Source: Vallitalea sp.
GTDB lineage: Bacteria; Bacillota; Clostridia; Lachnospirales; Vallitaleaceae
Reading direction: 5' to 3'
Assembly: GCA_025210515.1 (NCBI GenBank)
Contig: JAOARM010000025.1
Location: forward strand, 1 to 64,000
DNA length: 64,000 bases
The notes beneath the pieces are model-generated. The model saw only the letters and a program-made list of their open reading frames with translations. It was not told the DNA's origin and ran no database searches. Shown piece after piece: positions 1 through 64,000 of the stretch; the first letter of the stretch is position 1, and every line of letters begins with the position of its first letter. Both the position numbers and the translations under genes were made by a program.

Positions 1-229
<229 letters not shown>

Positions 230-439
230 GATTTTTTAAGGTTAGTTTTTCTATTAGAAAATCTTAGCTTAAAATATCGTAAAAGTTTTATCTGACCAGA
301 TTGCTCTGGCATATATTTTATAGACTATCGTCTTTATCCATTAATTTACCAAGGAATTTCTTGGGTTGAACTTTATAAAAAAGTTCTGGTTGTATAATAT
401 ACTATTCATTTATCATTGTTCAAAACTGCGTCGGAAACT
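230..439 (-). other. rrn leader region
   Basis: Transcribed leader between the inferred rrn promoter and the 16S 5' end on the minus strand. It is AT-rich and holds no open frame I would call. Leader processing or antitermination sites are expected here but I could not place one with confidence. Confidence 0.5.
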
Positions 440-468
440 ATAATAACAAAATACTAATAGTATGTCAA
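440..468 (-). promoter_or_regulatory. rRNA operon promoter
   Basis: On the minus strand a perfect TTGACA (468-463) is followed by a 17-nt spacer and TATTAT (445-440), a near-consensus housekeeping sigma promoter pointing at the 16S gene about 210 nt downstream. The remainder of the gap up to 665 is AT-rich, with no other clear element apart from the ribosome binding site of the next plus-strand gene. Confidence 0.75.
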
Positions 469-665
469 GGTTTTTTTGAAAAATATTTTTATTACTAACA
501 AAAAATAATTATAAATAATGTTTTTTATAACTTTATTAAGTATTGAATATATAACAATATTTAGCTATAATGTATAGAGCTATTAGAATAAGTAAATATA
601 TTCTTTTATTAATGTTGTATTTGTAATTAGACTATATAAAAAACAATAGAAAAAGGAGCTAGAAA

Positions 666-2381
666 ATGTTTAAAAATCTAAAGATTAAAGCTAAACTTGG
701 AATACTTTCCACAATTTTAACACTATTTATTATAATAATTGGAAGTGTAGGATTTTTGAATCTTACAAAAGCAAATAAAGATATTACCACTATGTATTAC
801 GATAGATTACTTGCTATAGAGCAATTAAATGATAGTAGAGCTCACGCAAGAGCTATTGAAGCTGATATATATAGTATTATGATGAATATACATGATCCAG
901 AGTATCAACAATATAAGTTGAAAGATATAGAAACAAGAGTACAAAAATTTAATGAGAACTTTATTAACTACAAAAAAACAAAGTTAGATCAATTTGAAGT
1001 TGATACAATTAAACTATTAGAAGATAATTTATTATTATATAGAGATGGTAGACAAAAAGTCATAGATTTGGCGTTAAATGGTAATTATGCTGAAGCATAC
1101 AACGCCTATGATAAAATTGAAAAAACTGCTGAAGCATTTCAACAGAATTTAATTGATTTGGCTAGTTATAATGTTACAGTTGGAGATGAATTAAACAGAC
1201 AGAATAAAATTGAATATGGCAGATCAGTAAAAATATATATTTCTCTACTTATAGTTTCAATAATAATATCCATAGCCTTATCAATATACATATCAAAAGC
1301 AATAAGCACTCCTATAGGTTTATCTATTAATCATATGAGGAAAATTGCTAATTATGATATTTCACAAGACATTCCATCAGCATTCTTAAATAGAAAAGAT
1401 GAAATTGGTGGTTTAGCTACTATGATACAGGAAATTCAGAAGAGATTAAGAGAATTGCTTAGAAATATTGAAGAAACATCTGAACAAATTGCCTCTTCAT
1501 CTGAAGAACTTACGGCTACTTCTCAACAATCAGCCCATGCTGCTGAAGAAGTTGTAAGAGCAATAGATGATATGTCAAGAGGTGCTGCTGAACAAGCTGA
1601 GAGCACTGAAGAAGGATCAGAAAAACTTTCTAATCTTGGAAATCTTATTGAAAAAGAAAGAAATAATATGGATGTATTAAACGAAACTTCAAACATTGTA
1701 CATCAATTAGTTTCAGAAGGTTTAACTATTCTTGATAAGTTAGCAAATAAAACTAAAAAAAGTAGTGATGCTACAACTAATGTATACGAAAGCATCAAAA
1801 AAACTAATGAAAGTTCCAAAAAGATTAGTGAAGCAAGTAATCTTATTGCCTCAATAGCAGAACAGACAAATTTACTGGCACTTAATGCAGCTATCGAAGC
1901 AGCTAGAGCAGGGGAGCACGGAAAAGGGTTTGCAGTTGTAGCAGATGAAATTAGACAACTTGCAGAGCAATCAACAGAATCAACTAAAATCATTGATAAT
2001 ATGGTTAAATCCCTTCAATATGATTCAAAAAAAGCTGTAGATATTATGGAAAGTGTATCAGAAATAATTAAAGAACAGATGGAAAATATGAATGAAACCG
2101 AAAGCAAATTTAATGAAATGAGTGAAGCTATTAATAAATCAGCCAAAGCTGTAGAAATAATTACTGAATCAGGAATTCAAATGGAACAAAAGAAAAATGA
2201 AGTTCTAGAAACTGTTCAGCTTCTTTCTGCTGTTGCTGAGGAAAATGCAGCTGGCACAGAACATTCATCAGCTTCAATGGCAGAGCAATCAGCTTCAATT
2301 AAAGAAATTGCAAATTCAAGTGAATCATTAAGTGTATTATCTCAAGAACTTCAAGGATTAATTTCTAAGTTTCAAATTTAA
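666..2381 (+). CDS. Methyl-accepting chemotaxis protein
   Basis: A 571-residue transmembrane chemoreceptor that would signal to CheA/CheW. It has a basic N-terminus and TM1 (about residues 11-31), a ~155-residue helical sensor region of the four-helix-bundle type, TM2 (about 187-209), a HAMP linker, and a long coiled-coil signalling domain. The highly conserved hairpin tip is present ([19 protein letters not shown] around 400-420). A Shine-Dalgarno AAAGGAG lies just upstream of the ATG. It is monocistronic and ends at a strong hairpin shared with the convergent lysis cassette. The ligand cannot be inferred. Confidence 0.95.
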
Positions 2382-2405
2382 TACTTAGTTGATAATAGTA
2401 GTAGT

Positions 2406-2437
2406 AACCCTCCAGTTCAAAAATAAACTGGAGGGTT
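2406..2437. terminator. Hairpin between converging genes (bidirectional terminator)
   Basis: Perfect 12-bp inverted repeat (AACCCTCCAGTT at 2406-2417 and its complement at 2426-2437) with an 8-nt loop, between the chemoreceptor (+) and the lysis cassette (-). T-tracts are weak, so the termination role is inferred from position and stem strength. Confidence 0.75.
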
Positions 2438-2440
2438 ATA

Positions 2441-2641
2441 TTAATGATTCCACATTGTGGTTTTCATACCACCATCGTTCATAATTCCAAGTAGTATTCC
2501 TATACTACAGAGTGCCTTTATTACTGTCATTACTTGATCATTATCAACTTCAATTCCAAGACTTGTTAGTATAAGAATAATGGAGCTAGTAATTCCAATT
2601 ACAGTTTTTGTATTAGTAAGTTTATTAAGTATTCGTTCCAT
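2441..2641 (-). CDS. Phage-type holin (small membrane protein)
   Basis: 66 residues with a hydrophobic segment near residues 15-30 and a second around 42-55, a short charged N-terminus and a Gly-rich tail, matching small Gram-positive phage holins (phiLC3/BhlA-like size class). It would form membrane lesions releasing the adjacent amidase. Its start overlaps the end of the amidase gene by 17 nt, so the two are translationally linked. It is the last gene of the lysis operon before the hairpin at 2406-2437. Family assignment rests on size, topology and context. Confidence 0.75.
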   Translation of the reverse strand: MERILNKLTNTKTVIGITSSIILILTSLGIEVDNDQVMTVIKALCSIGILLGIMNDGGMKTTMWNH

Positions 2642-3233
2642 CTTGAATCATCCTTTCTATTTTATCTAATTCTACTTTTATATCACTTAAAATTTTATTA
2701 TAACGTGTGTTTTCTTCTTGAATTTTTTCATTTTCTTTTTTTAATTCTATTATATTATCTTTATTTTGTGAAAGCATATAAATGTATTTATCCCATGGAA
2801 AATAATTTCCTGGGCATAACTTATATACTGCATAATCATGATGTTTTTTTACTCTATCAGTACCTATATCATATTTATTCATAAGATATTTGGTGAGATT
2901 GGTAAGTGATTCTAATTGTGACTTAGGCACTTGTTTTTCTGTTTGATTTTTATGTTCTTGATAACAGCCTTCTAAACATATTCCTATTGATTTGTAATTC
3001 ATACCTTCTTCTTTACAGTGACTTCCTCTCTGATTTTCTTCTCTTCCTGTAAATATATTCCCTCTTTTATCTATAAAGTAATGATAGCCACATCCAGCCC
3101 AGCCAAAAGAACGATGCCAACTATGCACATCTTGAATAGTACAGTTTTTGGCTAAGGCGTGATGTATAATAATATAGGAGGGCTTGTTATTTCTTGGAAC
3201 GTCTATATTTAGTTTTGTTTGGATTATTTTCAT
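2625..3233 (-). CDS. N-acetylmuramoyl-L-alanine amidase (amidase_2 fold), endolysin
   Basis: 202 residues. The N-terminal ~150 residues are a zinc amidase of the PGRP/amidase_2 type: the IIIHHALAK segment supplies the first zinc histidine (about residue 24), the HYFIDKRGNIFTGRE segment is the typical core, and the second histidine and the cysteine ligand lie in KKHHDYA and YKLCPGNYF (about 125-143). The C-terminal ~45 residues form a Lys/Glu-rich coiled coil rather than a wall-binding domain. It would cut the muramic acid to L-Ala bond in peptidoglycan. It sits between XhlA and holin genes in a lysis cassette and probably releases tail particles from the cell. Confidence 0.92.
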   Translation of the reverse strand: MKIIQTKLNIDVPRNNKPSYIIIHHALAKNCTIQDVHSWHRSFGWAGCGYHYFIDKRGNIFTGREENQRGSHCKEEGMNYKSIGICLEGCYQEHKNQTEKQVPKSQLESLTNLTKYLMNKYDIGTDRVKKHHDYAVYKLCPGNYFPWDKYIYMLSQNKDNIIELKKENEKIQEENTRYNKILSDIKVELDKIERMIQDGTNT

Positions 3234-3247
3234 AGATATATTCCTTT

Positions 3248-3511
3248 CTAATTAATATGACCTAGTATGGCTAGTAGCGTAGCAATAGAGCCTATTATCC
3301 ACCCAGCATATTCTCTGTATTCTTTTTTATTACATGTATGATCTTCAAGCCTCTGAACTCTGTCGTCCACGTCATTAATAACTTGTCTTAGTCCATTGTA
3401 ATCTCTTATTAAAGTCTTAGTCTCAGCCATTGCGATTGTTAGGTCGTTAGTTTGTTTTGTGACTTTCTGTATGGCTTCGTAGAACTCTTTTTGAGTTACA
3501 GTATCGCTCAT
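3248..3511 (-). CDS. xhlA: Haemolysin XhlA-like membrane protein
   Basis: 87 residues. An amphipathic helical N-terminal region (about 1-60) is followed by a single C-terminal membrane segment (about 68-85). This is the layout of the XhlA family, which in PBSX-type elements acts with a holin and amidase in host lysis. It is the first gene of the lysis operon, with a ribosome binding site AAAGGAGGT just upstream, and lies about 50 nt downstream of one of the four shared promoter-like elements (3557-3591). Confidence 0.85.
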   Translation of the reverse strand: MSDTVTQKEFYEAIQKVTKQTNDLTIAMAETKTLIRDYNGLRQVINDVDDRVQRLEDHTCNKKEYREYAGWIIGSIATLLAILGHIN

Positions 3512-3556
3512 TAAGTGACCTCCTTTTTAAATATACTCATAGTTAACTATATAAGT

Positions 3557-3591
3557 AGTTTAACATTGTTTGATATGACATTAACACGCCA
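3557..3591 (-). promoter_or_regulatory. Late promoter-like element, copy 4 (lysis cassette)
   Basis: On the minus strand: TGGCGTGTTAATGTCA (3591-3576), 9-nt spacer, then ATGTTA (3566-3561). It matches the other three copies at 4076, 29875 and 42418 in both boxes and exact spacing. It overlaps the stop codon of the upstream regulator gene and precedes the XhlA-amidase-holin operon. Confidence 0.75.
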
Positions 3592-3943
3592 TTATTTGAT
3601 TGATTTTCTTTTCTATTCTTTGGATTTGTCTTGTTGACATATCCATTTTTTCCGCTGTCTGTTCTTGAGTTAACCCCTTTATTTTTCTATAGTAGTAAAT
3701 CTTTGCTTCTTTACCTTCTATTTCGGAAAATTGATTATCTACTTTTTCTTTCTCTAACAATAACATTTCCAATTTTTTCTCATGTAGCAAAATATTTTCC
3801 TTCAATATGTGTGATTCTTTTTTATATAAATCTAAAAAAAACTGAATTATATTTATTTGTCTTTTTAATTCTTCATATGAGTAATATATAGTATCTATGT
3901 TTTTCTCCCCCTTAATAATCTTGTATACTAACAGCTGTCTCAA
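3581..3943 (-). CDS. Small sigma-like/HTH activator, paralogue B
   Basis: Up to 120 residues. A helical N-terminal part (leucine/lysine/glutamate-rich coiled coil) is followed by a C-terminal sigma-70 region-4-like helix-turn-helix with the core KGLTQEQTAEK and a recognition helix ending in RQIQRIEKK. The C-terminal ~50 residues closely match the gene at 42442-42870, at the other end of the tail locus. The open frame begins with TTG at 3943, but alignment with the paralogue and a GGGGGAG sequence at about 3905-3911 place the likely start at an ATA codon (3898-3896). So either an unusual AUA start is used or the start codon has been lost. Probable role: activator of the four shared promoters. 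Confidence 0.7.
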   Translation of the reverse strand: MRQLLVYKIIKGEKNIDTIYYSYEELKRQINIIQFFLDLYKKESHILKENILLHEKKLEMLLLEKEKVDNQFSEIEGKEAKIYYYRKIKGLTQEQTAEKMDMSTRQIQRIEKKINQIMAC

Positions 3944-4075
3944 AACAATCTTTTAATAACTTATATACTTTAAAAATTTTATGACTATATAATTTTTATG
4001 TAATTAACTTTTTCTTTTTTCCATAACCATCATTATTTGTTTTGATTAGTTAATAAGTAGTGTGCTACTAAATAA

Positions 4076-4110
4076 ATATTAACATTAATTATAACGACAT
4101 TAACACGACA
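4076..4110 (-). promoter_or_regulatory. Late promoter-like element, copy 3 (regulator B)
   Basis: Minus strand TGTCGTGTTAATGTCG (4110-4095), 9-nt spacer, ATGTTA (4085-4080). It points at the small regulator gene ending at 3581, about 180 nt downstream, which suggests autoregulation. The rest of the gap 3944-4337 holds this element, the divergent promoter at 4292-4320 and a CCTA/TAGG dyad near 4274-4287, and otherwise only AT-rich sequence. Confidence 0.7.
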
Positions 4111-4291
4111 TATCCTTCTATAAATACAGTTAATAATTATTCCTTATGTTATTTTTCGTAATTACACAAAATAATCTTACGTCTATTTTACGACATATTG
4201 TCACTAATTTCAATATATATTATGGTTTTGTTATGAATTATATTAAATTACTATAGTATTTTATTATAGGTATCCTAAGATAATAGGCTTA

Positions 4292-4320
4292 TTGATATTA
4301 TTACGTCATTTTAGTATAAT
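4292..4320 (+). promoter_or_regulatory. Housekeeping-type promoter of the Xre gene
   Basis: TTGATA (4292-4297), 17-nt spacer, TATAAT (4315-4320), 17 nt before the start codon at 4338. This is close to the vegetative consensus and so differs clearly from the shared late elements. Confidence 0.7.
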
Positions 4321-4337
4321 AAAAGCGAGGTGATACT

Positions 4338-4715
4338 ATGGATAATAATTTTGTTGGAAAAAGAATTAAATTAGCGAGACAACAATATTCAGTATTACAT
4401 AATGAAAAAGTTACTCAGCAAATTCTTGCCAATAAATTAAATATATCCCGTACATATTTAGCTGATATTGAATCAGGTAGAACTAATGCTAACTCTACAA
4501 TTCTCAATAAAATATGTAAGGCACTTAATCAACCTATAACTTTTTTTATTGAATCTAAATATAGAAAAGAAAAAATAGCTGATGAATTAATTAATTATTT
4601 AATTGAATTAGATGTTATAAAAAGTGATGAAGAATTAACAGAAGATAAACTTGAATGGGTTATGGAACTATTAGGTAAAGCTATTGATATGTCAAGAATA
4701 AAAGAAAAACAATAA
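4338..4715 (+). CDS. Xre-family transcriptional regulator
   Basis: 125 residues. Residues ~5-70 form a Cro/C1-type helix-turn-helix (VTQQILANKLNISRTYLADIE followed by SGRTNANSTILNKICKAL), with a short acidic helical C-terminal part. It is the only plus-strand gene inside the tail locus, divergent from the regulator/lysis block and driven by a good vegetative promoter, which fits a lysogeny-type repressor keeping the locus silent. Its target sites were not identified; a CCTA-N6-TAGG dyad lies just upstream of its own promoter. Confidence 0.9.
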   Translation: MDNNFVGKRIKLARQQYSVLHNEKVTQQILANKLNISRTYLADIESGRTNANSTILNKICKALNQPITFFIESKYRKEKIADELINYLIELDVIKSDEELTEDKLEWVMELLGKAIDMSRIKEKQ

Positions 4716-4718
4716 CTC

Positions 4719-4904
4719 TTATTGCTTTTCTTTCTCTTGTAATAATTCTTTTATATAAATTTTCATTAATTTGATATTATCATCTGGTTTTAGTATCTTC
4801 ATTAATTTCTTTTTAATATATATTTTCAAACTTTTAATAGCCTCCTCTTGCTTTATATTATAGTTATTAGATGCTTGTACAAATATACTATATATTTGGT
4901 TCAA
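4719..4904 (-). CDS. Small hypothetical protein
   Basis: 61 residues from a TTG codon, very rich in Lys/Ile/Glu and predicted all-helical. It ends 3 nt from the converging Xre gene and begins just after the stop of the small Xre-like gene at 4918, overlapping no other gene. No clear Shine-Dalgarno is visible and an upstream stop prevents an ATG start in this frame, so it may be a short accessory regulator or non-functional. Function unknown. Confidence 0.4.
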   Translation of the reverse strand: MNQIYSIFVQASNNYNIKQEEAIKSLKIYIKKKLMKILKPDDNIKLMKIYIKELLQEKEKQ

Positions 4905-4917
4905 TGTATTAAACCAT

Positions 4918-5118
4918 TTAATAGCTTACAATGTCATCTAATTTACAATTTAAAGCTTTAGCAATTTTACAAAGAGTACTAACTTTGGGATCTACATGAT
5001 TATTTTCAATATTGGATAACGTAGATCTTGGAACTTTAGACTTTTTTTCTAAATCTCTTATGGATATATCCATCTTCAGTCGCAATTCTTTTGAGTGTAT
5101 TTTCATATTTTTCACCAT
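4918..5118 (-). CDS. Small Cro/C1-type HTH protein
   Basis: 66 residues consisting almost entirely of an Xre helix-turn-helix of the small single-domain type (MDISIRDLEKKSKVPRSTLS motif, then an ENNHVDPKVSTLCKIAKAL segment). A second in-frame ATG at residue 5 has a GGTG ribosome binding site and may be the real start. It lies just beyond the F-type module and could be a Cro-like partner of the Xre regulator at 4338. The 220 nt upstream are AT-rich with no clear element. Confidence 0.8.
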   Translation of the reverse strand: MVKNMKIHSKELRLKMDISIRDLEKKSKVPRSTLSNIENNHVDPKVSTLCKIAKALNCKLDDIVSY

Positions 5119-5340
5119 TTATTTTATGTCTTTAACCCTTATAAATATTAAAAATATCCTCATCGCTAGATACTACTTTTTAATTCTCTCATTCAAACCA
5201 TATATATTCAAACTTTTTATGATTGATAATTTGCATATATAATATTTAATTATAAATAATTATCGTAGAGAAATAATGAGAATTAGAAGTGCTATAAAGA
5301 ACTGAATTATTATTAAAAATACTATAGAAGGTATATAATA

Positions 5341-6450
5341 TTACTTTTTGAAAACTAAAACAGCACTACCAATTGCTCTTTCTCTACCATCAGTAGGACT
5401 ATTTTTGATATTCCCATCAACTATCATTTCTGATGAGCCTCCCCCATCTAAATTAACGGCATTATAACAATTTAATTCATACATTAATTCAGCACACTGA
5501 TTGGCTGTCATTCCTAATGAATAATTTTTCCCTCTACCTTCCACTACAACCAATACCCATGTTCCATCTTTTTTTTGACCTATTAATGTTCTTGGGTGTC
5601 TTGTTTTACTATGATTAATAGCATCTTTATTCAAAGTATTAATTTCACCATTTATTATTAGTGCCCAAGATATACCTATTATCCAGTTAGTCTTTCCTTG
5701 TATTTCAGATATCTCTTTTGCATTTTTTAGGTTTTTTATTTCTGTAGTACCATCTTTGTAATAGATGAAATCTGGAAAAGTTGGACTAGTAGAATAATAA
5801 CATTTACCTTCGTCAGCGAATCCCCAAAGATGTTCTCCTCCACCAAAGAAACCTCCATTAATCTTACATACCACTTTTTTGTTAGCATAAGTCTCCACAT
5901 TGCTATCAGGTTCTATTTCACTTAACTTTTCGTATTTACCACGCTTACCTAATGTAACATCTATAATGAAATCTTTTTGAGATGCTTCAAAAATATGAAC
6001 CTTACTACTGAATTTTCTTATGCTACGGTAGTTATACTTCTCTTCCGCAGCATTATACTTTTTTACATAGCCACCGTGTACCCATCCACTAATTTTGTCT
6101 GATTTTATTTGATACCAATCTGTTTTCTCTCTAACTACTTCTAGTTTATCGCCTTTATATACAACACCTAATTTATTTCCACCTATATTGTCTCTTACAT
6201 TTAGTGCTGTTGCCGTAACAACAACATACTTTTTCTCCTCAGATTCTGGTGTTGAATCAATATCACAACCACTTTGAATTGGATTATTTACTTTCGTTTC
6301 TTCTGTTATTCTATTGAGCATTTCAAAAAATACCCATAATGGCGTTGATTCTGTTAAATCTTTTTCTAACCAGTTGTTAATATTATTAAGTAAACCTTTT
6401 TTATGTAAGTTTTTAATAGCTTTTACGCCTAGTTCTTGTTCCCAGCTCAT
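5341..6450 (-). CDS. Phosphodiester glycosidase (NAGPA-like) with SH3 domain
   Basis: 369 residues. Residues 1-~45 form a short helical domain of a type seen at the start of phage-associated wall hydrolases (WEQELGVKAIKNL...PLWVFFEML). Residues ~75-130 are a bacterial SH3b domain. Residues ~150-369 are a phosphodiester glycosidase domain of the NAGPA family, with the diagnostic NLDGGGSSEM motif near residue 335 and GGFFGGG near 205. The family removes sugars linked by phosphodiester bonds, so a wall or capsular GlcNAc-1-phosphate-type polymer is the likely substrate. It is the last gene of the F-type module and has no signal peptide, consistent with a particle-borne or lysis-released enzyme. 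Confidence 0.82.
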   Translation of the reverse strand: MSWEQELGVKAIKNLHKKGLLNNINNWLEKDLTESTPLWVFFEMLNRITEETKVNNPIQSGCDIDSTPESEEKKYVVVTATALNVRDNIGGNKLGVVYKGDKLEVVREKTDWYQIKSDKISGWVHGGYVKKYNAAEEKYNYRSIRKFSSKVHIFEASQKDFIIDVTLGKRGKYEKLSEIEPDSNVETYANKKVVCKINGGFFGGGEHLWGFADEGKCYYSTSPTFPDFIYYKDGTTEIKNLKNAKEISEIQGKTNWIIGISWALIINGEINTLNKDAINHSKTRHPRTLIGQKKDGTWVLVVVEGRGKNYSLGMTANQCAELMYELNCYNAVNLDGGGSSEMIVDGNIKNSPTDGRERAIGSAVLVFKK

Positions 6451-6650
6451 ATTATTATCTCCTTTCTTTCTAATTGGTCAATTTGAAACTTTTTATCTTA
6501 GGACAATATTAGGGGTATAAACAATCCCAAGATTAACGTTAATTTATTGCTTTCATCAATGTTAGATCCTTCTTTTTATAAACTCATGATGTTATTCCCT
6601 TTGTGAAGGAAATTCTTGTTTTATTAGGGATTTTATTGCGATTAGGATTC

Positions 6651-6782
6651 CTATTCTGCACTAACTATACTAGTAACAATTTCTTTCAAATTGCTTAACA
6701 TAGGTACTTGTTCTAGTTTGTATTTGCCTTCTTTAACTAGTCTAACCCATACTTTCACAATACCACTATCTTCATTAAACAT
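6651..6782 (-). CDS. Small phage-associated protein (CD1375-like)
   Basis: 43 residues beginning MFNEDSGIVKVWVRLVKEG and ending in SVSAE-like residues. Short proteins with a V-(W/Y)-x-x-L-(V/I)-x-x-G-K core and a Q-V-P segment sit at the end of many clostridial tail operons. Its ATG overlaps the stop of the preceding gene (TAATG), supporting translational coupling. Function unknown. Downstream, 6451-6650 has no gene; it contains the perfect palindrome ATTAACGTTAAT at 6532-6543. Confidence 0.6.
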   Translation of the reverse strand: MFNEDSGIVKVWVRLVKEGKYKLEQVPMLSNLKEIVTSIVSAE

Positions 6783-7093
6783 TAGTTTACACCTCCTGCA
6801 AGAACAACAGATAATTCTGCTACAGCTTTTTCCAATTCAGCTATTTTTTCTTCTGCTGATATAGGTTTATTTTTATTAATTTTTGTTTCTATTTCTTCTT
6901 TTTTGGCAAGATACTGTTCTTGCGATATTTTAATTAAATCTTTATGCTTTACATTTGATTGTTGAGTTTCAAGAATACATATATCACTGTCAAAATTATA
7001 AACTTGACTTTTAGCAATAATTCTATCTATATCTAATCCTTTATAATTGCATACGAACCCATTTTCTCTTAAATTATTTATTTCATAAAACAT
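6782..7093 (-). CDS. Tail-fibre accessory protein (XkdW-like)
   Basis: 103 residues from the ATG at 7093, which has GGAGG 8 nt upstream; the open frame extends to 7138 but without a ribosome binding site. The N-terminal half is compact and the C-terminal half is a helical tail ending in an AEEKIAELEKAVAELS coiled coil. Proteins of this design follow fibre genes in many Firmicute prophages and probably assist or cap fibre assembly. It follows the fibre-region genes in the F module. Confidence 0.6.
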   Translation of the reverse strand: MFYEINNLRENGFVCNYKGLDIDRIIAKSQVYNFDSDICILETQQSNVKHKDLIKISQEQYLAKKEEIETKINKNKPISAEEKIAELEKAVAELSVVLAGGVN

Positions 7094-7112
7094 TCTATTT
7101 ACCTCCATTAAA

Positions 7113-7769
7113 TCAATCTTCAAATGAACATATACCATACGCTAATGCCTGTAATTCTGCAAATCTATAACGAAAATTATAAGGATCCCATCTACCATAA
7201 TAATAATTGACATCTGTTATTGCTCTTTTATTAGTATCATTAGGATGTCTATTAACTTCTATTAAACAAACTTGCTCGTTTAGATTTATGAAACCGAAAC
7301 ATTCATAAGGCACATCAGTAAGAGAAACGCTACTATATCCAGCACCTGAACCATTAGAAGGAACATAAGCACGATAATAACCGCTAGTATTATATGCAAA
7401 CATTACATCTTGAGGTTGATTATATATTACAGTTGCTAAAACATCAGAAGAACTATGTAGTAGCTCTTTTATTAATGTCATGTTTTCATTATATTGATAA
7501 GTTTTTGATTGTTTAACGATTATAATACCATACTGATTAAACCCTACAGCTTTACCTTCTGTTATAGGAATAATAGATTCTACAATCCCCTTATAATTTA
7601 TTTTATAAGCTCGTGAACCATCAACTTTAATGAAATAAAAATTATTCTCATCTATTCCTCTCAAAAGCAAATTATTGCTACTAATGCTACCAGTAACGTC
7701 TGTAGAAATTTTCAGTTTTTTACCCCCATTACCAAAACCATGTGTTTTTAAAACATTATCTATATTCAT
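7113..7769 (-). CDS. Fibre-region hypothetical protein, beta-rich
   Basis: 218 residues, beta-rich with many aromatic residues and repeated YN/YG turns, no signal peptide and no membrane segment. The N-terminus (MNIDNVLKTHGFGNGGKKLK) is polar. It lies between fibre-like genes in the F module, 6 nt from its upstream neighbour. A receptor-binding or beta-propeller-like tip is plausible from composition and position, but I recognise no family. Confidence 0.6.
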   Translation of the reverse strand: MNIDNVLKTHGFGNGGKKLKISTDVTGSISSNNLLLRGIDENNFYFIKVDGSRAYKINYKGIVESIIPITEGKAVGFNQYGIIIVKQSKTYQYNENMTLIKELLHSSSDVLATVIYNQPQDVMFAYNTSGYYRAYVPSNGSGAGYSSVSLTDVPYECFGFINLNEQVCLIEVNRHPNDTNKRAITDVNYYYGRWDPYNFRYRFAELQALAYGICSFED

Positions 7770-7775
7770 TTTTTA

Positions 7776-8195
7776 CTACGACACCACCTTTGACACTATA
7801 TTTCCGTCTGAATCATATGCGATTGTCCATGTAATAGTTTTTAATAATATTACACTATTAGTATCATAGAAATACCATGTATCTGTAGTATAATTTGGCG
7901 AAGTACCACCTGATAATATTGATTTCATATATAATGTATTATTTGAGCGTTTATATTCAACTGTTTTGTAAATTCCATTAGAATCTTTTGAGCTTGCATA
8001 AGATGAATAATTTTCAAGTTTTTTATTTATGTTATCAACATCAACTTGGTTCGCCTTAGCAGACATAGACGCATTAAGAGTAGATAGATTTACTTTTTTA
8101 TTGAGATTTTCTTGAACAGTATTAAGTTCAACATCATAATTTTGCAATTTATCTCTTATCGATTTATTTAATTGTTGTACTCCTATCTTAGCCAC
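7776..8195 (-). CDS. Short tail-fibre-like protein
   Basis: 139 residues. The first ~65 residues are a helical, coiled-coil-like stalk with heptad-type spacing. The rest is a small beta domain ending in an ITWTIAYDSDGNIVSKVVS-type strand pair, a common ending of short phage fibre heads. It stands downstream of the large repeat protein and upstream of the beta-rich protein, so it is probably part of the same appendage. Confidence 0.65.
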   Translation of the reverse strand: MAKIGVQQLNKSIRDKLQNYDVELNTVQENLNKKVNLSTLNASMSAKANQVDVDNINKKLENYSSYASSKDSNGIYKTVEYKRSNNTLYMKSILSGGTSPNYTTDTWYFYDTNSVILLKTITWTIAYDSDGNIVSKVVS

Positions 8196-8262
8196 TTTAT
8201 CATCTCCTCTCCGTATTATTTATTCTTGTAATACCCATCCTTTTTATTATAACTACATAAAT

Positions 8263-10554
8263 TTATTTTTTCCATTCTCCTCCTACTTTTACATTCAGAG
8301 ACGTTCCCATTTTCCATATACCATCTTTTTTATAATATATAGAAGTTATAGTTTTGATATTTCCATTTTTCTTATACTTTAAATTAAAAGATCTCTTATC
8401 CGTAATAAATGTCAATTCATTACCATATATAACATTATTAGCAACTATTGTATAAGCTTTAATATAATAAGTTGTTTCTGGTTTTAATCCCAAAACCTTA
8501 CCACTAATCTCACCGCTATTTCCTATAGTTCCTAAATTTATTTTTATATCATTAATAGTGGGATTGTTATTAACAGAACAAACAAATCCATATTCACTAG
8601 CTCCTAACTTTGTTTCTAAAAACTTTTCACTACCAAAGTGTATGTTATCTTGTATATCCACAATATAAGGCTTATAATAGTATACAGTAGTTGGTAATAA
8701 ATTAGTTATAGTATGGGAGAATGATTTAGATGGTGATTTATTAAATTCTATTTTATTGTCTGATAATGTAGGTTGCTTATGCTTTGCCCATACGAACCCG
8801 TATTTTTTTATATCTATACTTTTATCCACATTTGCAGTTATTGTAGCATTTTTATATGTTATATCAGTTGCATACTTAGTAGAAATAACTATTGAATTAG
8901 AACCTAAATTACTATTCATATTTAACTTGGCTATTTTTCCTGTTGCATTTACATATATATCTAACTCATTCCCATATGTTACACCAAATTTATTTTTAAC
9001 ATAAGTCCTTACATAATTTGCTCCATTTCTAAGTACTGGAAGTGGATTATATATATCAACTTCTTTACGTGTCTCTCCATTATTAGCAATGTTATCTGAT
9101 ATAGTTGGGTTATGGGCAGTACTCCAGACAAAACCATAATCTTCTATTAAAGTTCCAGTAGTAAAGAATTTTTCTCTGCTATAATAAATTATTCCTTTGT
9201 CATCTATTACATATAGCTTATAGTAATATAATGTTGCATAAGATAATCCTTTAATATTATAACTAAACTCTTTCGATGGTAATGTATTACCTAAATTAAC
9301 TACATTTCCATTTGAACATGTTAAATTACTACTGGAACCCCAAATAAAACCATACTCTTTTATATTCTGCTTCGAAGTTTTTATAGTTCCTTTTACTGTA
9401 GCATCATTTATATGAATCATTGGTTCGTTAATATTAAATATAAATTTATCTGCACAATCTAATTCAAGGAATTCAGCTTTTGCTATGTTCCCATATGAAT
9501 TAAAAGTGATTTCTTTCTCATTACCATATGTAACTCCAAACTTATTCAACATATAACTTCTAACATACATAGTACCTATAAACATAGTTCCTAAGTCTTT
9601 TACATACTGCCCGAAATTTCTACCTTGATATGGACTAATCACTTTATAATCATTAACAGTAGGCTTTTTATGAGTTGCCCACACAAAACCACACTCTATT
9701 GTTTTTGTCTGGGTAGTGAAAAATTTTTCTTGTCCGTAACGTATAATCCCATTGTTATCCTTAACAAATACTTTATAATAATATGTTGTTGCATAATGTA
9801 GATTATTAAGATTATGACTTAGATCTCCGTCTATAGAAATATCTGTATTGATAGCATCATTATACTGAGGGTTTTTATTCACACTTCTTACAAATCCATA
9901 TTCTTTTATCTCTAATGAACCTGTGATATTACCTTTTAAATTAGCTTCATCTGTAGTTATACTATCAGCATCTAAAGTTTTTAACATTATCTCACTAGAT
10001 GACCTAGATATTATGTTAGTATTGGCTATTGCTCCTTTTGAAGTAAACGTAATATTAATCTCATTACCATAAGTAACTCCAAACTTATTTTTACAATAGG
10101 CTTTTACATATATTGTTCCTATAAAAAGTTTACCTAGATTATTTGTGAATTTTAGTCCTACTTGATTTGTCTCTACATTATTTACTACTTTATAATCATT
10201 ATCGGTAGGGTTTTTATGAGTTGCCCATACAAAACCATACTCTTCAATTTGAGTTTTTGTTGTAAAAAATGTCTGAGAACTATAATAAACTTTTTCTTCA
10301 TCATCTTTTATATATGCTCTAATATAGTATAGCGTGGCATATGAAAGTCCGTCCAATGATGAACTGAAGTTTCCTATTATATCTTTTTTCCCTAATTCAT
10401 TTTTATTATCATTGATAGTTGGGTTCTTATGCGTTGCCCATACAAAACCATGCTGTATTATTTTATTAGAGCTTTCTAACTTATCTATATTTCCACTAGC
10501 AGTAGCTGAATTATTGGTTATATTACTGATATTTGATATAGAAACACTAGTCAT
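8263..10554 (-). CDS. Multi-repeat FN3-like adhesin/fibre protein
   Basis: 763 residues of tandem beta-sandwich-like repeats. A signature YGFVWATHKNPTxND or a close variant occurs eight times (near residues 32, 107, 219, 289, 404, 477, 588 and 659), each followed by a YATxYYxKxYVxD strand and a YGxExxFxT strand. This is a fibronectin III-like fold found in bacterial surface and tail proteins. There is no signal peptide or anchor, which favours a role in the particle rather than the cell wall. The last ~35 residues (KKNGNIKTITSIYYKKDGIWK) form a different cap. The DNA repeats are diverged, so the array is old. Confidence 0.75.
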   Translation of the reverse strand: MTSVSISNISNITNNSATASGNIDKLESSNKIIQHGFVWATHKNPTINDNKNELGKKDIIGNFSSSLDGLSYATLYYIRAYIKDDEEKVYYSSQTFFTTKTQIEEYGFVWATHKNPTDNDYKVVNNVETNQVGLKFTNNLGKLFIGTIYVKAYCKNKFGVTYGNEINITFTSKGAIANTNIISRSSSEIMLKTLDADSITTDEANLKGNITGSLEIKEYGFVRSVNKNPQYNDAINTDISIDGDLSHNLNNLHYATTYYYKVFVKDNNGIIRYGQEKFFTTQTKTIECGFVWATHKKPTVNDYKVISPYQGRNFGQYVKDLGTMFIGTMYVRSYMLNKFGVTYGNEKEITFNSYGNIAKAEFLELDCADKFIFNINEPMIHINDATVKGTIKTSKQNIKEYGFIWGSSSNLTCSNGNVVNLGNTLPSKEFSYNIKGLSYATLYYYKLYVIDDKGIIYYSREKFFTTGTLIEDYGFVWSTAHNPTISDNIANNGETRKEVDIYNPLPVLRNGANYVRTYVKNKFGVTYGNELDIYVNATGKIAKLNMNSNLGSNSIVISTKYATDITYKNATITANVDKSIDIKKYGFVWAKHKQPTLSDNKIEFNKSPSKSFSHTITNLLPTTVYYYKPYIVDIQDNIHFGSEKFLETKLGASEYGFVCSVNNNPTINDIKINLGTIGNSGEISGKVLGLKPETTYYIKAYTIVANNVIYGNELTFITDKRSFNLKYKKNGNIKTITSIYYKKDGIWKMGTSLNVKVGGEWKK

Positions 10555-10566
10555 CTACAACACCCC

Positions 10567-10998
10567 TTACGTAATACTAATATCAACTACTTTTCCACTA
10601 TCCCATACAATAGTAAAATCACTATTAGAACATATTTGGTCTACTCCAAAATTTTGATAACATATTAAAGGACTCGTAGATGGATTACCTGTATCTACAT
10701 AAACAATAGCATATCTACAAGTTATATTAGTATTATTCCATGTGATATCGTTAGCTTTTAAACTAACGACACCATTGTTATAAGATGTAGCTTCGCCTGT
10801 TAAAGATTTTCCTCCCGCTATATAATTAGCAGAAGATATTTCGTGGCTATTGACATCTGATATATGTACGTGATTATTTACATCTGGAGTGTAGGCAGAA
10901 GATAACAACATGACTTTTACATCATCTCCCACCCAATCTATTTCTTTATTAAATGCCATTAAGGCTGTTTTCCCATAAACCTTACTAGTTGTTGCCAT
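10567..10998 (-). CDS. Phage structural protein, tail-fibre associated
   Basis: 143 residues beginning MATTSKVYGKTALMAFNKEI. The pattern VKVMLLSSAYTPDVNNHVHISDV, then GGKSLTG, then a C-terminal FTIVWDSG strand belongs to a widespread phage protein family found next to fibre genes and of unproven role. Here it lies between the Gly-rich fibre and the FN3-like repeat protein in the F-type module, all close-spaced on the minus strand. Likely a virion component. Confidence 0.7.
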   Translation of the reverse strand: MATTSKVYGKTALMAFNKEIDWVGDDVKVMLLSSAYTPDVNNHVHISDVNSHEISSANYIAGGKSLTGEATSYNNGVVSLKANDITWNNTNITCRYAIVYVDTGNPSTSPLICYQNFGVDQICSNSDFTIVWDSGKVVDISIT

Positions 10999-11015
10999 AA
11001 TAAATGCACCTCTTT

Positions 11016-12134
11016 CTATTCATTAAAGGATACTATTGTTCCTGTTGCATCTGCTGTTGTTGCACCTGTGGCTGTTATAGTGTCTGTTGTTATTGTTGCA
11101 AGACCTGATTTGGTTGTGAATGTCATATCATCACCATATGTTGTCCTTCCACTCTCCACAATTTTAGTTCTATAATGGTATGTTGTGTTTGGTAAAAGTT
11201 CTGGTAAATCATAATTATAAGAATTCCGACCAAATGTACCTCCGCTTCCTGCAAGTAATGTTGTTCCATATGATGATGTAGTTCCAAACTCGAAATACCA
11301 TTTTCCATCTAATGTTATTGGGTAAACTTCACCATTCAGTTTTGCTGAAAATATTCCAATATTAGAAGCCGATTTAGTATCTGTTAATGCATAAACACTT
11401 ATGATAACCTTGCCCTGTCCGTCATTATACCCCGAAGAACTAGACTGATTGGCTCCTGCATTATATGAGCCTGCGCTCTGCCCACGATATCCACCATTCC
11501 ATCCCCCACCACCTCCTCCATAACCATCATCTAAATTAGAACCTCCGCCACCAAAACCTGCTTGTGATGTTCCTCCTCTAGTTGTTTGTCCTAACGCACC
11601 ACGACCTCCCTGTAAAAAAGATTTACCACATCTATCTGAACTTCTACTTGCTAAAAATCCGCCACCAGAATAATCGTTATTAATAAAACCTTGGGTTCCT
11701 GTTGCCGAAATTCCATGATATAAAGTGGTCAAATTACTTTGATAACCATAATCCGCACCACCATTACCCCCCGCAGATACTATAAGAGGTTCTACATATT
11801 CTCCAGTTTCAAACATATATTGACTATTACTAACAATTTTAGCTACAAATGTTCCTCCCCCACCTGCGCCAGTTGTACCATCTCCACCTGAACTAGTTCC
11901 TGGATGGTCAGTACCCGATTGACCAACAAGTATCAATACTATTTGTCCTTTTCTAAGAACAAATTCACCTTTCATTTTAGCTCCTCTTCCTCCATTTGCA
12001 TGTGGACGAGCCCCATTTCCTTTGCCACCTCTGGCACCAAATGTTTCTATTCTGTACATACCATCATATGGAACAGTCCATCTTTGAATAGTACCATTTC
12101 TACCTGTTGATGTATTATTAAAAGTCCAAATCAT
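11016..12134 (-). CDS. Glycine-rich fibre/adhesin protein
   Basis: 372 residues. The first ~245 residues are a glycine-rich domain with runs such as GGGGGWNGGYRG and strand-forming YRIETFGARGG, typical of Gly-rich receptor-binding or carbohydrate-binding domains at phage fibre tips. Residues ~250-345 form one FN3-like unit resembling those in the neighbouring 763-residue protein, and a short Thr/Ala-rich tail follows. Its start codon overlaps the stop of the preceding coiled-coil gene by one base. Probably a host-recognition component of the F-type particle. Confidence 0.75.
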   Translation of the reverse strand: MIWTFNNTSTGRNGTIQRWTVPYDGMYRIETFGARGGKGNGARPHANGGRGAKMKGEFVLRKGQIVLILVGQSGTDHPGTSSGGDGTTGAGGGGTFVAKIVSNSQYMFETGEYVEPLIVSAGGNGGADYGYQSNLTTLYHGISATGTQGFINNDYSGGGFLASRSSDRCGKSFLQGGRGALGQTTRGGTSQAGFGGGGSNLDDGYGGGGGGWNGGYRGQSAGSYNAGANQSSSSGYNDGQGKVIISVYALTDTKSASNIGIFSAKLNGEVYPITLDGKWYFEFGTTSSYGTTLLAGSGGTFGRNSYNYDLPELLPNTTYHYRTKIVESGRTTYGDDMTFTTKSGLATITTDTITATGATTADATGTIVSFNE

Positions 12135-12388
12135 TATTTATCACCCTTTTCTTCTTTTGGAGGTATTAATGAGTTATTCAAATCTTTTGGAATATCAATA
12201 GATTTATTGTCTAAATCCCCATATAGTTTAAAATATTCATCATACTTATTTTGCTGTGAAATATATTTATTTTCTAATTCTTTTATAATATCTTCAATCT
12301 CTTTATTTTTATCATCTATTATTTTCTTATTATCATCCCACTCTTGCTTAAGTTCATATAATCTTTCTATTTTTTCTTTATTAGTCAT
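12134..12388 (-). CDS. Small coiled-coil protein in fibre operon
   Basis: 84 residues, highly charged. Residues 1-~60 are predicted coiled coil (DDNKKIIDDKNKEIEDIIKE), with a short proline-containing tail. It is tightly packed between the long fibre gene and the Gly-rich gene. It may be a fibre trimerisation or assembly helper. No recognisable family. Confidence 0.6.
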   Translation of the reverse strand: MTNKEKIERLYELKQEWDDNKKIIDDKNKEIEDIIKELENKYISQQNKYDEYFKLYGDLDNKSIDIPKDLNNSLIPPKEEKGDK

Positions 12389-12418
12389 AACTAAACACTC
12401 TCCATTTCATTAATATTA

Positions 12419-15076
12419 TTATTCTTCATATACTACCCATATATCTCCATCTTCCCCATCACTGTTTGTAGGTTCAGTTGTTGATACATGTATTGCTCTA
12501 CTTTTTTCCTCAGATATAATAGGTTTTCCTTTGTATTTTAACTTTCCTGCATTATCGGATAGCTCATTTAATACATTCACATTACTATGCTCTAATAAGC
12601 TTTTAACTTCTTGATTTAACTTGCTTTTAGCAATAGTTCCATCTTTAATAATAGTACCATCTTGTAATTCTTCATCTTTAATTTCAACTGATTTCATACA
12701 AATAAAATCATACTGTGTTCCATTATCCCACTTAGCACCTGTTCCATCATCAACTTTCTGAATTTTATTTCCATCAACAATGGTGTACTCAGTGTCTTTA
12801 GTTTTAATTATCCCACCTATTGTTACAACTAGAAAATCATTACCTTCATTAAATTCTGGAATGTCAATAGGTATATGATTAGTCTCTGTAGTTAACGTAC
12901 CGCTTTTTGTAAAATACATGACTTTTGAATTGTTAATAGATTTACCTTTATATTTTAAACTACCGTTATCATCGATTAAATTATTTAATACCGTCATATT
13001 TGGATGATTATGTAATTCTGTATGATTATGATTACTTTCTGCTTTATTATTCCAGTTAGATTTTTCTATATCTGTTACAAATCTATGTGTAGCATCTTGT
13101 GTAATCACATCTGCTGAATGACTTAAAGGATGAGTATAGTTATTAGCATTATTTTCAATACCATTTAATTTACTTCTCTCTGTACTAGTCATAATCTTTT
13201 TAGTGGGTGTCTCAGTCATTATATCCATACTATGATTTGATGGATGTATATAATTATTAGCATTGTCTTCTATACCATCAATTTTAGTTTTATCTATAAA
13301 ACTCATCTTACCGTCAAGTACATGTGTCGCAAGTGGTATTTCACTTTCAGATATTTGTCTCCAGTCTGTACCGTCGAATCTATATACTTTATCTTCATTG
13401 TTAACTGATGCCGTCCAACCTTCTTCTGCATCTTTATAAGTTTTGACGAGGTCTTCAAATTTCGCCACTGCCTCTTTCCAATCAAGTTGTTTTACAGCTT
13501 GTGTAATTTTATTTTCAACTTCATTGCGACTATATGTATCGTCCCATTTTGACCTTTCAGCATCTGTGATAAATCTATGTGTAGCATCTGTTTGGATATT
13601 TACTGCGTCATTAGATTTAACTCCTTGGACTATTAATTTATAATTCACTCCATCATCAACCGGTGTAATTCCTACAATTTCTTTCAAAACTAAATATGTA
13701 TTACCCTTATACAATACCTTATTCTGTGCATAGTAAGCTGTATTTGCATTATAATCTTCATACACACTAACTCTTTGATTAAGATTGTCCATTTCAGCTA
13801 TTTTACCATTAGCTTGACCAATATCACCTTGAAGAGTTATATGTTTTTCATTTACAGTAGAAATAGTATTATCTAAATTGGATTTTTTAACTGTAGCTGT
13901 TGATATAGAAGCATCTATTTCGGATTTCTTAGTTGTCGCTATTGATATACTACCATCAAGGTTAGACTTAATTGTATTAGCTTCGATGATTTTATTATTT
14001 ATCTCACCTATTTTTGTATCAGCTTGGCTCATCTTTGAATCAAGTTCAGATTTTTTAATAATAGTATAATTATCAAGATCTTTCTTCTTTGTCCCATTGA
14101 AGGGATTATCATTCGTACCAACATAATCATCTAATTCACTCTTTTTGGTATCAGTATGAGTGTTTAGTTGATTTGTTGTATATGTATCAATTTCACTTTC
14201 TTTTTGAGATTTATATGAATTCAAATCTTCTTTAAGAATGTCTGTACGTTGGCTTAATTGTATTTCTTTGGATGCAACAAAATCATTTATCTCTTTTTTT
14301 ACTGTCCCACTTGCAGGATTATTATCATCACCAATAAAGTCATCTATTTCACTTTTTTTACTCTCAACATGAGTATTTATTTTTGATATAGCTTCGTCTT
14401 TTTTTGTATTCATGAAGGCATCTGCCTTGCCAATTTCATCATGCAGTGAAATATATGAATTATTGGCTTTACCAATTTCTTCTGTCAATTGATTCTTTTT
14501 ATTAATTGCAGTATTTGTTGTACTTTCTAGATCTATTTTGGTAGTCTCAGCAGAATTGATTGACGTATTTAATATTTGATTAGTTTGATTACCTTCTTCA
14601 TTTTTTGTAGTTAATACGCCCTCTAGTCTTTGTCCCTCTGAGACAATATTACCTAAATTTTGTAAATCGGTAGATGCTTTATTAACGTCATCTACTATAT
14701 CTTGAAGATTTGTTACTGACCCATCTACTTCATTAACATGGGTATAGATTCTACTAGCAGGGTACATAATACTACCTCTACTAGAATAATTTATACTTAA
14801 TGTTTTTCCTTCTAGACTCTTATGTAAGAAAATAACACCCAGACCATAATTCACACGAAACTTACTTTCTATAATTTCTGTTTCCGAATCTGTAGGGTCA
14901 ATTTCATTAAGATTTGTAATCTGAACACCATAAAAAGCATCTGGAATTTCCAATAAAGTGATTTTCCCATTAACAACCACATGTGTTTCATTACTAATAG
15001 GTATAGACACCTTGTTGCCTTTATCATCTAGATTCCAAATAATCCTTAATGTCTTATCTACATTCTCAATTCCCAT
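12419..15076 (-). CDS. Long tail-fibre protein
   Basis: 885 residues. Residues ~1-120 resemble the upper-baseplate/fibre attachment domain of Gram-positive phage fibres (BppU-type). Residues ~120-430 are a long coiled-coil stalk with repeated KKSEIDDFIGDDNNP / KKSELDDYVGTNDNP units. A carbohydrate-module-like stretch around 440-480 (YEDYNANTAYYAQNKVLYKG) follows, then several collar-type segments with the motif RFVTDxExSxW and NxxNYxHP. The last ~70 residues end in DSDGEDGDIWVVYEE-like sequence common to phage fibre tails. It is the main F-module fibre candidate, lying right after the radical-SAM cassette. Confidence 0.85.
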   Translation of the reverse strand: MGIENVDKTLRIIWNLDDKGNKVSIPISNETHVVVNGKITLLEIPDAFYGVQITNLNEIDPTDSETEIIESKFRVNYGLGVIFLHKSLEGKTLSINYSSRGSIMYPASRIYTHVNEVDGSVTNLQDIVDDVNKASTDLQNLGNIVSEGQRLEGVLTTKNEEGNQTNQILNTSINSAETTKIDLESTTNTAINKKNQLTEEIGKANNSYISLHDEIGKADAFMNTKKDEAISKINTHVESKKSEIDDFIGDDNNPASGTVKKEINDFVASKEIQLSQRTDILKEDLNSYKSQKESEIDTYTTNQLNTHTDTKKSELDDYVGTNDNPFNGTKKKDLDNYTIIKKSELDSKMSQADTKIGEINNKIIEANTIKSNLDGSISIATTKKSEIDASISTATVKKSNLDNTISTVNEKHITLQGDIGQANGKIAEMDNLNQRVSVYEDYNANTAYYAQNKVLYKGNTYLVLKEIVGITPVDDGVNYKLIVQGVKSNDAVNIQTDATHRFITDAERSKWDDTYSRNEVENKITQAVKQLDWKEAVAKFEDLVKTYKDAEEGWTASVNNEDKVYRFDGTDWRQISESEIPLATHVLDGKMSFIDKTKIDGIEDNANNYIHPSNHSMDIMTETPTKKIMTSTERSKLNGIENNANNYTHPLSHSADVITQDATHRFVTDIEKSNWNNKAESNHNHTELHNHPNMTVLNNLIDDNGSLKYKGKSINNSKVMYFTKSGTLTTETNHIPIDIPEFNEGNDFLVVTIGGIIKTKDTEYTIVDGNKIQKVDDGTGAKWDNGTQYDFICMKSVEIKDEELQDGTIIKDGTIAKSKLNQEVKSLLEHSNVNVLNELSDNAGKLKYKGKPIISEEKSRAIHVSTTEPTNSDGEDGDIWVVYEE

Positions 15077-15118
15077 GATTCACACTCCTTATATGTTTTA
15101 TCTCATGTTGTGCGCGTC

Positions 15119-15298
15119 TTAATTCTCTTCTTCTCTGAATTCTTCTTGAGTTTTTTCAATTCGTGTTGCATTCTTTAATGCATAAGTTAACACGCTTACT
15201 GCCTCGACTTCTTTTAATCCCTTATATTCTACTCTATCTAGAAATACTAGAAGGTTTGTTAAGTCATTTTCTTTTATTGTTATTTGGAATTCATTCAT
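15119..15298 (-). CDS. Small hypothetical protein between peptidase and fibre genes
   Basis: 59 residues starting MNEFQITIKENDLTNLLVF, with GGAGC 8 nt before the ATG. It is acidic and helical, containing a VEAVSVLTYALKNATRIEK helix. It fills the gap between the fibre gene and the peptidase on the same strand with normal operon spacing. Function unknown; an assembly or chaperone-type role for its neighbours is only a guess. Confidence 0.6.
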   Translation of the reverse strand: MNEFQITIKENDLTNLLVFLDRVEYKGLKEVEAVSVLTYALKNATRIEKTQEEFREEEN

Positions 15299-15311
15299 TT
15301 TTTTAGCTCCT

Positions 15312-15980
15312 TTATTTAATATAGTTTATTGATGAGATAAAGGGAATAGCATTATAATCTAAATATGTATTGTGTTTTGTCTCCCAATTATCATAGATTT
15401 TTAATAATACTATTTTTTCTCTTTTCTTATTTTCAAAAATATGATAGCCTATAATCAAAATTGTATGATTTGAATAATAATCTTTATGTGAATTACCACT
15501 CAAATTAAGTATTACAGGGTTACTGTTATCAATTTGATTAATAATTGTATTTATATTGTATCCTAACCCTTTCAAATACAGTTGTCTTGACTTACCACCA
15601 TTTGCTATCAATCCTTTATCTTTATAAGCCTTCAATACGTTGTTTATAATATTTTTTATAAATAATGGTATTGTTCCATATTTCCTTGGATTAGATATCC
15701 ATTTGGGATTTACTCCTATATCAATTACATGATTATATATATCTTCAAAATCTAATTTAACCAGATATTCAAATAATGTTGATATACTTGATAATGTACA
15801 ATCTAAGTCGTCTCCCACAGTATCTTGGTCATGAGGTATTATTTCTCCTATAATATGTCGTTGAATAGAGTATTTATCATTTCCCAACTTTTCTTGAATA
15901 TACTGATGTCCGAAATTAATTTTTGATATGTATTTTTTTCTTGGAAACATATTATCTATTATAGTCATAAATTTCATCAT
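15312..15980 (-). CDS. Papain/C39-like cysteine peptidase of the CXXX cassette
   Basis: 222 residues. A possible catalytic triad in the C39/papain order is visible: Cys61 in GDDLDCTLSSIST, His172 in SNHTILIIGYH, and Asp197 (or Asn198) in KIYDNW. The NHTILIIGY and VLLKIYDNW strands are typical of the C-terminal half of such peptidases. There is no ABC-transporter domain and no signal peptide. It starts 9 nt after the CXXX-repeat gene, so it belongs to the same transcript. C39-like peptidases remove leaders from modified peptides; here it could trim the Cys-rich protein or act as a fibre-borne enzyme. Family call is from motif pattern only. Confidence 0.65.
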   Translation of the reverse strand: MMKFMTIIDNMFPRKKYISKINFGHQYIQEKLGNDKYSIQRHIIGEIIPHDQDTVGDDLDCTLSSISTLFEYLVKLDFEDIYNHVIDIGVNPKWISNPRKYGTIPLFIKNIINNVLKAYKDKGLIANGGKSRQLYLKGLGYNINTIINQIDNSNPVILNLSGNSHKDYYSNHTILIIGYHIFENKKREKIVLLKIYDNWETKHNTYLDYNAIPFISSINYIK

Positions 15981-15988
15981 TTTGTCTC

Positions 15989-16987
15989 CTATAAACTGTT
16001 TAATGCATTTTTTAAAGCATGAAATAAACTAGCTATTACATTGTCACCTTTGTTTACATCTGGTGGAACTCCACTACTACCTAATGCTCTTAAATCCCTT
16101 GTCGCTTCATTGAAATAATCTGCTTTGATATTTTGTCCTTTTGAAACAGTTGTATGATCGCCTATTGAATTTTCTTTTTTAAGATATTTAGAAAAATCTA
16201 TGATTTTATCCATAAAACTATTCCATTCAGATGCAGTTAAAGATGTAATAGGGTTCCCACTAGAAAAAGTGAACCCATTAAAATCGGATGGTCTTTTGGA
16301 TACAGATGCTGATTGAGTGGTGCATTCATCCGAACATGAATCTGCACATCTAAAAGTACAACTGTACGTACACGTATATGAACATGAACCTCCACATCCT
16401 TTGCATTCACCTGTGCAACTATTATTACAACCTTCGTTGCAACTATTAGTGCATCCTTCTTTACATCCTTCTTTGCATCCTTCTTTACATCCTTCTTTGC
16501 ATCCTTTTTCACAACCCTCTTTACATCCATTCTTACATCCGTTTTTACATGTTTCAGTACAATTGCTATTACAACCCTTGTTGCAATTATTAGTGCAACC
16601 TTTACATTCCCCAGTACAACTATTATTACATCCTTTAGAACAACTATTACCACAATTTCCTTTACAACCAGTGCTACAATCGTCCTCGCATTGTGTTCCA
16701 CACTTTCCTCTACATGATCCATAACAACTCTTTGTACATAAGTTATAGCACGAGTCCCTACACATCTTGCCACACCCACCAGTACAATTTTTTGAGCATT
16801 TTTTATCACATGTATTTGCACATTCTTCTCTACATGTTGTATAACAACTTTTAAAACACATATAAGCACATGAATCACTACACATTGCACTACACGTTGT
16901 CTTACATCTATTTTTACATCCTGTACTACAACCTACACTACAACCCTCTCTACAAGCATTTTCGCATTCCATACAAGCTACAGGCAT
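15989..16987 (-). CDS. CXXX-repeat Cys-rich protein fused to phage-type domain (candidate radical-SAM substrate)
   Basis: 332 residues in two parts. Residues 5-222 contain 56 cysteines, 52 of 55 intervals being exactly CXXXC; the three exceptions are CXXC at 5-8, 128-131 and 195-198. Filler residues are mostly G, S, K, N, E and T, with a run of KEGC units at about 156-175. Residues ~223-332 have no cysteine and resemble a domain found in clostridial phage proteins (ITSLTASEWNSFMDKI, then KGQNIKADYFNEATRDL, then GDNVIASLFHALKNAL). The start ATG has GGAGGTG upstream. It lies between the radical-SAM and peptidase genes, so it is the obvious substrate; the cross-links themselves are inferred. Confidence 0.85.
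   Translation of the reverse strand: MPVACMECENACREGCSVGCSTGCKNRCKTTCSAMCSDSCAYMCFKSCYTTCREECANTCDKKCSKNCTGGCGKMCRDSCYNLCTKSCYGSCRGKCGTQCEDDCSTGCKGNCGNSCSKGCNNSCTGECKGCTNNCNKGCNSNCTETCKNGCKNGCKEGCEKGCKEGCKEGCKEGCKEGCTNSCNEGCNNSCTGECKGCGGSCSYTCTYSCTFRCADSCSDECTTQSASVSKRPSDFNGFTFSSGNPITSLTASEWNSFMDKIIDFSKYLKKENSIGDHTTVSKGQNIKADYFNEATRDLRALGSSGVPPDVNKGDNVIASLFHALKNALNSL
16451..16506. repeat. Tandem 12/24-bp repeat encoding KEGC units
   Basis: On the plus strand the unit GCATCCTTCTTT alternates with ACATCCTTCTTT, giving a near-perfect 24-bp period inside the Cys-rich gene. Each 12 bp encodes one KEGC (read on the minus strand). Such arrays can change length by replication slippage without breaking the reading frame. 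Confidence 0.85.
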
Positions 16988-16989
16988 TA

Positions 16990-17283
16990 TTACACCTCCA
17001 TTGTAAAAGTTAATTTGTCCTTATCATAAATATAACTATACTTATCGATATTTACATTACTTATACATTCTCTAACCGCTATATCTAATATATATTTGTT
17101 TAATTCAACACTTAAATCACAATATTTATCTACTAATATTTCCATCTGGTCTTTTGAATACTCAAATTGATACTTATTAATAAGAAACATATCTATTAGA
17201 TTTTGTATTGATTTTAATTTGTACGATGTATAGTGTATATACCCAGACTCTTCTTTTGTTAATATAATATTATGTCTTTGCAT
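16990..17283 (-). CDS. Small protein of the radical-SAM cassette
   Basis: 97 residues from the ATG at 17283, three codons after a GTG that opens the frame. No cysteine cluster; one Cys lies mid-protein (VDKYCDLSVE) and one near DIAVRECISNV. Predicted mixed helical, ending in a KLTFTMEV strand. It overlaps or abuts its neighbours on both sides, so it is co-transcribed between the 116-residue partner and the CXXX-repeat gene. It may serve in substrate recognition, but I recognise no family. Confidence 0.65.
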   Translation of the reverse strand: MQRHNIILTKEESGYIHYTSYKLKSIQNLIDMFLINKYQFEYSKDQMEILVDKYCDLSVELNKYILDIAVRECISNVNIDKYSYIYDKDKLTFTMEV

Positions 17284-17285
17284 AA

Positions 17286-17636
17286 TTAACACCCATTTTC
17301 ACATGCAGTACATTCTTTTTGCTTAAATAGAAATATTACTTTTCTTTGAGTGTCATATCTATAGATATCACTATATTCACTTGCATACTCTACCCCAACA
17401 TATTTATTTAGTAGATTTCCCCATAATATTTTATGTTCTCTCATTGATTTCACATAAAACTCCATGATGGTTTTTATCATTTTGATATCCCCATCTTTTT
17501 TAGCTTCATCAAGCATTTCAATAGACCAATCTATATTAACGATTGTTCCATATAGCTCCTTATGGTCTTCCTCATTCATAGTAATCATGTTTGGTACACC
17601 TTTTATATGCATTACATTTTCTAAATTCTTTTTCAT
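17286..17636 (-). CDS. CXXX-repeat modification system partner protein
   Basis: 116 residues from the ATG at 17636, preceded by GGAGG at 8 nt; the open frame extends to 17660 without a ribosome binding site. It is mostly helical and charged, with a distinctive C-terminus ECTACENGC. That CxxCENxC cluster repeats the opening of the Cys-rich protein (CMECENAC), so the two share a short cysteine signature. Small helical partners of about this size accompany radical-SAM CXXX-repeat maturases; the assignment is by context and size. A role in presenting the substrate is inference. Confidence 0.65.
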   Translation of the reverse strand: MKKNLENVMHIKGVPNMITMNEEDHKELYGTIVNIDWSIEMLDEAKKDGDIKMIKTIMEFYVKSMREHKILWGNLLNKYVGVEYASEYSDIYRYDTQRKVIFLFKQKECTACENGC

Positions 17637-17656
17637 TTCTCTTTCCTCCGTTTTAT

Positions 17657-19000
17657 TCAATGTTGTTGTGTTAATAACAACATATTGTATTCTTTCTCAT
17701 CTATTATCTCTAATGCCCATTCTTCTGGTATATGCATTTCAAACTTCTTATCTATATTTAATTTTTTATAAAGCTTGTTCCAATAATATACATTAGCCAT
17801 TACTTGAGCCTTATGCATATCACAATGAAAAGTTGCTCTTTTATTTGCTGTGCCAAAAACATCATAGTTATATGCACTACACCAAGCACACCCTGTAGCA
17901 ATTGGGCAATTAAAACATTCATCTGTGGATTGACTTCTTCTTGTTATACATTGTAATTCTGCTAATTGTTTATTTTCTTGTTCTGTTTCTATACCATCGT
18001 ATATATTACCAATACACATTTCTTTTCTATCTTTATTACTTAAACTATACTTCATATATCTCAAGCAAGGATACGTTCTTCCATCATGCCCTATTGCAAG
18101 CATATCTCCTGTACCACCACAATAGTTACCATTCTCTTCTGGAGACATAGGCATCCCATATTGCTCTTTAAATAAAGTAGTATGTTTATGTTTGAATAAC
18201 TCTCTATCAATAGTTATATCAGCTAATTCTTTAAGTTTATAATAGAATTTAGTAGCATCACTCTTACACCATACATCTTCAAACACTACATTTGCAGGAA
18301 CAGAAAAAACTCCTAAATCCCATAAATGTGTTACACTATCTACTAAATAATCTAAATTTTGAGGTGCTAGAGTTACTTTCGTCGTAGGGTCTTGACGATC
18401 TTTAATCCAAACTTTTACACTTTTAAGCACATCATCATAACTACCTGTACCATCCTTATAAATTCTGCATGAATCATGAAGTTTTTTATTTCCATCAATA
18501 GTGATACCTACATCAACTCTTCCATCATTCTTTTTCATAAAATTTTGGAACTCATCAGTTAAATATAGTGTTCCATTACTAGACATACTAATCATATAAT
18601 TATATGCCCAAGGATGTTCTAATTCTATGGCTCGCATCTTAAAATAATCCATAAAATAATCCATGACTTCTATATTTAACATAGGCTCTCCACCTATAAA
18701 ATCTAATATAACGCATTTATGTTTTTCTAAATCTATATACCCATTATGTTTACTTGGGTTCAACAGAAACTCAACTATATCTTTGGCTTTTTCTTTAGTT
18801 AGAAATACTTTGTTTTTCCCATGTTGATAGCAATATGTACACCTTAAATTGCACTCTTCTGTGAGAACAATAGTCACATTTTTTACACATAATTCTGTAA
18901 AATGCTCACCTGTATAATTGCTATACATTTCACCAAAACTAGCTCCAAAAGATGTACTATCGGCATCCGTCATATATAAATTATTTTTAGGTTTTTTCAT
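17657..19000 (-). CDS. Radical SAM/SPASM peptide maturase (CXXX-repeat type)
   Basis: 447 residues. The CX3CX2C motif for the SAM-binding [4Fe-4S] cluster is at Cys50, Cys54 and Cys57 (EECNLRCTYC), followed by GGEPM at 103-107. The C-terminal SPASM domain has cysteines at 294, 312, 329, 351, 362, 365, 371, 374 and 393, in the CX2CX5CX2C-type arrangement that binds auxiliary clusters. Such enzymes install thioether or C-C cross-links on ribosomal peptides. The immediately downstream Cys-rich CXXX protein is the probable substrate. The gene has GGAGG 9 nt upstream and follows the tail-spike gene by 63 nt in one operon. The closest described group is the CXXX-repeat maturase family; the exact bond type is unknown. 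Confidence 0.9.
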   Translation of the reverse strand: MKKPKNNLYMTDADSTSFGASFGEMYSNYTGEHFTELCVKNVTIVLTEECNLRCTYCYQHGKNKVFLTKEKAKDIVEFLLNPSKHNGYIDLEKHKCVILDFIGGEPMLNIEVMDYFMDYFKMRAIELEHPWAYNYMISMSSNGTLYLTDEFQNFMKKNDGRVDVGITIDGNKKLHDSCRIYKDGTGSYDDVLKSVKVWIKDRQDPTTKVTLAPQNLDYLVDSVTHLWDLGVFSVPANVVFEDVWCKSDATKFYYKLKELADITIDRELFKHKHTTLFKEQYGMPMSPEENGNYCGGTGDMLAIGHDGRTYPCLRYMKYSLSNKDRKEMCIGNIYDGIETEQENKQLAELQCITRRSQSTDECFNCPIATGCAWCSAYNYDVFGTANKRATFHCDMHKAQVMANVYYWNKLYKKLNIDKKFEMHIPEEWALEIIDEKEYNMLLLTQQH

Positions 19001-19063
19001 ATTTTAATCCTCCTTATTAATGTTAATATAAAGATATCAGCCCCCTATAATCCTATAATTGAC

Positions 19064-21871
19064 TTATCCAAATACTGCTACAGCATTTATATTTGTCCCA
19101 GTGATTTTACCTCTAAACTCTACATCGCCATAGAATCTACTATCACCTTGAAAATGTATCATTTTATCTTGTGCTACTTCCAAAGATATACCATCGGCTG
19201 ATTTGATTTTTATGGGATGTCTGTTTAAACTTTTAATATAAATTCTTTCCTTACTTTCGTTAGAGGATCCTGCTCCATCGTCATCATAAGTGAATTCTCC
19301 TACTTGGTTACCCTTTACCCATAACTGTAAGTTTCCATCATTACTTAGAGAGAATCCATGTTTTATAGTGTTTGATTCATAACTTATGATACCTTTGTGG
19401 TCAATCTCTATTCTGTTCCCATCTTTTATAGTTTTGATTGAACCACCAATGATTTGCGGGGACATTATAGATACACTATTTATACTTGTACTTCTAATAT
19501 AAGATGGTATAGTGGGAATACTAGGTTTGTCTGTTAATTCATTAAAAGATATATTTCCATTTATATTAATATTATTCCAATACAACGTTCCACTCTCTAA
19601 ATCAAATACTCTAGTACCTTTACTATTTCTTATCTCTCCACCCATTAACTGTAAATTTTGTGCCATAATATTCCCACTAGCGCTATCTACCTTGAATTTA
19701 TCTATCCATCTTGAGCCATCATAATACTCTATTTTAATCCCTTCAGAAGCATTTAAAGTTGTTTTTATTGTTTTACTTATATCATCATCATTAGTTCTTA
19801 CTACTACACCATTTTGTGAATTGATTTTAACACCATTATAGGATTTATTATCCATGAGTAAGTTTTCTCCCGATAGTTTATCTGTAGGTAATCCATCTAT
19901 AATATTAAGGCTTGCTCCACGTATAGTTACCCCATCTGCATTAACTTTAAATGAACCACTAGTATTCTCTATTGATAGATTGCTTCCAGCTATTACCTTG
20001 CCATATATAGCTTCTCCAATTACCCCCTCTGAGCTTATCGCCGTACCAGATGTATTCCAACCATCATTAGTAAAAGCTATCAAGTCACCAATTAACTTGA
20101 CTTGTCTATCTATATCTTTAGTATCTGTTAATAGTATTCCTCGTTCATCAATTACAACTTCTTGATTAATGCCTGCAAATGCTCTTTTCTTGGATAGATC
20201 TAATAATCCATCTAGATAGTCTGAGAATTTACTTCTCTCTTTGTCATATAGTCCATATTTGGTTTTTTCCATGTTTATAGTTGTGCTTGTGGAAATACTT
20301 TCTTTTAGTAAATCTTTTAGATAGATGCTTGGATCATCCAATGAACTTTTGTTAGAAAAGTTCATATCAATTTCATTATCTGTCTCTGAATATGTATACT
20401 CAACTAATCTAGCATCGAAAGTCAAATTCAGTGTATCCGCTTCTATCTTAACTATATCTCCAAGTCCTGTAGTCACATATTCCCAATCTTCACTACTATC
20501 TATACAACGTAAATAGTTAACAACGTCTACAGAGAATTTTATTGATGGTTGAGCTAACCTAAGTAAAATATTTTGTCCTTCTTCATATAAATCTTTTTCA
20601 TTAAAATAAGAACTATCTGCCCACGTTTTTTCTCTGGTGAACATATCAAGTTCTTTTATCTGTTCTTCTGTAAGATTGTTCTCTATTTTCATTAGTTTCT
20701 TTAAATCTGATACTTCTTTCTTCTTAGCATCTATACTAGACTGTTTGGTATTAACTTGCTTTTGTTTTGAAGTTATTTTATTTTTAATACTTGTTTCTTG
20801 GCTTTTTAGAACTGATAAATCATTTTCGCCTTGTCTTATCAAAGCATCTATTTGTAACTGTATACCTTTTAACTGTTCTTTTAATACATTTAATCCTTTA
20901 TTATCATCCTCTGGACAATATAATAATTTATTCATCTCATCCTGAAGATTAGATAGTTCTTTATATTTGATTTTCAACATATCTTCTTTACTTTTTATAA
21001 GTTCTTTATAATCCGTTAGCGCATTACATAAGCCATCTGACATATAGTCAGAATGCCCTGTTATGGTATATGTATCATCTAGATTTTTTTTTCTACTAAA
21101 TCCAGCCATGTAATAAGCATATGTTTCTATATAAGACTGCCCTGTTGGATTCAGCCCATTAATTGTCATGTTATCTTTTCCATAGCATTTTAACCTTGTT
21201 ACAACTTCTTGAAAGTTAGGTTTTATATCAATTGAATTAGCATAATTTCTTTCGCTAAGTACAAATCCTTTATTCTTCCCTATATTTTCTAAATTTCTTA
21301 TATTGATTGTCCTATTAACGGTATCAAATTCAAATATACATAGATATTTTTTCTGTATGTCGATAAGAAATTCAAGTATTGTCTGTTCAGATACTTCCAT
21401 TGTTCTTTCAATTAACATTAACTCTGGTTCTGTTATACCTAATTTCCAACTAGGAAATTGTGATATAACATAGCTCATCATATAAGATAGGGGTTGCTGT
21501 CCTTCTTTCCAACTTCTTACAAGTTTGTTGGAAAATATATATTCATATGAGTACGCAACTACATTTTTAATAGCAGTTTTTTTTCTTATAGTTTCTTCGC
21601 ATTCTTTAATGATAAAATATTGCTTATTTCCATTGAACTCTACTAATAATACAAAATCACCTTTAATTAAATCATACTCATCATTACTTTTATCTATCTG
21701 AAATCTAATTTCATCAACTGAGCTAAATCTTTTAGTAATCTCTTTATTGTATGCTCCTGTAATTCCTTGTATTGGTGTACGGTTATAATCTGGCTTACAT
21801 ACTGTAATGTTAAGTTGTATAGGTTCATTTTTCTTATAGGATTTTATTAAATCAAAAGGGATATACTGCAT
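19064..21871 (-). CDS. Siphovirus-type tail spike/endopeptidase-like protein (Tal)
   Basis: 935 residues. Residues ~1-350 look like the prophage tail-associated (Tal/gp18-like) hub domain that follows Dit in siphophages. A coiled-coil hinge around 285-395 (KEDMLKIKYKELSNLQDEMN) follows. The C-terminal ~400 residues are beta-helical fibre-like repeats ending in a DSRFYGDVEFRGKITGTNINAV segment, like other tail-spike tips. Its order after Dit and before the cross-linking cassette is the normal F-tail order with the cassette inserted. Peptidase activity is not visible from the sequence, so the endopeptidase label is by family only. Confidence 0.85.
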   Translation of the reverse strand: MQYIPFDLIKSYKKNEPIQLNITVCKPDYNRTPIQGITGAYNKEITKRFSSVDEIRFQIDKSNDEYDLIKGDFVLLVEFNGNKQYFIIKECEETIRKKTAIKNVVAYSYEYIFSNKLVRSWKEGQQPLSYMMSYVISQFPSWKLGITEPELMLIERTMEVSEQTILEFLIDIQKKYLCIFEFDTVNRTINIRNLENIGKNKGFVLSERNYANSIDIKPNFQEVVTRLKCYGKDNMTINGLNPTGQSYIETYAYYMAGFSRKKNLDDTYTITGHSDYMSDGLCNALTDYKELIKSKEDMLKIKYKELSNLQDEMNKLLYCPEDDNKGLNVLKEQLKGIQLQIDALIRQGENDLSVLKSQETSIKNKITSKQKQVNTKQSSIDAKKKEVSDLKKLMKIENNLTEEQIKELDMFTREKTWADSSYFNEKDLYEEGQNILLRLAQPSIKFSVDVVNYLRCIDSSEDWEYVTTGLGDIVKIEADTLNLTFDARLVEYTYSETDNEIDMNFSNKSSLDDPSIYLKDLLKESISTSTTINMEKTKYGLYDKERSKFSDYLDGLLDLSKKRAFAGINQEVVIDERGILLTDTKDIDRQVKLIGDLIAFTNDGWNTSGTAISSEGVIGEAIYGKVIAGSNLSIENTSGSFKVNADGVTIRGASLNIIDGLPTDKLSGENLLMDNKSYNGVKINSQNGVVVRTNDDDISKTIKTTLNASEGIKIEYYDGSRWIDKFKVDSASGNIMAQNLQLMGGEIRNSKGTRVFDLESGTLYWNNININGNISFNELTDKPSIPTIPSYIRSTSINSVSIMSPQIIGGSIKTIKDGNRIEIDHKGIISYESNTIKHGFSLSNDGNLQLWVKGNQVGEFTYDDDGAGSSNESKERIYIKSLNRHPIKIKSADGISLEVAQDKMIHFQGDSRFYGDVEFRGKITGTNINAVAVFG

Positions 21872-21893
21872 AATAATTACCTCCTTTCTGTAT

Positions 21894-22679
21894 CTATATA
21901 GCTATCGGGTACTGCATCTTATATGAGAGTGTACAATCTCTATAAACGCTAATGTTATTAATACCATATTTTAACCTAAACCAATTCATATTAAATTTAT
22001 CTAATCTATAATTATCTGGATACAGTTGATTCCCTATTACTTTCTTAGTATGATTGTTAATATATATTGTTTCTTTATTGTTTAGTCCAACGAATGAAAA
22101 AGGTCTATCCTTATCTTTGTCACCAATTATTTTAATTTCACTACTTGTTGTTATAATTTCCATCTCTGGATAATACCAATTTAATACATTACTTTTATTT
22201 TCTAAACTAAATGTATATGGATTATTATCGTTTGTTCCTGATATTACCTTTGTTACTATAGTAGTTGGTGCCCATGCCCATGGAGCATCTGTTCTAAAAT
22301 TAAGTGTAATGTATCCTTCATCATTTCCATTAAGAACTTTAGTGGATTTGTCTATGCATATTACTTTGTATATTACTTGTGGACATTCTTCAGATTTTAA
22401 TTCTTGATAATAAGGAGCAAATATTAATTTTGCAAAATCAACCTTAGTCTTATAATCCCATTTTCTATTATTGCTTCTTGCAAATTTCATAGAAAATGAT
22501 ATAGGTTGTCTATCTACTCCATAAAAATATGGTTTATCTGTATATTCATTTTTTTCTTCTATTATAGACTGAGAAATTCCAAAATGACTTTCCATCATTC
22601 CTCCACCTATTTCAACTGCTATTAATCCAAATTCATCATATAAATCTACTTCTCCTATATGTATTTTTCCTGTAAACAT
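21894..22679 (-). CDS. Distal tail protein (Dit-like)
   Basis: 261 residues beginning with the MFTGKIHIGEVDLYDEFGL region and containing PISFSMKFARSNNRKWDYKT followed by an aromatic WAW motif (TDAPWAWAPTT), both typical of siphovirus Dit/phage-tail-family proteins. Dit forms the hexameric ring joining tail tube to the hub. It lies between the tape-measure and Tal genes, as in siphophages. Confidence 0.85.
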   Translation of the reverse strand: MFTGKIHIGEVDLYDEFGLIAVEIGGGMMESHFGISQSIIEEKNEYTDKPYFYGVDRQPISFSMKFARSNNRKWDYKTKVDFAKLIFAPYYQELKSEECPQVIYKVICIDKSTKVLNGNDEGYITLNFRTDAPWAWAPTTIVTKVISGTNDNNPYTFSLENKSNVLNWYYPEMEIITTSSEIKIIGDKDKDRPFSFVGLNNKETIYINNHTKKVIGNQLYPDNYRLDKFNMNWFRLKYGINNISVYRDCTLSYKMQYPIAI

Positions 22680-22708
22680 TCAATCACCTCCATAAATAAA
22701 AAAGTCTT

Positions 22709-25700
22709 TTAACTACAATGTCTGTATATTCCATCTCTATTAAATGTTTGTTTTAACTTGTCTAGAGCCTCATCTACAGCATCTTGTAATCTATCAAAAT
22801 TACCGTCATTAATATCTCCTTCTACTTTTATTAAATTATTAATACTAATGGCTTCTTCAATATCTGCTCTAGTAACTTCTTTCCCAAAAGACTCTTTGAT
22901 TAATTGCATGTAATTAAATGAATCTTTGATTCCTTTTTCTAATCTAATCTTTTTATTCAACTCAAATGCAATTTTTTTTGATTTTTCATCTCCTAATAAC
23001 CAAGCTAATTTATTGTCTAAGTAGTCTAGATATTCTTGATCTGACATATTAGCTAATTCACCTGGTTTTTTTATGACATGACTTGAGAATTCTTTAGATT
23101 GTAAAATTTCTTCACCTATTTGTGGATTATTTTTATTAAACTCCATAGATTTCATTATATTTGCTGCTTGTTCTAATTGTAAGATTAAGTCATTCTTAAT
23201 AGTATCGCCTATTACAGAAAATCCATCTCCCCATTTATTTTGATATTCAATTATCATATTAGATATCTCTGTTGCACTTTTTTCAATCATTATTTTTCTT
23301 GCTTCTATATATAGATTATCTTTCTCTAATCTCTTATCTAGTAATTCCATATTATTATCATGTCGTTCATTTTCTGCTTCAATAGACTCTTCAATAGATT
23401 TCATCTTTGCTTCTTTTTCTTTATTGATTTGTTCTTCTTGTTGTTTAATTTCATAATCATGAGTTTCTTTTGAGATGTTCTTTTCAACTTCTGCTAACTC
23501 TTTTGAAAGTTCGTTTTGCTTAGATTTGGCTTCCATTGAATCATCAAGAGATAGTTTATTAATTTGCTCTTGTAGTTTGTTTTTCTTCTCTAGCAACTCA
23601 TTCATTTTTTCTTGTTGCTGTAATTGATCTTCGTGTTCTCTTAGAGCATCTAGTCTTGCATTATATAATTCTTCGTATTTTTCTTGTTCTTTTTCTAGTC
23701 TTTTAATTTCTTCTTCATGTGCTTCTTCTTTTGATTTTCTTTCCTCTTCAATACCTTTTTCTATTATTTGAATTATTTGGCTTTCTGCTTCTTTTACTGT
23801 ATTAATCATTTTTTCTCTTTGAGCATTATAATTTTGTGTTATCTCAATTTCAATACTAGCTTTTTGCCCATCAAGTTTATCAATTTCTTCTCTTAATAAT
23901 GCACCTGCTAATTTACCATGTTCTGTTTCTTCATCTAATCCACTTAATTCATCTTTATATTTTTTAATCAAGCTTTCTGCTAGGGATAATTTATTACATA
24001 GAATTTCTTGCTGTTCAGAAAATAATGATGCGCTTTTTATTATTTCTTCATTACTATCTATATCACCTAACATAGTCATAGAGTCTTTTACTTTTTTTAG
24101 TTGCTGATCATATTGTAATAATGGTAATTGTTCTATTTCCATTTTATTCTTTTTAACAACTTCAACACTATTTAGCCATTTTTTTTGTAAATCTGGTAGA
24201 TGTTTGTTTTGAGAATCTACATAAGTTTTGAAAGCATCTTTTAATTCATTATAATTATTGATTAAACTAGTTCTTTTGTTACCAGTAGACTTAGAAATCT
24301 TCTTTTTTAGAGCTTCCATTTTATTTGAATAACTTTCAAAGTCTATATCATCACCTATGAAATTAATATTATTATTCATTAATTTTTGTTTGCTATCTTT
24401 CATCTTTGTGCGATAGTTCTCCGCACTTTCATGATAGAGTTGTTGCTGTTTTTCTAACAGTATATTTTCTTGTTTTAGATAATCAATTTTTTTACTATCT
24501 GCTTTTGGCAGAGAATTCATTAATTTAGATAGTTTATTTAATGCTCTATCATTTCTTTCGATTTCTTGATGTAACTTAGTGAATTCATCTACACCACTAT
24601 CTAAATTATTTGTTTCCAATGAAGATGTATTATTTCTAATAATTTCTTTTAATTTTTCTATAGCCTTTTTTATTGCTACTTTATCAACTTCATTGACTTC
24701 ATTATAGACATCTGCTTTCTCACCGTCATATTCTAAAATCATTTCCATTGCTAACTCTGGATTTTCACTTCTTAATTTTGTCCATTCACCATTTGTTCTT
24801 CCATCTGTTGTAAAGTATTTATTCCATTTATTATTTAATTTTCCTATCAACGTTTCCTCAATCATTAACTTTGCCTCAGCTAATGATTTTGCATTAGCAA
24901 GATCAATATCATAATGCTCATTCATTATGTCTATGTAGCCTTTGCTATTCTTTACACATGTTTCAAAGAAATATTCATTTTTTTCGAGCTTTGATACATA
25001 TGCTTGAGCTTGAGCTGTTTCTTGTTTATCTATTATCTTCTGTAATTCAATCCTTAATTTTTTCTCGTCACCAAGATATGCTAATGCATCTGGATTTTCT
25101 TTTAATAATAGATTGACACCATCATTTGATAATGATCCTGTATTATTTAGCTCATCTTTTAAAGCTTTGAATTGTTGTAATTTATTTGCTGCCTGATTAT
25201 ACTTTTCTTGGACTTGTGCAAGAAATTTATCATATTCTTTCTTGTACGATGTTAATTGTTTTTTTATTTGGGAATTATTAAAACCACCTAATGTTTCTTT
25301 ATTAATAGCTTTTAATTTAGCTTCATATTTAGCTTTTAATTTTATTCTATCATTATATCTTTTCTCGATATCTTTAGTCTCTTTTTGTAATTCTTCTTTG
25401 CTTTTATAATAGCCTCCCAAATTAACTGTATTTTGATCATATTTGTTCATTTGTTCTAATATATATGTATTTGATTCTATTATATGCTTATCATAGCCAT
25501 TTAAATCATTAATTTTCCCAATTTCATCTTTAACTTTTTTAATTTTTTTATCTTGATCCTCTTGCCATGATTTTTTTTGAATCTCAATTCTATCAATTAA
25601 TAATTTATTTATCTGTGCGTGTGATTTTGATATATCAGTAATTACACGCCCTTGTTCATCATAGTCAACTTTTAATTCTGGATCAATACTAGCAATATTA

Positions 25701-26509
25701 CTCATCATAGTATAGAATTCTTCCTGCTCTTTTTTATCTAGATTAGCAATACCATTTTTTTTAACCTTTTTTCTTAGTTGATCATATTTATCTCCAAATT
25801 GATTTAATAAGTTGATTTTTTTATTTAACGATTCCATTTCGTCATCTGACTTATCAATCTTTTCTTTATTTTTACGTTCTTTCTTAGCTTCATAATCTGT
25901 AATCAACCCTGCCCCTTTTAACACAACCCCCCCTGCCATAGCATAAGGATTTGCTGTTGCTATAAGTGCATTCCCAACTGTATCAAGACCAGATGACCAT
26001 TTTTCTAAAGATGTTAGATTTTTATCTGATGCTATTTGTAATGTACTCATTACTGACGAAGCTACATTTAAACCATTAACCATTTTGGTAGAATATGATT
26101 GTAGCTTTTCATAATTCTGTGTCTTTATATTTAATTTTTCTTGTGCTTTACATGCATCTTCAATATTACGTTTTACATTCTTTATGTGTATTCCTTTATT
26201 TTTGATTAGAGAAACTTCTTGTTCAATAAAATTTTTCTCTGTAGTTTGAGATTTTGATAATTTTTTAAATTTACTTAATCTAGTTAATTCCTTTTCATAC
26301 TTTGCTAATTGATTAGTTTCCTGTTCAGTAATTTGATTAAACATATTACTAATCTCTTGTAGACCATTTTCATAAGGTTGTGAGTTAATTTTAAGATCTA
26401 CTTGTGAGGTACTGGAAATTTGTCTAGCCAATGTTTCAAAATATTTAACTGCATTATCGTAAGATTCAAAATCTAATTTTACCTTAATACTCATTGCATT
26501 ATTGTCCAT
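22709..26509 (-). CDS. Tail tape measure protein (F-type module)
   Basis: 1266 residues, predominantly coiled coil. A hydrophobic alanine/glycine-rich segment lies near residues 140-205 (LIATANPYAMAGGVVLKGAG), as in many tape-measure proteins, and very long charged coiled-coil blocks follow. Length and gene order (chaperone, tape measure, Dit, Tal) support the call. By the usual ~0.15 nm per residue it would set a tail near 190 nm, against about 75 nm for the 493-residue protein of the other module. The gene is 3.8 kb with no internal stop. Confidence 0.85.
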   Translation of the reverse strand: MDNNAMSIKVKLDFESYDNAVKYFETLARQISSTSQVDLKINSQPYENGLQEISNMFNQITEQETNQLAKYEKELTRLSKFKKLSKSQTTEKNFIEQEVSLIKNKGIHIKNVKRNIEDACKAQEKLNIKTQNYEKLQSYSTKMVNGLNVASSVMSTLQIASDKNLTSLEKWSSGLDTVGNALIATANPYAMAGGVVLKGAGLITDYEAKKERKNKEKIDKSDDEMESLNKKINLLNQFGDKYDQLRKKVKKNGIANLDKKEQEEFYTMMSNIASIDPELKVDYDEQGRVITDISKSHAQINKLLIDRIEIQKKSWQEDQDKKIKKVKDEIGKINDLNGYDKHIIESNTYILEQMNKYDQNTVNLGGYYKSKEELQKETKDIEKRYNDRIKLKAKYEAKLKAINKETLGGFNNSQIKKQLTSYKKEYDKFLAQVQEKYNQAANKLQQFKALKDELNNTGSLSNDGVNLLLKENPDALAYLGDEKKLRIELQKIIDKQETAQAQAYVSKLEKNEYFFETCVKNSKGYIDIMNEHYDIDLANAKSLAEAKLMIEETLIGKLNNKWNKYFTTDGRTNGEWTKLRSENPELAMEMILEYDGEKADVYNEVNEVDKVAIKKAIEKLKEIIRNNTSSLETNNLDSGVDEFTKLHQEIERNDRALNKLSKLMNSLPKADSKKIDYLKQENILLEKQQQLYHESAENYRTKMKDSKQKLMNNNINFIGDDIDFESYSNKMEALKKKISKSTGNKRTSLINNYNELKDAFKTYVDSQNKHLPDLQKKWLNSVEVVKKNKMEIEQLPLLQYDQQLKKVKDSMTMLGDIDSNEEIIKSASLFSEQQEILCNKLSLAESLIKKYKDELSGLDEETEHGKLAGALLREEIDKLDGQKASIEIEITQNYNAQREKMINTVKEAESQIIQIIEKGIEEERKSKEEAHEEEIKRLEKEQEKYEELYNARLDALREHEDQLQQQEKMNELLEKKNKLQEQINKLSLDDSMEAKSKQNELSKELAEVEKNISKETHDYEIKQQEEQINKEKEAKMKSIEESIEAENERHDNNMELLDKRLEKDNLYIEARKIMIEKSATEISNMIIEYQNKWGDGFSVIGDTIKNDLILQLEQAANIMKSMEFNKNNPQIGEEILQSKEFSSHVIKKPGELANMSDQEYLDYLDNKLAWLLGDEKSKKIAFELNKKIRLEKGIKDSFNYMQLIKESFGKEVTRADIEEAISINNLIKVEGDINDGNFDRLQDAVDEALDKLKQTFNRDGIYRHCS

Positions 26510-26655
26510 ATCTTCACCTCCACAATAATTCCATTATCTTTTAATCTAATAATAAGTGATAAGTCTATTTTATATAAAAAGTTTCAGTAAGTAGTAAAAT
26601 CTACTTGACATCTATTAAATGTTTTATTTATATGTTAATTAGTATAATTCTCTAT

Positions 26656-26686
26656 AAAAAAAAGAAAATCCCTCCACTAGATTTCC
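26656..26686 (-). terminator. Hairpin with T-tract between chaperone and tape-measure genes
   Basis: On the minus strand a 7-bp stem (GGAAATC with GATTTTC, one G-U pair) around a 9-10-nt loop is followed by eight T residues (26663-26656). It sits inside the F operon, 40 nt after the chaperone gene and before the tape-measure gene, so it may attenuate rather than end transcription. The rest of the 220-nt gap also holds an AAGTAG/CTACTT dyad near 26586-26603. Confidence 0.65.
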
Positions 26687-26728
26687 TTATAATCAAATAT
26701 ATTATTAAAAAGCTTCTGAATCTTTTTC

Positions 26729-27157
26729 TTATTTATTACTTTCTTTTTCTGTATTTATATTAAGTAATTTATTTACATCTTCTTCAGGTAACTCACTTAA
26801 TGACTCTATTATTTTCATAAACCTTTTAATAATACTTTTTACTATATCTATTAATTCACCTTGTATTTCTAATAAAATATCTGATGGATCTTCTATTATC
26901 TCATTCATCGCTTCTTTATCTTTTGTATCAATAACGATATTAGTTAACATTGGAATAAGAACTTCTAATACTTCTTTCTCTGTTAAGCTTACTTCCTTTG
27001 TCTCTGAATTGTAGTTATTAGTTAACAGTTTGACAATATCTTCTTGCTGCTCTGGATTTGGATTATAGATTTCAATAGGCGATGCCGAATCTGGTCTTTT
27101 GACTATTTTTCTTAACTTATTTCTTTTTAAATCACTAAAATTAATCACTTCACTCAT
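26729..27157 (-). CDS. Putative tail assembly chaperone (F-type module)
   Basis: 142 residues, acidic and helical, located between the tube protein and the tape measure, the normal position of the G-type assembly chaperone. I looked for a -1 frame extension as in the contractile module: the -1 frame closes within a few codons, so no clear frameshift site is visible. Function by position. Confidence 0.6.
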   Translation of the reverse strand: MSEVINFSDLKRNKLRKIVKRPDSASPIEIYNPNPEQQEDIVKLLTNNYNSETKEVSLTEKEVLEVLIPMLTNIVIDTKDKEAMNEIIEDPSDILLEIQGELIDIVKSIIKRFMKIIESLSELPEEDVNKLLNINTEKESNK

Positions 27158-27204
27158 TACTCATTCCTCCATTTAATATAGAATGGGGATAAACCCCATT
27201 CAAT

Positions 27205-27927
27205 TTATTTAATATATGTAAACTCTGCCATATCTCCATTTTCATCTGCAAGAATATCAAATTTTGCTGAAAGTGTAGCAACATCTTTACTTGAGAATGA
27301 AATTGAAAATGCACCTTGTGGTCTACAGTTTGGTATTCTAAGTTGTACAAATTGGTCTGTACCCATTTCTGATCTTAACATAGTATCACCGTAGATAGCG
27401 TAAGCATCAGCATACTTGTCGTTAGATACTAAGAATGATTTTGAACCTGATTGCTCAACCATATAATATACAACAATTTTAGTATCATCAGCTGCTGTTA
27501 CAGTAAGATCCTTATCTTTTAATGCACCTGGTTTCACTTCATCTTTATGGCTTCTATTATCTGCATCTAATGTAAATACTGCAATTGAACCAGCTTTTGG
27601 TGCTTGATTTAATGTGACTTTATTACCTGATACTGTTAATACTTCTCTTTTAGCAATTTCTGAAGCTGAATTATCATCTTCTGTTGCTCCTAATAAAATT
27701 GATAACCATTTTAGTTCAAATACTTGTAACTCCATTGAGAAAGTACCATTTTTATTGGAATCAAAAGCGACTTTATTAACTCCTTTCGCTGTTGCCATTA
27801 CACGATCTGCTCCAAATTCTAATGTAGTAGAATTGGCATAATCTGTAAATAATACAGGTACTTTTGTTCCATCTGCTTTTCTTCTTAATAATTGTACATT
27901 TGTTGCGTCTTTAATTGCATAATTCAT
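27205..27927 (-). CDS. Major tail tube protein (F-type module)
   Basis: 240 residues from the ATG at 27927, which has AAGGAG upstream; the open frame extends to 27951. Beta-rich, with an N-terminal MNYAIKDATNVQLLRRKADG, an Ig-like middle and a C-terminal ASFDILADENGDMAEFTYI-type strand, in keeping with siphovirus tube proteins. It precedes the chaperone and tape measure and should polymerise into the non-contractile tube. Family assignment rests on position, size and composition; I see no sheath gene in this module. Confidence 0.7.
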   Translation of the reverse strand: MNYAIKDATNVQLLRRKADGTKVPVLFTDYANSTTLEFGADRVMATAKGVNKVAFDSNKNGTFSMELQVFELKWLSILLGATEDDNSASEIAKREVLTVSGNKVTLNQAPKAGSIAVFTLDADNRSHKDEVKPGALKDKDLTVTAADDTKIVVYYMVEQSGSKSFLVSNDKYADAYAIYGDTMLRSEMGTDQFVQLRIPNCRPQGAFSISFSSKDVATLSAKFDILADENGDMAEFTYIK

Positions 27928-27943
27928 TATTAAACAACTCCTT

Positions 27944-28663
27944 CTATTCATTATTATTTTTTATAGAAATTGTCCAATGTTGGACAGATTCCTCAACCTT
28001 GAAATTTGGTGATGTTCTATACATTAGAAACTCTCCATAGTTATATTTTGAAATAATAGTTTCAAAGCATTTCATTAGTTCAAAATACGTCATGTTTTTA
28101 ATTTGTTCTTTAGTTATAAAACTTGTACCACCATGTTTGACAACATTAATAATATCTGAGAGTAAAAACCTATTTTTTTCTTCTTGTTCTCTTCTGTGTT
28201 TGGTTATTTTGTAATATATTTCTTTTTGCTTTTCTGACATTTTATCAGTTCTCTTATAGTCGGATTTCACTCTTTGCCTATTAAACATTTTTAGGACAAT
28301 ATCTACGAACTCATCATAATTATTTTTATGTAACCTTCCTTGTTTACCTACTGTTACAAACCATACTTCTTGTAGAAAATATACTTTCTGATTTGTAAAA
28401 AATTGTATAGCTTCAATTAACGTTTTCTGGTAATCTTTGTCTGGTAAAGAGAAGATAACATCAAAGTTAGTGATACTATCTAAATCCTTTGTTTCTGCAT
28501 TAATAAGAAGTTCTTTAGATATAGATATTGCACCTATATATTTATTAAGCTTTTCTTCTCCTATTTCCACAATATCTTTTATTAGGGGCTGGTATATTAA
28601 TCCCATATCTTTTATATATATTGGCTCTTGTAGTAAAAGCTTTAGATACACATCTTCCTTCAT
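27944..28663 (-). CDS. Tail-module protein upstream of tube gene
   Basis: 239 residues. The N-terminal region contains EPIYIKDMGLIYQPLIKDIVEIG, a pattern seen in small clostridial phage tail proteins annotated as Gp15- or tail-assembly-like, and the C-terminal half is helical and basic. It overlaps the extended frame of the tube gene by a few bases and is the first gene of the F-tail operon after the hairpin at 28712-28737. Likely tail completion or chaperone; function not certain. Confidence 0.55.
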   Translation of the reverse strand: MKEDVYLKLLLQEPIYIKDMGLIYQPLIKDIVEIGEEKLNKYIGAISISKELLINAETKDLDSITNFDVIFSLPDKDYQKTLIEAIQFFTNQKVYFLQEVWFVTVGKQGRLHKNNYDEFVDIVLKMFNRQRVKSDYKRTDKMSEKQKEIYYKITKHRREQEEKNRFLLSDIINVVKHGGTSFITKEQIKNMTYFELMKCFETIISKYNYGEFLMYRTSPNFKVEESVQHWTISIKNNNE

Positions 28664-28711
28664 ATTATTAATTAACTTCCTTTCTATTAGATTTATCTAA
28701 TAAATAAAAAG

Positions 28712-28737
28712 CTTGTCTTATTTATATATTAGACAAG
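28712..28737. terminator. Bidirectional hairpin terminator after zinc-ribbon regulator
   Basis: Inverted repeat CTTGTCT (28712-28718) and AGACAAG (28731-28737) with a 12-nt loop. T-runs follow on both strands (T-run at 28742-28748 on plus, and complement of A-run 28706-28710 on minus). It separates the regulator gene from the F-tail structural genes, so these either have their own promoter or depend on readthrough. Confidence 0.7.
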
Positions 28738-28777
28738 ACTGTTTTTTTATATTAATGATTGATACATAATCAATTTA

Positions 28778-29797
28778 TTACTTTTTTCTGCATTGTTTGC
28801 AATATGCTTGTAATCCATCTGTACGAGATTTGCACTTTCCAAAATAATGTGAGAGCTTTGTTTGTTGACATTTTGGACATTTTTTATATGTTCCTTTTAT
28901 ATAATTAAGATTAATAAAGTCAATGTATTGTTTTCTATTTTCATTAATTATTTTCGTAATAATATTATTTATAGTCCTATTAACATTGGGTTGCTTCATA
29001 TGAAGCTTAATAGCAATAGTTTGTTCTGTATAATCTTTACTTCTATACATATTAAGTATTGTTAACTCTCTTTCATTAAGATTAGCTTTATTAATTAAAT
29101 CATCTAAGTCTTTAACCATTATGCCAATGTCTGTGAAGATAGAAGATTTTTTTACTTTTAATAGAGCTTTTAATACTTGTTTATCATTATAATCAACGTA
29201 GTTATAATTTGTATTATTGCTACTTTCACTTGCTTTCTTTAAATAAATAGTTCCTTTTAATATGTCTTTTGCTATTAGTTGATCTTGTCTACATAAACCA
29301 ATATGTTTAGCGTATAAATATATTTCTTTCATGTTATTCGTGGTATTTTTTATGTATTTTATCTTATCTCTTAATTGATCTATATATCTTTCATATTCAG
29401 CTAAGCAACTTAGATCTTCATTTTGTAAATCACTGTTATATATTTTTTGCTTAGCTTGAACTCTATAATTATTGTTATTGCGTAGTAAGAAATCTATCAC
29501 TTCACTTGTAGTATCTTCAGCAAATTGTTCATTTTTACTTTTCACTCCTTCTATTGGTTGTTCTTTTTTTAATTTCATATCTAATGCAACGTCTGTATAG
29601 AATCTATATTTTGTTTTCTTTACTAGTGGCTTGGAATCTGGTGAGAATAATATGTAATCTGCCATCTTCTGTAATATGAAGTCTTTAAGTGTTATTTTCT
29701 CTTGCTGTGCAATATTAATTATGTTATTTATATGTTTTATTCTTTCTTGTTGGGTTGATATTGTGTAATCTAACTGGTCTAGTATTAAGTCGTTCAT
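28778..29797 (-). CDS. Sigma-like HTH protein with C-terminal zinc ribbon
   Basis: 339 residues. Residues ~1-200 are helical with no recognised domain. Residues ~240-290 contain a sigma-70 region-4/LuxR-like HTH (LNERELTILNMYRSKDYTEQ followed by KLHMKQPNVNRTINNIITK). The last ~35 residues are a treble-clef zinc ribbon with four cysteines, CPKC...CKQC, of the type found at the ends of phage regulators and recombination endonuclease VII-like proteins. It is expressed from its own late promoter copy (29875-29909) and is followed by a terminator hairpin. It probably controls the F-type tail operon, as an alternative sigma or antitermination factor. Confidence 0.7.
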   Translation of the reverse strand: MNDLILDQLDYTISTQQERIKHINNIINIAQQEKITLKDFILQKMADYILFSPDSKPLVKKTKYRFYTDVALDMKLKKEQPIEGVKSKNEQFAEDTTSEVIDFLLRNNNNYRVQAKQKIYNSDLQNEDLSCLAEYERYIDQLRDKIKYIKNTTNNMKEIYLYAKHIGLCRQDQLIAKDILKGTIYLKKASESSNNTNYNYVDYNDKQVLKALLKVKKSSIFTDIGIMVKDLDDLINKANLNERELTILNMYRSKDYTEQTIAIKLHMKQPNVNRTINNIITKIINENRKQYIDFINLNYIKGTYKKCPKCQQTKLSHYFGKCKSRTDGLQAYCKQCRKK

Positions 29798-29874
29798 TTA
29801 TTCACATCCTATTATTAATTATTTATATTTATCTATTAAGTATTGGTTTAACTTTAATAGTTGTTATTTTTAAT

Positions 29875-29909
29875 AGGATAGCATGAAGTGACGCGACATT
29901 AACACGTCA
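29875..29909 (-). promoter_or_regulatory. Late promoter-like element, copy 2 (F module)
   Basis: Minus strand TGACGTGTTAATGTCG (29909-29894), 9-nt spacer, ATGCTA (29884-29879). It lies 78 nt before the zinc-ribbon regulator and just after the terminator of the contractile-tail operon, so it marks the head of the next transcription unit. Confidence 0.75.
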
Positions 29910-29961
29910 TAAATGGGTTGAATTTGGTGGTTTTATTGTTTTATTAAGGAAATCTTGGTAT

Positions 29962-29988
29962 AAAAAAACACCCTTTTATTAGGGTGTC
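29962..29988 (-). terminator. Rho-independent terminator of contractile-tail operon
   Basis: On the minus strand, a stem of GACACCCT with AGGGTGTT and a short loop is followed by seven T residues (29988 to 29962). It ends the contractile-tail/fibre operon about 50 nt past the last remnant gene. Confidence 0.85.
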
Positions 29989-30040
29989 AATTATTATTTA
30001 TAAAATTGTATAGCACAGTTGGTTAGTGCATATTAGTATC

Positions 30041-30156
30041 CTATGACGCAGTAGTTTCTTTCTCAATTTCTGACTTATATGGTTCTGGTACTGCATCGAT
30101 TAATATTCTTCCTAATCTAATTAGGAATTGTATAATCTTAATTTATGCTTGTTCAT
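30041..30156 (-). pseudogene. Frameshifted copy of small fibre-cassette gene
   Basis: An ATG (30156-30154) immediately follows the upstream stop, but the frame closes after 11 codons. Shifting frame near 30130 restores a peptide resembling the intact 40-residue gene at 32393-32515: RLGRILIDAVPEPYKSEI compared with RLIKIGLIDVEEIKNEEYK. The two copies also share the 3' DNA sequence around the stop (TATGACGCA context). One indel therefore appears to have broken it. Confidence 0.65.
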
Positions 30157-30426
30157 TTAGTCCACCCCCAATAGTACTTGACTTAAATCAGCTACTAAAT
30201 TTTCCAATTCTTCAATTTTTTGTTCCTGTGGTGATAATGGTATATCTTTAAGAATTAGTGTATGCTTATCTTCATTACTAACATCAACTTTAACTACTAT
30301 TTTGCCTTTTAAATTCTCAGTAGGTATTATTAAGTATGGTATACCCACTGGAGGTTTGGGTTATTTGTCGCCTGATGTTTGGCTAAAAATTGTACCTTCT
30401 GTATCATAAATTATTAATGTTTTCAT
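30157..30426 (-). pseudogene. XkdW-like fibre accessory gene with in-frame stop
   Basis: Starting at ATG 30426 the frame reads MKTLIIYDTEGTIFSQTSGDK, then a TAA at codon 22 (30363-30361), then continues in the same frame for 67 codons (PKPPVGIPYLIIPTENLKG...) to the stop at 30157. The joined product matches the design of the intact neighbours at 31785-32060 and 32512-32748: N-terminal IIYDxxG, middle VGIPYL, C-terminal coiled coil. A downstream GTG start could give a short fragment, but the gene appears inactivated by a nonsense codon. Confidence 0.7.
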
Positions 30427-30448
30427 TGATTAATCCACCTCTCGTTTT

Positions 30449-31477
30449 TTATTCATAACAATACCAGTTAAAATCTCGTGTATCGTCGTAATAAGACGCT
30501 CCGCCATTAACAGACCCGTTAACAGTTATGGTTTTTTGCGAATCGTTATAAGTTATATTTACTTGACTAGTATGAAAAGGATGACTACCAATACAACCAC
30601 GGGTTAAAGATGCATATCCCCTAAGATAATAATCGTTGTCATCCCTTATATGTGGAACTTCAACAAAAACTTGAGACGGAGAAAAGTCTATATCAGTGTT
30701 TATTGTAAAACTGAAATTATAAGTGCCCACTATACGATATGTCACTACACCGTGTGCATATTTCATTTTTCCAGTTCCATCTGGTAAAGTACCAACTACT
30801 CCACTAATATTAACACCATCTTTTACATTACTAGCTACTAAATTGCTTAAATCTTTAGTTCCTACCTGTTCCCCATCATCATTTGAAAATGTTTTTCCCG
30901 CTAGTACATCAGATGGGGACGCATCTCCACTTGCACTAGCCTTTAAGAAAAAAATTGTACCATCATACCATACTTCGTATGCCTTGCCACTTTTTAATGA
31001 TGGTGCATCTGTTGTATTTGGCTTATATAGATCTTTAGCACCAAGATCATTAATATTAATAGTTGTTGCGTTACCGTTATTATTTTCCTTTACAATAAAC
31101 GTTAATTTCATATTTGTTGTGTATTCTGCAACGCTAGGCATATTTAATGTAATTGCTGTACCAGTACCATCTGCTATTATTACGTTGGCAATAGCAGACA
31201 AAGACGTACCAACTTCCTCTAATACATCCTCAACATTTCCGCTTGAAAAATTATTTCCTATATCATTTATCGTAATCATATCCGCTGAATGCTTAGCTGG
31301 ATGAATATAATTATTAGCATCAGCTTCCACATTATGTAACTTATCACTCATACTGCCTACTTTATTATCTACTTTATCCCAGTTATCATTTAACATTGTT
31401 TTTATATTAAATGTTTCATTACCATCTGTAGTTGGGTCTACTTTGTATAGATTGAGTTTTGATGTGTATTTTGCCAT
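30449..31477 (-). CDS. Tail fibre, cassette 3
   Basis: 342 residues. The N-terminal ~190 residues (MAKYTSKLNLYKVDPTTDGN, then DNWDKVDNKVGSMSDKL, then AIANVII) are nearly identical in layout to the fibre at 32761-33864, whereas the C-terminal ~100 residues (FSFTINTDIDFSPSQVFVEV...) are unrelated. This is typical of fibres sharing an attachment shaft and exchanging receptor-binding tips. Both belong to the contractile module. Its downstream accessory genes are broken (30157-30426 and 30041-30156). Confidence 0.85.
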   Translation of the reverse strand: MAKYTSKLNLYKVDPTTDGNETFNIKTMLNDNWDKVDNKVGSMSDKLHNVEADANNYIHPAKHSADMITINDIGNNFSSGNVEDVLEEVGTSLSAIANVIIADGTGTAITLNMPSVAEYTTNMKLTFIVKENNNGNATTININDLGAKDLYKPNTTDAPSLKSGKAYEVWYDGTIFFLKASASGDASPSDVLAGKTFSNDDGEQVGTKDLSNLVASNVKDGVNISGVVGTLPDGTGKMKYAHGVVTYRIVGTYNFSFTINTDIDFSPSQVFVEVPHIRDDNDYYLRGYASLTRGCIGSHPFHTSQVNITYNDSQKTITVNGSVNGGASYYDDTRDFNWYCYE

Positions 31478-31530
31478 TAGATTACACCTCCTGTAATTTA
31501 ATTAGTCCTTATAAAATTAATATCTAGTAT

Positions 31531-31785
31531 TTATATTTTAACTGTACTATTACTATTTATACTCCTTAATTTATTTCTAAATAATTTCTTTAAAGTTTTC
31601 ACACCTTTTTCGCTGTAACCATTATGCAATAATCCTTTACTATGTTTTATAATGTAATTATCAATAGCCCGTTTATACTCTACATCTTTTATATCATTAA
31701 TAACAAATATTTTACTGGTTTTAGGATTAATACCCTTATTCATAATTCGCTCAGCTATTATTCTTACTACCACTTCATTAATCAT
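31531..31785 (-). CDS. Small protein of fibre cassette 2
   Basis: 84 residues, basic and helical, beginning MINEVVVRIIAERIMNKGIN. Its ATG overlaps the stop of the preceding gene. It occupies the third position of the fibre-cassette order (fibre, XkdW-like, small protein), equivalent to 32393-32515. It may assist fibre assembly; no characterised family recognised. Confidence 0.65.
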   Translation of the reverse strand: MINEVVVRIIAERIMNKGINPKTSKIFVINDIKDVEYKRAIDNYIIKHSKGLLHNGYSEKGVKTLKKLFRNKLRSINSNSTVKI

Positions 31786-32060
31786 TAAAATATACCTCCT
31801 TCTACTTTTGCATTTTCACTTAGTAAAAGCTGATTTTCTAAATCTTCATACGTTGGTTTAACTTTAATTTCTTCTGTTATTAATTCTTTAGTTACAGGGT
31901 TAACACCCGTTACCTTCTTATTATCTAATTGACCATACTCTGTAATAACAAAAGGTAATCCATATGGTGATATATGAGGTAATACATCTCCTTGAGCATC
32001 ACCCGAATTAAACCAAATTTTCCCTTTCATATCGTAAATAATTAAACTACCTCTTTCCAT
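31785..32060 (-). CDS. XkdW-like fibre accessory protein, cassette 2
   Basis: 91 residues with the N-terminal pattern LIIYDMKGKIWFNSGD and GLPFVITEYG shared by the other cassette copies, and a short helical tail. It follows the decayed fibre at 32092-32390 with GAAAGGAG upstream. Probably a structural or chaperone partner of the fibre, now separated from its original fibre tip. Confidence 0.65.
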   Translation of the reverse strand: MERGSLIIYDMKGKIWFNSGDAQGDVLPHISPYGLPFVITEYGQLDNKKVTGVNPVTKELITEEIKVKPTYEDLENQLLLSENAKVEGGIF

Positions 32061-32091
32061 TTATATACTCCTTTCAAATTACTAATGCCCA

Positions 32092-32390
32092 TCAGTACCA
32101 ATGATTGTAAGAATAATCTCAACCAAAATCAAACCTACCATATGTAAGAGAACTAGTACTTACGTTACCACTATTACTTTCATCACTAGCAAAATATAAT
32201 TTCGATTGGTTATGTTCTCCTCTTTTATCTATTGAAACAAATATTATTGCTGGCTTGAACGTCACTCCTCTTATACGTTTTACTTCATCTTTATTTGAAG
32301 TTATTTAACCTTTGGTCTTTTTATAGATTTGTTTATAGCTCCCCAATAATACCATCTGTATCCTCTTTTATTATTACGTTCGCAATAGTA
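32092..32390 (-). pseudogene. Decayed 3' end of a tail-fibre gene (cassette 2)
   Basis: The minus strand holds a fibre-tip-like reading frame (GVTFKPAIIFVSIDKRGEH, then LTYGRFDFG and a stop, then YNHWY) interrupted by several stops and without its shaft. The right end still shares the ATTACGTTCGCAATAG sequence of the intact fibre genes, suggesting recombination in the shaft region. It lies between intact accessory genes, in the fibre position of the middle cassette. Confidence 0.6.
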
Positions 32391-32392
32391 TT

Positions 32393-32515
32393 CTATGACG
32401 CACTAATTCTTTTCTTAATCTCTGTCTTGTATTCTTCATTTTTTATTTCTTCTACATCAATCAGCCCTATTTTTATAAGTCTTAATAATTTTTCAACATA
32501 TAATTTATTTATCAT
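32393..32515 (-). CDS. Small protein of fibre cassette 1
   Basis: 40 residues, starting MINKLYVEKLLRLIKIG. Its ATG overlaps the TGA stop of the preceding gene, and its stop abuts the decayed fibre. It is the intact counterpart of the frameshifted copy at 30041-30156. Similar in size and position to XkdX-type proteins of PBSX-like operons. Role unknown. Confidence 0.55.
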   Translation of the reverse strand: MINKLYVEKLLRLIKIGLIDVEEIKNEEYKTEIKKRISAS

Positions 32516-32748
32516 ATCAATCCCTCCTGTTTAAGTAAAAGTAAATCAATTGTGCTCTGCATTTCTTCCAAACGTTTTTCTAAAGATGTAGGTTGTGGAT
32601 TATTTGGTGGTTGTATAGGTGTATCATCAAAACCCAAAAAATTGCCTTCTGTAATATTAGCTATTTCTACTAATGTATATCCTTGTGATGTTTTTTCCTT
32701 TTTTATTAATTCTGCTTCTTGTTCTGTATCATATTTTATTATTAACAT
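32512..32748 (-). CDS. XkdW-like fibre accessory protein, cassette 1
   Basis: 78 residues: N-terminal MLIIKYDTEQEAELIKKE, a proline-rich turn (IQPPNNPQPTS) and a C-terminal coiled coil (LEKRLEEMQSTIDLLLLK). It follows the first fibre gene by 12 nt, with AGGAGG upstream. The short proline-rich middle sets it apart from the cassette 2 and 3 versions. Confidence 0.65.
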   Translation of the reverse strand: MLIIKYDTEQEAELIKKEKTSQGYTLVEIANITEGNFLGFDDTPIQPPNNPQPTSLEKRLEEMQSTIDLLLLKQEGLI

Positions 32749-32760
32749 GAAACTCCTCCT

Positions 32761-33864
32761 TTAAGATTGTGTCCACCCATGCTCATCTGTCCATCTTAAT
32801 AAGTTATCTAAATTCGCTTGAATTTTTATAAATTCAAACATCAGTGAACCTCCACCCCCTCGATAGGCACACCCCTTCAGCTGAAATACATCGCCCGAAT
32901 TGCAGTTTATATCTTCGGTATAAGTCATGTAAAAATTTCCCGAAATTGTTCTTTGAGTTGACCCTGCTCCATTATTTTTAGAAAAATATACATATGCACT
33001 CCCATCCCACGAAACTCGAGCACGATAAGATAGTCTAATTCTCCCCGAAGTTTTAACTGTAAATTTGGGACCCCAATCAATCCATGTGTTGCCTGTGTAA
33101 AAATTTAATTGTACAGTTGGTCTATAGTACGCAAGATTAATATTTCCGGGATTTAATTCGTATGGTATAACATTTCCCAAAACCCCATTAATATTAACTC
33201 CACTTTTTATATTATCAGCTTTAAGATTGCTTAAATCCATTGTTCCCACTATCCCAGTATCATCATCATTGCTGAACGTCTTCCCTGCTAGTACATGTTC
33301 AGCAAGAGCGTTCCCCTCTGCACTAGCCTGCAAGAAAAAATTTGTACCATCATAATAAACTGTATAAGGTTTTCCAGTTTTAAGATTGGGGGCTGTAGTG
33401 GTATTTGGTTTATAAAGATTTTTAGCATCTTTATTATTAATATTAATAGTTGTTGCATTACCATTGTTATTTGCTTTTGCTATAAATGTTAACTTCATAT
33501 TAGTTCTATAATCAGTTACATTTGGTATATTTAATGTAATAGCTGTATCTGTTCCATCTGCCACTATTACGTTCGCAATAGCAGACAAAGAAGCACCAAC
33601 TTCTCCCAATACATCCTCAACATTTCCACTAGAAAAATTATTACCTACATCACTAACTGTAATCATATCGGCTGAATGATCAGCTGGATGAGTATAATTA
33701 TTAGCATCATCTTCGACATTATCTAGCTTATCACTCATACTTTTCACTTTATTGTCAACCTTATCCCAGTTATCATTCAACATTGTTTTAATTTCAAATG
33801 TCTCATCACCATCTTTAACTGGATCAATTTTATATAAATTAAGTTTTGATGTATAATTTCCCAT
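32761..33864 (-). CDS. Tail fibre, cassette 1 (XkdV-like position)
   Basis: 367 residues. The shaft (residues 1-~200) closely matches the cassette 3 fibre, including DNWDKVDNKV, NNYTHPADHSADMI and AIANVIVADGT. The C-terminal ~150 residues form a distinct Ser/Gly/Tyr-rich beta domain (FTVKTSGRIRLSYRARVSWDG) typical of a receptor-binding tip. It starts at the stop of the XkdU-like gene, the standard fibre position of PBSX-type tail operons. Confidence 0.88.
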   Translation of the reverse strand: MGNYTSKLNLYKIDPVKDGDETFEIKTMLNDNWDKVDNKVKSMSDKLDNVEDDANNYTHPADHSADMITVSDVGNNFSSGNVEDVLGEVGASLSAIANVIVADGTDTAITLNIPNVTDYRTNMKLTFIAKANNNGNATTININNKDAKNLYKPNTTTAPNLKTGKPYTVYYDGTNFFLQASAEGNALAEHVLAGKTFSNDDDTGIVGTMDLSNLKADNIKSGVNINGVLGNVIPYELNPGNINLAYYRPTVQLNFYTGNTWIDWGPKFTVKTSGRIRLSYRARVSWDGSAYVYFSKNNGAGSTQRTISGNFYMTYTEDINCNSGDVFQLKGCAYRGGGGSLMFEFIKIQANLDNLLRWTDEHGWTQS

Positions 33865-34403
33865 TAGATTACACCTCCTGCGAATAGATTTAGTTTAGTA
33901 TTTTCCATATCTTTTATGGTTCTTTTATTATGAATATCTTTTATTAGTAAGTATTTAATGTTATATTTTATTCCTAGATGAGCAGGAATAATTTGTTCTA
34001 TGGCGTCTTTAACTGATTGTATATTATCTGGTACTCCATAGAAGCTATTAAACTTAATATTTATCTTCCCATCAAATGATACATCAACATTTCCATTAGT
34101 CCATGAGTCTACTACGTCTTTTATTAGTTCTTCATCTATTTTACCTATTCCACGTATTTTCCCTCTTACTCTTGAACGACGTTCTTCGTCTGTGAAATTA
34201 GGATTGTATATTGTTATACCTGTATCTTTTTCCCATTTACTTAGAGTTGTTGTTGCAGTGTCTAGGAATAGCTGATTATATACTTCTTTTATATTATTTT
34301 TGAGATTATCAAGTTCCTTGTCTTCTACATTCAATATCTCTCTGAATTCTAGTATATCTTTATATATTTCTGGTAAGTATTCCATTAAGTTAGTTTTATC
34401 CAT
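33864..34403 (-). CDS. xkdU: Baseplate/tail protein XkdU-like (YmfQ, DUF2313)
   Basis: 179 residues beginning YLPEIYKDILEFREILNVE. The pattern DTATTTLSKWEKDTGI followed by RRSRVRGKIRG is typical of the YmfQ/XkdU family, which links the baseplate wedge to the tail fibre. It overlaps the XkdT-like gene by 8 nt. Confidence 0.9.
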   Translation of the reverse strand: MDKTNLMEYLPEIYKDILEFREILNVEDKELDNLKNNIKEVYNQLFLDTATTTLSKWEKDTGITIYNPNFTDEERRSRVRGKIRGIGKIDEELIKDVVDSWTNGNVDVSFDGKINIKFNSFYGVPDNIQSVKDAIEQIIPAHLGIKYNIKYLLIKDIHNKRTIKDMENTKLNLFAGGVI

Positions 34404-35460
34404 TTAATGTCACCGTCCCTAGTATTGGCACTTGATTTGATAATGATATATTAGTTGTATTTCCGTTAATAGTTAGATTAGTGTAATCGCTTCCTCCTGC
34501 TTGTGATATTGCATCAAGTAGAATAGAACCAATTCTTGCATAGCTTACGGAATAACTATCTCTATCTTGCCAATTATCAGATATAATATCAGTAAAGTAT
34601 TTATTAATCTCTTTTGTAAATATTGTCTTTGTATCTTGGGTATTTGCTCCTATTACTTGACCTGTTATATCTATAGTCGTTGAAGTTGCAGGTTCTACAG
34701 TGCATTTTGCACCTATTGGGGCAACGCCCTTTCCTTTTCCTTCTTTATTAGGATCAATGTATTGTTGAACTTTATCTACTAACTGTGAAGATGCAGGTTT
34801 CATCATGGAATCCACTAAGATGACTTTAACTGTATAATCTCCATCCCATCTTGGTATTACTTTTGCTGCTCCTATACCATTAATATCTCTTGCCCATTTT
34901 TGGTAGTGATATATATTTCCTGATGTTGCTGATTTTTTTACTTTTTCTTGTTGTCTATCTATTAATTCTTCATCAGTTTCTCTATTTTCTCCCGGAGTAA
35001 TCACATCGTCTAGTGTTGCAGATGTAAGTCCGTCTATTTCTTCTATTGGAATAAGTAGTCCTGTATCTCTATTACCTACTACTCCTTCTTGCTCACATTC
35101 AAGTAGCACATTATCTATACCATCATTTACATTGATTACTTTGTATGTAAGGTTATTGAGCCCGAATCTGCTTCCTACTATCGGTATAACTCCTTGGAAT
35201 TTACCTTTTCTTATTGCTTTTGTTGCATTTTTTCTATATACACCAAAGTCAGCACATTTTCTATCTAGATAGTCGCCACTTGACGATGTTACAAAAGACA
35301 TATTAAAAACAGAATTTAGGTCAATATATATTTGTGCTATTTCTGCACATGCTGGCGCTATGGCGTCATATATAATACTTCCTTGTCTCTTATCTATATT
35401 ATTAGGTACTTTTTCTAGTGCTTTTTCTAGGATATAATCATATGTCATATGCTCAAACAC
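34396..35460 (-). CDS. xkdT: Baseplate J-like protein (XkdT)
   Basis: 354 residues. Contains the GYxLDxxxADFGVYRKNATKA region and the PGENRETDEELIDRQQEKV motif characteristic of baseplate J/gp47 proteins of contractile tails. It forms the wedge of the baseplate. It overlaps both neighbours by 8 nt, indicating translational coupling. Confidence 0.93.
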   Translation of the reverse strand: MFEHMTYDYILEKALEKVPNNIDKRQGSIIYDAIAPACAEIAQIYIDLNSVFNMSFVTSSSGDYLDRKCADFGVYRKNATKAIRKGKFQGVIPIVGSRFGLNNLTYKVINVNDGIDNVLLECEQEGVVGNRDTGLLIPIEEIDGLTSATLDDVITPGENRETDEELIDRQQEKVKKSATSGNIYHYQKWARDINGIGAAKVIPRWDGDYTVKVILVDSMMKPASSQLVDKVQQYIDPNKEGKGKGVAPIGAKCTVEPATSTTIDITGQVIGANTQDTKTIFTKEINKYFTDIISDNWQDRDSYSVSYARIGSILLDAISQAGGSDYTNLTINGNTTNISLSNQVPILGTVTLNG

Positions 35461-35854
35461 TTACCATCACCTCACTTTCAAATGAACCTTCAATACTGAT
35501 TACGTGAAATCTAACTGTTACATTTTCATCTTCATGAGTAAATGCAAAATCTGTAACGTTTAGTATTCTGTCATCTGCAATAAGTGCATCTCTTATTAAT
35601 CTTTTTAAATCCATCTCTATATAATCTCTATCTTTTCCTATTAATCCACTTAGTTCTGAACCATAAGAAAAATCATATATTAGATACTTGTATCTTTGTG
35701 TTTCTAGTATCTTAAATACTGCTTGTTTTATTGCTTCTATCCCGTCAATATACTTATCAATTCTGCCTTCTAGCAAATTAAGTCCATAAGTTCTAGTTTC
35801 TGGAGTTATTTCATATATATCATCTTCAAGATGTAGACCACTTATAGGTATCAT
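35453..35854 (-). CDS. xkdS: Baseplate wedge protein XkdS-like (DUF2634, gp25-like)
   Basis: 133 residues with the TYGLNLLEGRIDKYIDGIEA and KYLIYDFSYGSELSGLIGKD segments typical of XkdS/gp25-like proteins that initiate sheath assembly. It overlaps the following XkdT gene by 8 nt and the preceding one by 4 nt. Confidence 0.9.
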   Translation of the reverse strand: MIPISGLHLEDDIYEITPETRTYGLNLLEGRIDKYIDGIEAIKQAVFKILETQRYKYLIYDFSYGSELSGLIGKDRDYIEMDLKRLIRDALIADDRILNVTDFAFTHEDENVTVRFHVISIEGSFESEVMVSV

Positions 35855-36126
35855 TCTGTCACCACCTTATCTAGCACAATGTATTGTTGTCCTCCTTGTG
35901 CTCTTAATAATATTACTTTATCCTCTTTCTGTAACATATCTTTTCCAGTTACAGTATTAGTTAATATTAAGAAATCTTCATCTAATATAAATCGTTGATC
36001 TACTTGAATGTTAACTGGATTAGTCTGAATAACTTCACCAAAATATACTGTTACATCTTGGCTACTATCTTTTACACCTTTGTTTATTTGTTTTAGTGCT
36101 CCTATGAATTTTTGTGTATTACTCAT
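35851..36126 (-). CDS. xkdR: XkdR-like baseplate protein (DUF2577)
   Basis: 91 residues, mostly beta, with the DVTVYFGEVIQTNPVNIQVD segment and a C-terminal VILLRAQGGQQYIVLDK strand pair (an OB-like fold) seen in DUF2577 proteins, the tail-hub neighbour of XkdQ in PBSX-like operons. It overlaps XkdS by 4 nt and abuts XkdQ. Confidence 0.88.
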   Translation of the reverse strand: MSNTQKFIGALKQINKGVKDSSQDVTVYFGEVIQTNPVNIQVDQRFILDEDFLILTNTVTGKDMLQKEDKVILLRAQGGQQYIVLDKVVTE

Positions 36127-37086
36127 TTATATCACCTTCAGTGTTAGACTCATAGTATGCTGATTATTGCTAAAGCTATGTTTTGCACTATCTACTATAA
36201 ATCTTTGTTTTAATTCCATTCCTTTTATATCAACATATATAGATGTTCCTGCTCTTACTGATAAGTCTCCTATACAGTCAAGACTTAAACCTTTTTCTAC
36301 TCTATTTTTTACAAATACTAGTTGTTCAGCACGTTTACGAATCTGTGCTTCGTTTAATTTATCATTAACTTTCTCATAGTATTGTAGAAGTCCCCATTTA
36401 TTAATATTGCTACTGTCTTTTACGATAAATACTTCTCTTTTCCCTGTGTTCTTGTTATCTTTATATAACTTAATTTTATTAAAGGAATCTCCGTCAATGC
36501 TTCTATCGAAAGAATAACTAGTTAATAAGCTTTCATCTCCAATAATTAAGTTATTAAACATGCTTTTTATGTTTTTCAGTGTCAGGCTTCCAAAAGAATC
36601 GTATAATACATACATTTCTCCTGTATTAATTAGCGTATTATCAATAGATTTATATATAATATCAATAAGTGTTTGCCCATCTTCAACCATTAGAGGTATT
36701 TTATAGCTTGTATTTTCTAACACACCTGTTCTGATATTAAAATCCGTTGCTATCTTTTGTACTATTTCATCTGCTCTTTTATTCTTGAATACAAAAGTAT
36801 CTTTGTTAAGCAAATATCTCATTTGGTCATATGCTGTTATACTTAGTGTTTCATCTGAAGTTCTAGATATTTTAAATATATATCCGTAGAAGATTTTTGT
36901 ATCATCTTTTATAAAATATATGATGCTTCCTTCACTTATTTCTAACCCTTTTTCTATGACCATTGCAAAAGATAATTCAGCTGGTTTTCCTATTCTAACT
37001 GTATCCCATGATATATTAGTGACTAATTGACTTATATCGTATATTTCTCCTGTGCTAGTGTTTTGCATGATTATAGATATCATCAC
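36127..37086 (-). CDS. xkdQ: Tail hub protein XkdQ-like (gp27/late control D type)
   Basis: 319 residues with the order seen in XkdQ: an N-terminal beta domain (ISWDTVRIGKPAELSFAMV), a middle YDQMRYLLNKDTFVFKNKRADEIV segment, and a C-terminal domain ending in RFIVDSAKHSFSNNQHTMSLTL. Hub proteins of this family cap the tube end of contractile tails. It overlaps XkdP by 4 nt. Confidence 0.9.
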   Translation of the reverse strand: MMISIIMQNTSTGEIYDISQLVTNISWDTVRIGKPAELSFAMVIEKGLEISEGSIIYFIKDDTKIFYGYIFKISRTSDETLSITAYDQMRYLLNKDTFVFKNKRADEIVQKIATDFNIRTGVLENTSYKIPLMVEDGQTLIDIIYKSIDNTLINTGEMYVLYDSFGSLTLKNIKSMFNNLIIGDESLLTSYSFDRSIDGDSFNKIKLYKDNKNTGKREVFIVKDSSNINKWGLLQYYEKVNDKLNEAQIRKRAEQLVFVKNRVEKGLSLDCIGDLSVRAGTSIYVDIKGMELKQRFIVDSAKHSFSNNQHTMSLTLKVI

Positions 37087-37754
37087 ATCACCTCTTTGTA
37101 AGGCATTTTTAACTTCTGCCCAGGATATATCAAGTTGGGATTTTTAATGTTATTTTGTTTTGCTATTTCCTTATATAGATTTCCATTTCCTAGCTGAGAT
37201 TTAGCTATTTTCCACAGAGTATCTCCTGATTTTACTATGTAAGTTTTTGGCATTTGTTTTGTAACTGGACGTGAATTTTTACAATCTTTTGATATAGTTG
37301 TTTTACCATTATTACTTGAGAGTGTAACTCTTCTTGCTCTATGTTCTCTATATTCTGTTAGGTTAATAGTGTAGTATATATCCCCCACTTCTCCTGCTTT
37401 TTCGTTGATTTCAAAATCCTCTATAAGCCAAAGTCTATCTATTGGATAATACCCACCTATAACCTTGAATGTAAGTATTTTGTTTCTTTGTTTCCAACTA
37501 TATAACTTATTGACATATGTACTTGGGTGTTGTAATTTATTTGTAACTACATATGGTGCTTCATGTAGGGGGAAAAGGCTACTTATACTTAGTTTTAATA
37601 ATTTTCTATTTCCTGATTTAACTACATCACCCATCTGATAAATATTATATGTCTCAGTGTTTCCTGCTTGAGTTACTTTTACTTCTTCTGGACTTACAGG
37701 TAACATTATCTCTTCTTCGCTACCGTCTAATAATCCAATATAGAATTTATACAT
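37083..37754 (-). CDS. xkdP: LysM tail protein XkdP-like
   Basis: 223 residues. The N-terminal ~150 residues are the XkdP/gp53-like domain (LPVSPEEVKVTQAGNTETYN). A single C-terminal LysM motif follows (YIVKSGDTLWKIAKSQLG, then NPNLIYPGQKLKMP), so the protein can bind peptidoglycan or the hub. It is transcribed between the tape measure and XkdQ with an overlap to the latter. Confidence 0.92.
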   Translation of the reverse strand: MYKFYIGLLDGSEEEIMLPVSPEEVKVTQAGNTETYNIYQMGDVVKSGNRKLLKLSISSLFPLHEAPYVVTNKLQHPSTYVNKLYSWKQRNKILTFKVIGGYYPIDRLWLIEDFEINEKAGEVGDIYYTINLTEYREHRARRVTLSSNNGKTTISKDCKNSRPVTKQMPKTYIVKSGDTLWKIAKSQLGNGNLYKEIAKQNNIKNPNLIYPGQKLKMPYKEVM

Positions 37755-39236
37755 CTATGCATACACCCCCTGTGCTGAGTTAGCTACTTCTTTTACAAGT
37801 GCTTCTGTTATTTTTCCAAGGAGCTTGTCTGCATCAGCATTTTCATTAACCGTCATATCTCCCATAGATACTGTTGGAGTTAGCGTTACAAAGTTCTGAA
37901 TCATTTCTCGCTCTGCTACTTCTCTCATGAGCTTTATGTCTTCATCTGCTATATTTACGTTATCTTTAATTTTATTTACTTGTACTGGTACGTCTTTTTT
38001 ATTAGCTTCTTTTTGCAACTTATCTATTCCTAATTTTTTCTTTAATTCTTCAGCAGAAATATTATCTATTGCTCCTGCCACTTTATCTCTTACACCATCT
38101 AGATTGACCTTTTTATCTCTAATAAATTTGCCTGTTGCTTTTGCTGCACCACTAAAGTCTACTTTCATGTATTGTACCTTATCAATGTTTGCTCCAAGTA
38201 AATTAAGAGCATCAATTACTAAATTAATTCCGCCAATAAATGGATTGACAAATATATTCAAAAACATATTAATCCCATCTCCTGCAAATTTAATAATTCC
38301 TTCTAATGCGCAAGCTAATGCTTCTATCAAAGCGTTTATTCCAAATTCAACTAAGTTAAATAAGCACTTAGTTATATTGACAATAACTTTTCTAACAGGT
38401 TCCATTGTTGCAATAAGCGTTATAAATATAGTAATTAAAATGATAATTACACTTATAATAAATACAATAGGTAGTCCTAATTGTGCTTTTCCTAATGCTT
38501 CTGTAACAGCGGTAGAAATAGTTGTTATTAAGTTATATGCTTTACTTATTGCATTATATATAGCAAGCACCACTCCAATAGCTGTAATAGCTGTAGCAAT
38601 TGCTCCTAATATAATCAGAACATACTCAGCATTATCAAACATAAATGAAAATATATTGCCTATCACATCTATAATTGGTGCTATACAATCAAGTAATATA
38701 GCGACTCCATTTATCAGTGCTCCTAGAAAGACATATATAAATTTAATCATTTGTCTCATTGCTTTACTTTCCATGAGTTTAGTTATTTTTTGCAATACTG
38801 GTCTTAATAATGGAGCAAGTTTTTTCGCTAATGTAGCCCAAGTACTTAGCCATTTATTCTTGACTTTTTCTATCATCTTACTAGTTTTTTTATCTTTTTT
38901 TATTCCTAACTTAAACCCTTTGCCAATTGAACCTTTCCATAATTTTTTAATTCGTTTTTTAGTTGCTTTCATTATACTAACAGCTTTATTTGGAATAACT
39001 TTCATTTTATTGTTGGCATCATTCTGTAATTGCGATAAATCTGAAACTACATTTATTGTTGTGTTATTAGAGTTTTTCACCATTTGCTTACTAATATTTT
39101 TAGTTTTATCAATCATTTTCAAGTTTTCTTTAACTTTATTAATATATTTATTTTGCACTGATGTCTTATTCTTAATGGTAGTATTGTATTTATTTAATAA
39201 TGCTACTGTGTTATCAATTGAATTTATTACATTCAA
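37755..39236 (-). CDS. Tail tape measure protein (contractile module)
   Basis: 493 residues, short for the family. The N-terminal ~130 residues are charged coiled coil. The middle contains several long hydrophobic segments (about 160-190, 200-225, 240-270 and 285-320), and the C-terminus is helical. Position after the frameshifted chaperone and before the LysM protein is that of XkdO. The size predicts a tail of roughly 75 nm. A long open frame on the opposite strand (37927-39297) is a shadow of this gene. Confidence 0.85.
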   Translation of the reverse strand: MNVINSIDNTVALLNKYNTTIKNKTSVQNKYINKVKENLKMIDKTKNISKQMVKNSNNTTINVVSDLSQLQNDANNKMKVIPNKAVSIMKATKKRIKKLWKGSIGKGFKLGIKKDKKTSKMIEKVKNKWLSTWATLAKKLAPLLRPVLQKITKLMESKAMRQMIKFIYVFLGALINGVAILLDCIAPIIDVIGNIFSFMFDNAEYVLIILGAIATAITAIGVVLAIYNAISKAYNLITTISTAVTEALGKAQLGLPIVFIISVIIILITIFITLIATMEPVRKVIVNITKCLFNLVEFGINALIEALACALEGIIKFAGDGINMFLNIFVNPFIGGINLVIDALNLLGANIDKVQYMKVDFSGAAKATGKFIRDKKVNLDGVRDKVAGAIDNISAEELKKKLGIDKLQKEANKKDVPVQVNKIKDNVNIADEDIKLMREVAEREMIQNFVTLTPTVSMGDMTVNENADADKLLGKITEALVKEVANSAQGVYA

Positions 39237-39252
39237 CCTATCACCACCTTCA

Positions 39253-39423
39253 TTAACGTGTCTTCTTATAAGCCTTCTTCTCAGCTTCTATATGTAAATC
39301 TACACTAGCCATTACAAAAGCTTTTTCACGTCTTGGTAAATCTAGAAATTGTTGAGGGAGTAAGTTTATTTTATGTAGTAGATAATGAGCATAATTAGCA
39401 TCTGAATCTCCCTCAACAATTAG
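39253..39423 (-). CDS. -1 frame extension of tail assembly chaperone (GT part)
   Basis: After the stop of the chaperone gene, the -1 frame is open for 56 codons to a TAA at 39253, beginning LIVEGDSDANYAHYLLHKIN and containing the LPQQFLDLPRREKAFV motif common to the long chaperone forms of Firmicute contractile tails. It has no start codon of its own near the boundary. It is expected to be made only by ribosomal frameshifting at 39423-39429, giving a 194-residue fusion. Confidence 0.85.
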   Translation of the reverse strand, partial: LIVEGDSDANYAHYLLHKINLLPQQFLDLPRREKAFVMASVDLHIEAEKKAYKKTR

Positions 39424-39836
39424 TTTTTTGCCTGTTCTTTTAACTCCTCAAGATCTGTATAACCTGATAAAGTCTGAATTTGATCAGCTAATGTAGCAAT
39501 CTCTCCTGGTAACATAACTTTCTTAATATAATCTTCTGGTGTTACGCAACCAACACTTTTAATGCTATCTGCTTCTTCAAACTTAGGATCTACAGTTCCT
39601 CTAATAGCAATTAATCTATTAAATTTACTTACATCAAAGTCTACTTTACCTTTCTTACCCGTACGCATACAAATCTTTTGAATATCTGACATCTCGCTAT
39701 CTGTAATGGCTCTAATCTTAAACTTTAATAAGTTTCCTTTATCATCTTTGAATCTATTAGAAACTAATACCTCTTCTGTGATATCATCAATAATATTTTG
39801 ATTTAAAAATGCTTGCAAATTACTCATTTTCTTCAC
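39420..39836 (-). CDS. xkdN: Tail assembly chaperone XkdN-like (short form)
   Basis: 138 residues. N-terminal FLNQNIIDDITEEVLVSNRF is followed by the FDVSKFNRLIAIRGTVDPKF and TPEDYIKKVMLPGEIATLAD segments of XkdN/DUF6848-type chaperones, which coat the tape-measure protein during assembly. The gene stops at 39420 immediately after an A AAA AAC slippery heptamer, and a long form extends to 39253 by -1 frameshifting. It lies between the tail tube and tape-measure genes. Confidence 0.9.
   Translation of the reverse strand: MKKMSNLQAFLNQNIIDDITEEVLVSNRFKDDKGNLLKFKIRAITDSEMSDIQKICMRTGKKGKVDFDVSKFNRLIAIRGTVDPKFEEADSIKSVGCVTPEDYIKKVMLPGEIATLADQIQTLSGYTDLEELKEQAKN
39423..39429 (-). promoter_or_regulatory. 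-1 ribosomal frameshift site
   Basis: In the zero frame the last codons are GCA AAA AAC followed by TAA, giving the classical slippery heptamer A AAA AAC. An internal Shine-Dalgarno-like GAGGAG lies at 39449-39444, 14 nt upstream, a known stimulator of -1 shifting in bacteria. Slippage by one base leads directly into the conserved extension reading LIVEGDSD. Confidence 0.85.
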
Positions 39837-39949
39837 TCCTATAATTTTTTTTTCTTTAATTAGTAAGGAAAGTTATTACTTAATGTCTCAAATAAATCTT
39901 ACTCATTAATCCTATCTATCAAATAACATTAGTCATAAGTTTTTACTAG

Positions 39950-40067
39950 CCCAGCGGAGAATGATATAGGGTAATATGTAGCAGTGAGTCACGGATGGCG
40001 AACTCAGCAGTTTAAACACGGACGTTTAATCTGCTGACGAAATATTACCCTATATTATTCAGAGCGG
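39950..40067 (-). ncRNA. Structured element between tube and chaperone genes
   Basis: A 19-bp outer stem (39959-39977 with 40042-40060, one G-T wobble) encloses two inner hairpins: TGAGT/ACTCA (39985-39989 with 40002-40006), and CAGCAG plus TTAAAC paired with GTTTAA plus CTGCTG (40005-40017 with 40024-40036). The two loops share CACGGA on the plus strand (TCCGTG on the transcript), and AGCGGA flanks both outer ends. It lies in the 276-nt gap of the contractile-tail operon. Strand assignment follows the operon; it may be an attenuator or structured RNA, or a small mobile palindromic insertion. Confidence 0.6.
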
Positions 40068-40112
40068 AAGTTTAGCCTATATTTTCGTAATAACTCCCCT
40101 TACTTACTTAAA

Positions 40113-40571
40113 TTACTCTACAACATTAAACTTATTTAATATCTCAATATCATCAAATGTAAAACTTAATTCCTCTTCTAATACATCTTTATCAATATCA
40201 ATTTGTCCAATGATAACACTATCAATATTACAATTTTTTAGTACTACTGTTTGTTTACCAGCAGAACTTGCAGGATCTTCATTAACTAGTTGAATATCAA
40301 AGTATACATCTTTACCAGTTTTAATATAATCAAGCATTAATTGTCTAAATTCACTTGTCATGTAATAGATAGTCATACTACCTGTACCTTTCCAACCAGT
40401 AGCTTTACTATGAGTCGCTCTACTGCCTAGAACTTTTATCTCTGACTTGTTTTTCTCAATCTTAGCATCGATTTTCTTAATATAAGCCATTTCTTTTACT
40501 ATTCCATTAATAGTTTTAAATACTTTTCCTTCTCTTCCTGATATAATATCTTGAGCTTGTAAAATCGCCAT
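40113..40571 (-). CDS. xkdM: Tail tube protein XkdM-like (contractile module)
   Basis: 152 residues with the N-terminal AQDIISGREGKVFKTINGIV and the KATGWKGTGSMTIYYMTSEF segment typical of XkdM/gp19-like tube proteins. It lies directly after the sheath gene (2-nt gap) as in PBSX-type tails. It would form the inner tube driven through the envelope on sheath contraction. Confidence 0.92.
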   Translation of the reverse strand: MAILQAQDIISGREGKVFKTINGIVKEMAYIKKIDAKIEKNKSEIKVLGSRATHSKATGWKGTGSMTIYYMTSEFRQLMLDYIKTGKDVYFDIQLVNEDPASSAGKQTVVLKNCNIDSVIIGQIDIDKDVLEEELSFTFDDIEILNKFNVVE

Positions 40572-40572
40572 A

Positions 40573-41883
40573 TTACTTCACCTCCACAGTCATATATAAT
40601 TTTTCCATACCATCTACTGGCTGAGCAGCTATTCTTACAATTACAACGTCTGTATCATCGCTTGCTAACACTTGTACATCTTTTTGAGTATCTAAGTTAG
40701 TGATAGAACCGTTATTATCGTATTTTTGAAGGCATTTAATAATTTCATTTTTAAGTAGATTTCTTCCATCTTCATTATTACTAATTTTACCTATGAAATA
40801 ATCATTACCAATCTTAGTAATCTGATTATTAATACCATCAAGAGTACGCATAACTCTGTTTTTTCTAAACATTCTTCCTTTATCTTTTGTAAATGAATGA
40901 AGAGAGTTAATGTCATATTCTACTCTTGCTTTTCCATCATAACTTGTAAATAGAAACTCTCCATCATTTATGTAATCTTCGATAGATGCATGATTATATT
41001 TATAATCAACATCAATAGCTCCATCATAGAAATCATATGTTAAAGACTCATTCGTATTAGCTGCTGCTGTAGCTCCTGCAACCCAAGCAGTTGCTTTCTT
41101 GGCAGGTAAAACAGTTCCATCATCAAGCATTACACCATTTTTCACACTTATAATACCTTCATAATCAGCATTACTATAATTTTCTGCTACTAAGGTAACT
41201 TTATTTCCTTCATTATCTCTAAGTCTCTTAACCCAATCTTTGAATGCATTTTTAATAGTATTATCAGAAACACTATAAAGTGCACAAGTATTGAAATAAT
41301 ATACTTCTATAGCTTCTCTATAAGATTTATAATTATCTTCTATAACACTTCCATTGGCTCCTCCACTTAAAGATGCTGAAGCAGTTGCAGATAATTTACC
41401 TGTTCCACTGAAATCTACAAAGCTGTTATTATGTAATTGTTCTACATTTGTTACTGATTTTTGAGCATCTACAAGTTTATTTCCAACAAATGTTTTCACA
41501 TTGAACTTATCTTGGTTGCTTTCTACAACAACTTTTAATTCATTACCTTTAATTCCTGTATATTTTGCAGTTGCTGTTAAATTATTATGTGTTACAGTTG
41601 CTTTAGCACCTGTTGATACAGGATTTAATCTGTATACTAATACTTTCTCAGCTCTTTTTAATGCTTCTCTTATTGGAACTATATTATGTAGTTCTTCACC
41701 AAAAATCCCAAATGTATCTGTATTGTGTGATACTTCTATAACTTCATGCTCTTTACCAAAATCAAGATCAAGAGGCATTGTAACGATTCCTCTATGTAAT
41801 TGTTCTGACTGCATTCTTGTTTGTTCAAAATTAATATAAACTCCTGGTCTTACTTTATTCTGAGTAGTCCATGTTCCACCCAT
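40573..41883 (-). CDS. xkdK: Tail sheath protein XkdK-like
   Basis: 436 residues from the ATG at 41883 (a GGTG ribosome binding site upstream; the frame is also open from 41895). N-terminal MGGTWTTQNKVRPGVYINFE, the middle GTGKLSATASASLSGGANGS and the C-terminal RIAAQPVDGMEKLYMTVEV are hallmarks of Firmicute contractile sheath proteins. Presence of a sheath identifies this module as R-type/contractile. Confidence 0.95.
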   Translation of the reverse strand: MGGTWTTQNKVRPGVYINFEQTRMQSEQLHRGIVTMPLDLDFGKEHEVIEVSHNTDTFGIFGEELHNIVPIREALKRAEKVLVYRLNPVSTGAKATVTHNNLTATAKYTGIKGNELKVVVESNQDKFNVKTFVGNKLVDAQKSVTNVEQLHNNSFVDFSGTGKLSATASASLSGGANGSVIEDNYKSYREAIEVYYFNTCALYSVSDNTIKNAFKDWVKRLRDNEGNKVTLVAENYSNADYEGIISVKNGVMLDDGTVLPAKKATAWVAGATAAANTNESLTYDFYDGAIDVDYKYNHASIEDYINDGEFLFTSYDGKARVEYDINSLHSFTKDKGRMFRKNRVMRTLDGINNQITKIGNDYFIGKISNNEDGRNLLKNEIIKCLQKYDNNGSITNLDTQKDVQVLASDDTDVVIVRIAAQPVDGMEKLYMTVEVK

Positions 41884-41904
41884 ATAATGCACCATCCTTT
41901 CATG

Positions 41905-42324
41905 TTATATAACCTTAATTTCTTTTACTATTGAACTAATGTTATTACCTTGTTGTTTTTCTTTTACTAGATTCAATGTAGTATCAAATCTATAATGTAA
42001 CTGTCCTTCTGATATTTCACTTATTTTTTCCCCAGTTCTTACCAAAGTACCTTCTAGATTTAATATTTCTAACTCTTCATCAAGCTTATCTGAAATATCC
42101 CAATACAACTCATTTTTGTTATCATTATCTAACAGACAAACTATATCAAATTTTATTTTTATAATTGATTTTTCTCTTTGATAATTAGTTGTTTTATTGT
42201 CAACTTTTATCTTTAGAGCTGGTTTTAATATTTCATCTGATTGTTTATCTTCTAGATAGATATTGTAAGTTTTATATAATTTCTTTAGCTTATCTTCAAT
42301 ATTTTTCTTGACTTTGTTAATCAC
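41905..42324 (-). CDS. Tail terminator-like protein (DUF6838 type)
   Basis: 139 residues from a GTG at 42324, which has GGGAGGG 6 nt upstream (the frame is open from 42339). It contains a central IIKIKFDIVCLLDNDNKNELYW strand-turn and an ending typical of small tail-terminator proteins placed just before the sheath gene. It is the first structural gene of the contractile operon, about 90 nt from the promoter-like element at 42418-42453. No capsid or connector genes precede it. Confidence 0.7.
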   Translation of the reverse strand: MINKVKKNIEDKLKKLYKTYNIYLEDKQSDEILKPALKIKVDNKTTNYQREKSIIKIKFDIVCLLDNDNKNELYWDISDKLDEELEILNLEGTLVRTGEKISEISEGQLHYRFDTTLNLVKEKQQGNNISSIVKEIKVI

Positions 42325-42417
42325 TTTTTTCCCTCCCACCTATTTATTAGTTGCATATGCATCTGATGTTAACATCTTATTTAGTAGTAATTCTAACTAC
42401 TGTACCGGCTTGATATA

Positions 42418-42453
42418 ATAATATCATCTACCTACGCGACATTAACACGACAC
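42418..42453 (-). promoter_or_regulatory. Late promoter-like element, copy 1 (contractile operon)
   Basis: Minus strand TGTCGTGTTAATGTCG (42452-42437), 9-nt spacer, ATGATA (42427-42422). It overlaps the stop codon of the activator gene and points at the tail-terminator/sheath operon, the same arrangement as copy 4 at 3557-3591. Confidence 0.75.
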
Positions 42454-42870
42454 ATTTGAAAAACTTTTTAGTGAATATAATTCTTTTATTTTTTTCTCTA
42501 ATCTCTGAACTTGTCTAATAGACATATACATTTTTTCGGCTGTTTGCTCTTGAGTTAACCCTTTAATTACTCGATGATAGAATATCTGCTCTTGTGTACC
42601 CTTTAACATACTAAATATATTATCTACTTCTTTTTTTTCTTCTTCTAATCGTTTTATTTCTACTTGATGTAAATATATATGTGAATCTAGAATAGATAGC
42701 TCTTTACTATAAGATTGGTAAGGAATTGTGTATTGATTATTGATATCTATACTAGATTTATCTATTAACTCTTTTAAAACTTCTTTTTGCTTAATATAAG
42801 AATTTAATCTTATATTAAGTATAGCTACCTCATTAATTAAATCATCATATGTCTTAAATAAAATGCTCAC
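42442..42870 (-). CDS. Small sigma-like/HTH activator, paralogue A
   Basis: 142 residues from a GTG at 42870 with GGAGGG 7 nt upstream (the frame is open to an ATG at 42885 that overlaps that ribosome binding site). N-terminal coiled coil; the C-terminal HTH carries KGLTQEQTAEK, with a recognition helix ending RQVQRLEKK, like sigma-70 region 4 and ArpU/Xpf-type late activators. It is paralogous to 3581-3943. It lies upstream of the contractile operon and downstream of three palindromic operators, so it is the probable switch controlled by a repressor and the activator of the four late elements. Confidence 0.82.
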   Translation of the reverse strand: MSILFKTYDDLINEVAILNIRLNSYIKQKEVLKELIDKSSIDINNQYTIPYQSYSKELSILDSHIYLHQVEIKRLEEEKKEVDNIFSMLKGTQEQIFYHRVIKGLTQEQTAEKMYMSIRQVQRLEKKIKELYSLKSFSNVSC

Positions 42871-42906
42871 AATTAATCCCTCCATTTATCAATTAGCAAC
42901 TTTTCG

Positions 42907-42923
42907 ATACTCATTTTGCGTAT
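42907..42923. promoter_or_regulatory. Palindromic operator 1
   Basis: ATACTCATTTTGCGTAT, an imperfect 17-bp dyad of half-site ATAC(T/G)C. It lies 37 nt upstream of the activator start at 42870 and shares its design with operators 2 and 3. Confidence 0.65.
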
Positions 42924-42961
42924 TGTGCTTCAAAAAAAATTACTTGCATATAATATTTTTA

Positions 42962-42980
42962 ATTACTCATTTTGAGTAAT
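42962..42980. promoter_or_regulatory. Palindromic operator 2
   Basis: ATTACTCATTTTGAGTAAT, a 19-bp dyad symmetrical except at its centre. Spaced 55 bp from operator 1 and 50 bp from operator 3, about five helical turns each way, which would allow cooperative repressor binding. Confidence 0.65.
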
Positions 42981-43011
42981 TTAATATATCAATATGAAGT
43001 AATATTATTAT

Positions 43012-43030
43012 AATACTCGTTTCGCGTATT
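43012..43030. promoter_or_regulatory. Palindromic operator 3
   Basis: AATACTCGTTTCGCGTATT, 19-bp dyad with the same half-sites as operators 1 and 2. The 5' arm CAATACGC on the minus strand resembles CAATACGTG upstream of the Xre gene at 46952. Confidence 0.65.
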
Positions 43031-43050
43031 GTCAATATCTTTTTTATATA

Positions 43051-44229
43051 TTATAATCTACTATTTCTCCCAACAGATTTAATAGTAACATCCACTTTTA
43101 ATTCAATAATTGCATTTTGGAAATTATCTTTACTACATACGTCTTTTTGCCTTCCGTATTTTGCCACAGCATATTTCCCAAGATCAAGATAGTCATCACC
43201 ATATACTTTTTGGATTTTATTTATTTCATCTGTTAATATTTTTTCTAATTTTTTGTTCAATGTCTCTTCTATTAAACCAATTGTCTTTTTATCAAGATAT
43301 TGTTTTACCATTGTATTAAGAAAAAGGTCTCCAGTAATATTAAGATTAATACTATATTTTAGATTTTCATTCTCTTTGCTTACTTTTACTTTTCTTTTAC
43401 AATCTGTCATAATATCTATATAATGAATAGGTGAATTGGAGATAATTAATGAAAAGTCATCAAACTTGTCAATATCAAAATAATCCAAATCACTAGAAGC
43501 ACTTAGGGAAATATATCCTTTGCTTTTTTCATTTCTTAGCATATTGATTAACCTAGTCTCATTCATTGGTATTTTGTAAACCATCTTATCAGCGTCGAAT
43601 AAAGCTAATCCTGTTATTTCTGGCTTTTTATTAACAATCTCAATATATGGAATAAAAATTTTTCTACCTTCTTGATAATACATTTGTATAACGTCACCTG
43701 CAGTTATACCATATGGAAAAAAATTAGCATAATGAGAAAATGTCAGCAAATCATATAAAATTTTAGAATTAGTTTCATCTGTATTATTATCTCTACTTAA
43801 ATAATAATCACATTTACCTTTAGTAACTGCCAACAAACAATTCAAATTTGATTTTGAATCTCTTAAAACGGCGTCAATCACATCCATAATACCATACTTG
43901 GCTCTTTCTTCACTGATTAATCCTATTTGCTCTGTTCCTACAGTAAATTTAGTAGGCATTTTTTTCATTCTATTTTGAACTAACTCATATATTGTATCTC
44001 CCTTACCTGTATATACACAAGAAGGTTTACCATTATCATGACTCATTGGTATTTCTGCTGGATCAACAAATGTTACATCATTATCTTTACCTGAATCTTT
44101 TTCAATATCATATCCAACTCCAACAAATATCCCTAAGTTCTCTATTGGATATACGTCATAGCAACCATTTAGTAATAAGCAGATACAAATCATTTCATAT
44201 ATTAATAGTATTTTATTAACTCTTTTCAT
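43051..44229 (-). CDS. gerAC: Spore germination lipoprotein GerAC/Ger(x)C
   Basis: 392 residues. Lipoprotein signal with lipobox LLNGC (Cys ~22), followed by the YDVYPIENLGIFVGVGYDIEK segment of the Ger(x)C family and a three-domain body ending in ELKVDVTIKSVGR. C subunit of the germinant receptor, anchored at the outer face of the spore inner membrane. It overlaps the GerAB gene by 14 nt and is the last gene of the ger operon. Confidence 0.95.
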   Translation of the reverse strand: MKRVNKILLIYEMICICLLLNGCYDVYPIENLGIFVGVGYDIEKDSGKDNDVTFVDPAEIPMSHDNGKPSCVYTGKGDTIYELVQNRMKKMPTKFTVGTEQIGLISEERAKYGIMDVIDAVLRDSKSNLNCLLAVTKGKCDYYLSRDNNTDETNSKILYDLLTFSHYANFFPYGITAGDVIQMYYQEGRKIFIPYIEIVNKKPEITGLALFDADKMVYKIPMNETRLINMLRNEKSKGYISLSASSDLDYFDIDKFDDFSLIISNSPIHYIDIMTDCKRKVKVSKENENLKYSINLNITGDLFLNTMVKQYLDKKTIGLIEETLNKKLEKILTDEINKIQKVYGDDYLDLGKYAVAKYGRQKDVCSKDNFQNAIIELKVDVTIKSVGRNSRL

Positions 44230-45298
44230 CTAATGTTCTCCTATATCTTATTGGTACTAATATTGATGTAATTATCCCAAATCCTAATGAAAAATAAATA
44301 AAATAACTTATATATTCCTCAGTTATTGCAATACGATTATGTTCAGATAACATAAAATATGAAGCAAATAGTACTATCAATGATGCTATAATGCAAGCTT
44401 TTTTATAATCTATTTTGATTGAGCTGGATATACAATAACTAACAAAATAACTACTACAGGATATATTATTAAGAAAAATGATTCCCCATAAGAAAGTATA
44501 TAATGATGTAAAATTAGCAACTACTGGTGTGGAAACTGTACCTATCATATATAGAAGGGGAAAGTCAACTTTTGAAGTTAATTCCCATCCCAAATTAAAT
44601 ATAAGTAAAAATACTATAAAAGTATATATAACTATTGTAATAAGGCAACTTAATATTCCTGCTTTTAAAAGTTTTTTATTATTAGTAACTTTACTTATTG
44701 TTATAAAGCTTATTTCTACTAATGAATACTGACTTAAATTAGTTAAAGCACCTTTTGCTATATTATTTGTTGTTGAGAACATAGGTTGTATATTATTAAG
44801 TGATCCGTTAGGTAGTAAAAATATTAGTACAGCGACAAATAAAACAATTAGGTAAAAATATAATTCACAAACTCGTCCTATCATATATATTCCTTTCATA
44901 GTTATAAAAGTAATTATTAATAACGAAGGAATTATTATATAGTAAGGCGAAAGAAAATCAGTAATTGTTTGTGTAAGTATATTAGTAAATCCTGCTACTA
45001 CAGTTGTAAACATTATAAAATAATATATTAAAAATATGGTAATAATACAATAGGCAATAGGCTTTGTGTATACTTTCTTAAGCATTTCCCAGAAATCATC
45101 ATGATTTGAATTTTTATCGATTAAGTAAGCACAAATCACAATTATTATAGGATAAATTCCACAAATAAATGTAGATATCCAAGCATCTTGGTGAGCCACA
45201 TAACTACTTTCTGCTCCCAAAAAAGCTACACCAATGCCAATCATATTTCCTAATATAATAAACATATATTGATTTCTTGTTATTGTGTTTTTATTCAA
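44216..45298 (-). CDS. gerAB: Spore germination permease GerAB
   Basis: 360 residues with about ten hydrophobic membrane segments, starting ITRNQYMFIILGNMIGIGV. It belongs to the APC-superfamily GerAB group, the germinant-sensing subunit. It overlaps the A gene by 4 nt and the C gene by 14 nt. Confidence 0.95.
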   Translation of the reverse strand: MNKNTITRNQYMFIILGNMIGIGVAFLGAESSYVAHQDAWISTFICGIYPIIIVICAYLIDKNSNHDDFWEMLKKVYTKPIAYCIITIFLIYYFIMFTTVVAGFTNILTQTITDFLSPYYIIIPSLLIITFITMKGIYMIGRVCELYFYLIVLFVAVLIFLLPNGSLNNIQPMFSTTNNIAKGALTNLSQYSLVEISFITISKVTNNKKLLKAGILSCLITIVIYTFIVFLLIFNLGWELTSKVDFPLLYMIGTVSTPVVANFTSLYTFLWGIIFLNNISCSSYFVSYCISSSIKIDYKKACIIASLIVLFASYFMLSEHNRIAITEEYISYFIYFSLGFGIITSILVPIRYRRTLDEKS

Positions 45299-46851
45299 CT
45301 TTTCTTTCTCCTCTTTAATAAGTTTCTTGGTGCCTTATTAATCTGATTTAATGGATATCTGAAAAAGCTATCTTTTAGTTCATTATATTTCATTGGTGCT
45401 AACGGTAATAAATAAGGTGTGCCAAAGTTTTCCAAACCAATTAAATATCCAATTAAGGAATAAATCCCTATCATAATACCAAACAACCCAAATACTTGTG
45501 CTAATATCAACATAATAAATCTACATAATCTAATAGATAAGCTCATCTCATATATAGGAATCAAAAAAGTACATATAACAGAAATAGATATAACTACTAA
45601 AGTTGTTGGACTTACAAGTCCAGATCTTATTGCCGCTTGACCTAAAATAATACCTCCTACGATACTTAGTGTTTGCCCTACTTTGGAAGGCAATCTTAAT
45701 CCTCCTTCTCTCAGAAATTCAATAATCATCTCCATAATAAGAATTTCAAAAAAAGGAGGTAGGGGAATATCTTTTCTAGATTTTGATATTATATTAATAA
45801 GGTCTTGAGGAATTAATTCAATGTTATAAGTAATAAGAGTTAAATATATAGGTGATATTAGCAAAATAATAATTACAGCTGAAACTCTTAAAAACCTATC
45901 AAAATTAGCAATAATTATGTTATTAGAATAATCTTCAAATGCCTGAAAGAATTCTATAAATACTACTGGTATAATTACTCCATAAGAACAACCATTAACA
46001 AAAATAACAGCTTTTCCTTGAATTAGGTCTGATACAACTTTATCTGGTTTTTCTACTGTTTTATATTGTGGGAATATGCTAAACTCATTATCTAATATAT
46101 ATTTCATAAGATATCCTGTATCTGGAATATAATCTGCTTTTACTTCTTTTAACTTCTTTTTTATTTCAGATAAAACGTCTTTATCAATAGCATTGTCTAC
46201 ATACATAAGAGCTGCTTCACTTTTATTTTCTTTTCCCAATGTATATTGTTCAACTTTTAGATGATTATTAATTAATTTTTCTTGTATCATAGAAACATTA
46301 ATTTTAAGACTTTCTACGAATGCACTATTATTACCTTTAATATTTTCCTCTATTTTAGGATTGGCTTGCTGTTTGAAATTATATTTATAGGTATCACATA
46401 TAATGCCATCTAGATCGTTTTCCAATAATACAAGTGTTTGTCCTCTTTTCAATTTTTCACAAATTACTTTAACATCAGAATCTATAGTAATTGAATTAAT
46501 TGAAATATATCGTTTTGATAAATATCTAGCTGGTGTAGATTCTCTAGGTACTTTCGTATCAATATTATATAATAGTGGTGAGATAATATACTTCTCTATA
46601 CTTTCTTTATCAGTTAATCCATCTATATAGATAATCATGCAGTTTAAGTTTCCATATAAAATTAACTCTCTTGTTGTTACTAAATAGTTATTAGATAAAA
46701 GTCTATATATTATTTTTTTATTTTCTTGTAAATTATTTGTTAGCTTAGAATTGTTTATCGTCTCCACCCCTTTCAAATAAGTTTTATGACTTATTTTTCC
46801 ACATTTTATTAAAAATATTCTTATATTTATAAGAAATTTGTGAATTGACAT
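45295..46851 (-). CDS. gerAA: Spore germination protein GerAA
   Basis: 518 residues. Soluble N-terminal region to about residue 290 (IIYIDGLTDKESIEKYI, KADYIPDTGYLMKYI), then several membrane segments and the conserved SRKDIPLPPFFEILIMEMIIEFLREGGLRLPSKVGQTLSIVGG block. Channel-forming A subunit of the germinant receptor. First gene of gerA-B-C on the minus strand, divergent from the Xre gene. Confidence 0.95.
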   Translation of the reverse strand: MSIHKFLINIRIFLIKCGKISHKTYLKGVETINNSKLTNNLQENKKIIYRLLSNNYLVTTRELILYGNLNCMIIYIDGLTDKESIEKYIISPLLYNIDTKVPRESTPARYLSKRYISINSITIDSDVKVICEKLKRGQTLVLLENDLDGIICDTYKYNFKQQANPKIEENIKGNNSAFVESLKINVSMIQEKLINNHLKVEQYTLGKENKSEAALMYVDNAIDKDVLSEIKKKLKEVKADYIPDTGYLMKYILDNEFSIFPQYKTVEKPDKVVSDLIQGKAVIFVNGCSYGVIIPVVFIEFFQAFEDYSNNIIIANFDRFLRVSAVIIILLISPIYLTLITYNIELIPQDLINIISKSRKDIPLPPFFEILIMEMIIEFLREGGLRLPSKVGQTLSIVGGIILGQAAIRSGLVSPTTLVVISISVICTFLIPIYEMSLSIRLCRFIMLILAQVFGLFGIMIGIYSLIGYLIGLENFGTPYLLPLAPMKYNELKDSFFRYPLNQINKAPRNLLKRRKKS

Positions 46852-46856
46852 TTCTC

Positions 46857-46868
46857 AATACGTGTATT
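46857..46868. promoter_or_regulatory. Dyad between ger operon and Xre gene
   Basis: AATACGTGTATT: arms AATAC and GTATT with a 2-nt spacer, against 9 nt in the operators upstream of the activator. It may be an autoregulatory site of the Xre repressor. Weak evidence. Confidence 0.35.
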
Positions 46869-46951
46869 ACAATAATAGTAGTCCTTATTATAATGTTATC
46901 AAAGTTAATAATAATACTGTTTTTGCAAATATATTATTAAGGAGGCAAATA

Positions 46952-47281
46952 ATGACATTAGGTGAAAAACTCAAGACTTTACGACATGAAAGAGGTTTAT
47001 ATCAAAGAGATGTTGCAGAATCTCTAGGCATTGCCATTACAACTTTATCTGGATATGAACGTAACGACAGAAAACCTAATCCTGAAACACTTAGACAATT
47101 ATCTGATTTCTATGGGGTCACTATTGATTATCTTGTTGCTGGAGCAGAAAATAATATTAACGATTTAGAAGAACAATTCCCAGAAGGAGTAAAAGTACTT
47201 AGACGTGCAACAAAAGAACTAACTCCACAAGCTCGTGCTAAGATGATTAAATTAATGAAAGCCTTTTTGGAGGATGAGTAA
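46952..47281 (+). CDS. Xre-family repressor (ImmR-like)
   Basis: 109 residues from the ATG at 46952, preceded by AGGAGG at 46940-46945; the open frame extends upstream to 46862 without a ribosome binding site. The HTH at residues ~5-60 (MTLGEKLKTLRHERGLYQRD, then VAESLGIAITTLSGYERNDRKPNPETL) is a strong Xre match. It is followed by an ImmA-type peptidase gene 26 nt downstream, the ImmR/ImmA arrangement that controls mobile elements after DNA damage. It may repress the tail locus activator. Confidence 0.92.
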   Translation: MTLGEKLKTLRHERGLYQRDVAESLGIAITTLSGYERNDRKPNPETLRQLSDFYGVTIDYLVAGAENNINDLEEQFPEGVKVLRRATKELTPQARAKMIKLMKAFLEDE

Positions 47282-47306
47282 TATGTAAAGAGGAGGACTT
47301 TGTATA

Positions 47307-47825
47307 TTGAATATACCGCACAAACCTAGATTTGAACACGCCAAACATATTGGTCGTACTTTTTATAACAGTCTTAATATAAAATCTTATCCTATTGACC
47401 CTATACAAATTGTGTACCATATGAATTGGAAATTTGAAATTGATGATTTATGTGGAGAAGAGGGGTATACCTTCTACAACCCTAGAACTGATAATTATTG
47501 TATAGTTATTGATAATACTCAAAGTGTACGAAGGCAACGTTGTAAATTTACAATTGCTCATGAAATAGGTCACATCGTTATGAACCATTATAATTGTTAT
47601 GATATTGATAATTTAACAGATGAAGCTTACCATATATTAGATGTAGAGGCTGATATTGTAGCTGGCGAAATTCTTATGCCCTATATATCATTACGTAGAA
47701 CTAATAACAGTAATATTATATCTCTTGCTAATCTATATGATGTTTCTCATAGTGCTATGGAGACAAGACTCAGATTTTTGAATCTATATGATTGTATTAT
47801 TAGGGAAGAAATGAAATCTATGTAA
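47307..47825 (+). CDS. ImmA/IrrE-family metallopeptidase
   Basis: 172 residues from a TTG with AGGAGGA upstream at 47291-47297. The zinc motif HEXXH is in FTIAHEIGHIVMNH (about 84-95) and the third ligand lies in DVEADIVAGEILMP (about 112-125). These peptidases cut their Xre partner when activated by stress, releasing repression. Co-transcribed with the Xre gene at 46952. Confidence 0.93.
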   Translation: MNIPHKPRFEHAKHIGRTFYNSLNIKSYPIDPIQIVYHMNWKFEIDDLCGEEGYTFYNPRTDNYCIVIDNTQSVRRQRCKFTIAHEIGHIVMNHYNCYDIDNLTDEAYHILDVEADIVAGEILMPYISLRRTNNSNIISLANLYDVSHSAMETRLRFLNLYDCIIREEMKSM

Positions 47826-47830
47826 GTTTT

Positions 47831-47902
47831 GGAAGATATACTTAAATGTTATAACGCAAACCATCTATAGATAATTTACTACCCGTTATCAGTATATCTT
47901 CC
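47831..47902. terminator. Nested inverted repeat after the ImmA-like gene
   Basis: A 12-bp perfect repeat (GGAAGATATACT at 47831-47842, complement at 47891-47902) encloses a second dyad (ATAACG at 47851-47856 with CGTTAT at 47884-47889). It lies between the converging peptidase and toroid genes, so a terminator or mRNA-stabilising structure is likely. No clear T-run. Confidence 0.55.
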
Positions 47903-47948
47903 TTAATATTCATAATAAATGTATTATCTAACTATCACTTTTATATGT

Positions 47949-49703
47949 TTAATACTTAATCTTCCATATTATTTTAATTTTATTACTACCTATATTATTT
48001 TTCTCATATATAAACGTATATTTCATTGCGCCATTTGGTGTAAAATACTTGGCATTATCAAATACATTTTCCATACTTCTTAGAGTCATATTGGTTTCAA
48101 AATCTTTTATTAAACCATTACCAAAACTAACTCTATTATTCAAAATTAATGGATTATCTGAGAAAGTATTGAATTCCATAATTACTTTATCAACTTTTTC
48201 ATGACCATTTATATAAAAATCATCTTCTCTAATTATACTACCTTGTTCAAATATATATTTTGTATGAGAAGTAATTGAATTGTATTTTTCTAGCTCTCTT
48301 TTTCCTATTTTACATAAACCTTCTGTTTTATAACTTACTGTATAACAGCTTTCTTCACTATAGCATTCTATTTCATTAAAAAAGCTTAATGGCATAAGTT
48401 TTGTTCCATCTTCCAATATTAACATGGGTGTAAGATATGCTCTTTTTTCATCTGGTGTGCCTTCAATAAAAAATGGTTCATAAGGAAGTGGCAAATAAGC
48501 CGTCAATCCATAAGCTCCTTTTCCTCCGTTAATTATTGGAAGCTGAAATACATGTTCTCTATCTCTAATTACTGCAAGCCCTCTTTTATATAATCTATTA
48601 TCAAAGTTATATAATTCTGCTTTTTGCATATTTAGTAATTTTTCACTGTAGTTTTTAATTGGTAGCTTATCCCATAAACCTAGCTCTTTCCATATCTCTC
48701 CTGCGAAAACTAATTTCATACAAATATCAATATTTACACCAAATATTCTTGATTTATTTCTATATTCATCAATAGTTCTTCCCTTATCCCATAAGTTTAC
48801 TAGCTCTGTTTCTTTATCAAACCAAAAATCAACTACTCTTTGTGCACATTTTACTGTATAAGCATATGCAATATTAGTTTCTTCTTCATTTAGAATACCT
48901 ATTTTGGCGGCTATAGGTAATACTTCAATAGCTCCCGTATCACCATGAGCTCCTAAGCTTCGTCCATATGCATAGCCATATCCTTGTTCGTTAGCCATTT
49001 GAATATAGATATCGCAACTTTTTCTTAGCATTATTTTAACTTTTTCTGGCGTTTCTTCTCCAATAAAATTATACAAATCAGCTAATTCTGCAGGTACAAT
49101 AGTAGTATATCTATCAAATCTACCTTCACCTATTGTCTCATCCATATACCATCCATTTATTGAGTATTCTTCTGCGTGTTTCAAATATATATTAAGAAAT
49201 ATATCACTATACTTTATTGGTTCAAACTCTAACTTTTCTCTTAGTTTTGCAACTCTAAAAGCCACGCTATAATAATTAAATGGTCTATTACCTTTAAGTT
49301 CTAAAGAATCCTCTTCTACGAACACTCTCCAATCAAGTCTTCTATTTATTTCTTCTAATTCTTCTGTATTCAATAATTTTTCAAGAATGTCTTCTTTTTT
49401 ATAAGTATATAATGAACTTAATAGTGACAATATTCCAAACGTATCAACTTCAAATTCTAATGCAAATAAAAATAAATCTTTCAGTGTACGAAACATTGCA
49501 TCATCTAATTCATCTCTACGTTCATTTAATATAATATGGGTATATGTATTAAACATTCCCCCAGCTGAGAAAGGAATATGATCACCAAATGCAACAATAC
49601 CATCAATATTCATTTCATGTTTTTTTTGTACCGCTTCATCACATAATTTATTCCTTATAGGTATAATATGTTCTTTAACGATATTTTCATAACTTCTTCT
49701 CAT
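47949..49703 (-). CDS. Cytoplasmic alpha-toroid-like protein (DUF2264-like)
   Basis: 584 residues, no signal peptide. A helical N-terminal part of about 400 residues contains the motif YGYAYGRSLGAHGDTGAIEV, resembling the GRS segment of DUF2264-type toroid proteins, followed by a beta-sandwich-like C-terminal part (TFIYEKNNIGSNKIKIIWKI). Architecture and location next to a secreted polysaccharide lyase suggest it degrades an imported oligosaccharide, but neither catalytic residues nor substrate can be assigned. GAGGAG precedes the ATG. Confidence 0.6.
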   Translation of the reverse strand: MRRSYENIVKEHIIPIRNKLCDEAVQKKHEMNIDGIVAFGDHIPFSAGGMFNTYTHIILNERRDELDDAMFRTLKDLFLFALEFEVDTFGILSLLSSLYTYKKEDILEKLLNTEELEEINRRLDWRVFVEEDSLELKGNRPFNYYSVAFRVAKLREKLEFEPIKYSDIFLNIYLKHAEEYSINGWYMDETIGEGRFDRYTTIVPAELADLYNFIGEETPEKVKIMLRKSCDIYIQMANEQGYGYAYGRSLGAHGDTGAIEVLPIAAKIGILNEEETNIAYAYTVKCAQRVVDFWFDKETELVNLWDKGRTIDEYRNKSRIFGVNIDICMKLVFAGEIWKELGLWDKLPIKNYSEKLLNMQKAELYNFDNRLYKRGLAVIRDREHVFQLPIINGGKGAYGLTAYLPLPYEPFFIEGTPDEKRAYLTPMLILEDGTKLMPLSFFNEIECYSEESCYTVSYKTEGLCKIGKRELEKYNSITSHTKYIFEQGSIIREDDFYINGHEKVDKVIMEFNTFSDNPLILNNRVSFGNGLIKDFETNMTLRSMENVFDNAKYFTPNGAMKYTFIYEKNNIGSNKIKIIWKIKY

Positions 49704-49767
49704 ACTTAGTGTTCTCCTCTTACTTTGTCAATTTCTATATATATATTAGTGACCTATTTAATATGTA

Positions 49768-49803
49768 CAGGTCATTGAAACTAATCTTAATTTCAATGAC
49801 CTG
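49768..49803. terminator. Hairpin between lyase and toroid genes
   Basis: Perfect 13-bp stem (CAGGTCATTGAAA at 49768-49780, complement at 49791-49803) with a 10-nt loop, in the 134-nt gap between two minus-strand genes. It lacks a T-run and may instead stabilise or attenuate the upstream lyase mRNA. Confidence 0.6.
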
Positions 49804-49837
49804 CACGTATACTTGTTTTTATATAAGCATCTTTATA

Positions 49838-52800
49838 TTAATAATTCTTAGTTAACCCAATGAAATTATTAATAAAATCAATTGCTTCTTCTTTACTCAT
49901 TTCATTAAAATCTTTTCCAGATAAATTATTGTATAGCTCCATCATCAAGTTTAACATTTCTTCTGATATGCTGCATTCATTAACAATGTGGTTGTTCTTC
50001 TCATCAGTAACTCCATACATTATATATCCTAATTCACTTTTATCATTCTTTTTAGATGGACTATATATTTCTACTTCACTAATACTATTCCATTGACTTA
50101 CTGTATTACCATGACCATTAATTCTTATATATCTGGCTTTCGTAGGATCAATTTCAAATGTCTCAAAATCAGATGTTAATCCAGAACTTTTAACTTTACT
50201 TAATAGTTTAGTATAGTTTTTTCCATCTATAGATACTTCAACATCAAAAATTGTTTGTCTTAAATCTCCACTAAAGAAAGCTATAGAAAGATAATTTACT
50301 AACTTCTGCTCACCTAAGTCAAATTTAATCCATTGTTCTCCTTTTGCAGACCATCTTGTATTCAAGTCACCGTCTACAGTATTATCTGCTTTATGTCCAT
50401 CATCACCACTTGAAGTAACCATATCTTTATTAATAACATATTGGATTGCATTCTGTGGTTTACCTATTAAAGGTAATAAATTAAAACTTACATAATATGT
50501 TGCTTCATTACCATTACCATCGTTAACATTTATAGTTGCTATACCTGGTATTTCACTAGCTTGTGTGATAGATACATTATGATTACTTTCAACGCTAACA
50601 ACTGGAACCTTCTTAGTTCCGAAAGGTAAATTTATGTTAAATACTTTATTTGTATCTTGGAAATCACTTAATGATTCTCCATCTATATTGATTCCTTTTA
50701 ACTTTGGTGTATTAATATTTCCATCTTCAATTGTCCAATCTTTTAAAGGTGTTACTACTGGCTCGTCTTCTGGGATAGATTCTATATCAAGTAATGGTAC
50801 CATCCAAATAGATATAGTTTCTTCCACTACGTCATCCATATATAAAGCTAACTTTCTAATACCGTTATTAGATTTTTGTTTATCTGGATATGGATTAGGA
50901 GATGTAGGAAGAGGTTTGGCTTCCATCTCTTTAAAAGTAGCTCCATTATTATTTGAAATAAGTTTTACATATAGTTTCTTGCCTTCTTTTGTTAATAAAG
51001 CTGCTTTTCCATTTTCAATAATTTCAATGTCAGCTCGAGTATGCATAAACCAATATATTTCAGAAGGTTTTTTCAATAAAAGTTCGTCTTGTATAAGGAT
51101 TTGTGAACGATTATTAAATAATTTCATACCTCGTTTTGCACTTTTTGCATCTTTTGTATATGCATCACTTAAATCAAGTATAGAATATGCTCCTTTTGGT
51201 TTAGATTCAGTATCAATAATGCAAGATGCTGCATTTACGTCTTGTTGTAAAACTGGATTTTCTTTTGGATTAATTACAAGTGTATTATGTCCTTCTGGTT
51301 TCTTTCTATAATAAGTCCAACGTTGGTACTTTCCATCCCAGAAACCTGGTAAACTATAATTATCTGTTCCTAGATCCATTGCCCATCTTACACCTAATGC
51401 ATCAAAAACAAATGTACCACTATCTAAGTCTGCATGACTCTTCATTTGACTATTATAGCCTTTCATTGCAACAAAGAGTGCATTAGCATCTGCCCAATTA
51501 CTTCTAAATGCTGATGTTTCTACTACTTTAAAAGTTTTATCTAAAGTATTAGGTTTCTTATCTACTAATCCGTTTTTATAGAATAGAAGAGAAAGTCCTG
51601 TTTGTGTATTCTTTCTTCTATTAAAATCTGATATGATAAATGCATATTCTGGCTTATTATAATGAGATGCATACCACATTGCTTCTGGACGTGCTCCTCC
51701 AAGACCATTACCATCTGCGAAATTAAATGTACCCAATTCACCCTGTAAATAAACTGGGAAAGCCCCTGAATTCTTAAATCCTTCTAGTTGTGAAAGTCCA
51801 TAATCAATTCCAAGAGAATTGTTAAGTGAAGCTATTAAATATGTTAAATATTGTCCTCCATATCCCCAATAAATAGGACCTTCTGGCCACGCTCCATCTT
51901 TTGAATAATATCTTATTGCAAGTTGAATATCTTTTAACGCTCTTTCTAAAACTTTTCCTTCAAGCTCTTGTGCATCTTCTAGTATTGCCATTGCTGAAAA
52001 AGCCATAGTACCATTAACAACGAAGTTAATATTATTGGTTCTTTCTCCAGCCTTTGTTTTCATATATTCTTTTAACGCTTTGTTTTTAATTGCATTCTCT
52101 ATAGTATTTCTTTGTTGATCATTTAGATAGTCATAAATCATGTCATATCCAAAAGCTACATAAAATGATGTTTCTGCACAACCTAGCATACTGTTTGATA
52201 TACCCCAATCTTTATAATTGGCAACGGCTTCTAATTCTTCCCAAACGAATTCTGCATACTTTGGATCATTTGTTAATTGATATAATACTGCAGCATCTAC
52301 AAGTTTATTCCTTGTTTTATACGGAGATTTTTCATCTTCTGGTGTTGGCTCCATATCAATCATAGAATCTACTTTTGTTTTAATACTATTATATACCTTG
52401 TTGATATAATCATCATTTTGTAAATTAGATTTTAATTCATTTATTCTTGATTTAGTTACTAATAATCTAGGATGTTCGTTGCTTAATCCATGGCTTGCAA
52501 AATCATTTTTAATATTCTCTATTAATGGTTGCACAAACACCATTATTTTTTCTTTAATAACTCCACCATTATTGTCACTAATAGTTACTTCAAAGCTATC
52601 ATATCCTATGTAATCTTTATTAGGTGTATATGTAAAAGTTCCAATAGATTCTAAACTAACATTACCATTAGTTGCATTGGCATCTAGAGTGTATGTAATA
52701 TTATCTTTATCTATATCTTTTACTTTAATACTATCATTAATAGTTTCTTGATTAGTTGTGACAAAATGCTCAATTTGGTAAATAGGATCGTCATTTACAG

Positions 52801-55303
52801 GGTTAACTGTAATACTGGCATCAACTGTTTTTGATCCTCCATCATTACTTAGTACCATAATCTTAAAAACTTCTTTTCCGTTATAATCTTTATTTGGATA
52901 ATAAGTATATTCACCGTTATCTCCAATATAAGCTATACCATTGTTAGGAGCTTCTAAAATTTTATAAGTATATGTGGAACCTTCTACTCCTTTTGGCTCT
53001 ACTTTTCCAATTAAACTACTATCTTCATCAATAGTTTCATTAATATTACTTACATTGAATCCGCCATCTTTACCTACGAAGATTCTGCATTGAGCCTCAA
53101 TATTACCATCATTTGTTATTGCTTTTATTGTTACTAATCCCTTATTCGTAGAATCTGTAGTAACAACACCTTCTACAACTTTTGCAATACTCTCATCAGA
53201 AGAAGTCCATGTAACTTTAGTATCTGCAACATCTACTGGAGTAAAAATTGGATTTATTGTTACACTTTTATTATTATCTAGAACAATATACTCTTGGTCT
53301 AATTTTAAATCAATCATATATTTTCCTTTATCAACTAGTTTTAAATCATCAAACCACGCTATTCCTGTTCCAGTCTCAAAAAACATTTCCATTTTCAATT
53401 GATTTGCACCAGCAGGAACTTTGATATCTAATTTTCTTTCTGTCCAATCATATGTTTTTATTGGATCTATATCTGATGCTAATGGTTGCGTTATTGGTCC
53501 ATTTTCTACTTTAGTTCCATTATTCAAAAAGTTATTTCTAACAAATACGCCGTATTTAGATTTAACATTATCTGTTTTTATGAAGCAACTAAAATCATAT
53601 CTTTTTCCAGCTTCTACAGGAATTACCTGACCAATACAAGCTCTTCTATTAGTATTTTCTATCTTAATAGATTGATTACCTTCTTTTTTATCTGTAGTGT
53701 CAATTGATAGAGGAACTTTTCCGGTAGGTAACCATACCCCCCATTTAATTGGTCCTATATTATTTACCCAATTAGAATCATTACTAGTAAGCTCAAACCC
53801 GCTATTTTGGATTAAGTTACTTATTACTTGTGTATCTCCTTTTATAACTGTTACTTTATATGAAACTGATTTATTTCCATCTTTTGTTGTGGCAGTTATA
53901 TTAGCTATACCTTCTTTTACTCCTGTGATAACTCCAAAACTATCTATTGTTGCAATTGAAGAATCAGAAGATTTCCATATAACTTCTTGGTTAGTTGCAT
54001 CTGCTGGTTCTATAGTATACTTCACTTGAGTAGTTGTTCCTACTTTTACTTTTCCTTCACTTTTCTCTAATGATATACTGCTTACAGGTATACTAGACAG
54101 TTTTTCTATGTTAGCATTATCAAACCATACTGTTCCTGTACCTTTGTCAACTACATGCTCAATTTTAATGCCAGTTGCATCTGTTGGTATATATACTTCT
54201 AACTCTAACTTACTCCACTCTGTATCTCCACTTACCTTATCACTATATTCTATAATCTTATCATTACCAGCAACATATATTTGTGCACGTAAATAAGAAT
54301 TAGTACTTCTATTTTTTGTTTTAACCCAAGAACTCATATTATACTTATTACCTAAATCAAGTTTAATATTTTGCCCTATAATAATTCTTTTGTTGGTATC
54401 TGAATAAACTTTTACTGATTTTAGTCCATCTTTTACTTCTTTATCATCAAGTGATAGTTCTGGAAGAGGCTGGTTTCCATTATATATCCACCAATTCACA
54501 GGACCTTTATTATTTAACCAATTATTATTATCCTCAGTCAGTTCAAAACTATTGTTTTTCAATAACTCATTATTAGGATTAGGAATTGGATTAGGTTCTA
54601 CAAAATCTGATACTCTAATATCGTCTAAATACATTATACCAGTTTGACTATCAACTCCTGTTTGACTAAATTTAAAGCTTGTTATAGCATCCCATTTATC
54701 ATTGTAAGCATATTTTTCAATCATGAGTTCATCATTAATATATACATCAAGAGTTTTATTTGCATTATCTAATATACCTTTAATATGATACCATTTATTT
54801 GGTTCATAACTTCCAATATCTTTATTATCGTTTACCAATATTTTTCCATTATTACTAAATGAAACAACATTTCCATATATTTTACTTTTACTTTTCATCT
54901 CAAAAATTGATCTATTGTGTTTTGTATCTTCTAACATAACACTAACTTCTAATACTACTTTTCCAGATAAATAATTATCTTTTTTAAGATATTTAGCTAT
55001 AGCAAGTTTTTTATTATTATTTGCTTCGCTAGTTACCATTTTGAAACTTATATTATTTCTTCCACTTACTTTTTCACCTATTGTATAATTTTTATTTTGT
55101 AAGAAATTATATATTCCCCAACCACTTGGTCTTATTTCTTTATCCATTGCACCCACATAATTATCAAAATCCGATTTAACATATTCAACACCTTTTTCTT
55201 GAGCATTCACAATCAAATTTTGATTTCCAAATGATACTGTTGTCATAGTTATAACTAATAAAATACTAATGATCGATGACATTTTTTTCAAGCTAATTTT
55301 CAT
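49838..55303 (-). CDS. Secreted multidomain polysaccharide lyase (heparinase II/III type)
   Basis: 1821 residues. Signal peptide (1-~36). LamG/concanavalin-like domain (~40-235). Two CBM4/9-like modules (~245-405 and ~495-660), each followed by a Big_2 Ig-like domain. Two cadherin-like/Big repeats (~760-940) with the SDNGG-type motif. Heparinase II/III-like alpha-toroid lyase core (~960-1500) with [28 protein letters not shown] and [15 protein letters not shown]. C-terminal F5/8-type discoidin/CBM32 domain (~1620-1770) with the [20 protein letters not shown] pattern. It probably cleaves an acidic polysaccharide at the cell surface. No sortase or SLH anchor is evident. Confidence 0.88.
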   Translation of the reverse strand: [1821 protein letters not shown]

Positions 55304-55515
55304 TTTCTTCCTCCTTAGATATATTTTATTTTAGTAATAACCCATTATTATTTCATAAGTTTCATTTATGATATATTTAACTTATGAAATAGTAATTATC
55401 CCCAATAATATTATAAATGCTTATAGCCACAAATAAAATTGACATAACCAAATTATTTGATAATGTCTAATTCATATAGTTGTATTTACTGATAAATATA
55501 TGTTTTCATGCACTA

Positions 55516-55554
55516 AGACAAAAGCCAATATAAGAAAAATATTTGCTTTTGTCT
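55516..55554. terminator. Terminator of the AraC-type sensor gene
   Basis: Perfect 10-bp stem AGACAAAAGC (55516-55525) with GCTTTTGTCT (55545-55554) just downstream of the gene ending at 55578 on the minus strand. The remaining gap 55304-55577 contains no gene. Confidence 0.6.
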
Positions 55555-55577
55555 CTAATTAATGACAATTTATTTGA

Positions 55578-57785
55578 CTATGTTTGCTTCTTATAAATCC
55601 CCGGTGTTGTTCCTTCCAGTTTTTTGAAACCTCGAGTAAAAGTTCTTGTATTAGTGTAACCGACTTTTATGGCTACTTCTTTTACAGTAAATTCCTTTAA
55701 TAATTCTTTTGCTTTTTCTATTCTTATTCTTGTAATTGTATCTAATATACTTTCATTATTTTTTTCTCTATATATTTTTGATAGATAAAATGGATGTAAA
55801 GAAAAATGTTCCGCAATAGTTGTTATATTTAGATCTGGATTTTCTATTTGATCTCCTATGTAATTTTGTATATTATATTTAATATAGTTCTCAGCATTTT
55901 TATTAAAAGTATTCCTTTTTCTTGAATAAGTTTTTATCATCTTAATGATACCATTTTTCACATCAGCAATATTATCATAACTTAATAATTGTTCACAAGA
56001 TACAACTACATTGATAAGTTCTTCTTCACCAATTATTTCCGAATCTTTATATACTTTAATAATTGTACTTGATAATTCTAATAATAATGATTTTGCCATC
56101 TTAGGAGAAAGAGTATTAATTTCAAAATTAACTTCAAAAATATTATCTAATACTTTTTTTCCTTGCTCATAGTTACCATATTTCATAGAATTTGTTAACT
56201 GCCTTGCTATATCTATAGGATAATAATATTTTTCATTGTGATTAACACTTATTATATCGTTATAATCAATAATTTTCCCATTGTTCATAATAAACTTATA
56301 TTCAATAGCCTTCAAAACCTCATCATATGCTAACATTATATTAGGTAAACTTTTATGTATATTGCTTAATGCAACTGTTATTTCTATGTCAAACTGATTA
56401 TCCAAAAATTTAATTCCTTGATTTATACAATGAGTTATTTCATTCTTAACTTCATTTCCTGTATTAATTAAACAAACCAAAAATCCATCTATATATATAA
56501 TATCTCCTTTACCTTCTTTACTAATTATTTCTTCAAAAACATTAGATATAATAAATCTTACAAATTCAAATTTATTATCTTTTGCCAACAAATGTTGATC
56601 ATCAATACTATCAATATATATTAATGCAACAGCAAATAATTCTCCTTGAAATTCTAATCCTATTTGTTGTAGTATTTCGTCTTCATAATTAACATATTCT
56701 CCCAACAAAAGCTTTTTAATATATTCATCTTTTAAGAAATTCCTCTGTTTATTAATAAATGAATCCATTTTCTTATTCTCTTCATTCATTAAATCAAGAT
56801 ATTGCTTAATTTTATGTAGTTCATTCCAATTATTATTAATGTCTTTTTTCCTATCAATAGTATTTACTATTTGTTTAATAGGTCTATAATTAATTTTTGT
56901 AATGATTAATACTAGTACACTACTAATTACTATATAAACACCTATGAAAAGTGATATAATCTTAATAATTGTATCGCTTTTCTGTTTATAAATGTTATCT
57001 TCTATTAAATATACATACTTCCATTGTTTATTATCTGATACGATATATGATATTATTTTATTATCTTTAATAAATATATCGCTTTCTTTATTAAACTTAG
57101 TAAAAACAGTATCTTCTATATATAATTTTTTAGAAGAAGCAACTACTTCATTGTTGTTATTAATAATAATTAATGTATTATTTGTTTTACCAATATACTC
57201 ATGTACTGATTTCAATATTGGTGAAAGATCTAACCGAAAACATATTTTGCCATAAACTTTATTATTAAATAATGTCAGTGGCTCTATAAATAATACAGTA
57301 TTATTCTTATTAATAATATAATTACTATCTCCCTTTATTAATGATATCCAGTTATTATAATCAATATATTCATCTCCATAATATTTGAAATACTCTTGGC
57401 TCTTCATAGATGTTTCTTTCTTAATAATATAGTCAATAGAATTAAGATATATATATATATCATCATATTTATTATTATTTATATCATCTATTACCTGAGA
57501 GATATTTAACATTTGCTCTCCTGATAATGGATCCTTATAATTTATTATTTTAATTAAGTTTGGATTTATTGCAGCTTTTAGCATTGATTTCTTTATTTGA
57601 TCATATTCTTCATCTACCGTTTGCCTAAATTGTTTTAGAATTAGATTAGTATTTTGATTTACTTCATTCATAATTAGCCGATTAATATTGTAACCAATAA
57701 AACCGTTAAATATTATAGAAATAATAATTATAGTGATATGACAAATAATCCAAGTTATATATATTTTTCTGTTTTTTAGTTTCAT
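55578..57785 (-). CDS. Membrane-bound AraC-family sensor-regulator
   Basis: 735 residues. TM1 about 10-32, extracytoplasmic Cache-like sensor ~35-270, TM2 about 272-294, a cytoplasmic linker, and a C-terminal AraC/XylS double HTH (~635-733; LNITTIAEHFSLHPFYLSKIY and VKEVAIKVGYTNTRTFTRGF). One-component regulators of this layout control neighbouring glycan-utilisation genes in Firmicutes. It lies just upstream of the lyase gene on the same strand, so it likely senses the released oligosaccharide. Confidence 0.9.
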   Translation of the reverse strand: MKLKNRKIYITWIICHITIIIISIIFNGFIGYNINRLIMNEVNQNTNLILKQFRQTVDEEYDQIKKSMLKAAINPNLIKIINYKDPLSGEQMLNISQVIDDINNNKYDDIYIYLNSIDYIIKKETSMKSQEYFKYYGDEYIDYNNWISLIKGDSNYIINKNNTVLFIEPLTLFNNKVYGKICFRLDLSPILKSVHEYIGKTNNTLIIINNNNEVVASSKKLYIEDTVFTKFNKESDIFIKDNKIISYIVSDNKQWKYVYLIEDNIYKQKSDTIIKIISLFIGVYIVISSVLVLIITKINYRPIKQIVNTIDRKKDINNNWNELHKIKQYLDLMNEENKKMDSFINKQRNFLKDEYIKKLLLGEYVNYEDEILQQIGLEFQGELFAVALIYIDSIDDQHLLAKDNKFEFVRFIISNVFEEIISKEGKGDIIYIDGFLVCLINTGNEVKNEITHCINQGIKFLDNQFDIEITVALSNIHKSLPNIMLAYDEVLKAIEYKFIMNNGKIIDYNDIISVNHNEKYYYPIDIARQLTNSMKYGNYEQGKKVLDNIFEVNFEINTLSPKMAKSLLLELSSTIIKVYKDSEIIGEEELINVVVSCEQLLSYDNIADVKNGIIKMIKTYSRKRNTFNKNAENYIKYNIQNYIGDQIENPDLNITTIAEHFSLHPFYLSKIYREKNNESILDTITRIRIEKAKELLKEFTVKEVAIKVGYTNTRTFTRGFKKLEGTTPGIYKKQT

Positions 57786-58062
57786 GTAAAATTAATCTCC
57801 TAGCTAAAAGCAATTGTAAGTTTATAGTAATTTATTTATTATACAATTATAATATCTAATTAATAAATATTATAATTAATTATCAATCTCATATATATAA
57901 CTATCTTAACTTAATTATATTAATAATGCAATGTTTATGGTATATAAGAACTAAGGCTGTTATAGAAAAAAATTATGTAACTTTTATGTTGCTAAATATA
58001 AGTTAGTTGTATTATAATTTTTACAACATAATAAATACTATAAAATTATGGGAGGTGAAATT

Positions 58063-58560
58063 ATGATACGTAAAGCAAAAATAGAAGATATTAATTCAAT
58101 TATGAAAATTAAAAGTGAAGCTGTTAATGTAATGAACGAAGATAATAATGATCAATGGAGTAATAATTATCCATCAAAAGAAATGTTTATTAATGATATT
58201 AACTCTGAAGAACTATATGTTTATGAGATTGATGAGGAAATTGCAGGAGTCATATGCATTACAACAAAAGAAGATGAAGAATATAGATCTGTAAATTGGA
58301 GTGCTACTGGTAAACAATTTATTGTACATAGGCTAGCCATCTCTGATAAATTCAGAAAAAATGGTATAGCAATAAAACTATTAAATTATGCTGAAGATTT
58401 AGCAAGAAAAAATCATATTTCAATTATTAAATTAGATACCTTTTCAAAAAATAAAAGAGCTCAAAATCTCTTTGTGAAAATGGGTTATAACTATGTTTCA
58501 GATATTAATTTCCCAAGAAAAAAAGAACCTTATCATTGTTATGAAAAAGTATTAAATTAG
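58063..58560 (+). CDS. GNAT-family N-acetyltransferase
   Basis: 165 residues from the ATG at 58063, with GGAGGTG 5 nt upstream; an in-frame ATG at 58048 overlaps that ribosome binding site. Starts MIRKAKIEDINSIMKIKSEA. The acetyl-CoA site lies around HRLAISDKFRKNGIAIKLLN (about 92-112), followed by LDTFSKNKRAQNLFVKMGYN. Substrate unknown. Monocistronic; the upstream gap 57786-58062 holds only AT-rich sequence. Confidence 0.9.
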   Translation: MIRKAKIEDINSIMKIKSEAVNVMNEDNNDQWSNNYPSKEMFINDINSEELYVYEIDEEIAGVICITTKEDEEYRSVNWSATGKQFIVHRLAISDKFRKNGIAIKLLNYAEDLARKNHISIIKLDTFSKNKRAQNLFVKMGYNYVSDINFPRKKEPYHCYEKVLN

Positions 58561-58655
58561 ACATAAATAATTAATCTATAACTAAATATTTTAGTATAAG
58601 CTAATTGAATATAACTCAGCTATTCTATCTTGCATAGAATACATTTAGAGTATTT

Positions 58656-58701
58656 GATTTTCAGAATAAAATAGAAATCCCTTTATTTTATTCTGAAAAT
58701 C
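58656..58701. terminator. Bidirectional terminator between GNAT and HelD-like genes
   Basis: A 17-bp perfect stem (GATTTTCAGAATAAAAT at 58656-58672 with its complement at 58685-58701) between converging genes. Confidence 0.75.
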
Positions 58702-58730
58702 TATAATATTAAATCTACCTCAGTTAATAC

Positions 58731-60938
58731 CTACGTTAGCAAGTTACTACATTTTTTTACATAAAATATTTTTAACTCGTGTAAAGCTCTTGTCATACAT
58801 ACATATAACAACATTCCATCTAGTTTATTCATATTATAATAATCTTCTCCTGCATCCGGAATAATAACACAATCAAATTCTAATCCTTTTGCTAAGTAAG
58901 AAGGTAACAATACTATTTGATTGCTGTACTCAGAGTTTTTATTCTTCAACCATTGAATATGAATTCCATTATTGGTCATTTCATGATATATGTTTTCACA
59001 CTGGTGATTATTTTTACATATGATTGCAATAGAATTATGCTCATTAATTAATTTATTTATTTCTAGAGTAATGCAATCAACTATTTCCTTGTAACTATTT
59101 TTTCCCACTTTTTCAACTTCTAATCCATGTCTTAGCACTGGATATGCTGGAATAATATTTTCATCATCTACTTTTTTAATTACTTCATTTGCAGCGTTCA
59201 TGATCTCTACTGTAGTACGATAACTCTGCTGTAAATATTTTATTTGGCACCTATCTTGGAATACTTGATGTTGCACATGTTTCCAATCAGTAGTTCCTCG
59301 ATGATAATTAATTCCTTGGGCAATATCTCCAAGTATTGTAAATGTAGCTTCTTTCATTATAGCTCTTAATACATAGAATTGAAAAACTCCAAAATCTTGC
59401 CCTTCATCAATCACAACATGTTTAATGTTAGTTATGTTCTGAACACCTTTTAATTCATATTGTAAATACATAAGAGCTGGTAAATCTTCTATTTCAACTA
59501 TTTTCTTCTTTTGAATATTACTGGACATTTCTCTAAATAAATTTAATAGAGAGTCTTCATCTCCTATTAGCTTTTTGATTAATTTTTCCTCCGTTAAAAA
59601 TTGTGCATAATAATTGAGTATTGATTTTTTTGGTTCTTTTAAATACGCATTCATCTGTTTTGTAAAATTCTTCTTAATATTTTTTATTCGGCTTTGCTGA
59701 TCCAAATGAAGTTTTTTGATTTTTTTATTATAATCCAAGCTGTTTAACTCATTATCTGGAAGATTCATTTGCTTATCGTTTGTCATGTTATAGATGTTGT
59801 CTTCTATATCACTTTTATTGTTTTCGAATCTAGAACGCATTAATTTCTTAATTAGATTTATACTTTTTAATACAGAATATCTTTTATAATTCTCATAAAA
59901 CATCTGCCATACTTGACTTGCTTCTATTAGTAGAACACCTTCAAATATAAAATCATCTTTAGGAAGTATTTCTGTAATAATTTTATCAACATATTGATTG
60001 AGTATTTCTTTATATATTAAATTTGTTTTTACTTTTGACATAGTTCTTAATGTATTTAACAATTCGTCGTCACTGTCATTATTAATAATCTTCTTTAATT
60101 TATCATCATCTTCTAGTATATGGAAAGGTTCTGATACTATATTTTTTGCTAGGATTTCCATGGTAGTTTGTTCAACATCTTCAACTCCTAGCTCCGGAAG
60201 CATATCTTCTATATATTGTAAAAATAGTTTATTAGGTGCAATAATCATAAAATCATGTGCTTTATATCTATGTTTATACGTATAGATTAAATAGGCAATT
60301 CTATGTAATGCAATGGTTGTCTTTCCACTTCCCGCAACCCCTTGTATAATAAGGGATTTCATTAAATCAGCTCTAATAATTTTATTTTGTTCAGATTGAA
60401 TTGTAGATACGATATCTTTTAATTTTGTATCTTTTTTATCCTCTAATGCTTCTATAAGCATTTCATCTATTGCCGATACATCCACATCAGTTATTTTATC
60501 CATTTCTCCATTGTGAATTTTATAGTTTCTTTTTATTAATAACTCTCCATCAATAATCCCTGCTGGACAATGATAATTAACATTTCCAAGATTCCCGTCA
60601 TAGTACAGTGTTGAAATAGGTGCTCTCCAATCTGTTATAATCATATTTCCATCATCACTATCATAATCCATAATTGATACTTTTCCTATATAAATCTTTT
60701 CTATTTTCTCTTGATTATTTTCTCTAAAATCAATTCTTCCAAAGTAAGGATTAAGAGTAGAAATATTAAGTTTTTTCATTGTTTGGTTATCCATATATAT
60801 CATTTCTGGAATAACGTCTTCATTAAGATTGGCATAGCTTTTATTTCTTAGTAGTTCTATTTCTTCTACAATTATCTGTTTGACATTTTCTAATTTTTCT
60901 CTTTCTTCATTGTAGTCTTTATGCATCTTAGCTTCCAT
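58731..60938 (-). CDS. helD: HelD-like UvrD-superfamily ATPase
   Basis: 735 residues from the ATG at 60938, which has GGAGG 8 nt upstream; the frame is open from 60965. Walker A GVAGSGKTTIALHR around 200, DEGQDF Walker B around 505, SYRT around 575 and a C-terminal TRALHELKIF motif VI. An N-terminal ~60-residue coiled coil replaces the nuclease or DNA-binding parts, the layout of HelD, which removes stalled RNA polymerase from DNA. Confidence 0.88.
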   Translation of the reverse strand: MEAKMHKDYNEEREKLENVKQIIVEEIELLRNKSYANLNEDVIPEMIYMDNQTMKKLNISTLNPYFGRIDFRENNQEKIEKIYIGKVSIMDYDSDDGNMIITDWRAPISTLYYDGNLGNVNYHCPAGIIDGELLIKRNYKIHNGEMDKITDVDVSAIDEMLIEALEDKKDTKLKDIVSTIQSEQNKIIRADLMKSLIIQGVAGSGKTTIALHRIAYLIYTYKHRYKAHDFMIIAPNKLFLQYIEDMLPELGVEDVEQTTMEILAKNIVSEPFHILEDDDKLKKIINNDSDDELLNTLRTMSKVKTNLIYKEILNQYVDKIITEILPKDDFIFEGVLLIEASQVWQMFYENYKRYSVLKSINLIKKLMRSRFENNKSDIEDNIYNMTNDKQMNLPDNELNSLDYNKKIKKLHLDQQSRIKNIKKNFTKQMNAYLKEPKKSILNYYAQFLTEEKLIKKLIGDEDSLLNLFREMSSNIQKKKIVEIEDLPALMYLQYELKGVQNITNIKHVVIDEGQDFGVFQFYVLRAIMKEATFTILGDIAQGINYHRGTTDWKHVQHQVFQDRCQIKYLQQSYRTTVEIMNAANEVIKKVDDENIIPAYPVLRHGLEVEKVGKNSYKEIVDCITLEINKLINEHNSIAIICKNNHQCENIYHEMTNNGIHIQWLKNKNSEYSNQIVLLPSYLAKGLEFDCVIIPDAGEDYYNMNKLDGMLLYVCMTRALHELKIFYVKKCSNLLT

Positions 60939-61047
60939 GTCTTTTACCTCCATAATTTTTTTCATTCTAATGTATCTCTATTTTATCCGAAATAAAAAAA
61001 ATTACTAGACTTATAATTTGATTTGTGGTAGACTATTGAATGCAAGT

Positions 61048-61077
61048 ATACCTAATTTTGCAGATAAAATTAGGTAT
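61048..61077. repeat. Perfect inverted repeat in gap 60966-61320
   Basis: ATACCTAATTTT (61048-61059), 6-nt loop, complement (61066-61077). The 355-nt gap also holds the hairpins at 61117-61154 and 61289-61312. A short remnant reading TDNPRNGAVLCPKEM lies at about 61190-61235. Otherwise nothing coding. Confidence 0.5.
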
Positions 61078-61116
61078 GAATTGTATTATAATGAATTACA
61101 TATACGTATTAATAAA

Positions 61117-61154
61117 AAAGCCAATGCAATATGTTTATATATTGTTTTGGCTTT
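61117..61154. terminator. Bulged hairpin, probable terminator
   Basis: Stem AAAGCCAA/TTGGCTTT with an inner CAATAT/ATATTG stem, and T-rich sequence on both sides. Confidence 0.55.
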
Positions 61155-61288
61155 ATTTTAGCAATTTATTAAGTTGTGATAATTGTTTGAACTGACAATC
61201 CCCGAAATGGTGCTGTACTATGTCCAAAGGAGATGAATTATATTGTGGGAGAAAATAGAAATTCTAATGGCAAATCTTAGCATAAAAA

Positions 61289-61312
61289 TAAGGCTATCAT
61301 ATTATAGCCTTA
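61289..61312 (-). terminator. Terminator of the metallo-hydrolase gene
   Basis: 9-bp stem TAAGGCTAT/ATAGCCTTA with a CATATT-type loop, 9 nt past the gene end and followed on the minus strand by TTTTTATG. Confidence 0.7.
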
Positions 61313-61320
61313 AACTATTA

Positions 61321-62595
61321 TTAATACCTATCTATTAATTTGCCTTTTTTATCATACAATTCTCCTGGATCATCTTTAATATTATTCCAAATGCCTTTAC
61401 CCTCTTCCCATATAATGTCGCCGGTATTTTTTGCACCATACCCTGCCACTTTTACATTTTGGCCAGCTTTTAATACAAAACTAGGGAATATAAATGTTTG
61501 ACTTCCATTCACAGAAACAACCTTCCACCCTGTTAAATCAACATCTACACCTGATTTATTAGATATCACTACATATTCAGCTTTTTTATCTATCTCAGTA
61601 ATTTCTATCTTCTCTATTTTTTTAGTCTGTTCTTCAGGTGCGGTATTAACATCTATAACCGATGCATTTTTATCTATTGTTATATTGGTACCATCTGAGG
61701 ATGCTATAATTGTACCAACTTCGTCTGTTCTATAAACTTCAACCTCATGAATCTTTAATCTATTCATTATAATATCGTCAGGATGACCATATTTATTGCC
61801 TGTTCCAACACTAATCACAGCATACTTAGGATTAACTTCATATAAAAATTCTGCTATTGTAGAAGTTCCAGAACCATGATGACCTACTTTTAATAAATCA
61901 GCACTTAAATCCATTCCACTAGCAACCATTTCATGTTCGGATTTTGTTTCAGCATCACCAGTAAAAACAAATGTATTATTACCATACTGTAACTTAATTA
62001 CGATAGAATAGTCATTAGTATCATCATACTCATTAGAATTAGGGGCAAGTATTGTAAACTTAGATTGTCCTAGGCTAAATTCCTGACCAACACTGACAAT
62101 CGTATTTAATAGTTCTTTATTGGCGATAGCCTGTATAACCTCACCAAAAGTTTGGGTTGATTTAGGTACATCAGGCATAATAACATTCTTCACTTCAAAA
62201 TTATTGATTATCATATCTAAGCTGCCAATATGATCTTCATGCGGATGTGTTCCGATTGCATAATCAAGTTGTTTAATATTATACTCTTTAAGGTACGAAT
62301 ATATAAAGTCAGCATCTCCATTATTTCCTGCATCTATTAACATATTATGTCCTGTTGGTTCTTCTATCAATATACAATCAGCTTGACCAACGTCTAGAAA
62401 ATGTATTTTAAGTTTTCCAGTAATATCATTAGTTTCATCAACTAGATCACTATGATTACTCTCTTTAATTTTTGCAGTAGGTTGATGATCCCTATTTATC
62501 AAATTACCTTTACAACCAACAATTAGTAAAGAGATCAATAAAATATATAGTATACTTAAAGCTAATTTGTTCTTGTAAAATCTTTGCGCATTCAT
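61321..62595 (-). CDS. Lipoprotein metallo-beta-lactamase (ComEC-like) with lamin-tail domain
   Basis: 424 residues. Lipoprotein signal with lipobox LIVGC (Cys ~28). The MBL fold from ~60 to 310 resembles the C-terminal hydrolase of ComEC: FLDVGQADCILI, HPHEDHIGS (metal ligands), KVGHHGSGTS and SVGTGNKYGHP. A lamin-tail domain (~325-424) follows, with YVVISNKSGVDVDLTGWKVV. Secreted proteins of this layout may act as extracellular nucleases or phosphodiesterases. Confidence 0.87.
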   Translation of the reverse strand: MNAQRFYKNKLALSILYILLISLLIVGCKGNLINRDHQPTAKIKESNHSDLVDETNDITGKLKIHFLDVGQADCILIEEPTGHNMLIDAGNNGDADFIYSYLKEYNIKQLDYAIGTHPHEDHIGSLDMIINNFEVKNVIMPDVPKSTQTFGEVIQAIANKELLNTIVSVGQEFSLGQSKFTILAPNSNEYDDTNDYSIVIKLQYGNNTFVFTGDAETKSEHEMVASGMDLSADLLKVGHHGSGTSTIAEFLYEVNPKYAVISVGTGNKYGHPDDIIMNRLKIHEVEVYRTDEVGTIIASSDGTNITIDKNASVIDVNTAPEEQTKKIEKIEITEIDKKAEYVVISNKSGVDVDLTGWKVVSVNGSQTFIFPSFVLKAGQNVKVAGYGAKNTGDIIWEEGKGIWNNIKDDPGELYDKKGKLIDRY

Positions 62596-62692
62596 TCATC
62601 CAAGTCCCCTTTATTGACTATACTTCAGTACCTTAGTTTTCTACACTGAGTATCTTGATTGTTTAATCATGTAATAAACTTTTATATAATAT

Positions 62693-64000
62693 TTACTTAT
62701 TATACTCTACAACTATCTGATTTCCTATCTTTCCTACCTCTAACTTATTAATTTCCTTTACATACTTGTTTAGTTCTTTTAACTGCTTCATCTCATAAAG
62801 ATTACCATTAATCATAACAGTATTATAACTATTAGAATACATAATCTTTACTTCATTAATTATAGATATTCTATAATCTTCAAACTTAACCTTTCTACTG
62901 TTACTTTTCAGCTTTAGTTCACCATTAAAAACTAATTCTGTTACTACATTCTCTTCAATACTCACTATAGAATCACTTTGATGATAACCTGAAAGTTCGT
63001 CTATCATTATACCGTCTATAAATATTTCAACATAGCTTTGAATTACTTTAGCTCCTTTTCCATATTTACCTGGTGTCATTGTAGACTTAAAAGGAATGAC
63101 TTTTTTATTGGTTTTATCTGCTGTTACATCATTTACATTAATAGTGTGTCCTTCTTTAAGTGTATTGAGGTGAACCTCATTAAATAATAATGCTAATATA
63201 CCAATGACAATAATTACAATCTTCTTCAACAATCTTCTTTTCTTATTTTTAGTAGAATGCTTTATAGGTAATGACTCATCCTTATGCTCATTCTCTTGAT
63301 TTGCAATTTCTATTTCCATTCTTGATATAATAGATTCTTTTTCAATTAGCATGTTTTTTGTTTTCTGAAGTTCATTCTTAAGTTGTAGGGCTCTAGAATT
63401 AACATTTCTCAATTTTATTTCAGTTTCATTGTCCTTCTTCTTAGTATCTTCTAACTTTTTATTAAGTACTTGTATAGTCCTTTCTAATTCTCCTAATTTA
63501 AATTCCACTTCTGTTTTTTGTTCTTGAAGTTTTATGTGCTTCTTTTTATTAACTTTTTCTTCAACATCATTAGAATTAGTATTGTCTATTATAATATCCT
63601 GAAAGTCATTAATCTTATCGATTGAGTCCTCAATTAACTTATCTATTCTTTCTAGTGCTTCACGTTCAGTATATATATCTAGATAAGTTGTTATTTTCTT
63701 AATCTCAAGTATTGTCTTCATCTTAATCATGAGGTGCTTACCATATTGATTATAACGATTTTTGAAATCATTTTCTAAATCATATTTACGTTTAATTTTT
63801 TGATAAACATCTTTAATAGCTTTTACGGTATCAAAATCTTGATCTTCTATATATGTAATCATTAAGCTATATTTTGCTCTAGTCATAGCAACAAATGTTG
63901 ACTTATGATAATTAGAGTTCGAATCCATTTCTAACCCACATATAATAATATGTCTAAATTCAAGACCTTTAGAGCTGTGTCTAGTATATAAGAAGACATC
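62693..64000 (-). CDS. UvrD-like helicase C-terminus fused to a membrane segment (5' end missing)
   Basis: Runs off the right edge; the frame is open to 64000. At the edge, TRHSSKGLEF is helicase motif V, and STFVAMTRAKYSLMI just inside is motif VI, so the ATG at 63928 is internal. After ~60 residues comes a coiled coil (about 130-215 of the visible part from 63928), then one membrane segment (VIIVIGILALLFN) and a ~180-residue C-terminal domain presumably outside the cytoplasm. A helicase tethered to the membrane is unusual; the full product may be a signalling or defence protein. Confidence 0.8.
   Translation of the reverse strand, partial: DVFLYTRHSSKGLEFRHIIICGLEMDSNSNYHKSTFVAMTRAKYSLMITYIEDQDFDTVKAIKDVYQKIKRKYDLENDFKNRYNQYGKHLMIKMKTILEIKKITTYLDIYTEREALERIDKLIEDSIDKINDFQDIIIDNTNSNDVEEKVNKKKHIKLQEQKTEVEFKLGELERTIQVLNKKLEDTKKKDNETEIKLRNVNSRALQLKNELQKTKNMLIEKESIISRMEIEIANQENEHKDESLPIKHSTKNKKRRLLKKIVIIVIGILALLFNEVHLNTLKEGHTINVNDVTADKTNKKVIPFKSTMTPGKYGKGAKVIQSYVEIFIDGIMIDELSGYHQSDSIVSIEENVVTELVFNGELKLKSNSRKVKFEDYRISIINEVKIMYSNSYNTVMINGNLYEMKQLKELNKYVKEINKLEVGKIGNQIVVEYNK

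What the first reader, a model, noticed from the sequence alone, without database searches (positions are those of the whole stretch)
15312..19000. Radical-SAM CXXX-repeat peptide-modification cassette embedded in a tail operon
Seen: a SPASM radical SAM enzyme (CX3CX2C at 50-57 and nine C-terminal cysteines), two small helper genes, a protein with 56 cysteines in 52 CXXXC intervals, and a peptidase with a Cys-His-Asp pattern, all tightly spaced between the tail-spike (Tal) and long-fibre genes. Known: CXXX-repeat maturases form thioether or carbon cross-links in RiPP precursors. Inference: this particle carries an appendage rigidified or armed by enzymatic cross-linking, so far not described for phage tails to my knowledge.
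Basis: partly seen in the sequence, partly recalled or inferred. Interest (0 to 1): 0.95.

Follow-up and report, generated by a model that had tools for sequence, protein, structure and literature searches.

The report
Enzyme-stitched cysteine ladders on phage tails
Genes for a protein with a cysteine at every fourth residue and for a radical-SAM enzyme sit inside the tail operon of a phage-like element in a bacterium, and relatives of the pair recur beside tail genes of many different phages; the enzyme is predicted to cross-link the protein into a stiff rod that is likely part of the tail, which would be a new way of building a virus appendage.

Summary
Between Tal (PF06605) and a long fibre-like gene lie a radical-SAM enzyme (TIGR04115, 420 bits, cut-off 350), two small helpers, a 332-aa protein with 56 Cys (52 of 55 intervals CXXX) and a C39-like peptidase. 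It is not a lone insertion: of 98 phage-side enzymes in a tree of relatives, 91 have a CXXX frame on the same strand (86 within 1 kb) and 53 lie near tail-labelled genes; in the host-RiPP clade 0 of 35 do. Seven of seven giant-phage records examined (SPN3US, CR5 and others) have two tandem CXXX ORFs between a tail/virion gene region and two radical-SAM genes; 11 of these 14 ORFs are not annotated in frame. Cys are kept in 776 of 823 aligned columns, other residues in 59%. Best reading: a phage-borne maturation cassette that cross-links (thioether, predicted) a tail appendage. The chemistry and presence in particles are untested; 45 of 98 loci lack a labelled tail gene in the stretch held. Searches of a held open-access library found no description. 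The window element looks headless (tailocin-like).

The parts
17657..19000 (-). Radical-SAM/SPASM maturase, 447 aa (TIGR04115)
   Evidence: TIGR04115 420.1 bits, cut-off 350; CX3CX2C and nine C-terminal Cys; closest solved chain by profile is 5wgg_A, E 1.8e-36
17286..17660 (-). Helper 1, 124 aa, TTG start, ends in CTACENGC
   Evidence: profile-profile match to the 109-aa phage helper family c1 (83% probability); c1 matches the cluster c4 at 96%, one scanned member of which hits TIGR04116; AlphaFold model with two long helices, pLDDT 87
16990..17292 (-). Helper 2, 100 aa, GTG start, no family
   Evidence: ORF position; only the window and its IMG/VR copy hit; weak profile match to helper family c18 (18%)
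15989..16987 (-). CXXX-repeat protein, 332 aa, the predicted substrate
   Evidence: 56 Cys, 52 of 55 intervals of 4; TIGR04117 30.6 bits, below cut-off 50
16322..16975 (-). CXXX array (residues 5-222)
   Evidence: Cys positions
15992..16321 (-). C-terminal Cys-free domain of the CXXX protein (residues 223-332), three helices in the model
   Evidence: phrog_37329 E 1.9e-13; 41% identical in L093; tblastn match E 2e-4 to an array-free frame in phage record MT835607; L262 E 1.1e-4; model pLDDT 87; best BFVD hits are two phage proteins
15312..15980 (-). C39-like cysteine peptidase, 222 aa, candidate triad C61-H172-D197
   Evidence: PF13529 23.0 bits, cut-off 24; the residues are also present in the one other distinct relative found in the loci, L155
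15119..15298 (-). Small 59-aa ORF between cassette and fibre
   Evidence: phrog_18977 E 1.2e-8, function unknown
19064..21871 (-). Tal (tail-associated protein), 935 aa
   Evidence: PF06605 67.3 bits, phrog_6211 minor tail protein
21894..22679 (-). Dit (distal tail protein), 261 aa
   Evidence: PF20753 36.5 bits, phrog_33
12419..15076 (-). Long fibre-like protein, 885 aa
   Evidence: phrog_11315 and phrog_13589 (function unknown), weak phrog_7049 tail fibre E 0.027

Best explanation
This is most likely a peptide-maturation cassette built into a phage-type tail operon: its radical-SAM enzyme, with one or two small helper proteins, is predicted to join the cysteines of the neighbouring CXXX protein to nearby residues, and the resulting stiff cross-linked rod is likely carried at the tail tip or fibre. 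Shown here: the enzyme's family, the regular Cys array, the tight co-orientation, the repeated association with tail genes, the split from the host-RiPP branch, better conservation of Cys than of other residues, and sharing of the window protein's end domain with an array-free phage-record protein. Inferred: that the enzyme acts on this array (from adjacency and from TIGR04115's stated target), that the link is a thioether (from the nearest families, PapB and SCIFF maturases, and the nearest solved chain 5wgg), and that the product sits in the particle (from gene position and the shared domain). The most likely use is a protease- and reduction-resistant spacer or scaffold that holds receptor-binding parts away from the tail.
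For: TIGR04115 over cut-off. Of 98 phage-side enzymes in the tree, 91 have a CXXX frame (8 or more CXXX intervals), 91 of 91 on the same strand, 86 of 91 within 1 kb, median 337 nt; with the 9 distinct enzymes left out of the tree as too short, the count is 99 of 107, 98 of 99 same strand. Tail-labelled neighbours: 53 of 98 (49 without the clusters whose Pfam label is DUF5048 or DUF2612; 28 by Baseplate_J, Gp48 or sheath-initiator clusters alone) against 0 of 35 in the RiPP clade. Of 10 hand-picked neighbours from 10 loci without a label, 5 hit tail PHROGs. Tree: one branch with support 98 holds 29 of 29 loci with the TIGR04116-type helper and 0 of 53 tail loci. Helper cluster c1 resembles the TIGR04116-type cluster (96%). 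Seven of seven giant-phage records examined have two CXXX ORFs upstream of two radical-SAM genes; nearby SPN3US gp168 is a tail protein similar to a phiKZ baseplate-periphery protein (PMC5105663, passages). Cys kept in 776 of 823 columns, other residues in 2376 of 4051, and 317 of the 776 kept Cys use the other codon (22 pairs). End domain also in an array-free frame (1 Cys in 464 aa) of phage record MT835607, E 2e-4.
Against: No mass spectrum, no particle. 45 of 98 phage-side loci have no tail-labelled neighbour in the stretch held; each cluster's label rests on one scanned member; of the 10 hand-picked neighbours without a label, 5 gave no tail hit. 7 of 98 loci show no CXXX frame, several on short contigs. 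The domain common to other phages' CXXX proteins was found only with arrays (106 of 106 hits), so it could be an enzyme-docking region rather than a tail anchor, and the window's domain resembles it only weakly (26%) or not (1%). The window's domain has no PDB match at E 0.001; helper 1's model has none either and shows long helices, not an RRE-like pattern. No X residue of CXXX is fixed as an obvious acceptor. A blind CXXX DNA scan of viral contigs gave mostly 12-nt repeats; of 11 non-tandem frames 5 had the enzyme within the stretch held. Campylobacter phages CP220 and CPt10 and faecal records MT835472 and MT835702, all with radical-SAM hits, have no CXXX array in the stretch examined. One faecal 'phage' record (MT837480) falls in the RiPP clade.
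Confidence: 0.65

Rival explanations
1. The cassette is cargo: it makes a secreted or cell-associated RiPP (bacteriocin, signal or exclusion factor) from a phage genome and is not part of the tail.
For: TIGR04115 relatives on the host side sit with a TIGR04116-type helper and often with a transporter-like cluster (c5; called so by eye, not scanned). No particle data exist.
Against: In the lists, c5 appears in RiPP-clade loci and in L091 and L092 (enzyme pieces too short for the tree), not in the tail-labelled ones. Arrays are longer (median 26 CXXX intervals, against 14 in the 18 RiPP-clade loci that have 8 or more). Placement near fibre or baseplate genes recurs in siphovirus-type, contractile and giant phages.
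Confidence: 0.17
2. The Cys array is a tail part, but it works by binding metal or iron-sulfur clusters or by a disulfide ladder, and the radical-SAM enzyme makes some other change.
For: No fixed acceptor residue in CXXX units; dense Cys arrays could bind metals (general knowledge).
Against: The enzyme's nearest families after TIGR04115 are the PapB ranthipeptide maturase (192 bits) and the thioether-forming SCIFF maturase (115 bits), and the nearest solved chain by profile is 5wgg (recalled as the SCIFF maturase CteB). Enzyme and array occur together in 91 of 98 phage-side loci.
Confidence: 0.13
3. The array is a sequence artefact: expanding 12-nt DNA repeats read as CXXX beside an unrelated enzyme.
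For: The blind DNA scan shows that 12-nt repeats do make chance CXXX frames; parts of the window array are flagged as 12/24-nt repeats.
Against: Cys are kept far better than other residues and with codon changes, although alignment scoring favours Cys; linkage to one enzyme family.
Confidence: 0.02

Closest known systems
CXXX-repeat peptide modification systems of bacteria (NCBIfam TIGR04115 maturase, TIGR04116 helper, TIGR04117/TIGR04114 targets)
   Same: Same maturase family over its cut-off; CXXX array; small helper linked to the TIGR04116 type by an indirect profile comparison
   Different: Host-side targets with 12 or more intervals are short here (86-193 aa) with other gene neighbours; the window target is 332 aa with an extra domain, scores below the TIGR04117 cut-off and sits in a tail operon; the enzyme falls outside the RiPP branch
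PapB/freyrasin and SCIFF ranthipeptide maturases
   Same: Nearest enzyme families after TIGR04115 (192 and 115 bits); radical-SAM plus SPASM-type Cys
   Different: Well below their cut-offs (340, 425); target is a 332-aa protein, not a short peptide; no conserved acidic acceptor in the CXXX units
Tail-fibre and tail-tip proteins of Caudoviricetes and tailocins (coiled-coil, glycine-rich, collagen-like, FN3 fibres)
   Same: Same place in the operon; end domain shared with an array-free repeat protein of a phage record
   Different: The rod would be made by enzymatic Cys cross-linking
Giant phages of the SPN3US/phiEaH2/CR5 group
   Same: Two radical-SAM genes downstream of CXXX ORFs, near a tail gene
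   Different: Distant enzyme (about 23-26% identity); two short arrays (about 130-150 aa frames) per phage; helpers not compared there

Membership tests
TIGR04115 CXXX-repeat radical-SAM maturase | Score over NCBIfam's curated cut-off (350 bits) | tested here: met
   420.1 bits, residues 40-406
Radical-SAM/SPASM enzymes | CX3CX2C motif and C-terminal auxiliary-cluster Cys | tested here: met
   C50, C54, C57 conserved at 90% or more; C294, C312, C362, C365, C371, C374, C393 invariant in 29 sequences; Pfam SPASM itself 20.5 bits, just under 21.5
TIGR04117 CXXX target protein | Score over curated cut-off (50 bits) | tested here: not met
   30.6 bits
TIGR04116 CXXX modification system helper | Helper matches TIGR04116 | tested here: inconclusive
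   No direct hit; indirect profile link through cluster c1, 83% and 96%
Ranthipeptides | Non-alpha thioether from Cys to another residue | not testable with these tools
   Needs mass spectrometry
Peptidase C39-like (PF13529) | Score over gathering cut-off and catalytic Cys/His/Asp | tested here: inconclusive
   23.0 of 24 bits; residues present in the one other distinct relative
Phage tail structural protein | Gene lies in a tail operon | tested here: met
   Between Tal and a fibre-like gene, same strand
Phage tail structural protein | Carries a domain known from tail proteins | tested here: inconclusive
   Domain shared with phage proteins whose own role is not established (phrog_37329, MT835607 frame, two BFVD entries)
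Phage tail structural protein | Present in purified particles | not testable with these tools
   No proteomics at hand; the main-text passages searched for SPN3US do not name gp163-gp167, and supplementary tables could not be opened
Tailocin (headless tail element) | Tail genes without terminase, portal or capsid genes | tested here: inconclusive
   No such family among the window proteins scanned; several small ORFs not scanned; one gene (27205-27951) hits phrog_2729, labelled head and packaging

The most novel reading that the evidence does not exclude
Many tailed phages and tailocins, from clostridial siphophage-type tails to giant Salmonella phages, wear tail rods made of cysteine ladders that a dedicated phage-borne radical-SAM enzyme stitches together: a virus structural protein matured by RiPP chemistry, overlooked because the arrays are missed or misread in annotation and modified beyond standard proteomics.
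Probability: 0.55. Interest if true: 0.93.

Novelty: new variant of a known kind. Interest (0 to 1): 0.86.

Why it matters
If true, enzymatic cross-linking would join coiled coils, collagen-like repeats and beta-helices as a way to build phage fibres, and RiPP maturases would have a structural role. It makes a testable prediction in phages already in culture (SPN3US, CR5, phiEaH2), offers a reason for the radical-SAM genes noted in giant phages, and points to modular protein rods (up to 104 CXXX intervals in L043) for study.

Tried and rejected
Chance or DNA-repeat origin: rejected on Cys conservation with codon changes and linkage counts. The idea that helper 1 is an RRE (PqqD-like) leader binder: not supported by its model. 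Search for homologues of the window's end domain found none at E 0.001; for helper 1 only itself. Acceptor residue from the X1-X3 make-up: none fixed. The window's own Dit, Tal and TMP profiles hit 3, 6 and 3 loci, so neighbours were clustered instead. Campylobacter phages as further cases: no CXXX array in the stretch. Literature: searches gave 0 papers; some searches gave listings (20 of 25, 15 of 25 and 10 of 37 shown) with no title or abstract start describing this. Passages only were seen of PMC2853527, PMC6591296, PMC6143709, PMC8326336, PMC5105663, PMC5694885 and PMC9723712; in PMC10052503 a term search found nothing. PMC9723712 notes Cys-rich tail spikes and a virus with 15 radical-SAM enzymes in methane-cycling systems without linking them.
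Full report
What is there. The minus-strand order is TMP (26509-22709), Dit (22679-21894), Tal (21871-19064), radical-SAM enzyme (19000-17657), helper 1 (17660-17286), helper 2 (17292-16990), CXXX protein (16987-15989), C39-like peptidase (15980-15312), a 59-aa ORF, and an 885-aa fibre-like protein. The enzyme is TIGR04115 over its cut-off. The CXXX protein has 56 Cys; 52 of 55 intervals are CXXXC and three are CXXC. Its last 110 residues have no Cys.

The same pairing elsewhere. One scan of genome contigs and one of viral contigs with an alignment of 29 relatives gave 80 loci each; the viral scan confirmed 146 and kept 80. With phage records L010 and L011 (L012 and L088 left out) there are 142 distinct enzyme sequences, 133 of them long enough for the tree. 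Clustering neighbour genes gave a 109-aa helper (c1) in 58 loci and, in 29 loci, a cluster (c4) whose scanned member hits TIGR04116. Scanned members of common upstream clusters hit Baseplate_J, Mu Gp48, sheath initiator, DUF5048, DUF2612, and tail-fibre, tail or baseplate PHROGs. I counted the two DUF clusters as tail from recall; without them 49 instead of 53 of the 98 phage-side tree loci are tail-labelled, and 28 by the three Pfam-named clusters alone. In the RiPP clade it is 0 of 35. No c4 helper lies on the phage side and no c1 helper in the RiPP clade. Over all 107 non-RiPP distinct enzymes the tail count is 54, but this set holds nine enzymes too short for the tree, some of which (L091, L092) have RiPP-like neighbours. 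Of 10 hand-picked neighbours from loci without a label, 5 hit tail PHROGs, 1 a minor head label, 4 nothing or unknown function only.

Tree. With 135 rows, a branch with SH-aLRT 98 separates 35 rows (29 with the c4 helper, 6 unlabelled) from all 53 tail-labelled rows. The method was quick, with no bootstrap; long branches (L134, the giant phages) are placed unsurely; near-copies are among the rows. MT837480, a faecal record of the phages collection, falls in the RiPP clade.

Array anatomy. Leaving out loci with the c4 helper, 109 distinct CXXX proteins with at least 12 intervals were found: 67 have 70 or more residues before the array, 22 after it, 20 neither. Domains on the two sides are related to each other (hhalign 96%); the window's domain is weakly like the first (26%, collinear) and not like the second (1%). 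A profile of the first hit 106 frames, all with arrays, among 13,642 frames of the loci held: it may serve the enzyme as well as the tail. The window type instead is found in L093, L262 and, by tblastn at E 2e-4, in an array-free 464-aa frame (1 Cys) of MT835607 whose repeats look like FN3 by eye (the profile already held that frame). The model of the window domain, made with relatives, has three helices at pLDDT 87; its best BFVD matches are two phage proteins (E 1.3e-4 and 1.5e-3) and no PDB entry fits at E 0.001. Across 22 aligned pairs (some loci used more than once), 776 of 823 Cys columns are kept and 2376 of 4051 others; in the eight giant-phage pairs 164 of 164 are kept. Alignment scoring favours Cys matches, so the contrast is somewhat inflated.

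Giant phages. In SPN3US, CR5, phiEaH2, Phobos, Kwan, pSal-SNUABM-04 and Machina (7 of 7 examined) two tandem CXXX ORFs follow a 1.2-kb gene (called virion structural in six, hypothetical in pSal-SNUABM-04) and precede, after one or two small genes, two radical-SAM genes. Of the 14 ORFs, 3 are annotated in frame (two in Machina, one in pSal-SNUABM-04) and 11 are not; SPN3US_0166 is called in another frame. The published SPN3US work calls nearby gp168 a tail protein similar to a phiKZ protein at the baseplate periphery (PMC5105663, passages). Their enzymes are about 23-26% identical to the window's, so this may be a separate recruitment.

The window element. A contractile tail module (tail tube PF09393, sheath phrog_279, YqbQ-like, Baseplate_J-type wedge phrog_6, Gp48) lies at about 42-33 kb, then a sigma-factor-like gene, then the siphovirus-type module with the cassette; spore-germination genes (GerA, permease, GerAC) lie at 43-47 kb. 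No terminase, portal or capsid family was seen among the proteins scanned, so this looks like a pair of tailocins, comparable to R- and F-pyocins (recalled). An identical enzyme lies in an IMG/VR contig (L009). In the order, 4 of 196 genomes have an over-cut-off TIGR04115, and each has a CXXX frame beside one such gene; a second, partial one in G157 was not examined. The same-genus genome G079 has a contig of the same length and CXXX frame as the Vallitalea sp. McD1.25 record (L063), which suggests that the window's host is a Vallitalea relative; there the cassette sits in a contractile locus.

How it likely works. Established knowledge (recalled): SPASM radical-SAM maturases use SAM and auxiliary clusters to make links such as thioethers from Cys. 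Nearest families to the window's enzyme are PapB and SCIFF maturases, nearest solved chain 5wgg. Inference: helper-assisted modification of many Cys on one long protein during particle assembly gives a chain of small rings, hence a stiff, protease-resistant rod; the end domain fixes it to the tail tip or fibre; the C39-like protein could trim it or act on cell wall. None of these steps was tested.

Novelty. Searches of the held open-access library found no paper on CXXX arrays or TIGR04115 with phage tails (0 papers; none by the titles and abstract starts shown, some lists capped). Subscription papers and preprints are not held, so absence from print is not proven.

Noticed in passing
window 5341-42339: Two tail modules in tandem, one contractile and one siphovirus-type, with a sigma-factor-like gene (28778-29797) between them and no head or packaging genes recognised except one phrog_2729 label: looks like a double tailocin in a clostridial genome.
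   Followed up: partly
L292:6076-6889, L291:6163-6974, L295-L299: Giant phages carry two CXXX ORFs each; 11 of 14 are not annotated in frame, and SPN3US_0166 is called in another frame over one of them.
   Followed up: partly
L291:6990-7199: CR5_156 (69 aa) resembles the start of the CXXX ORFs (same kind of N-terminus and CNGSCSW) but stops without an array; similar-sized genes sit at the same place in other giant phages.
   Followed up: no
L164:2967-8631, L136:2243-8653: Runs of several CXXX proteins (six and five with at least 12 intervals) before one radical-SAM gene.
   Followed up: no
L191:5644-7035: A CXXX protein whose N-terminal part looks by eye like a discoidin-type binding domain, 30 nt from the enzyme.
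   Followed up: no
L020, L022, L035, L128, L129, L137: Pairs of a short CXXX protein and a longer CXXX protein that lacks a flanking domain, as if one served both.
   Followed up: no
L227:6861-9725: A 955-aa frame with 51 CXXX intervals and a long array-free N-terminal part, cut by the end of the held stretch; no enzyme seen there.
   Followed up: no
P0098, P0120: One enzyme relative carries PF01079 (Hint, intein-like) inserted near the cluster motif; another has a long C-terminal extension.
   Followed up: no
L300 (CP220), L301 (CPt10): Campylobacter phages have radical-SAM genes within a few kb of baseplate genes but no CXXX array in the stretch examined.
   Followed up: partly
window 49838-55303: An 1821-aa protein with a stretch matching Ig-domain and major-tail-protein PHROGs, beyond the germination genes.
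   Followed up: no
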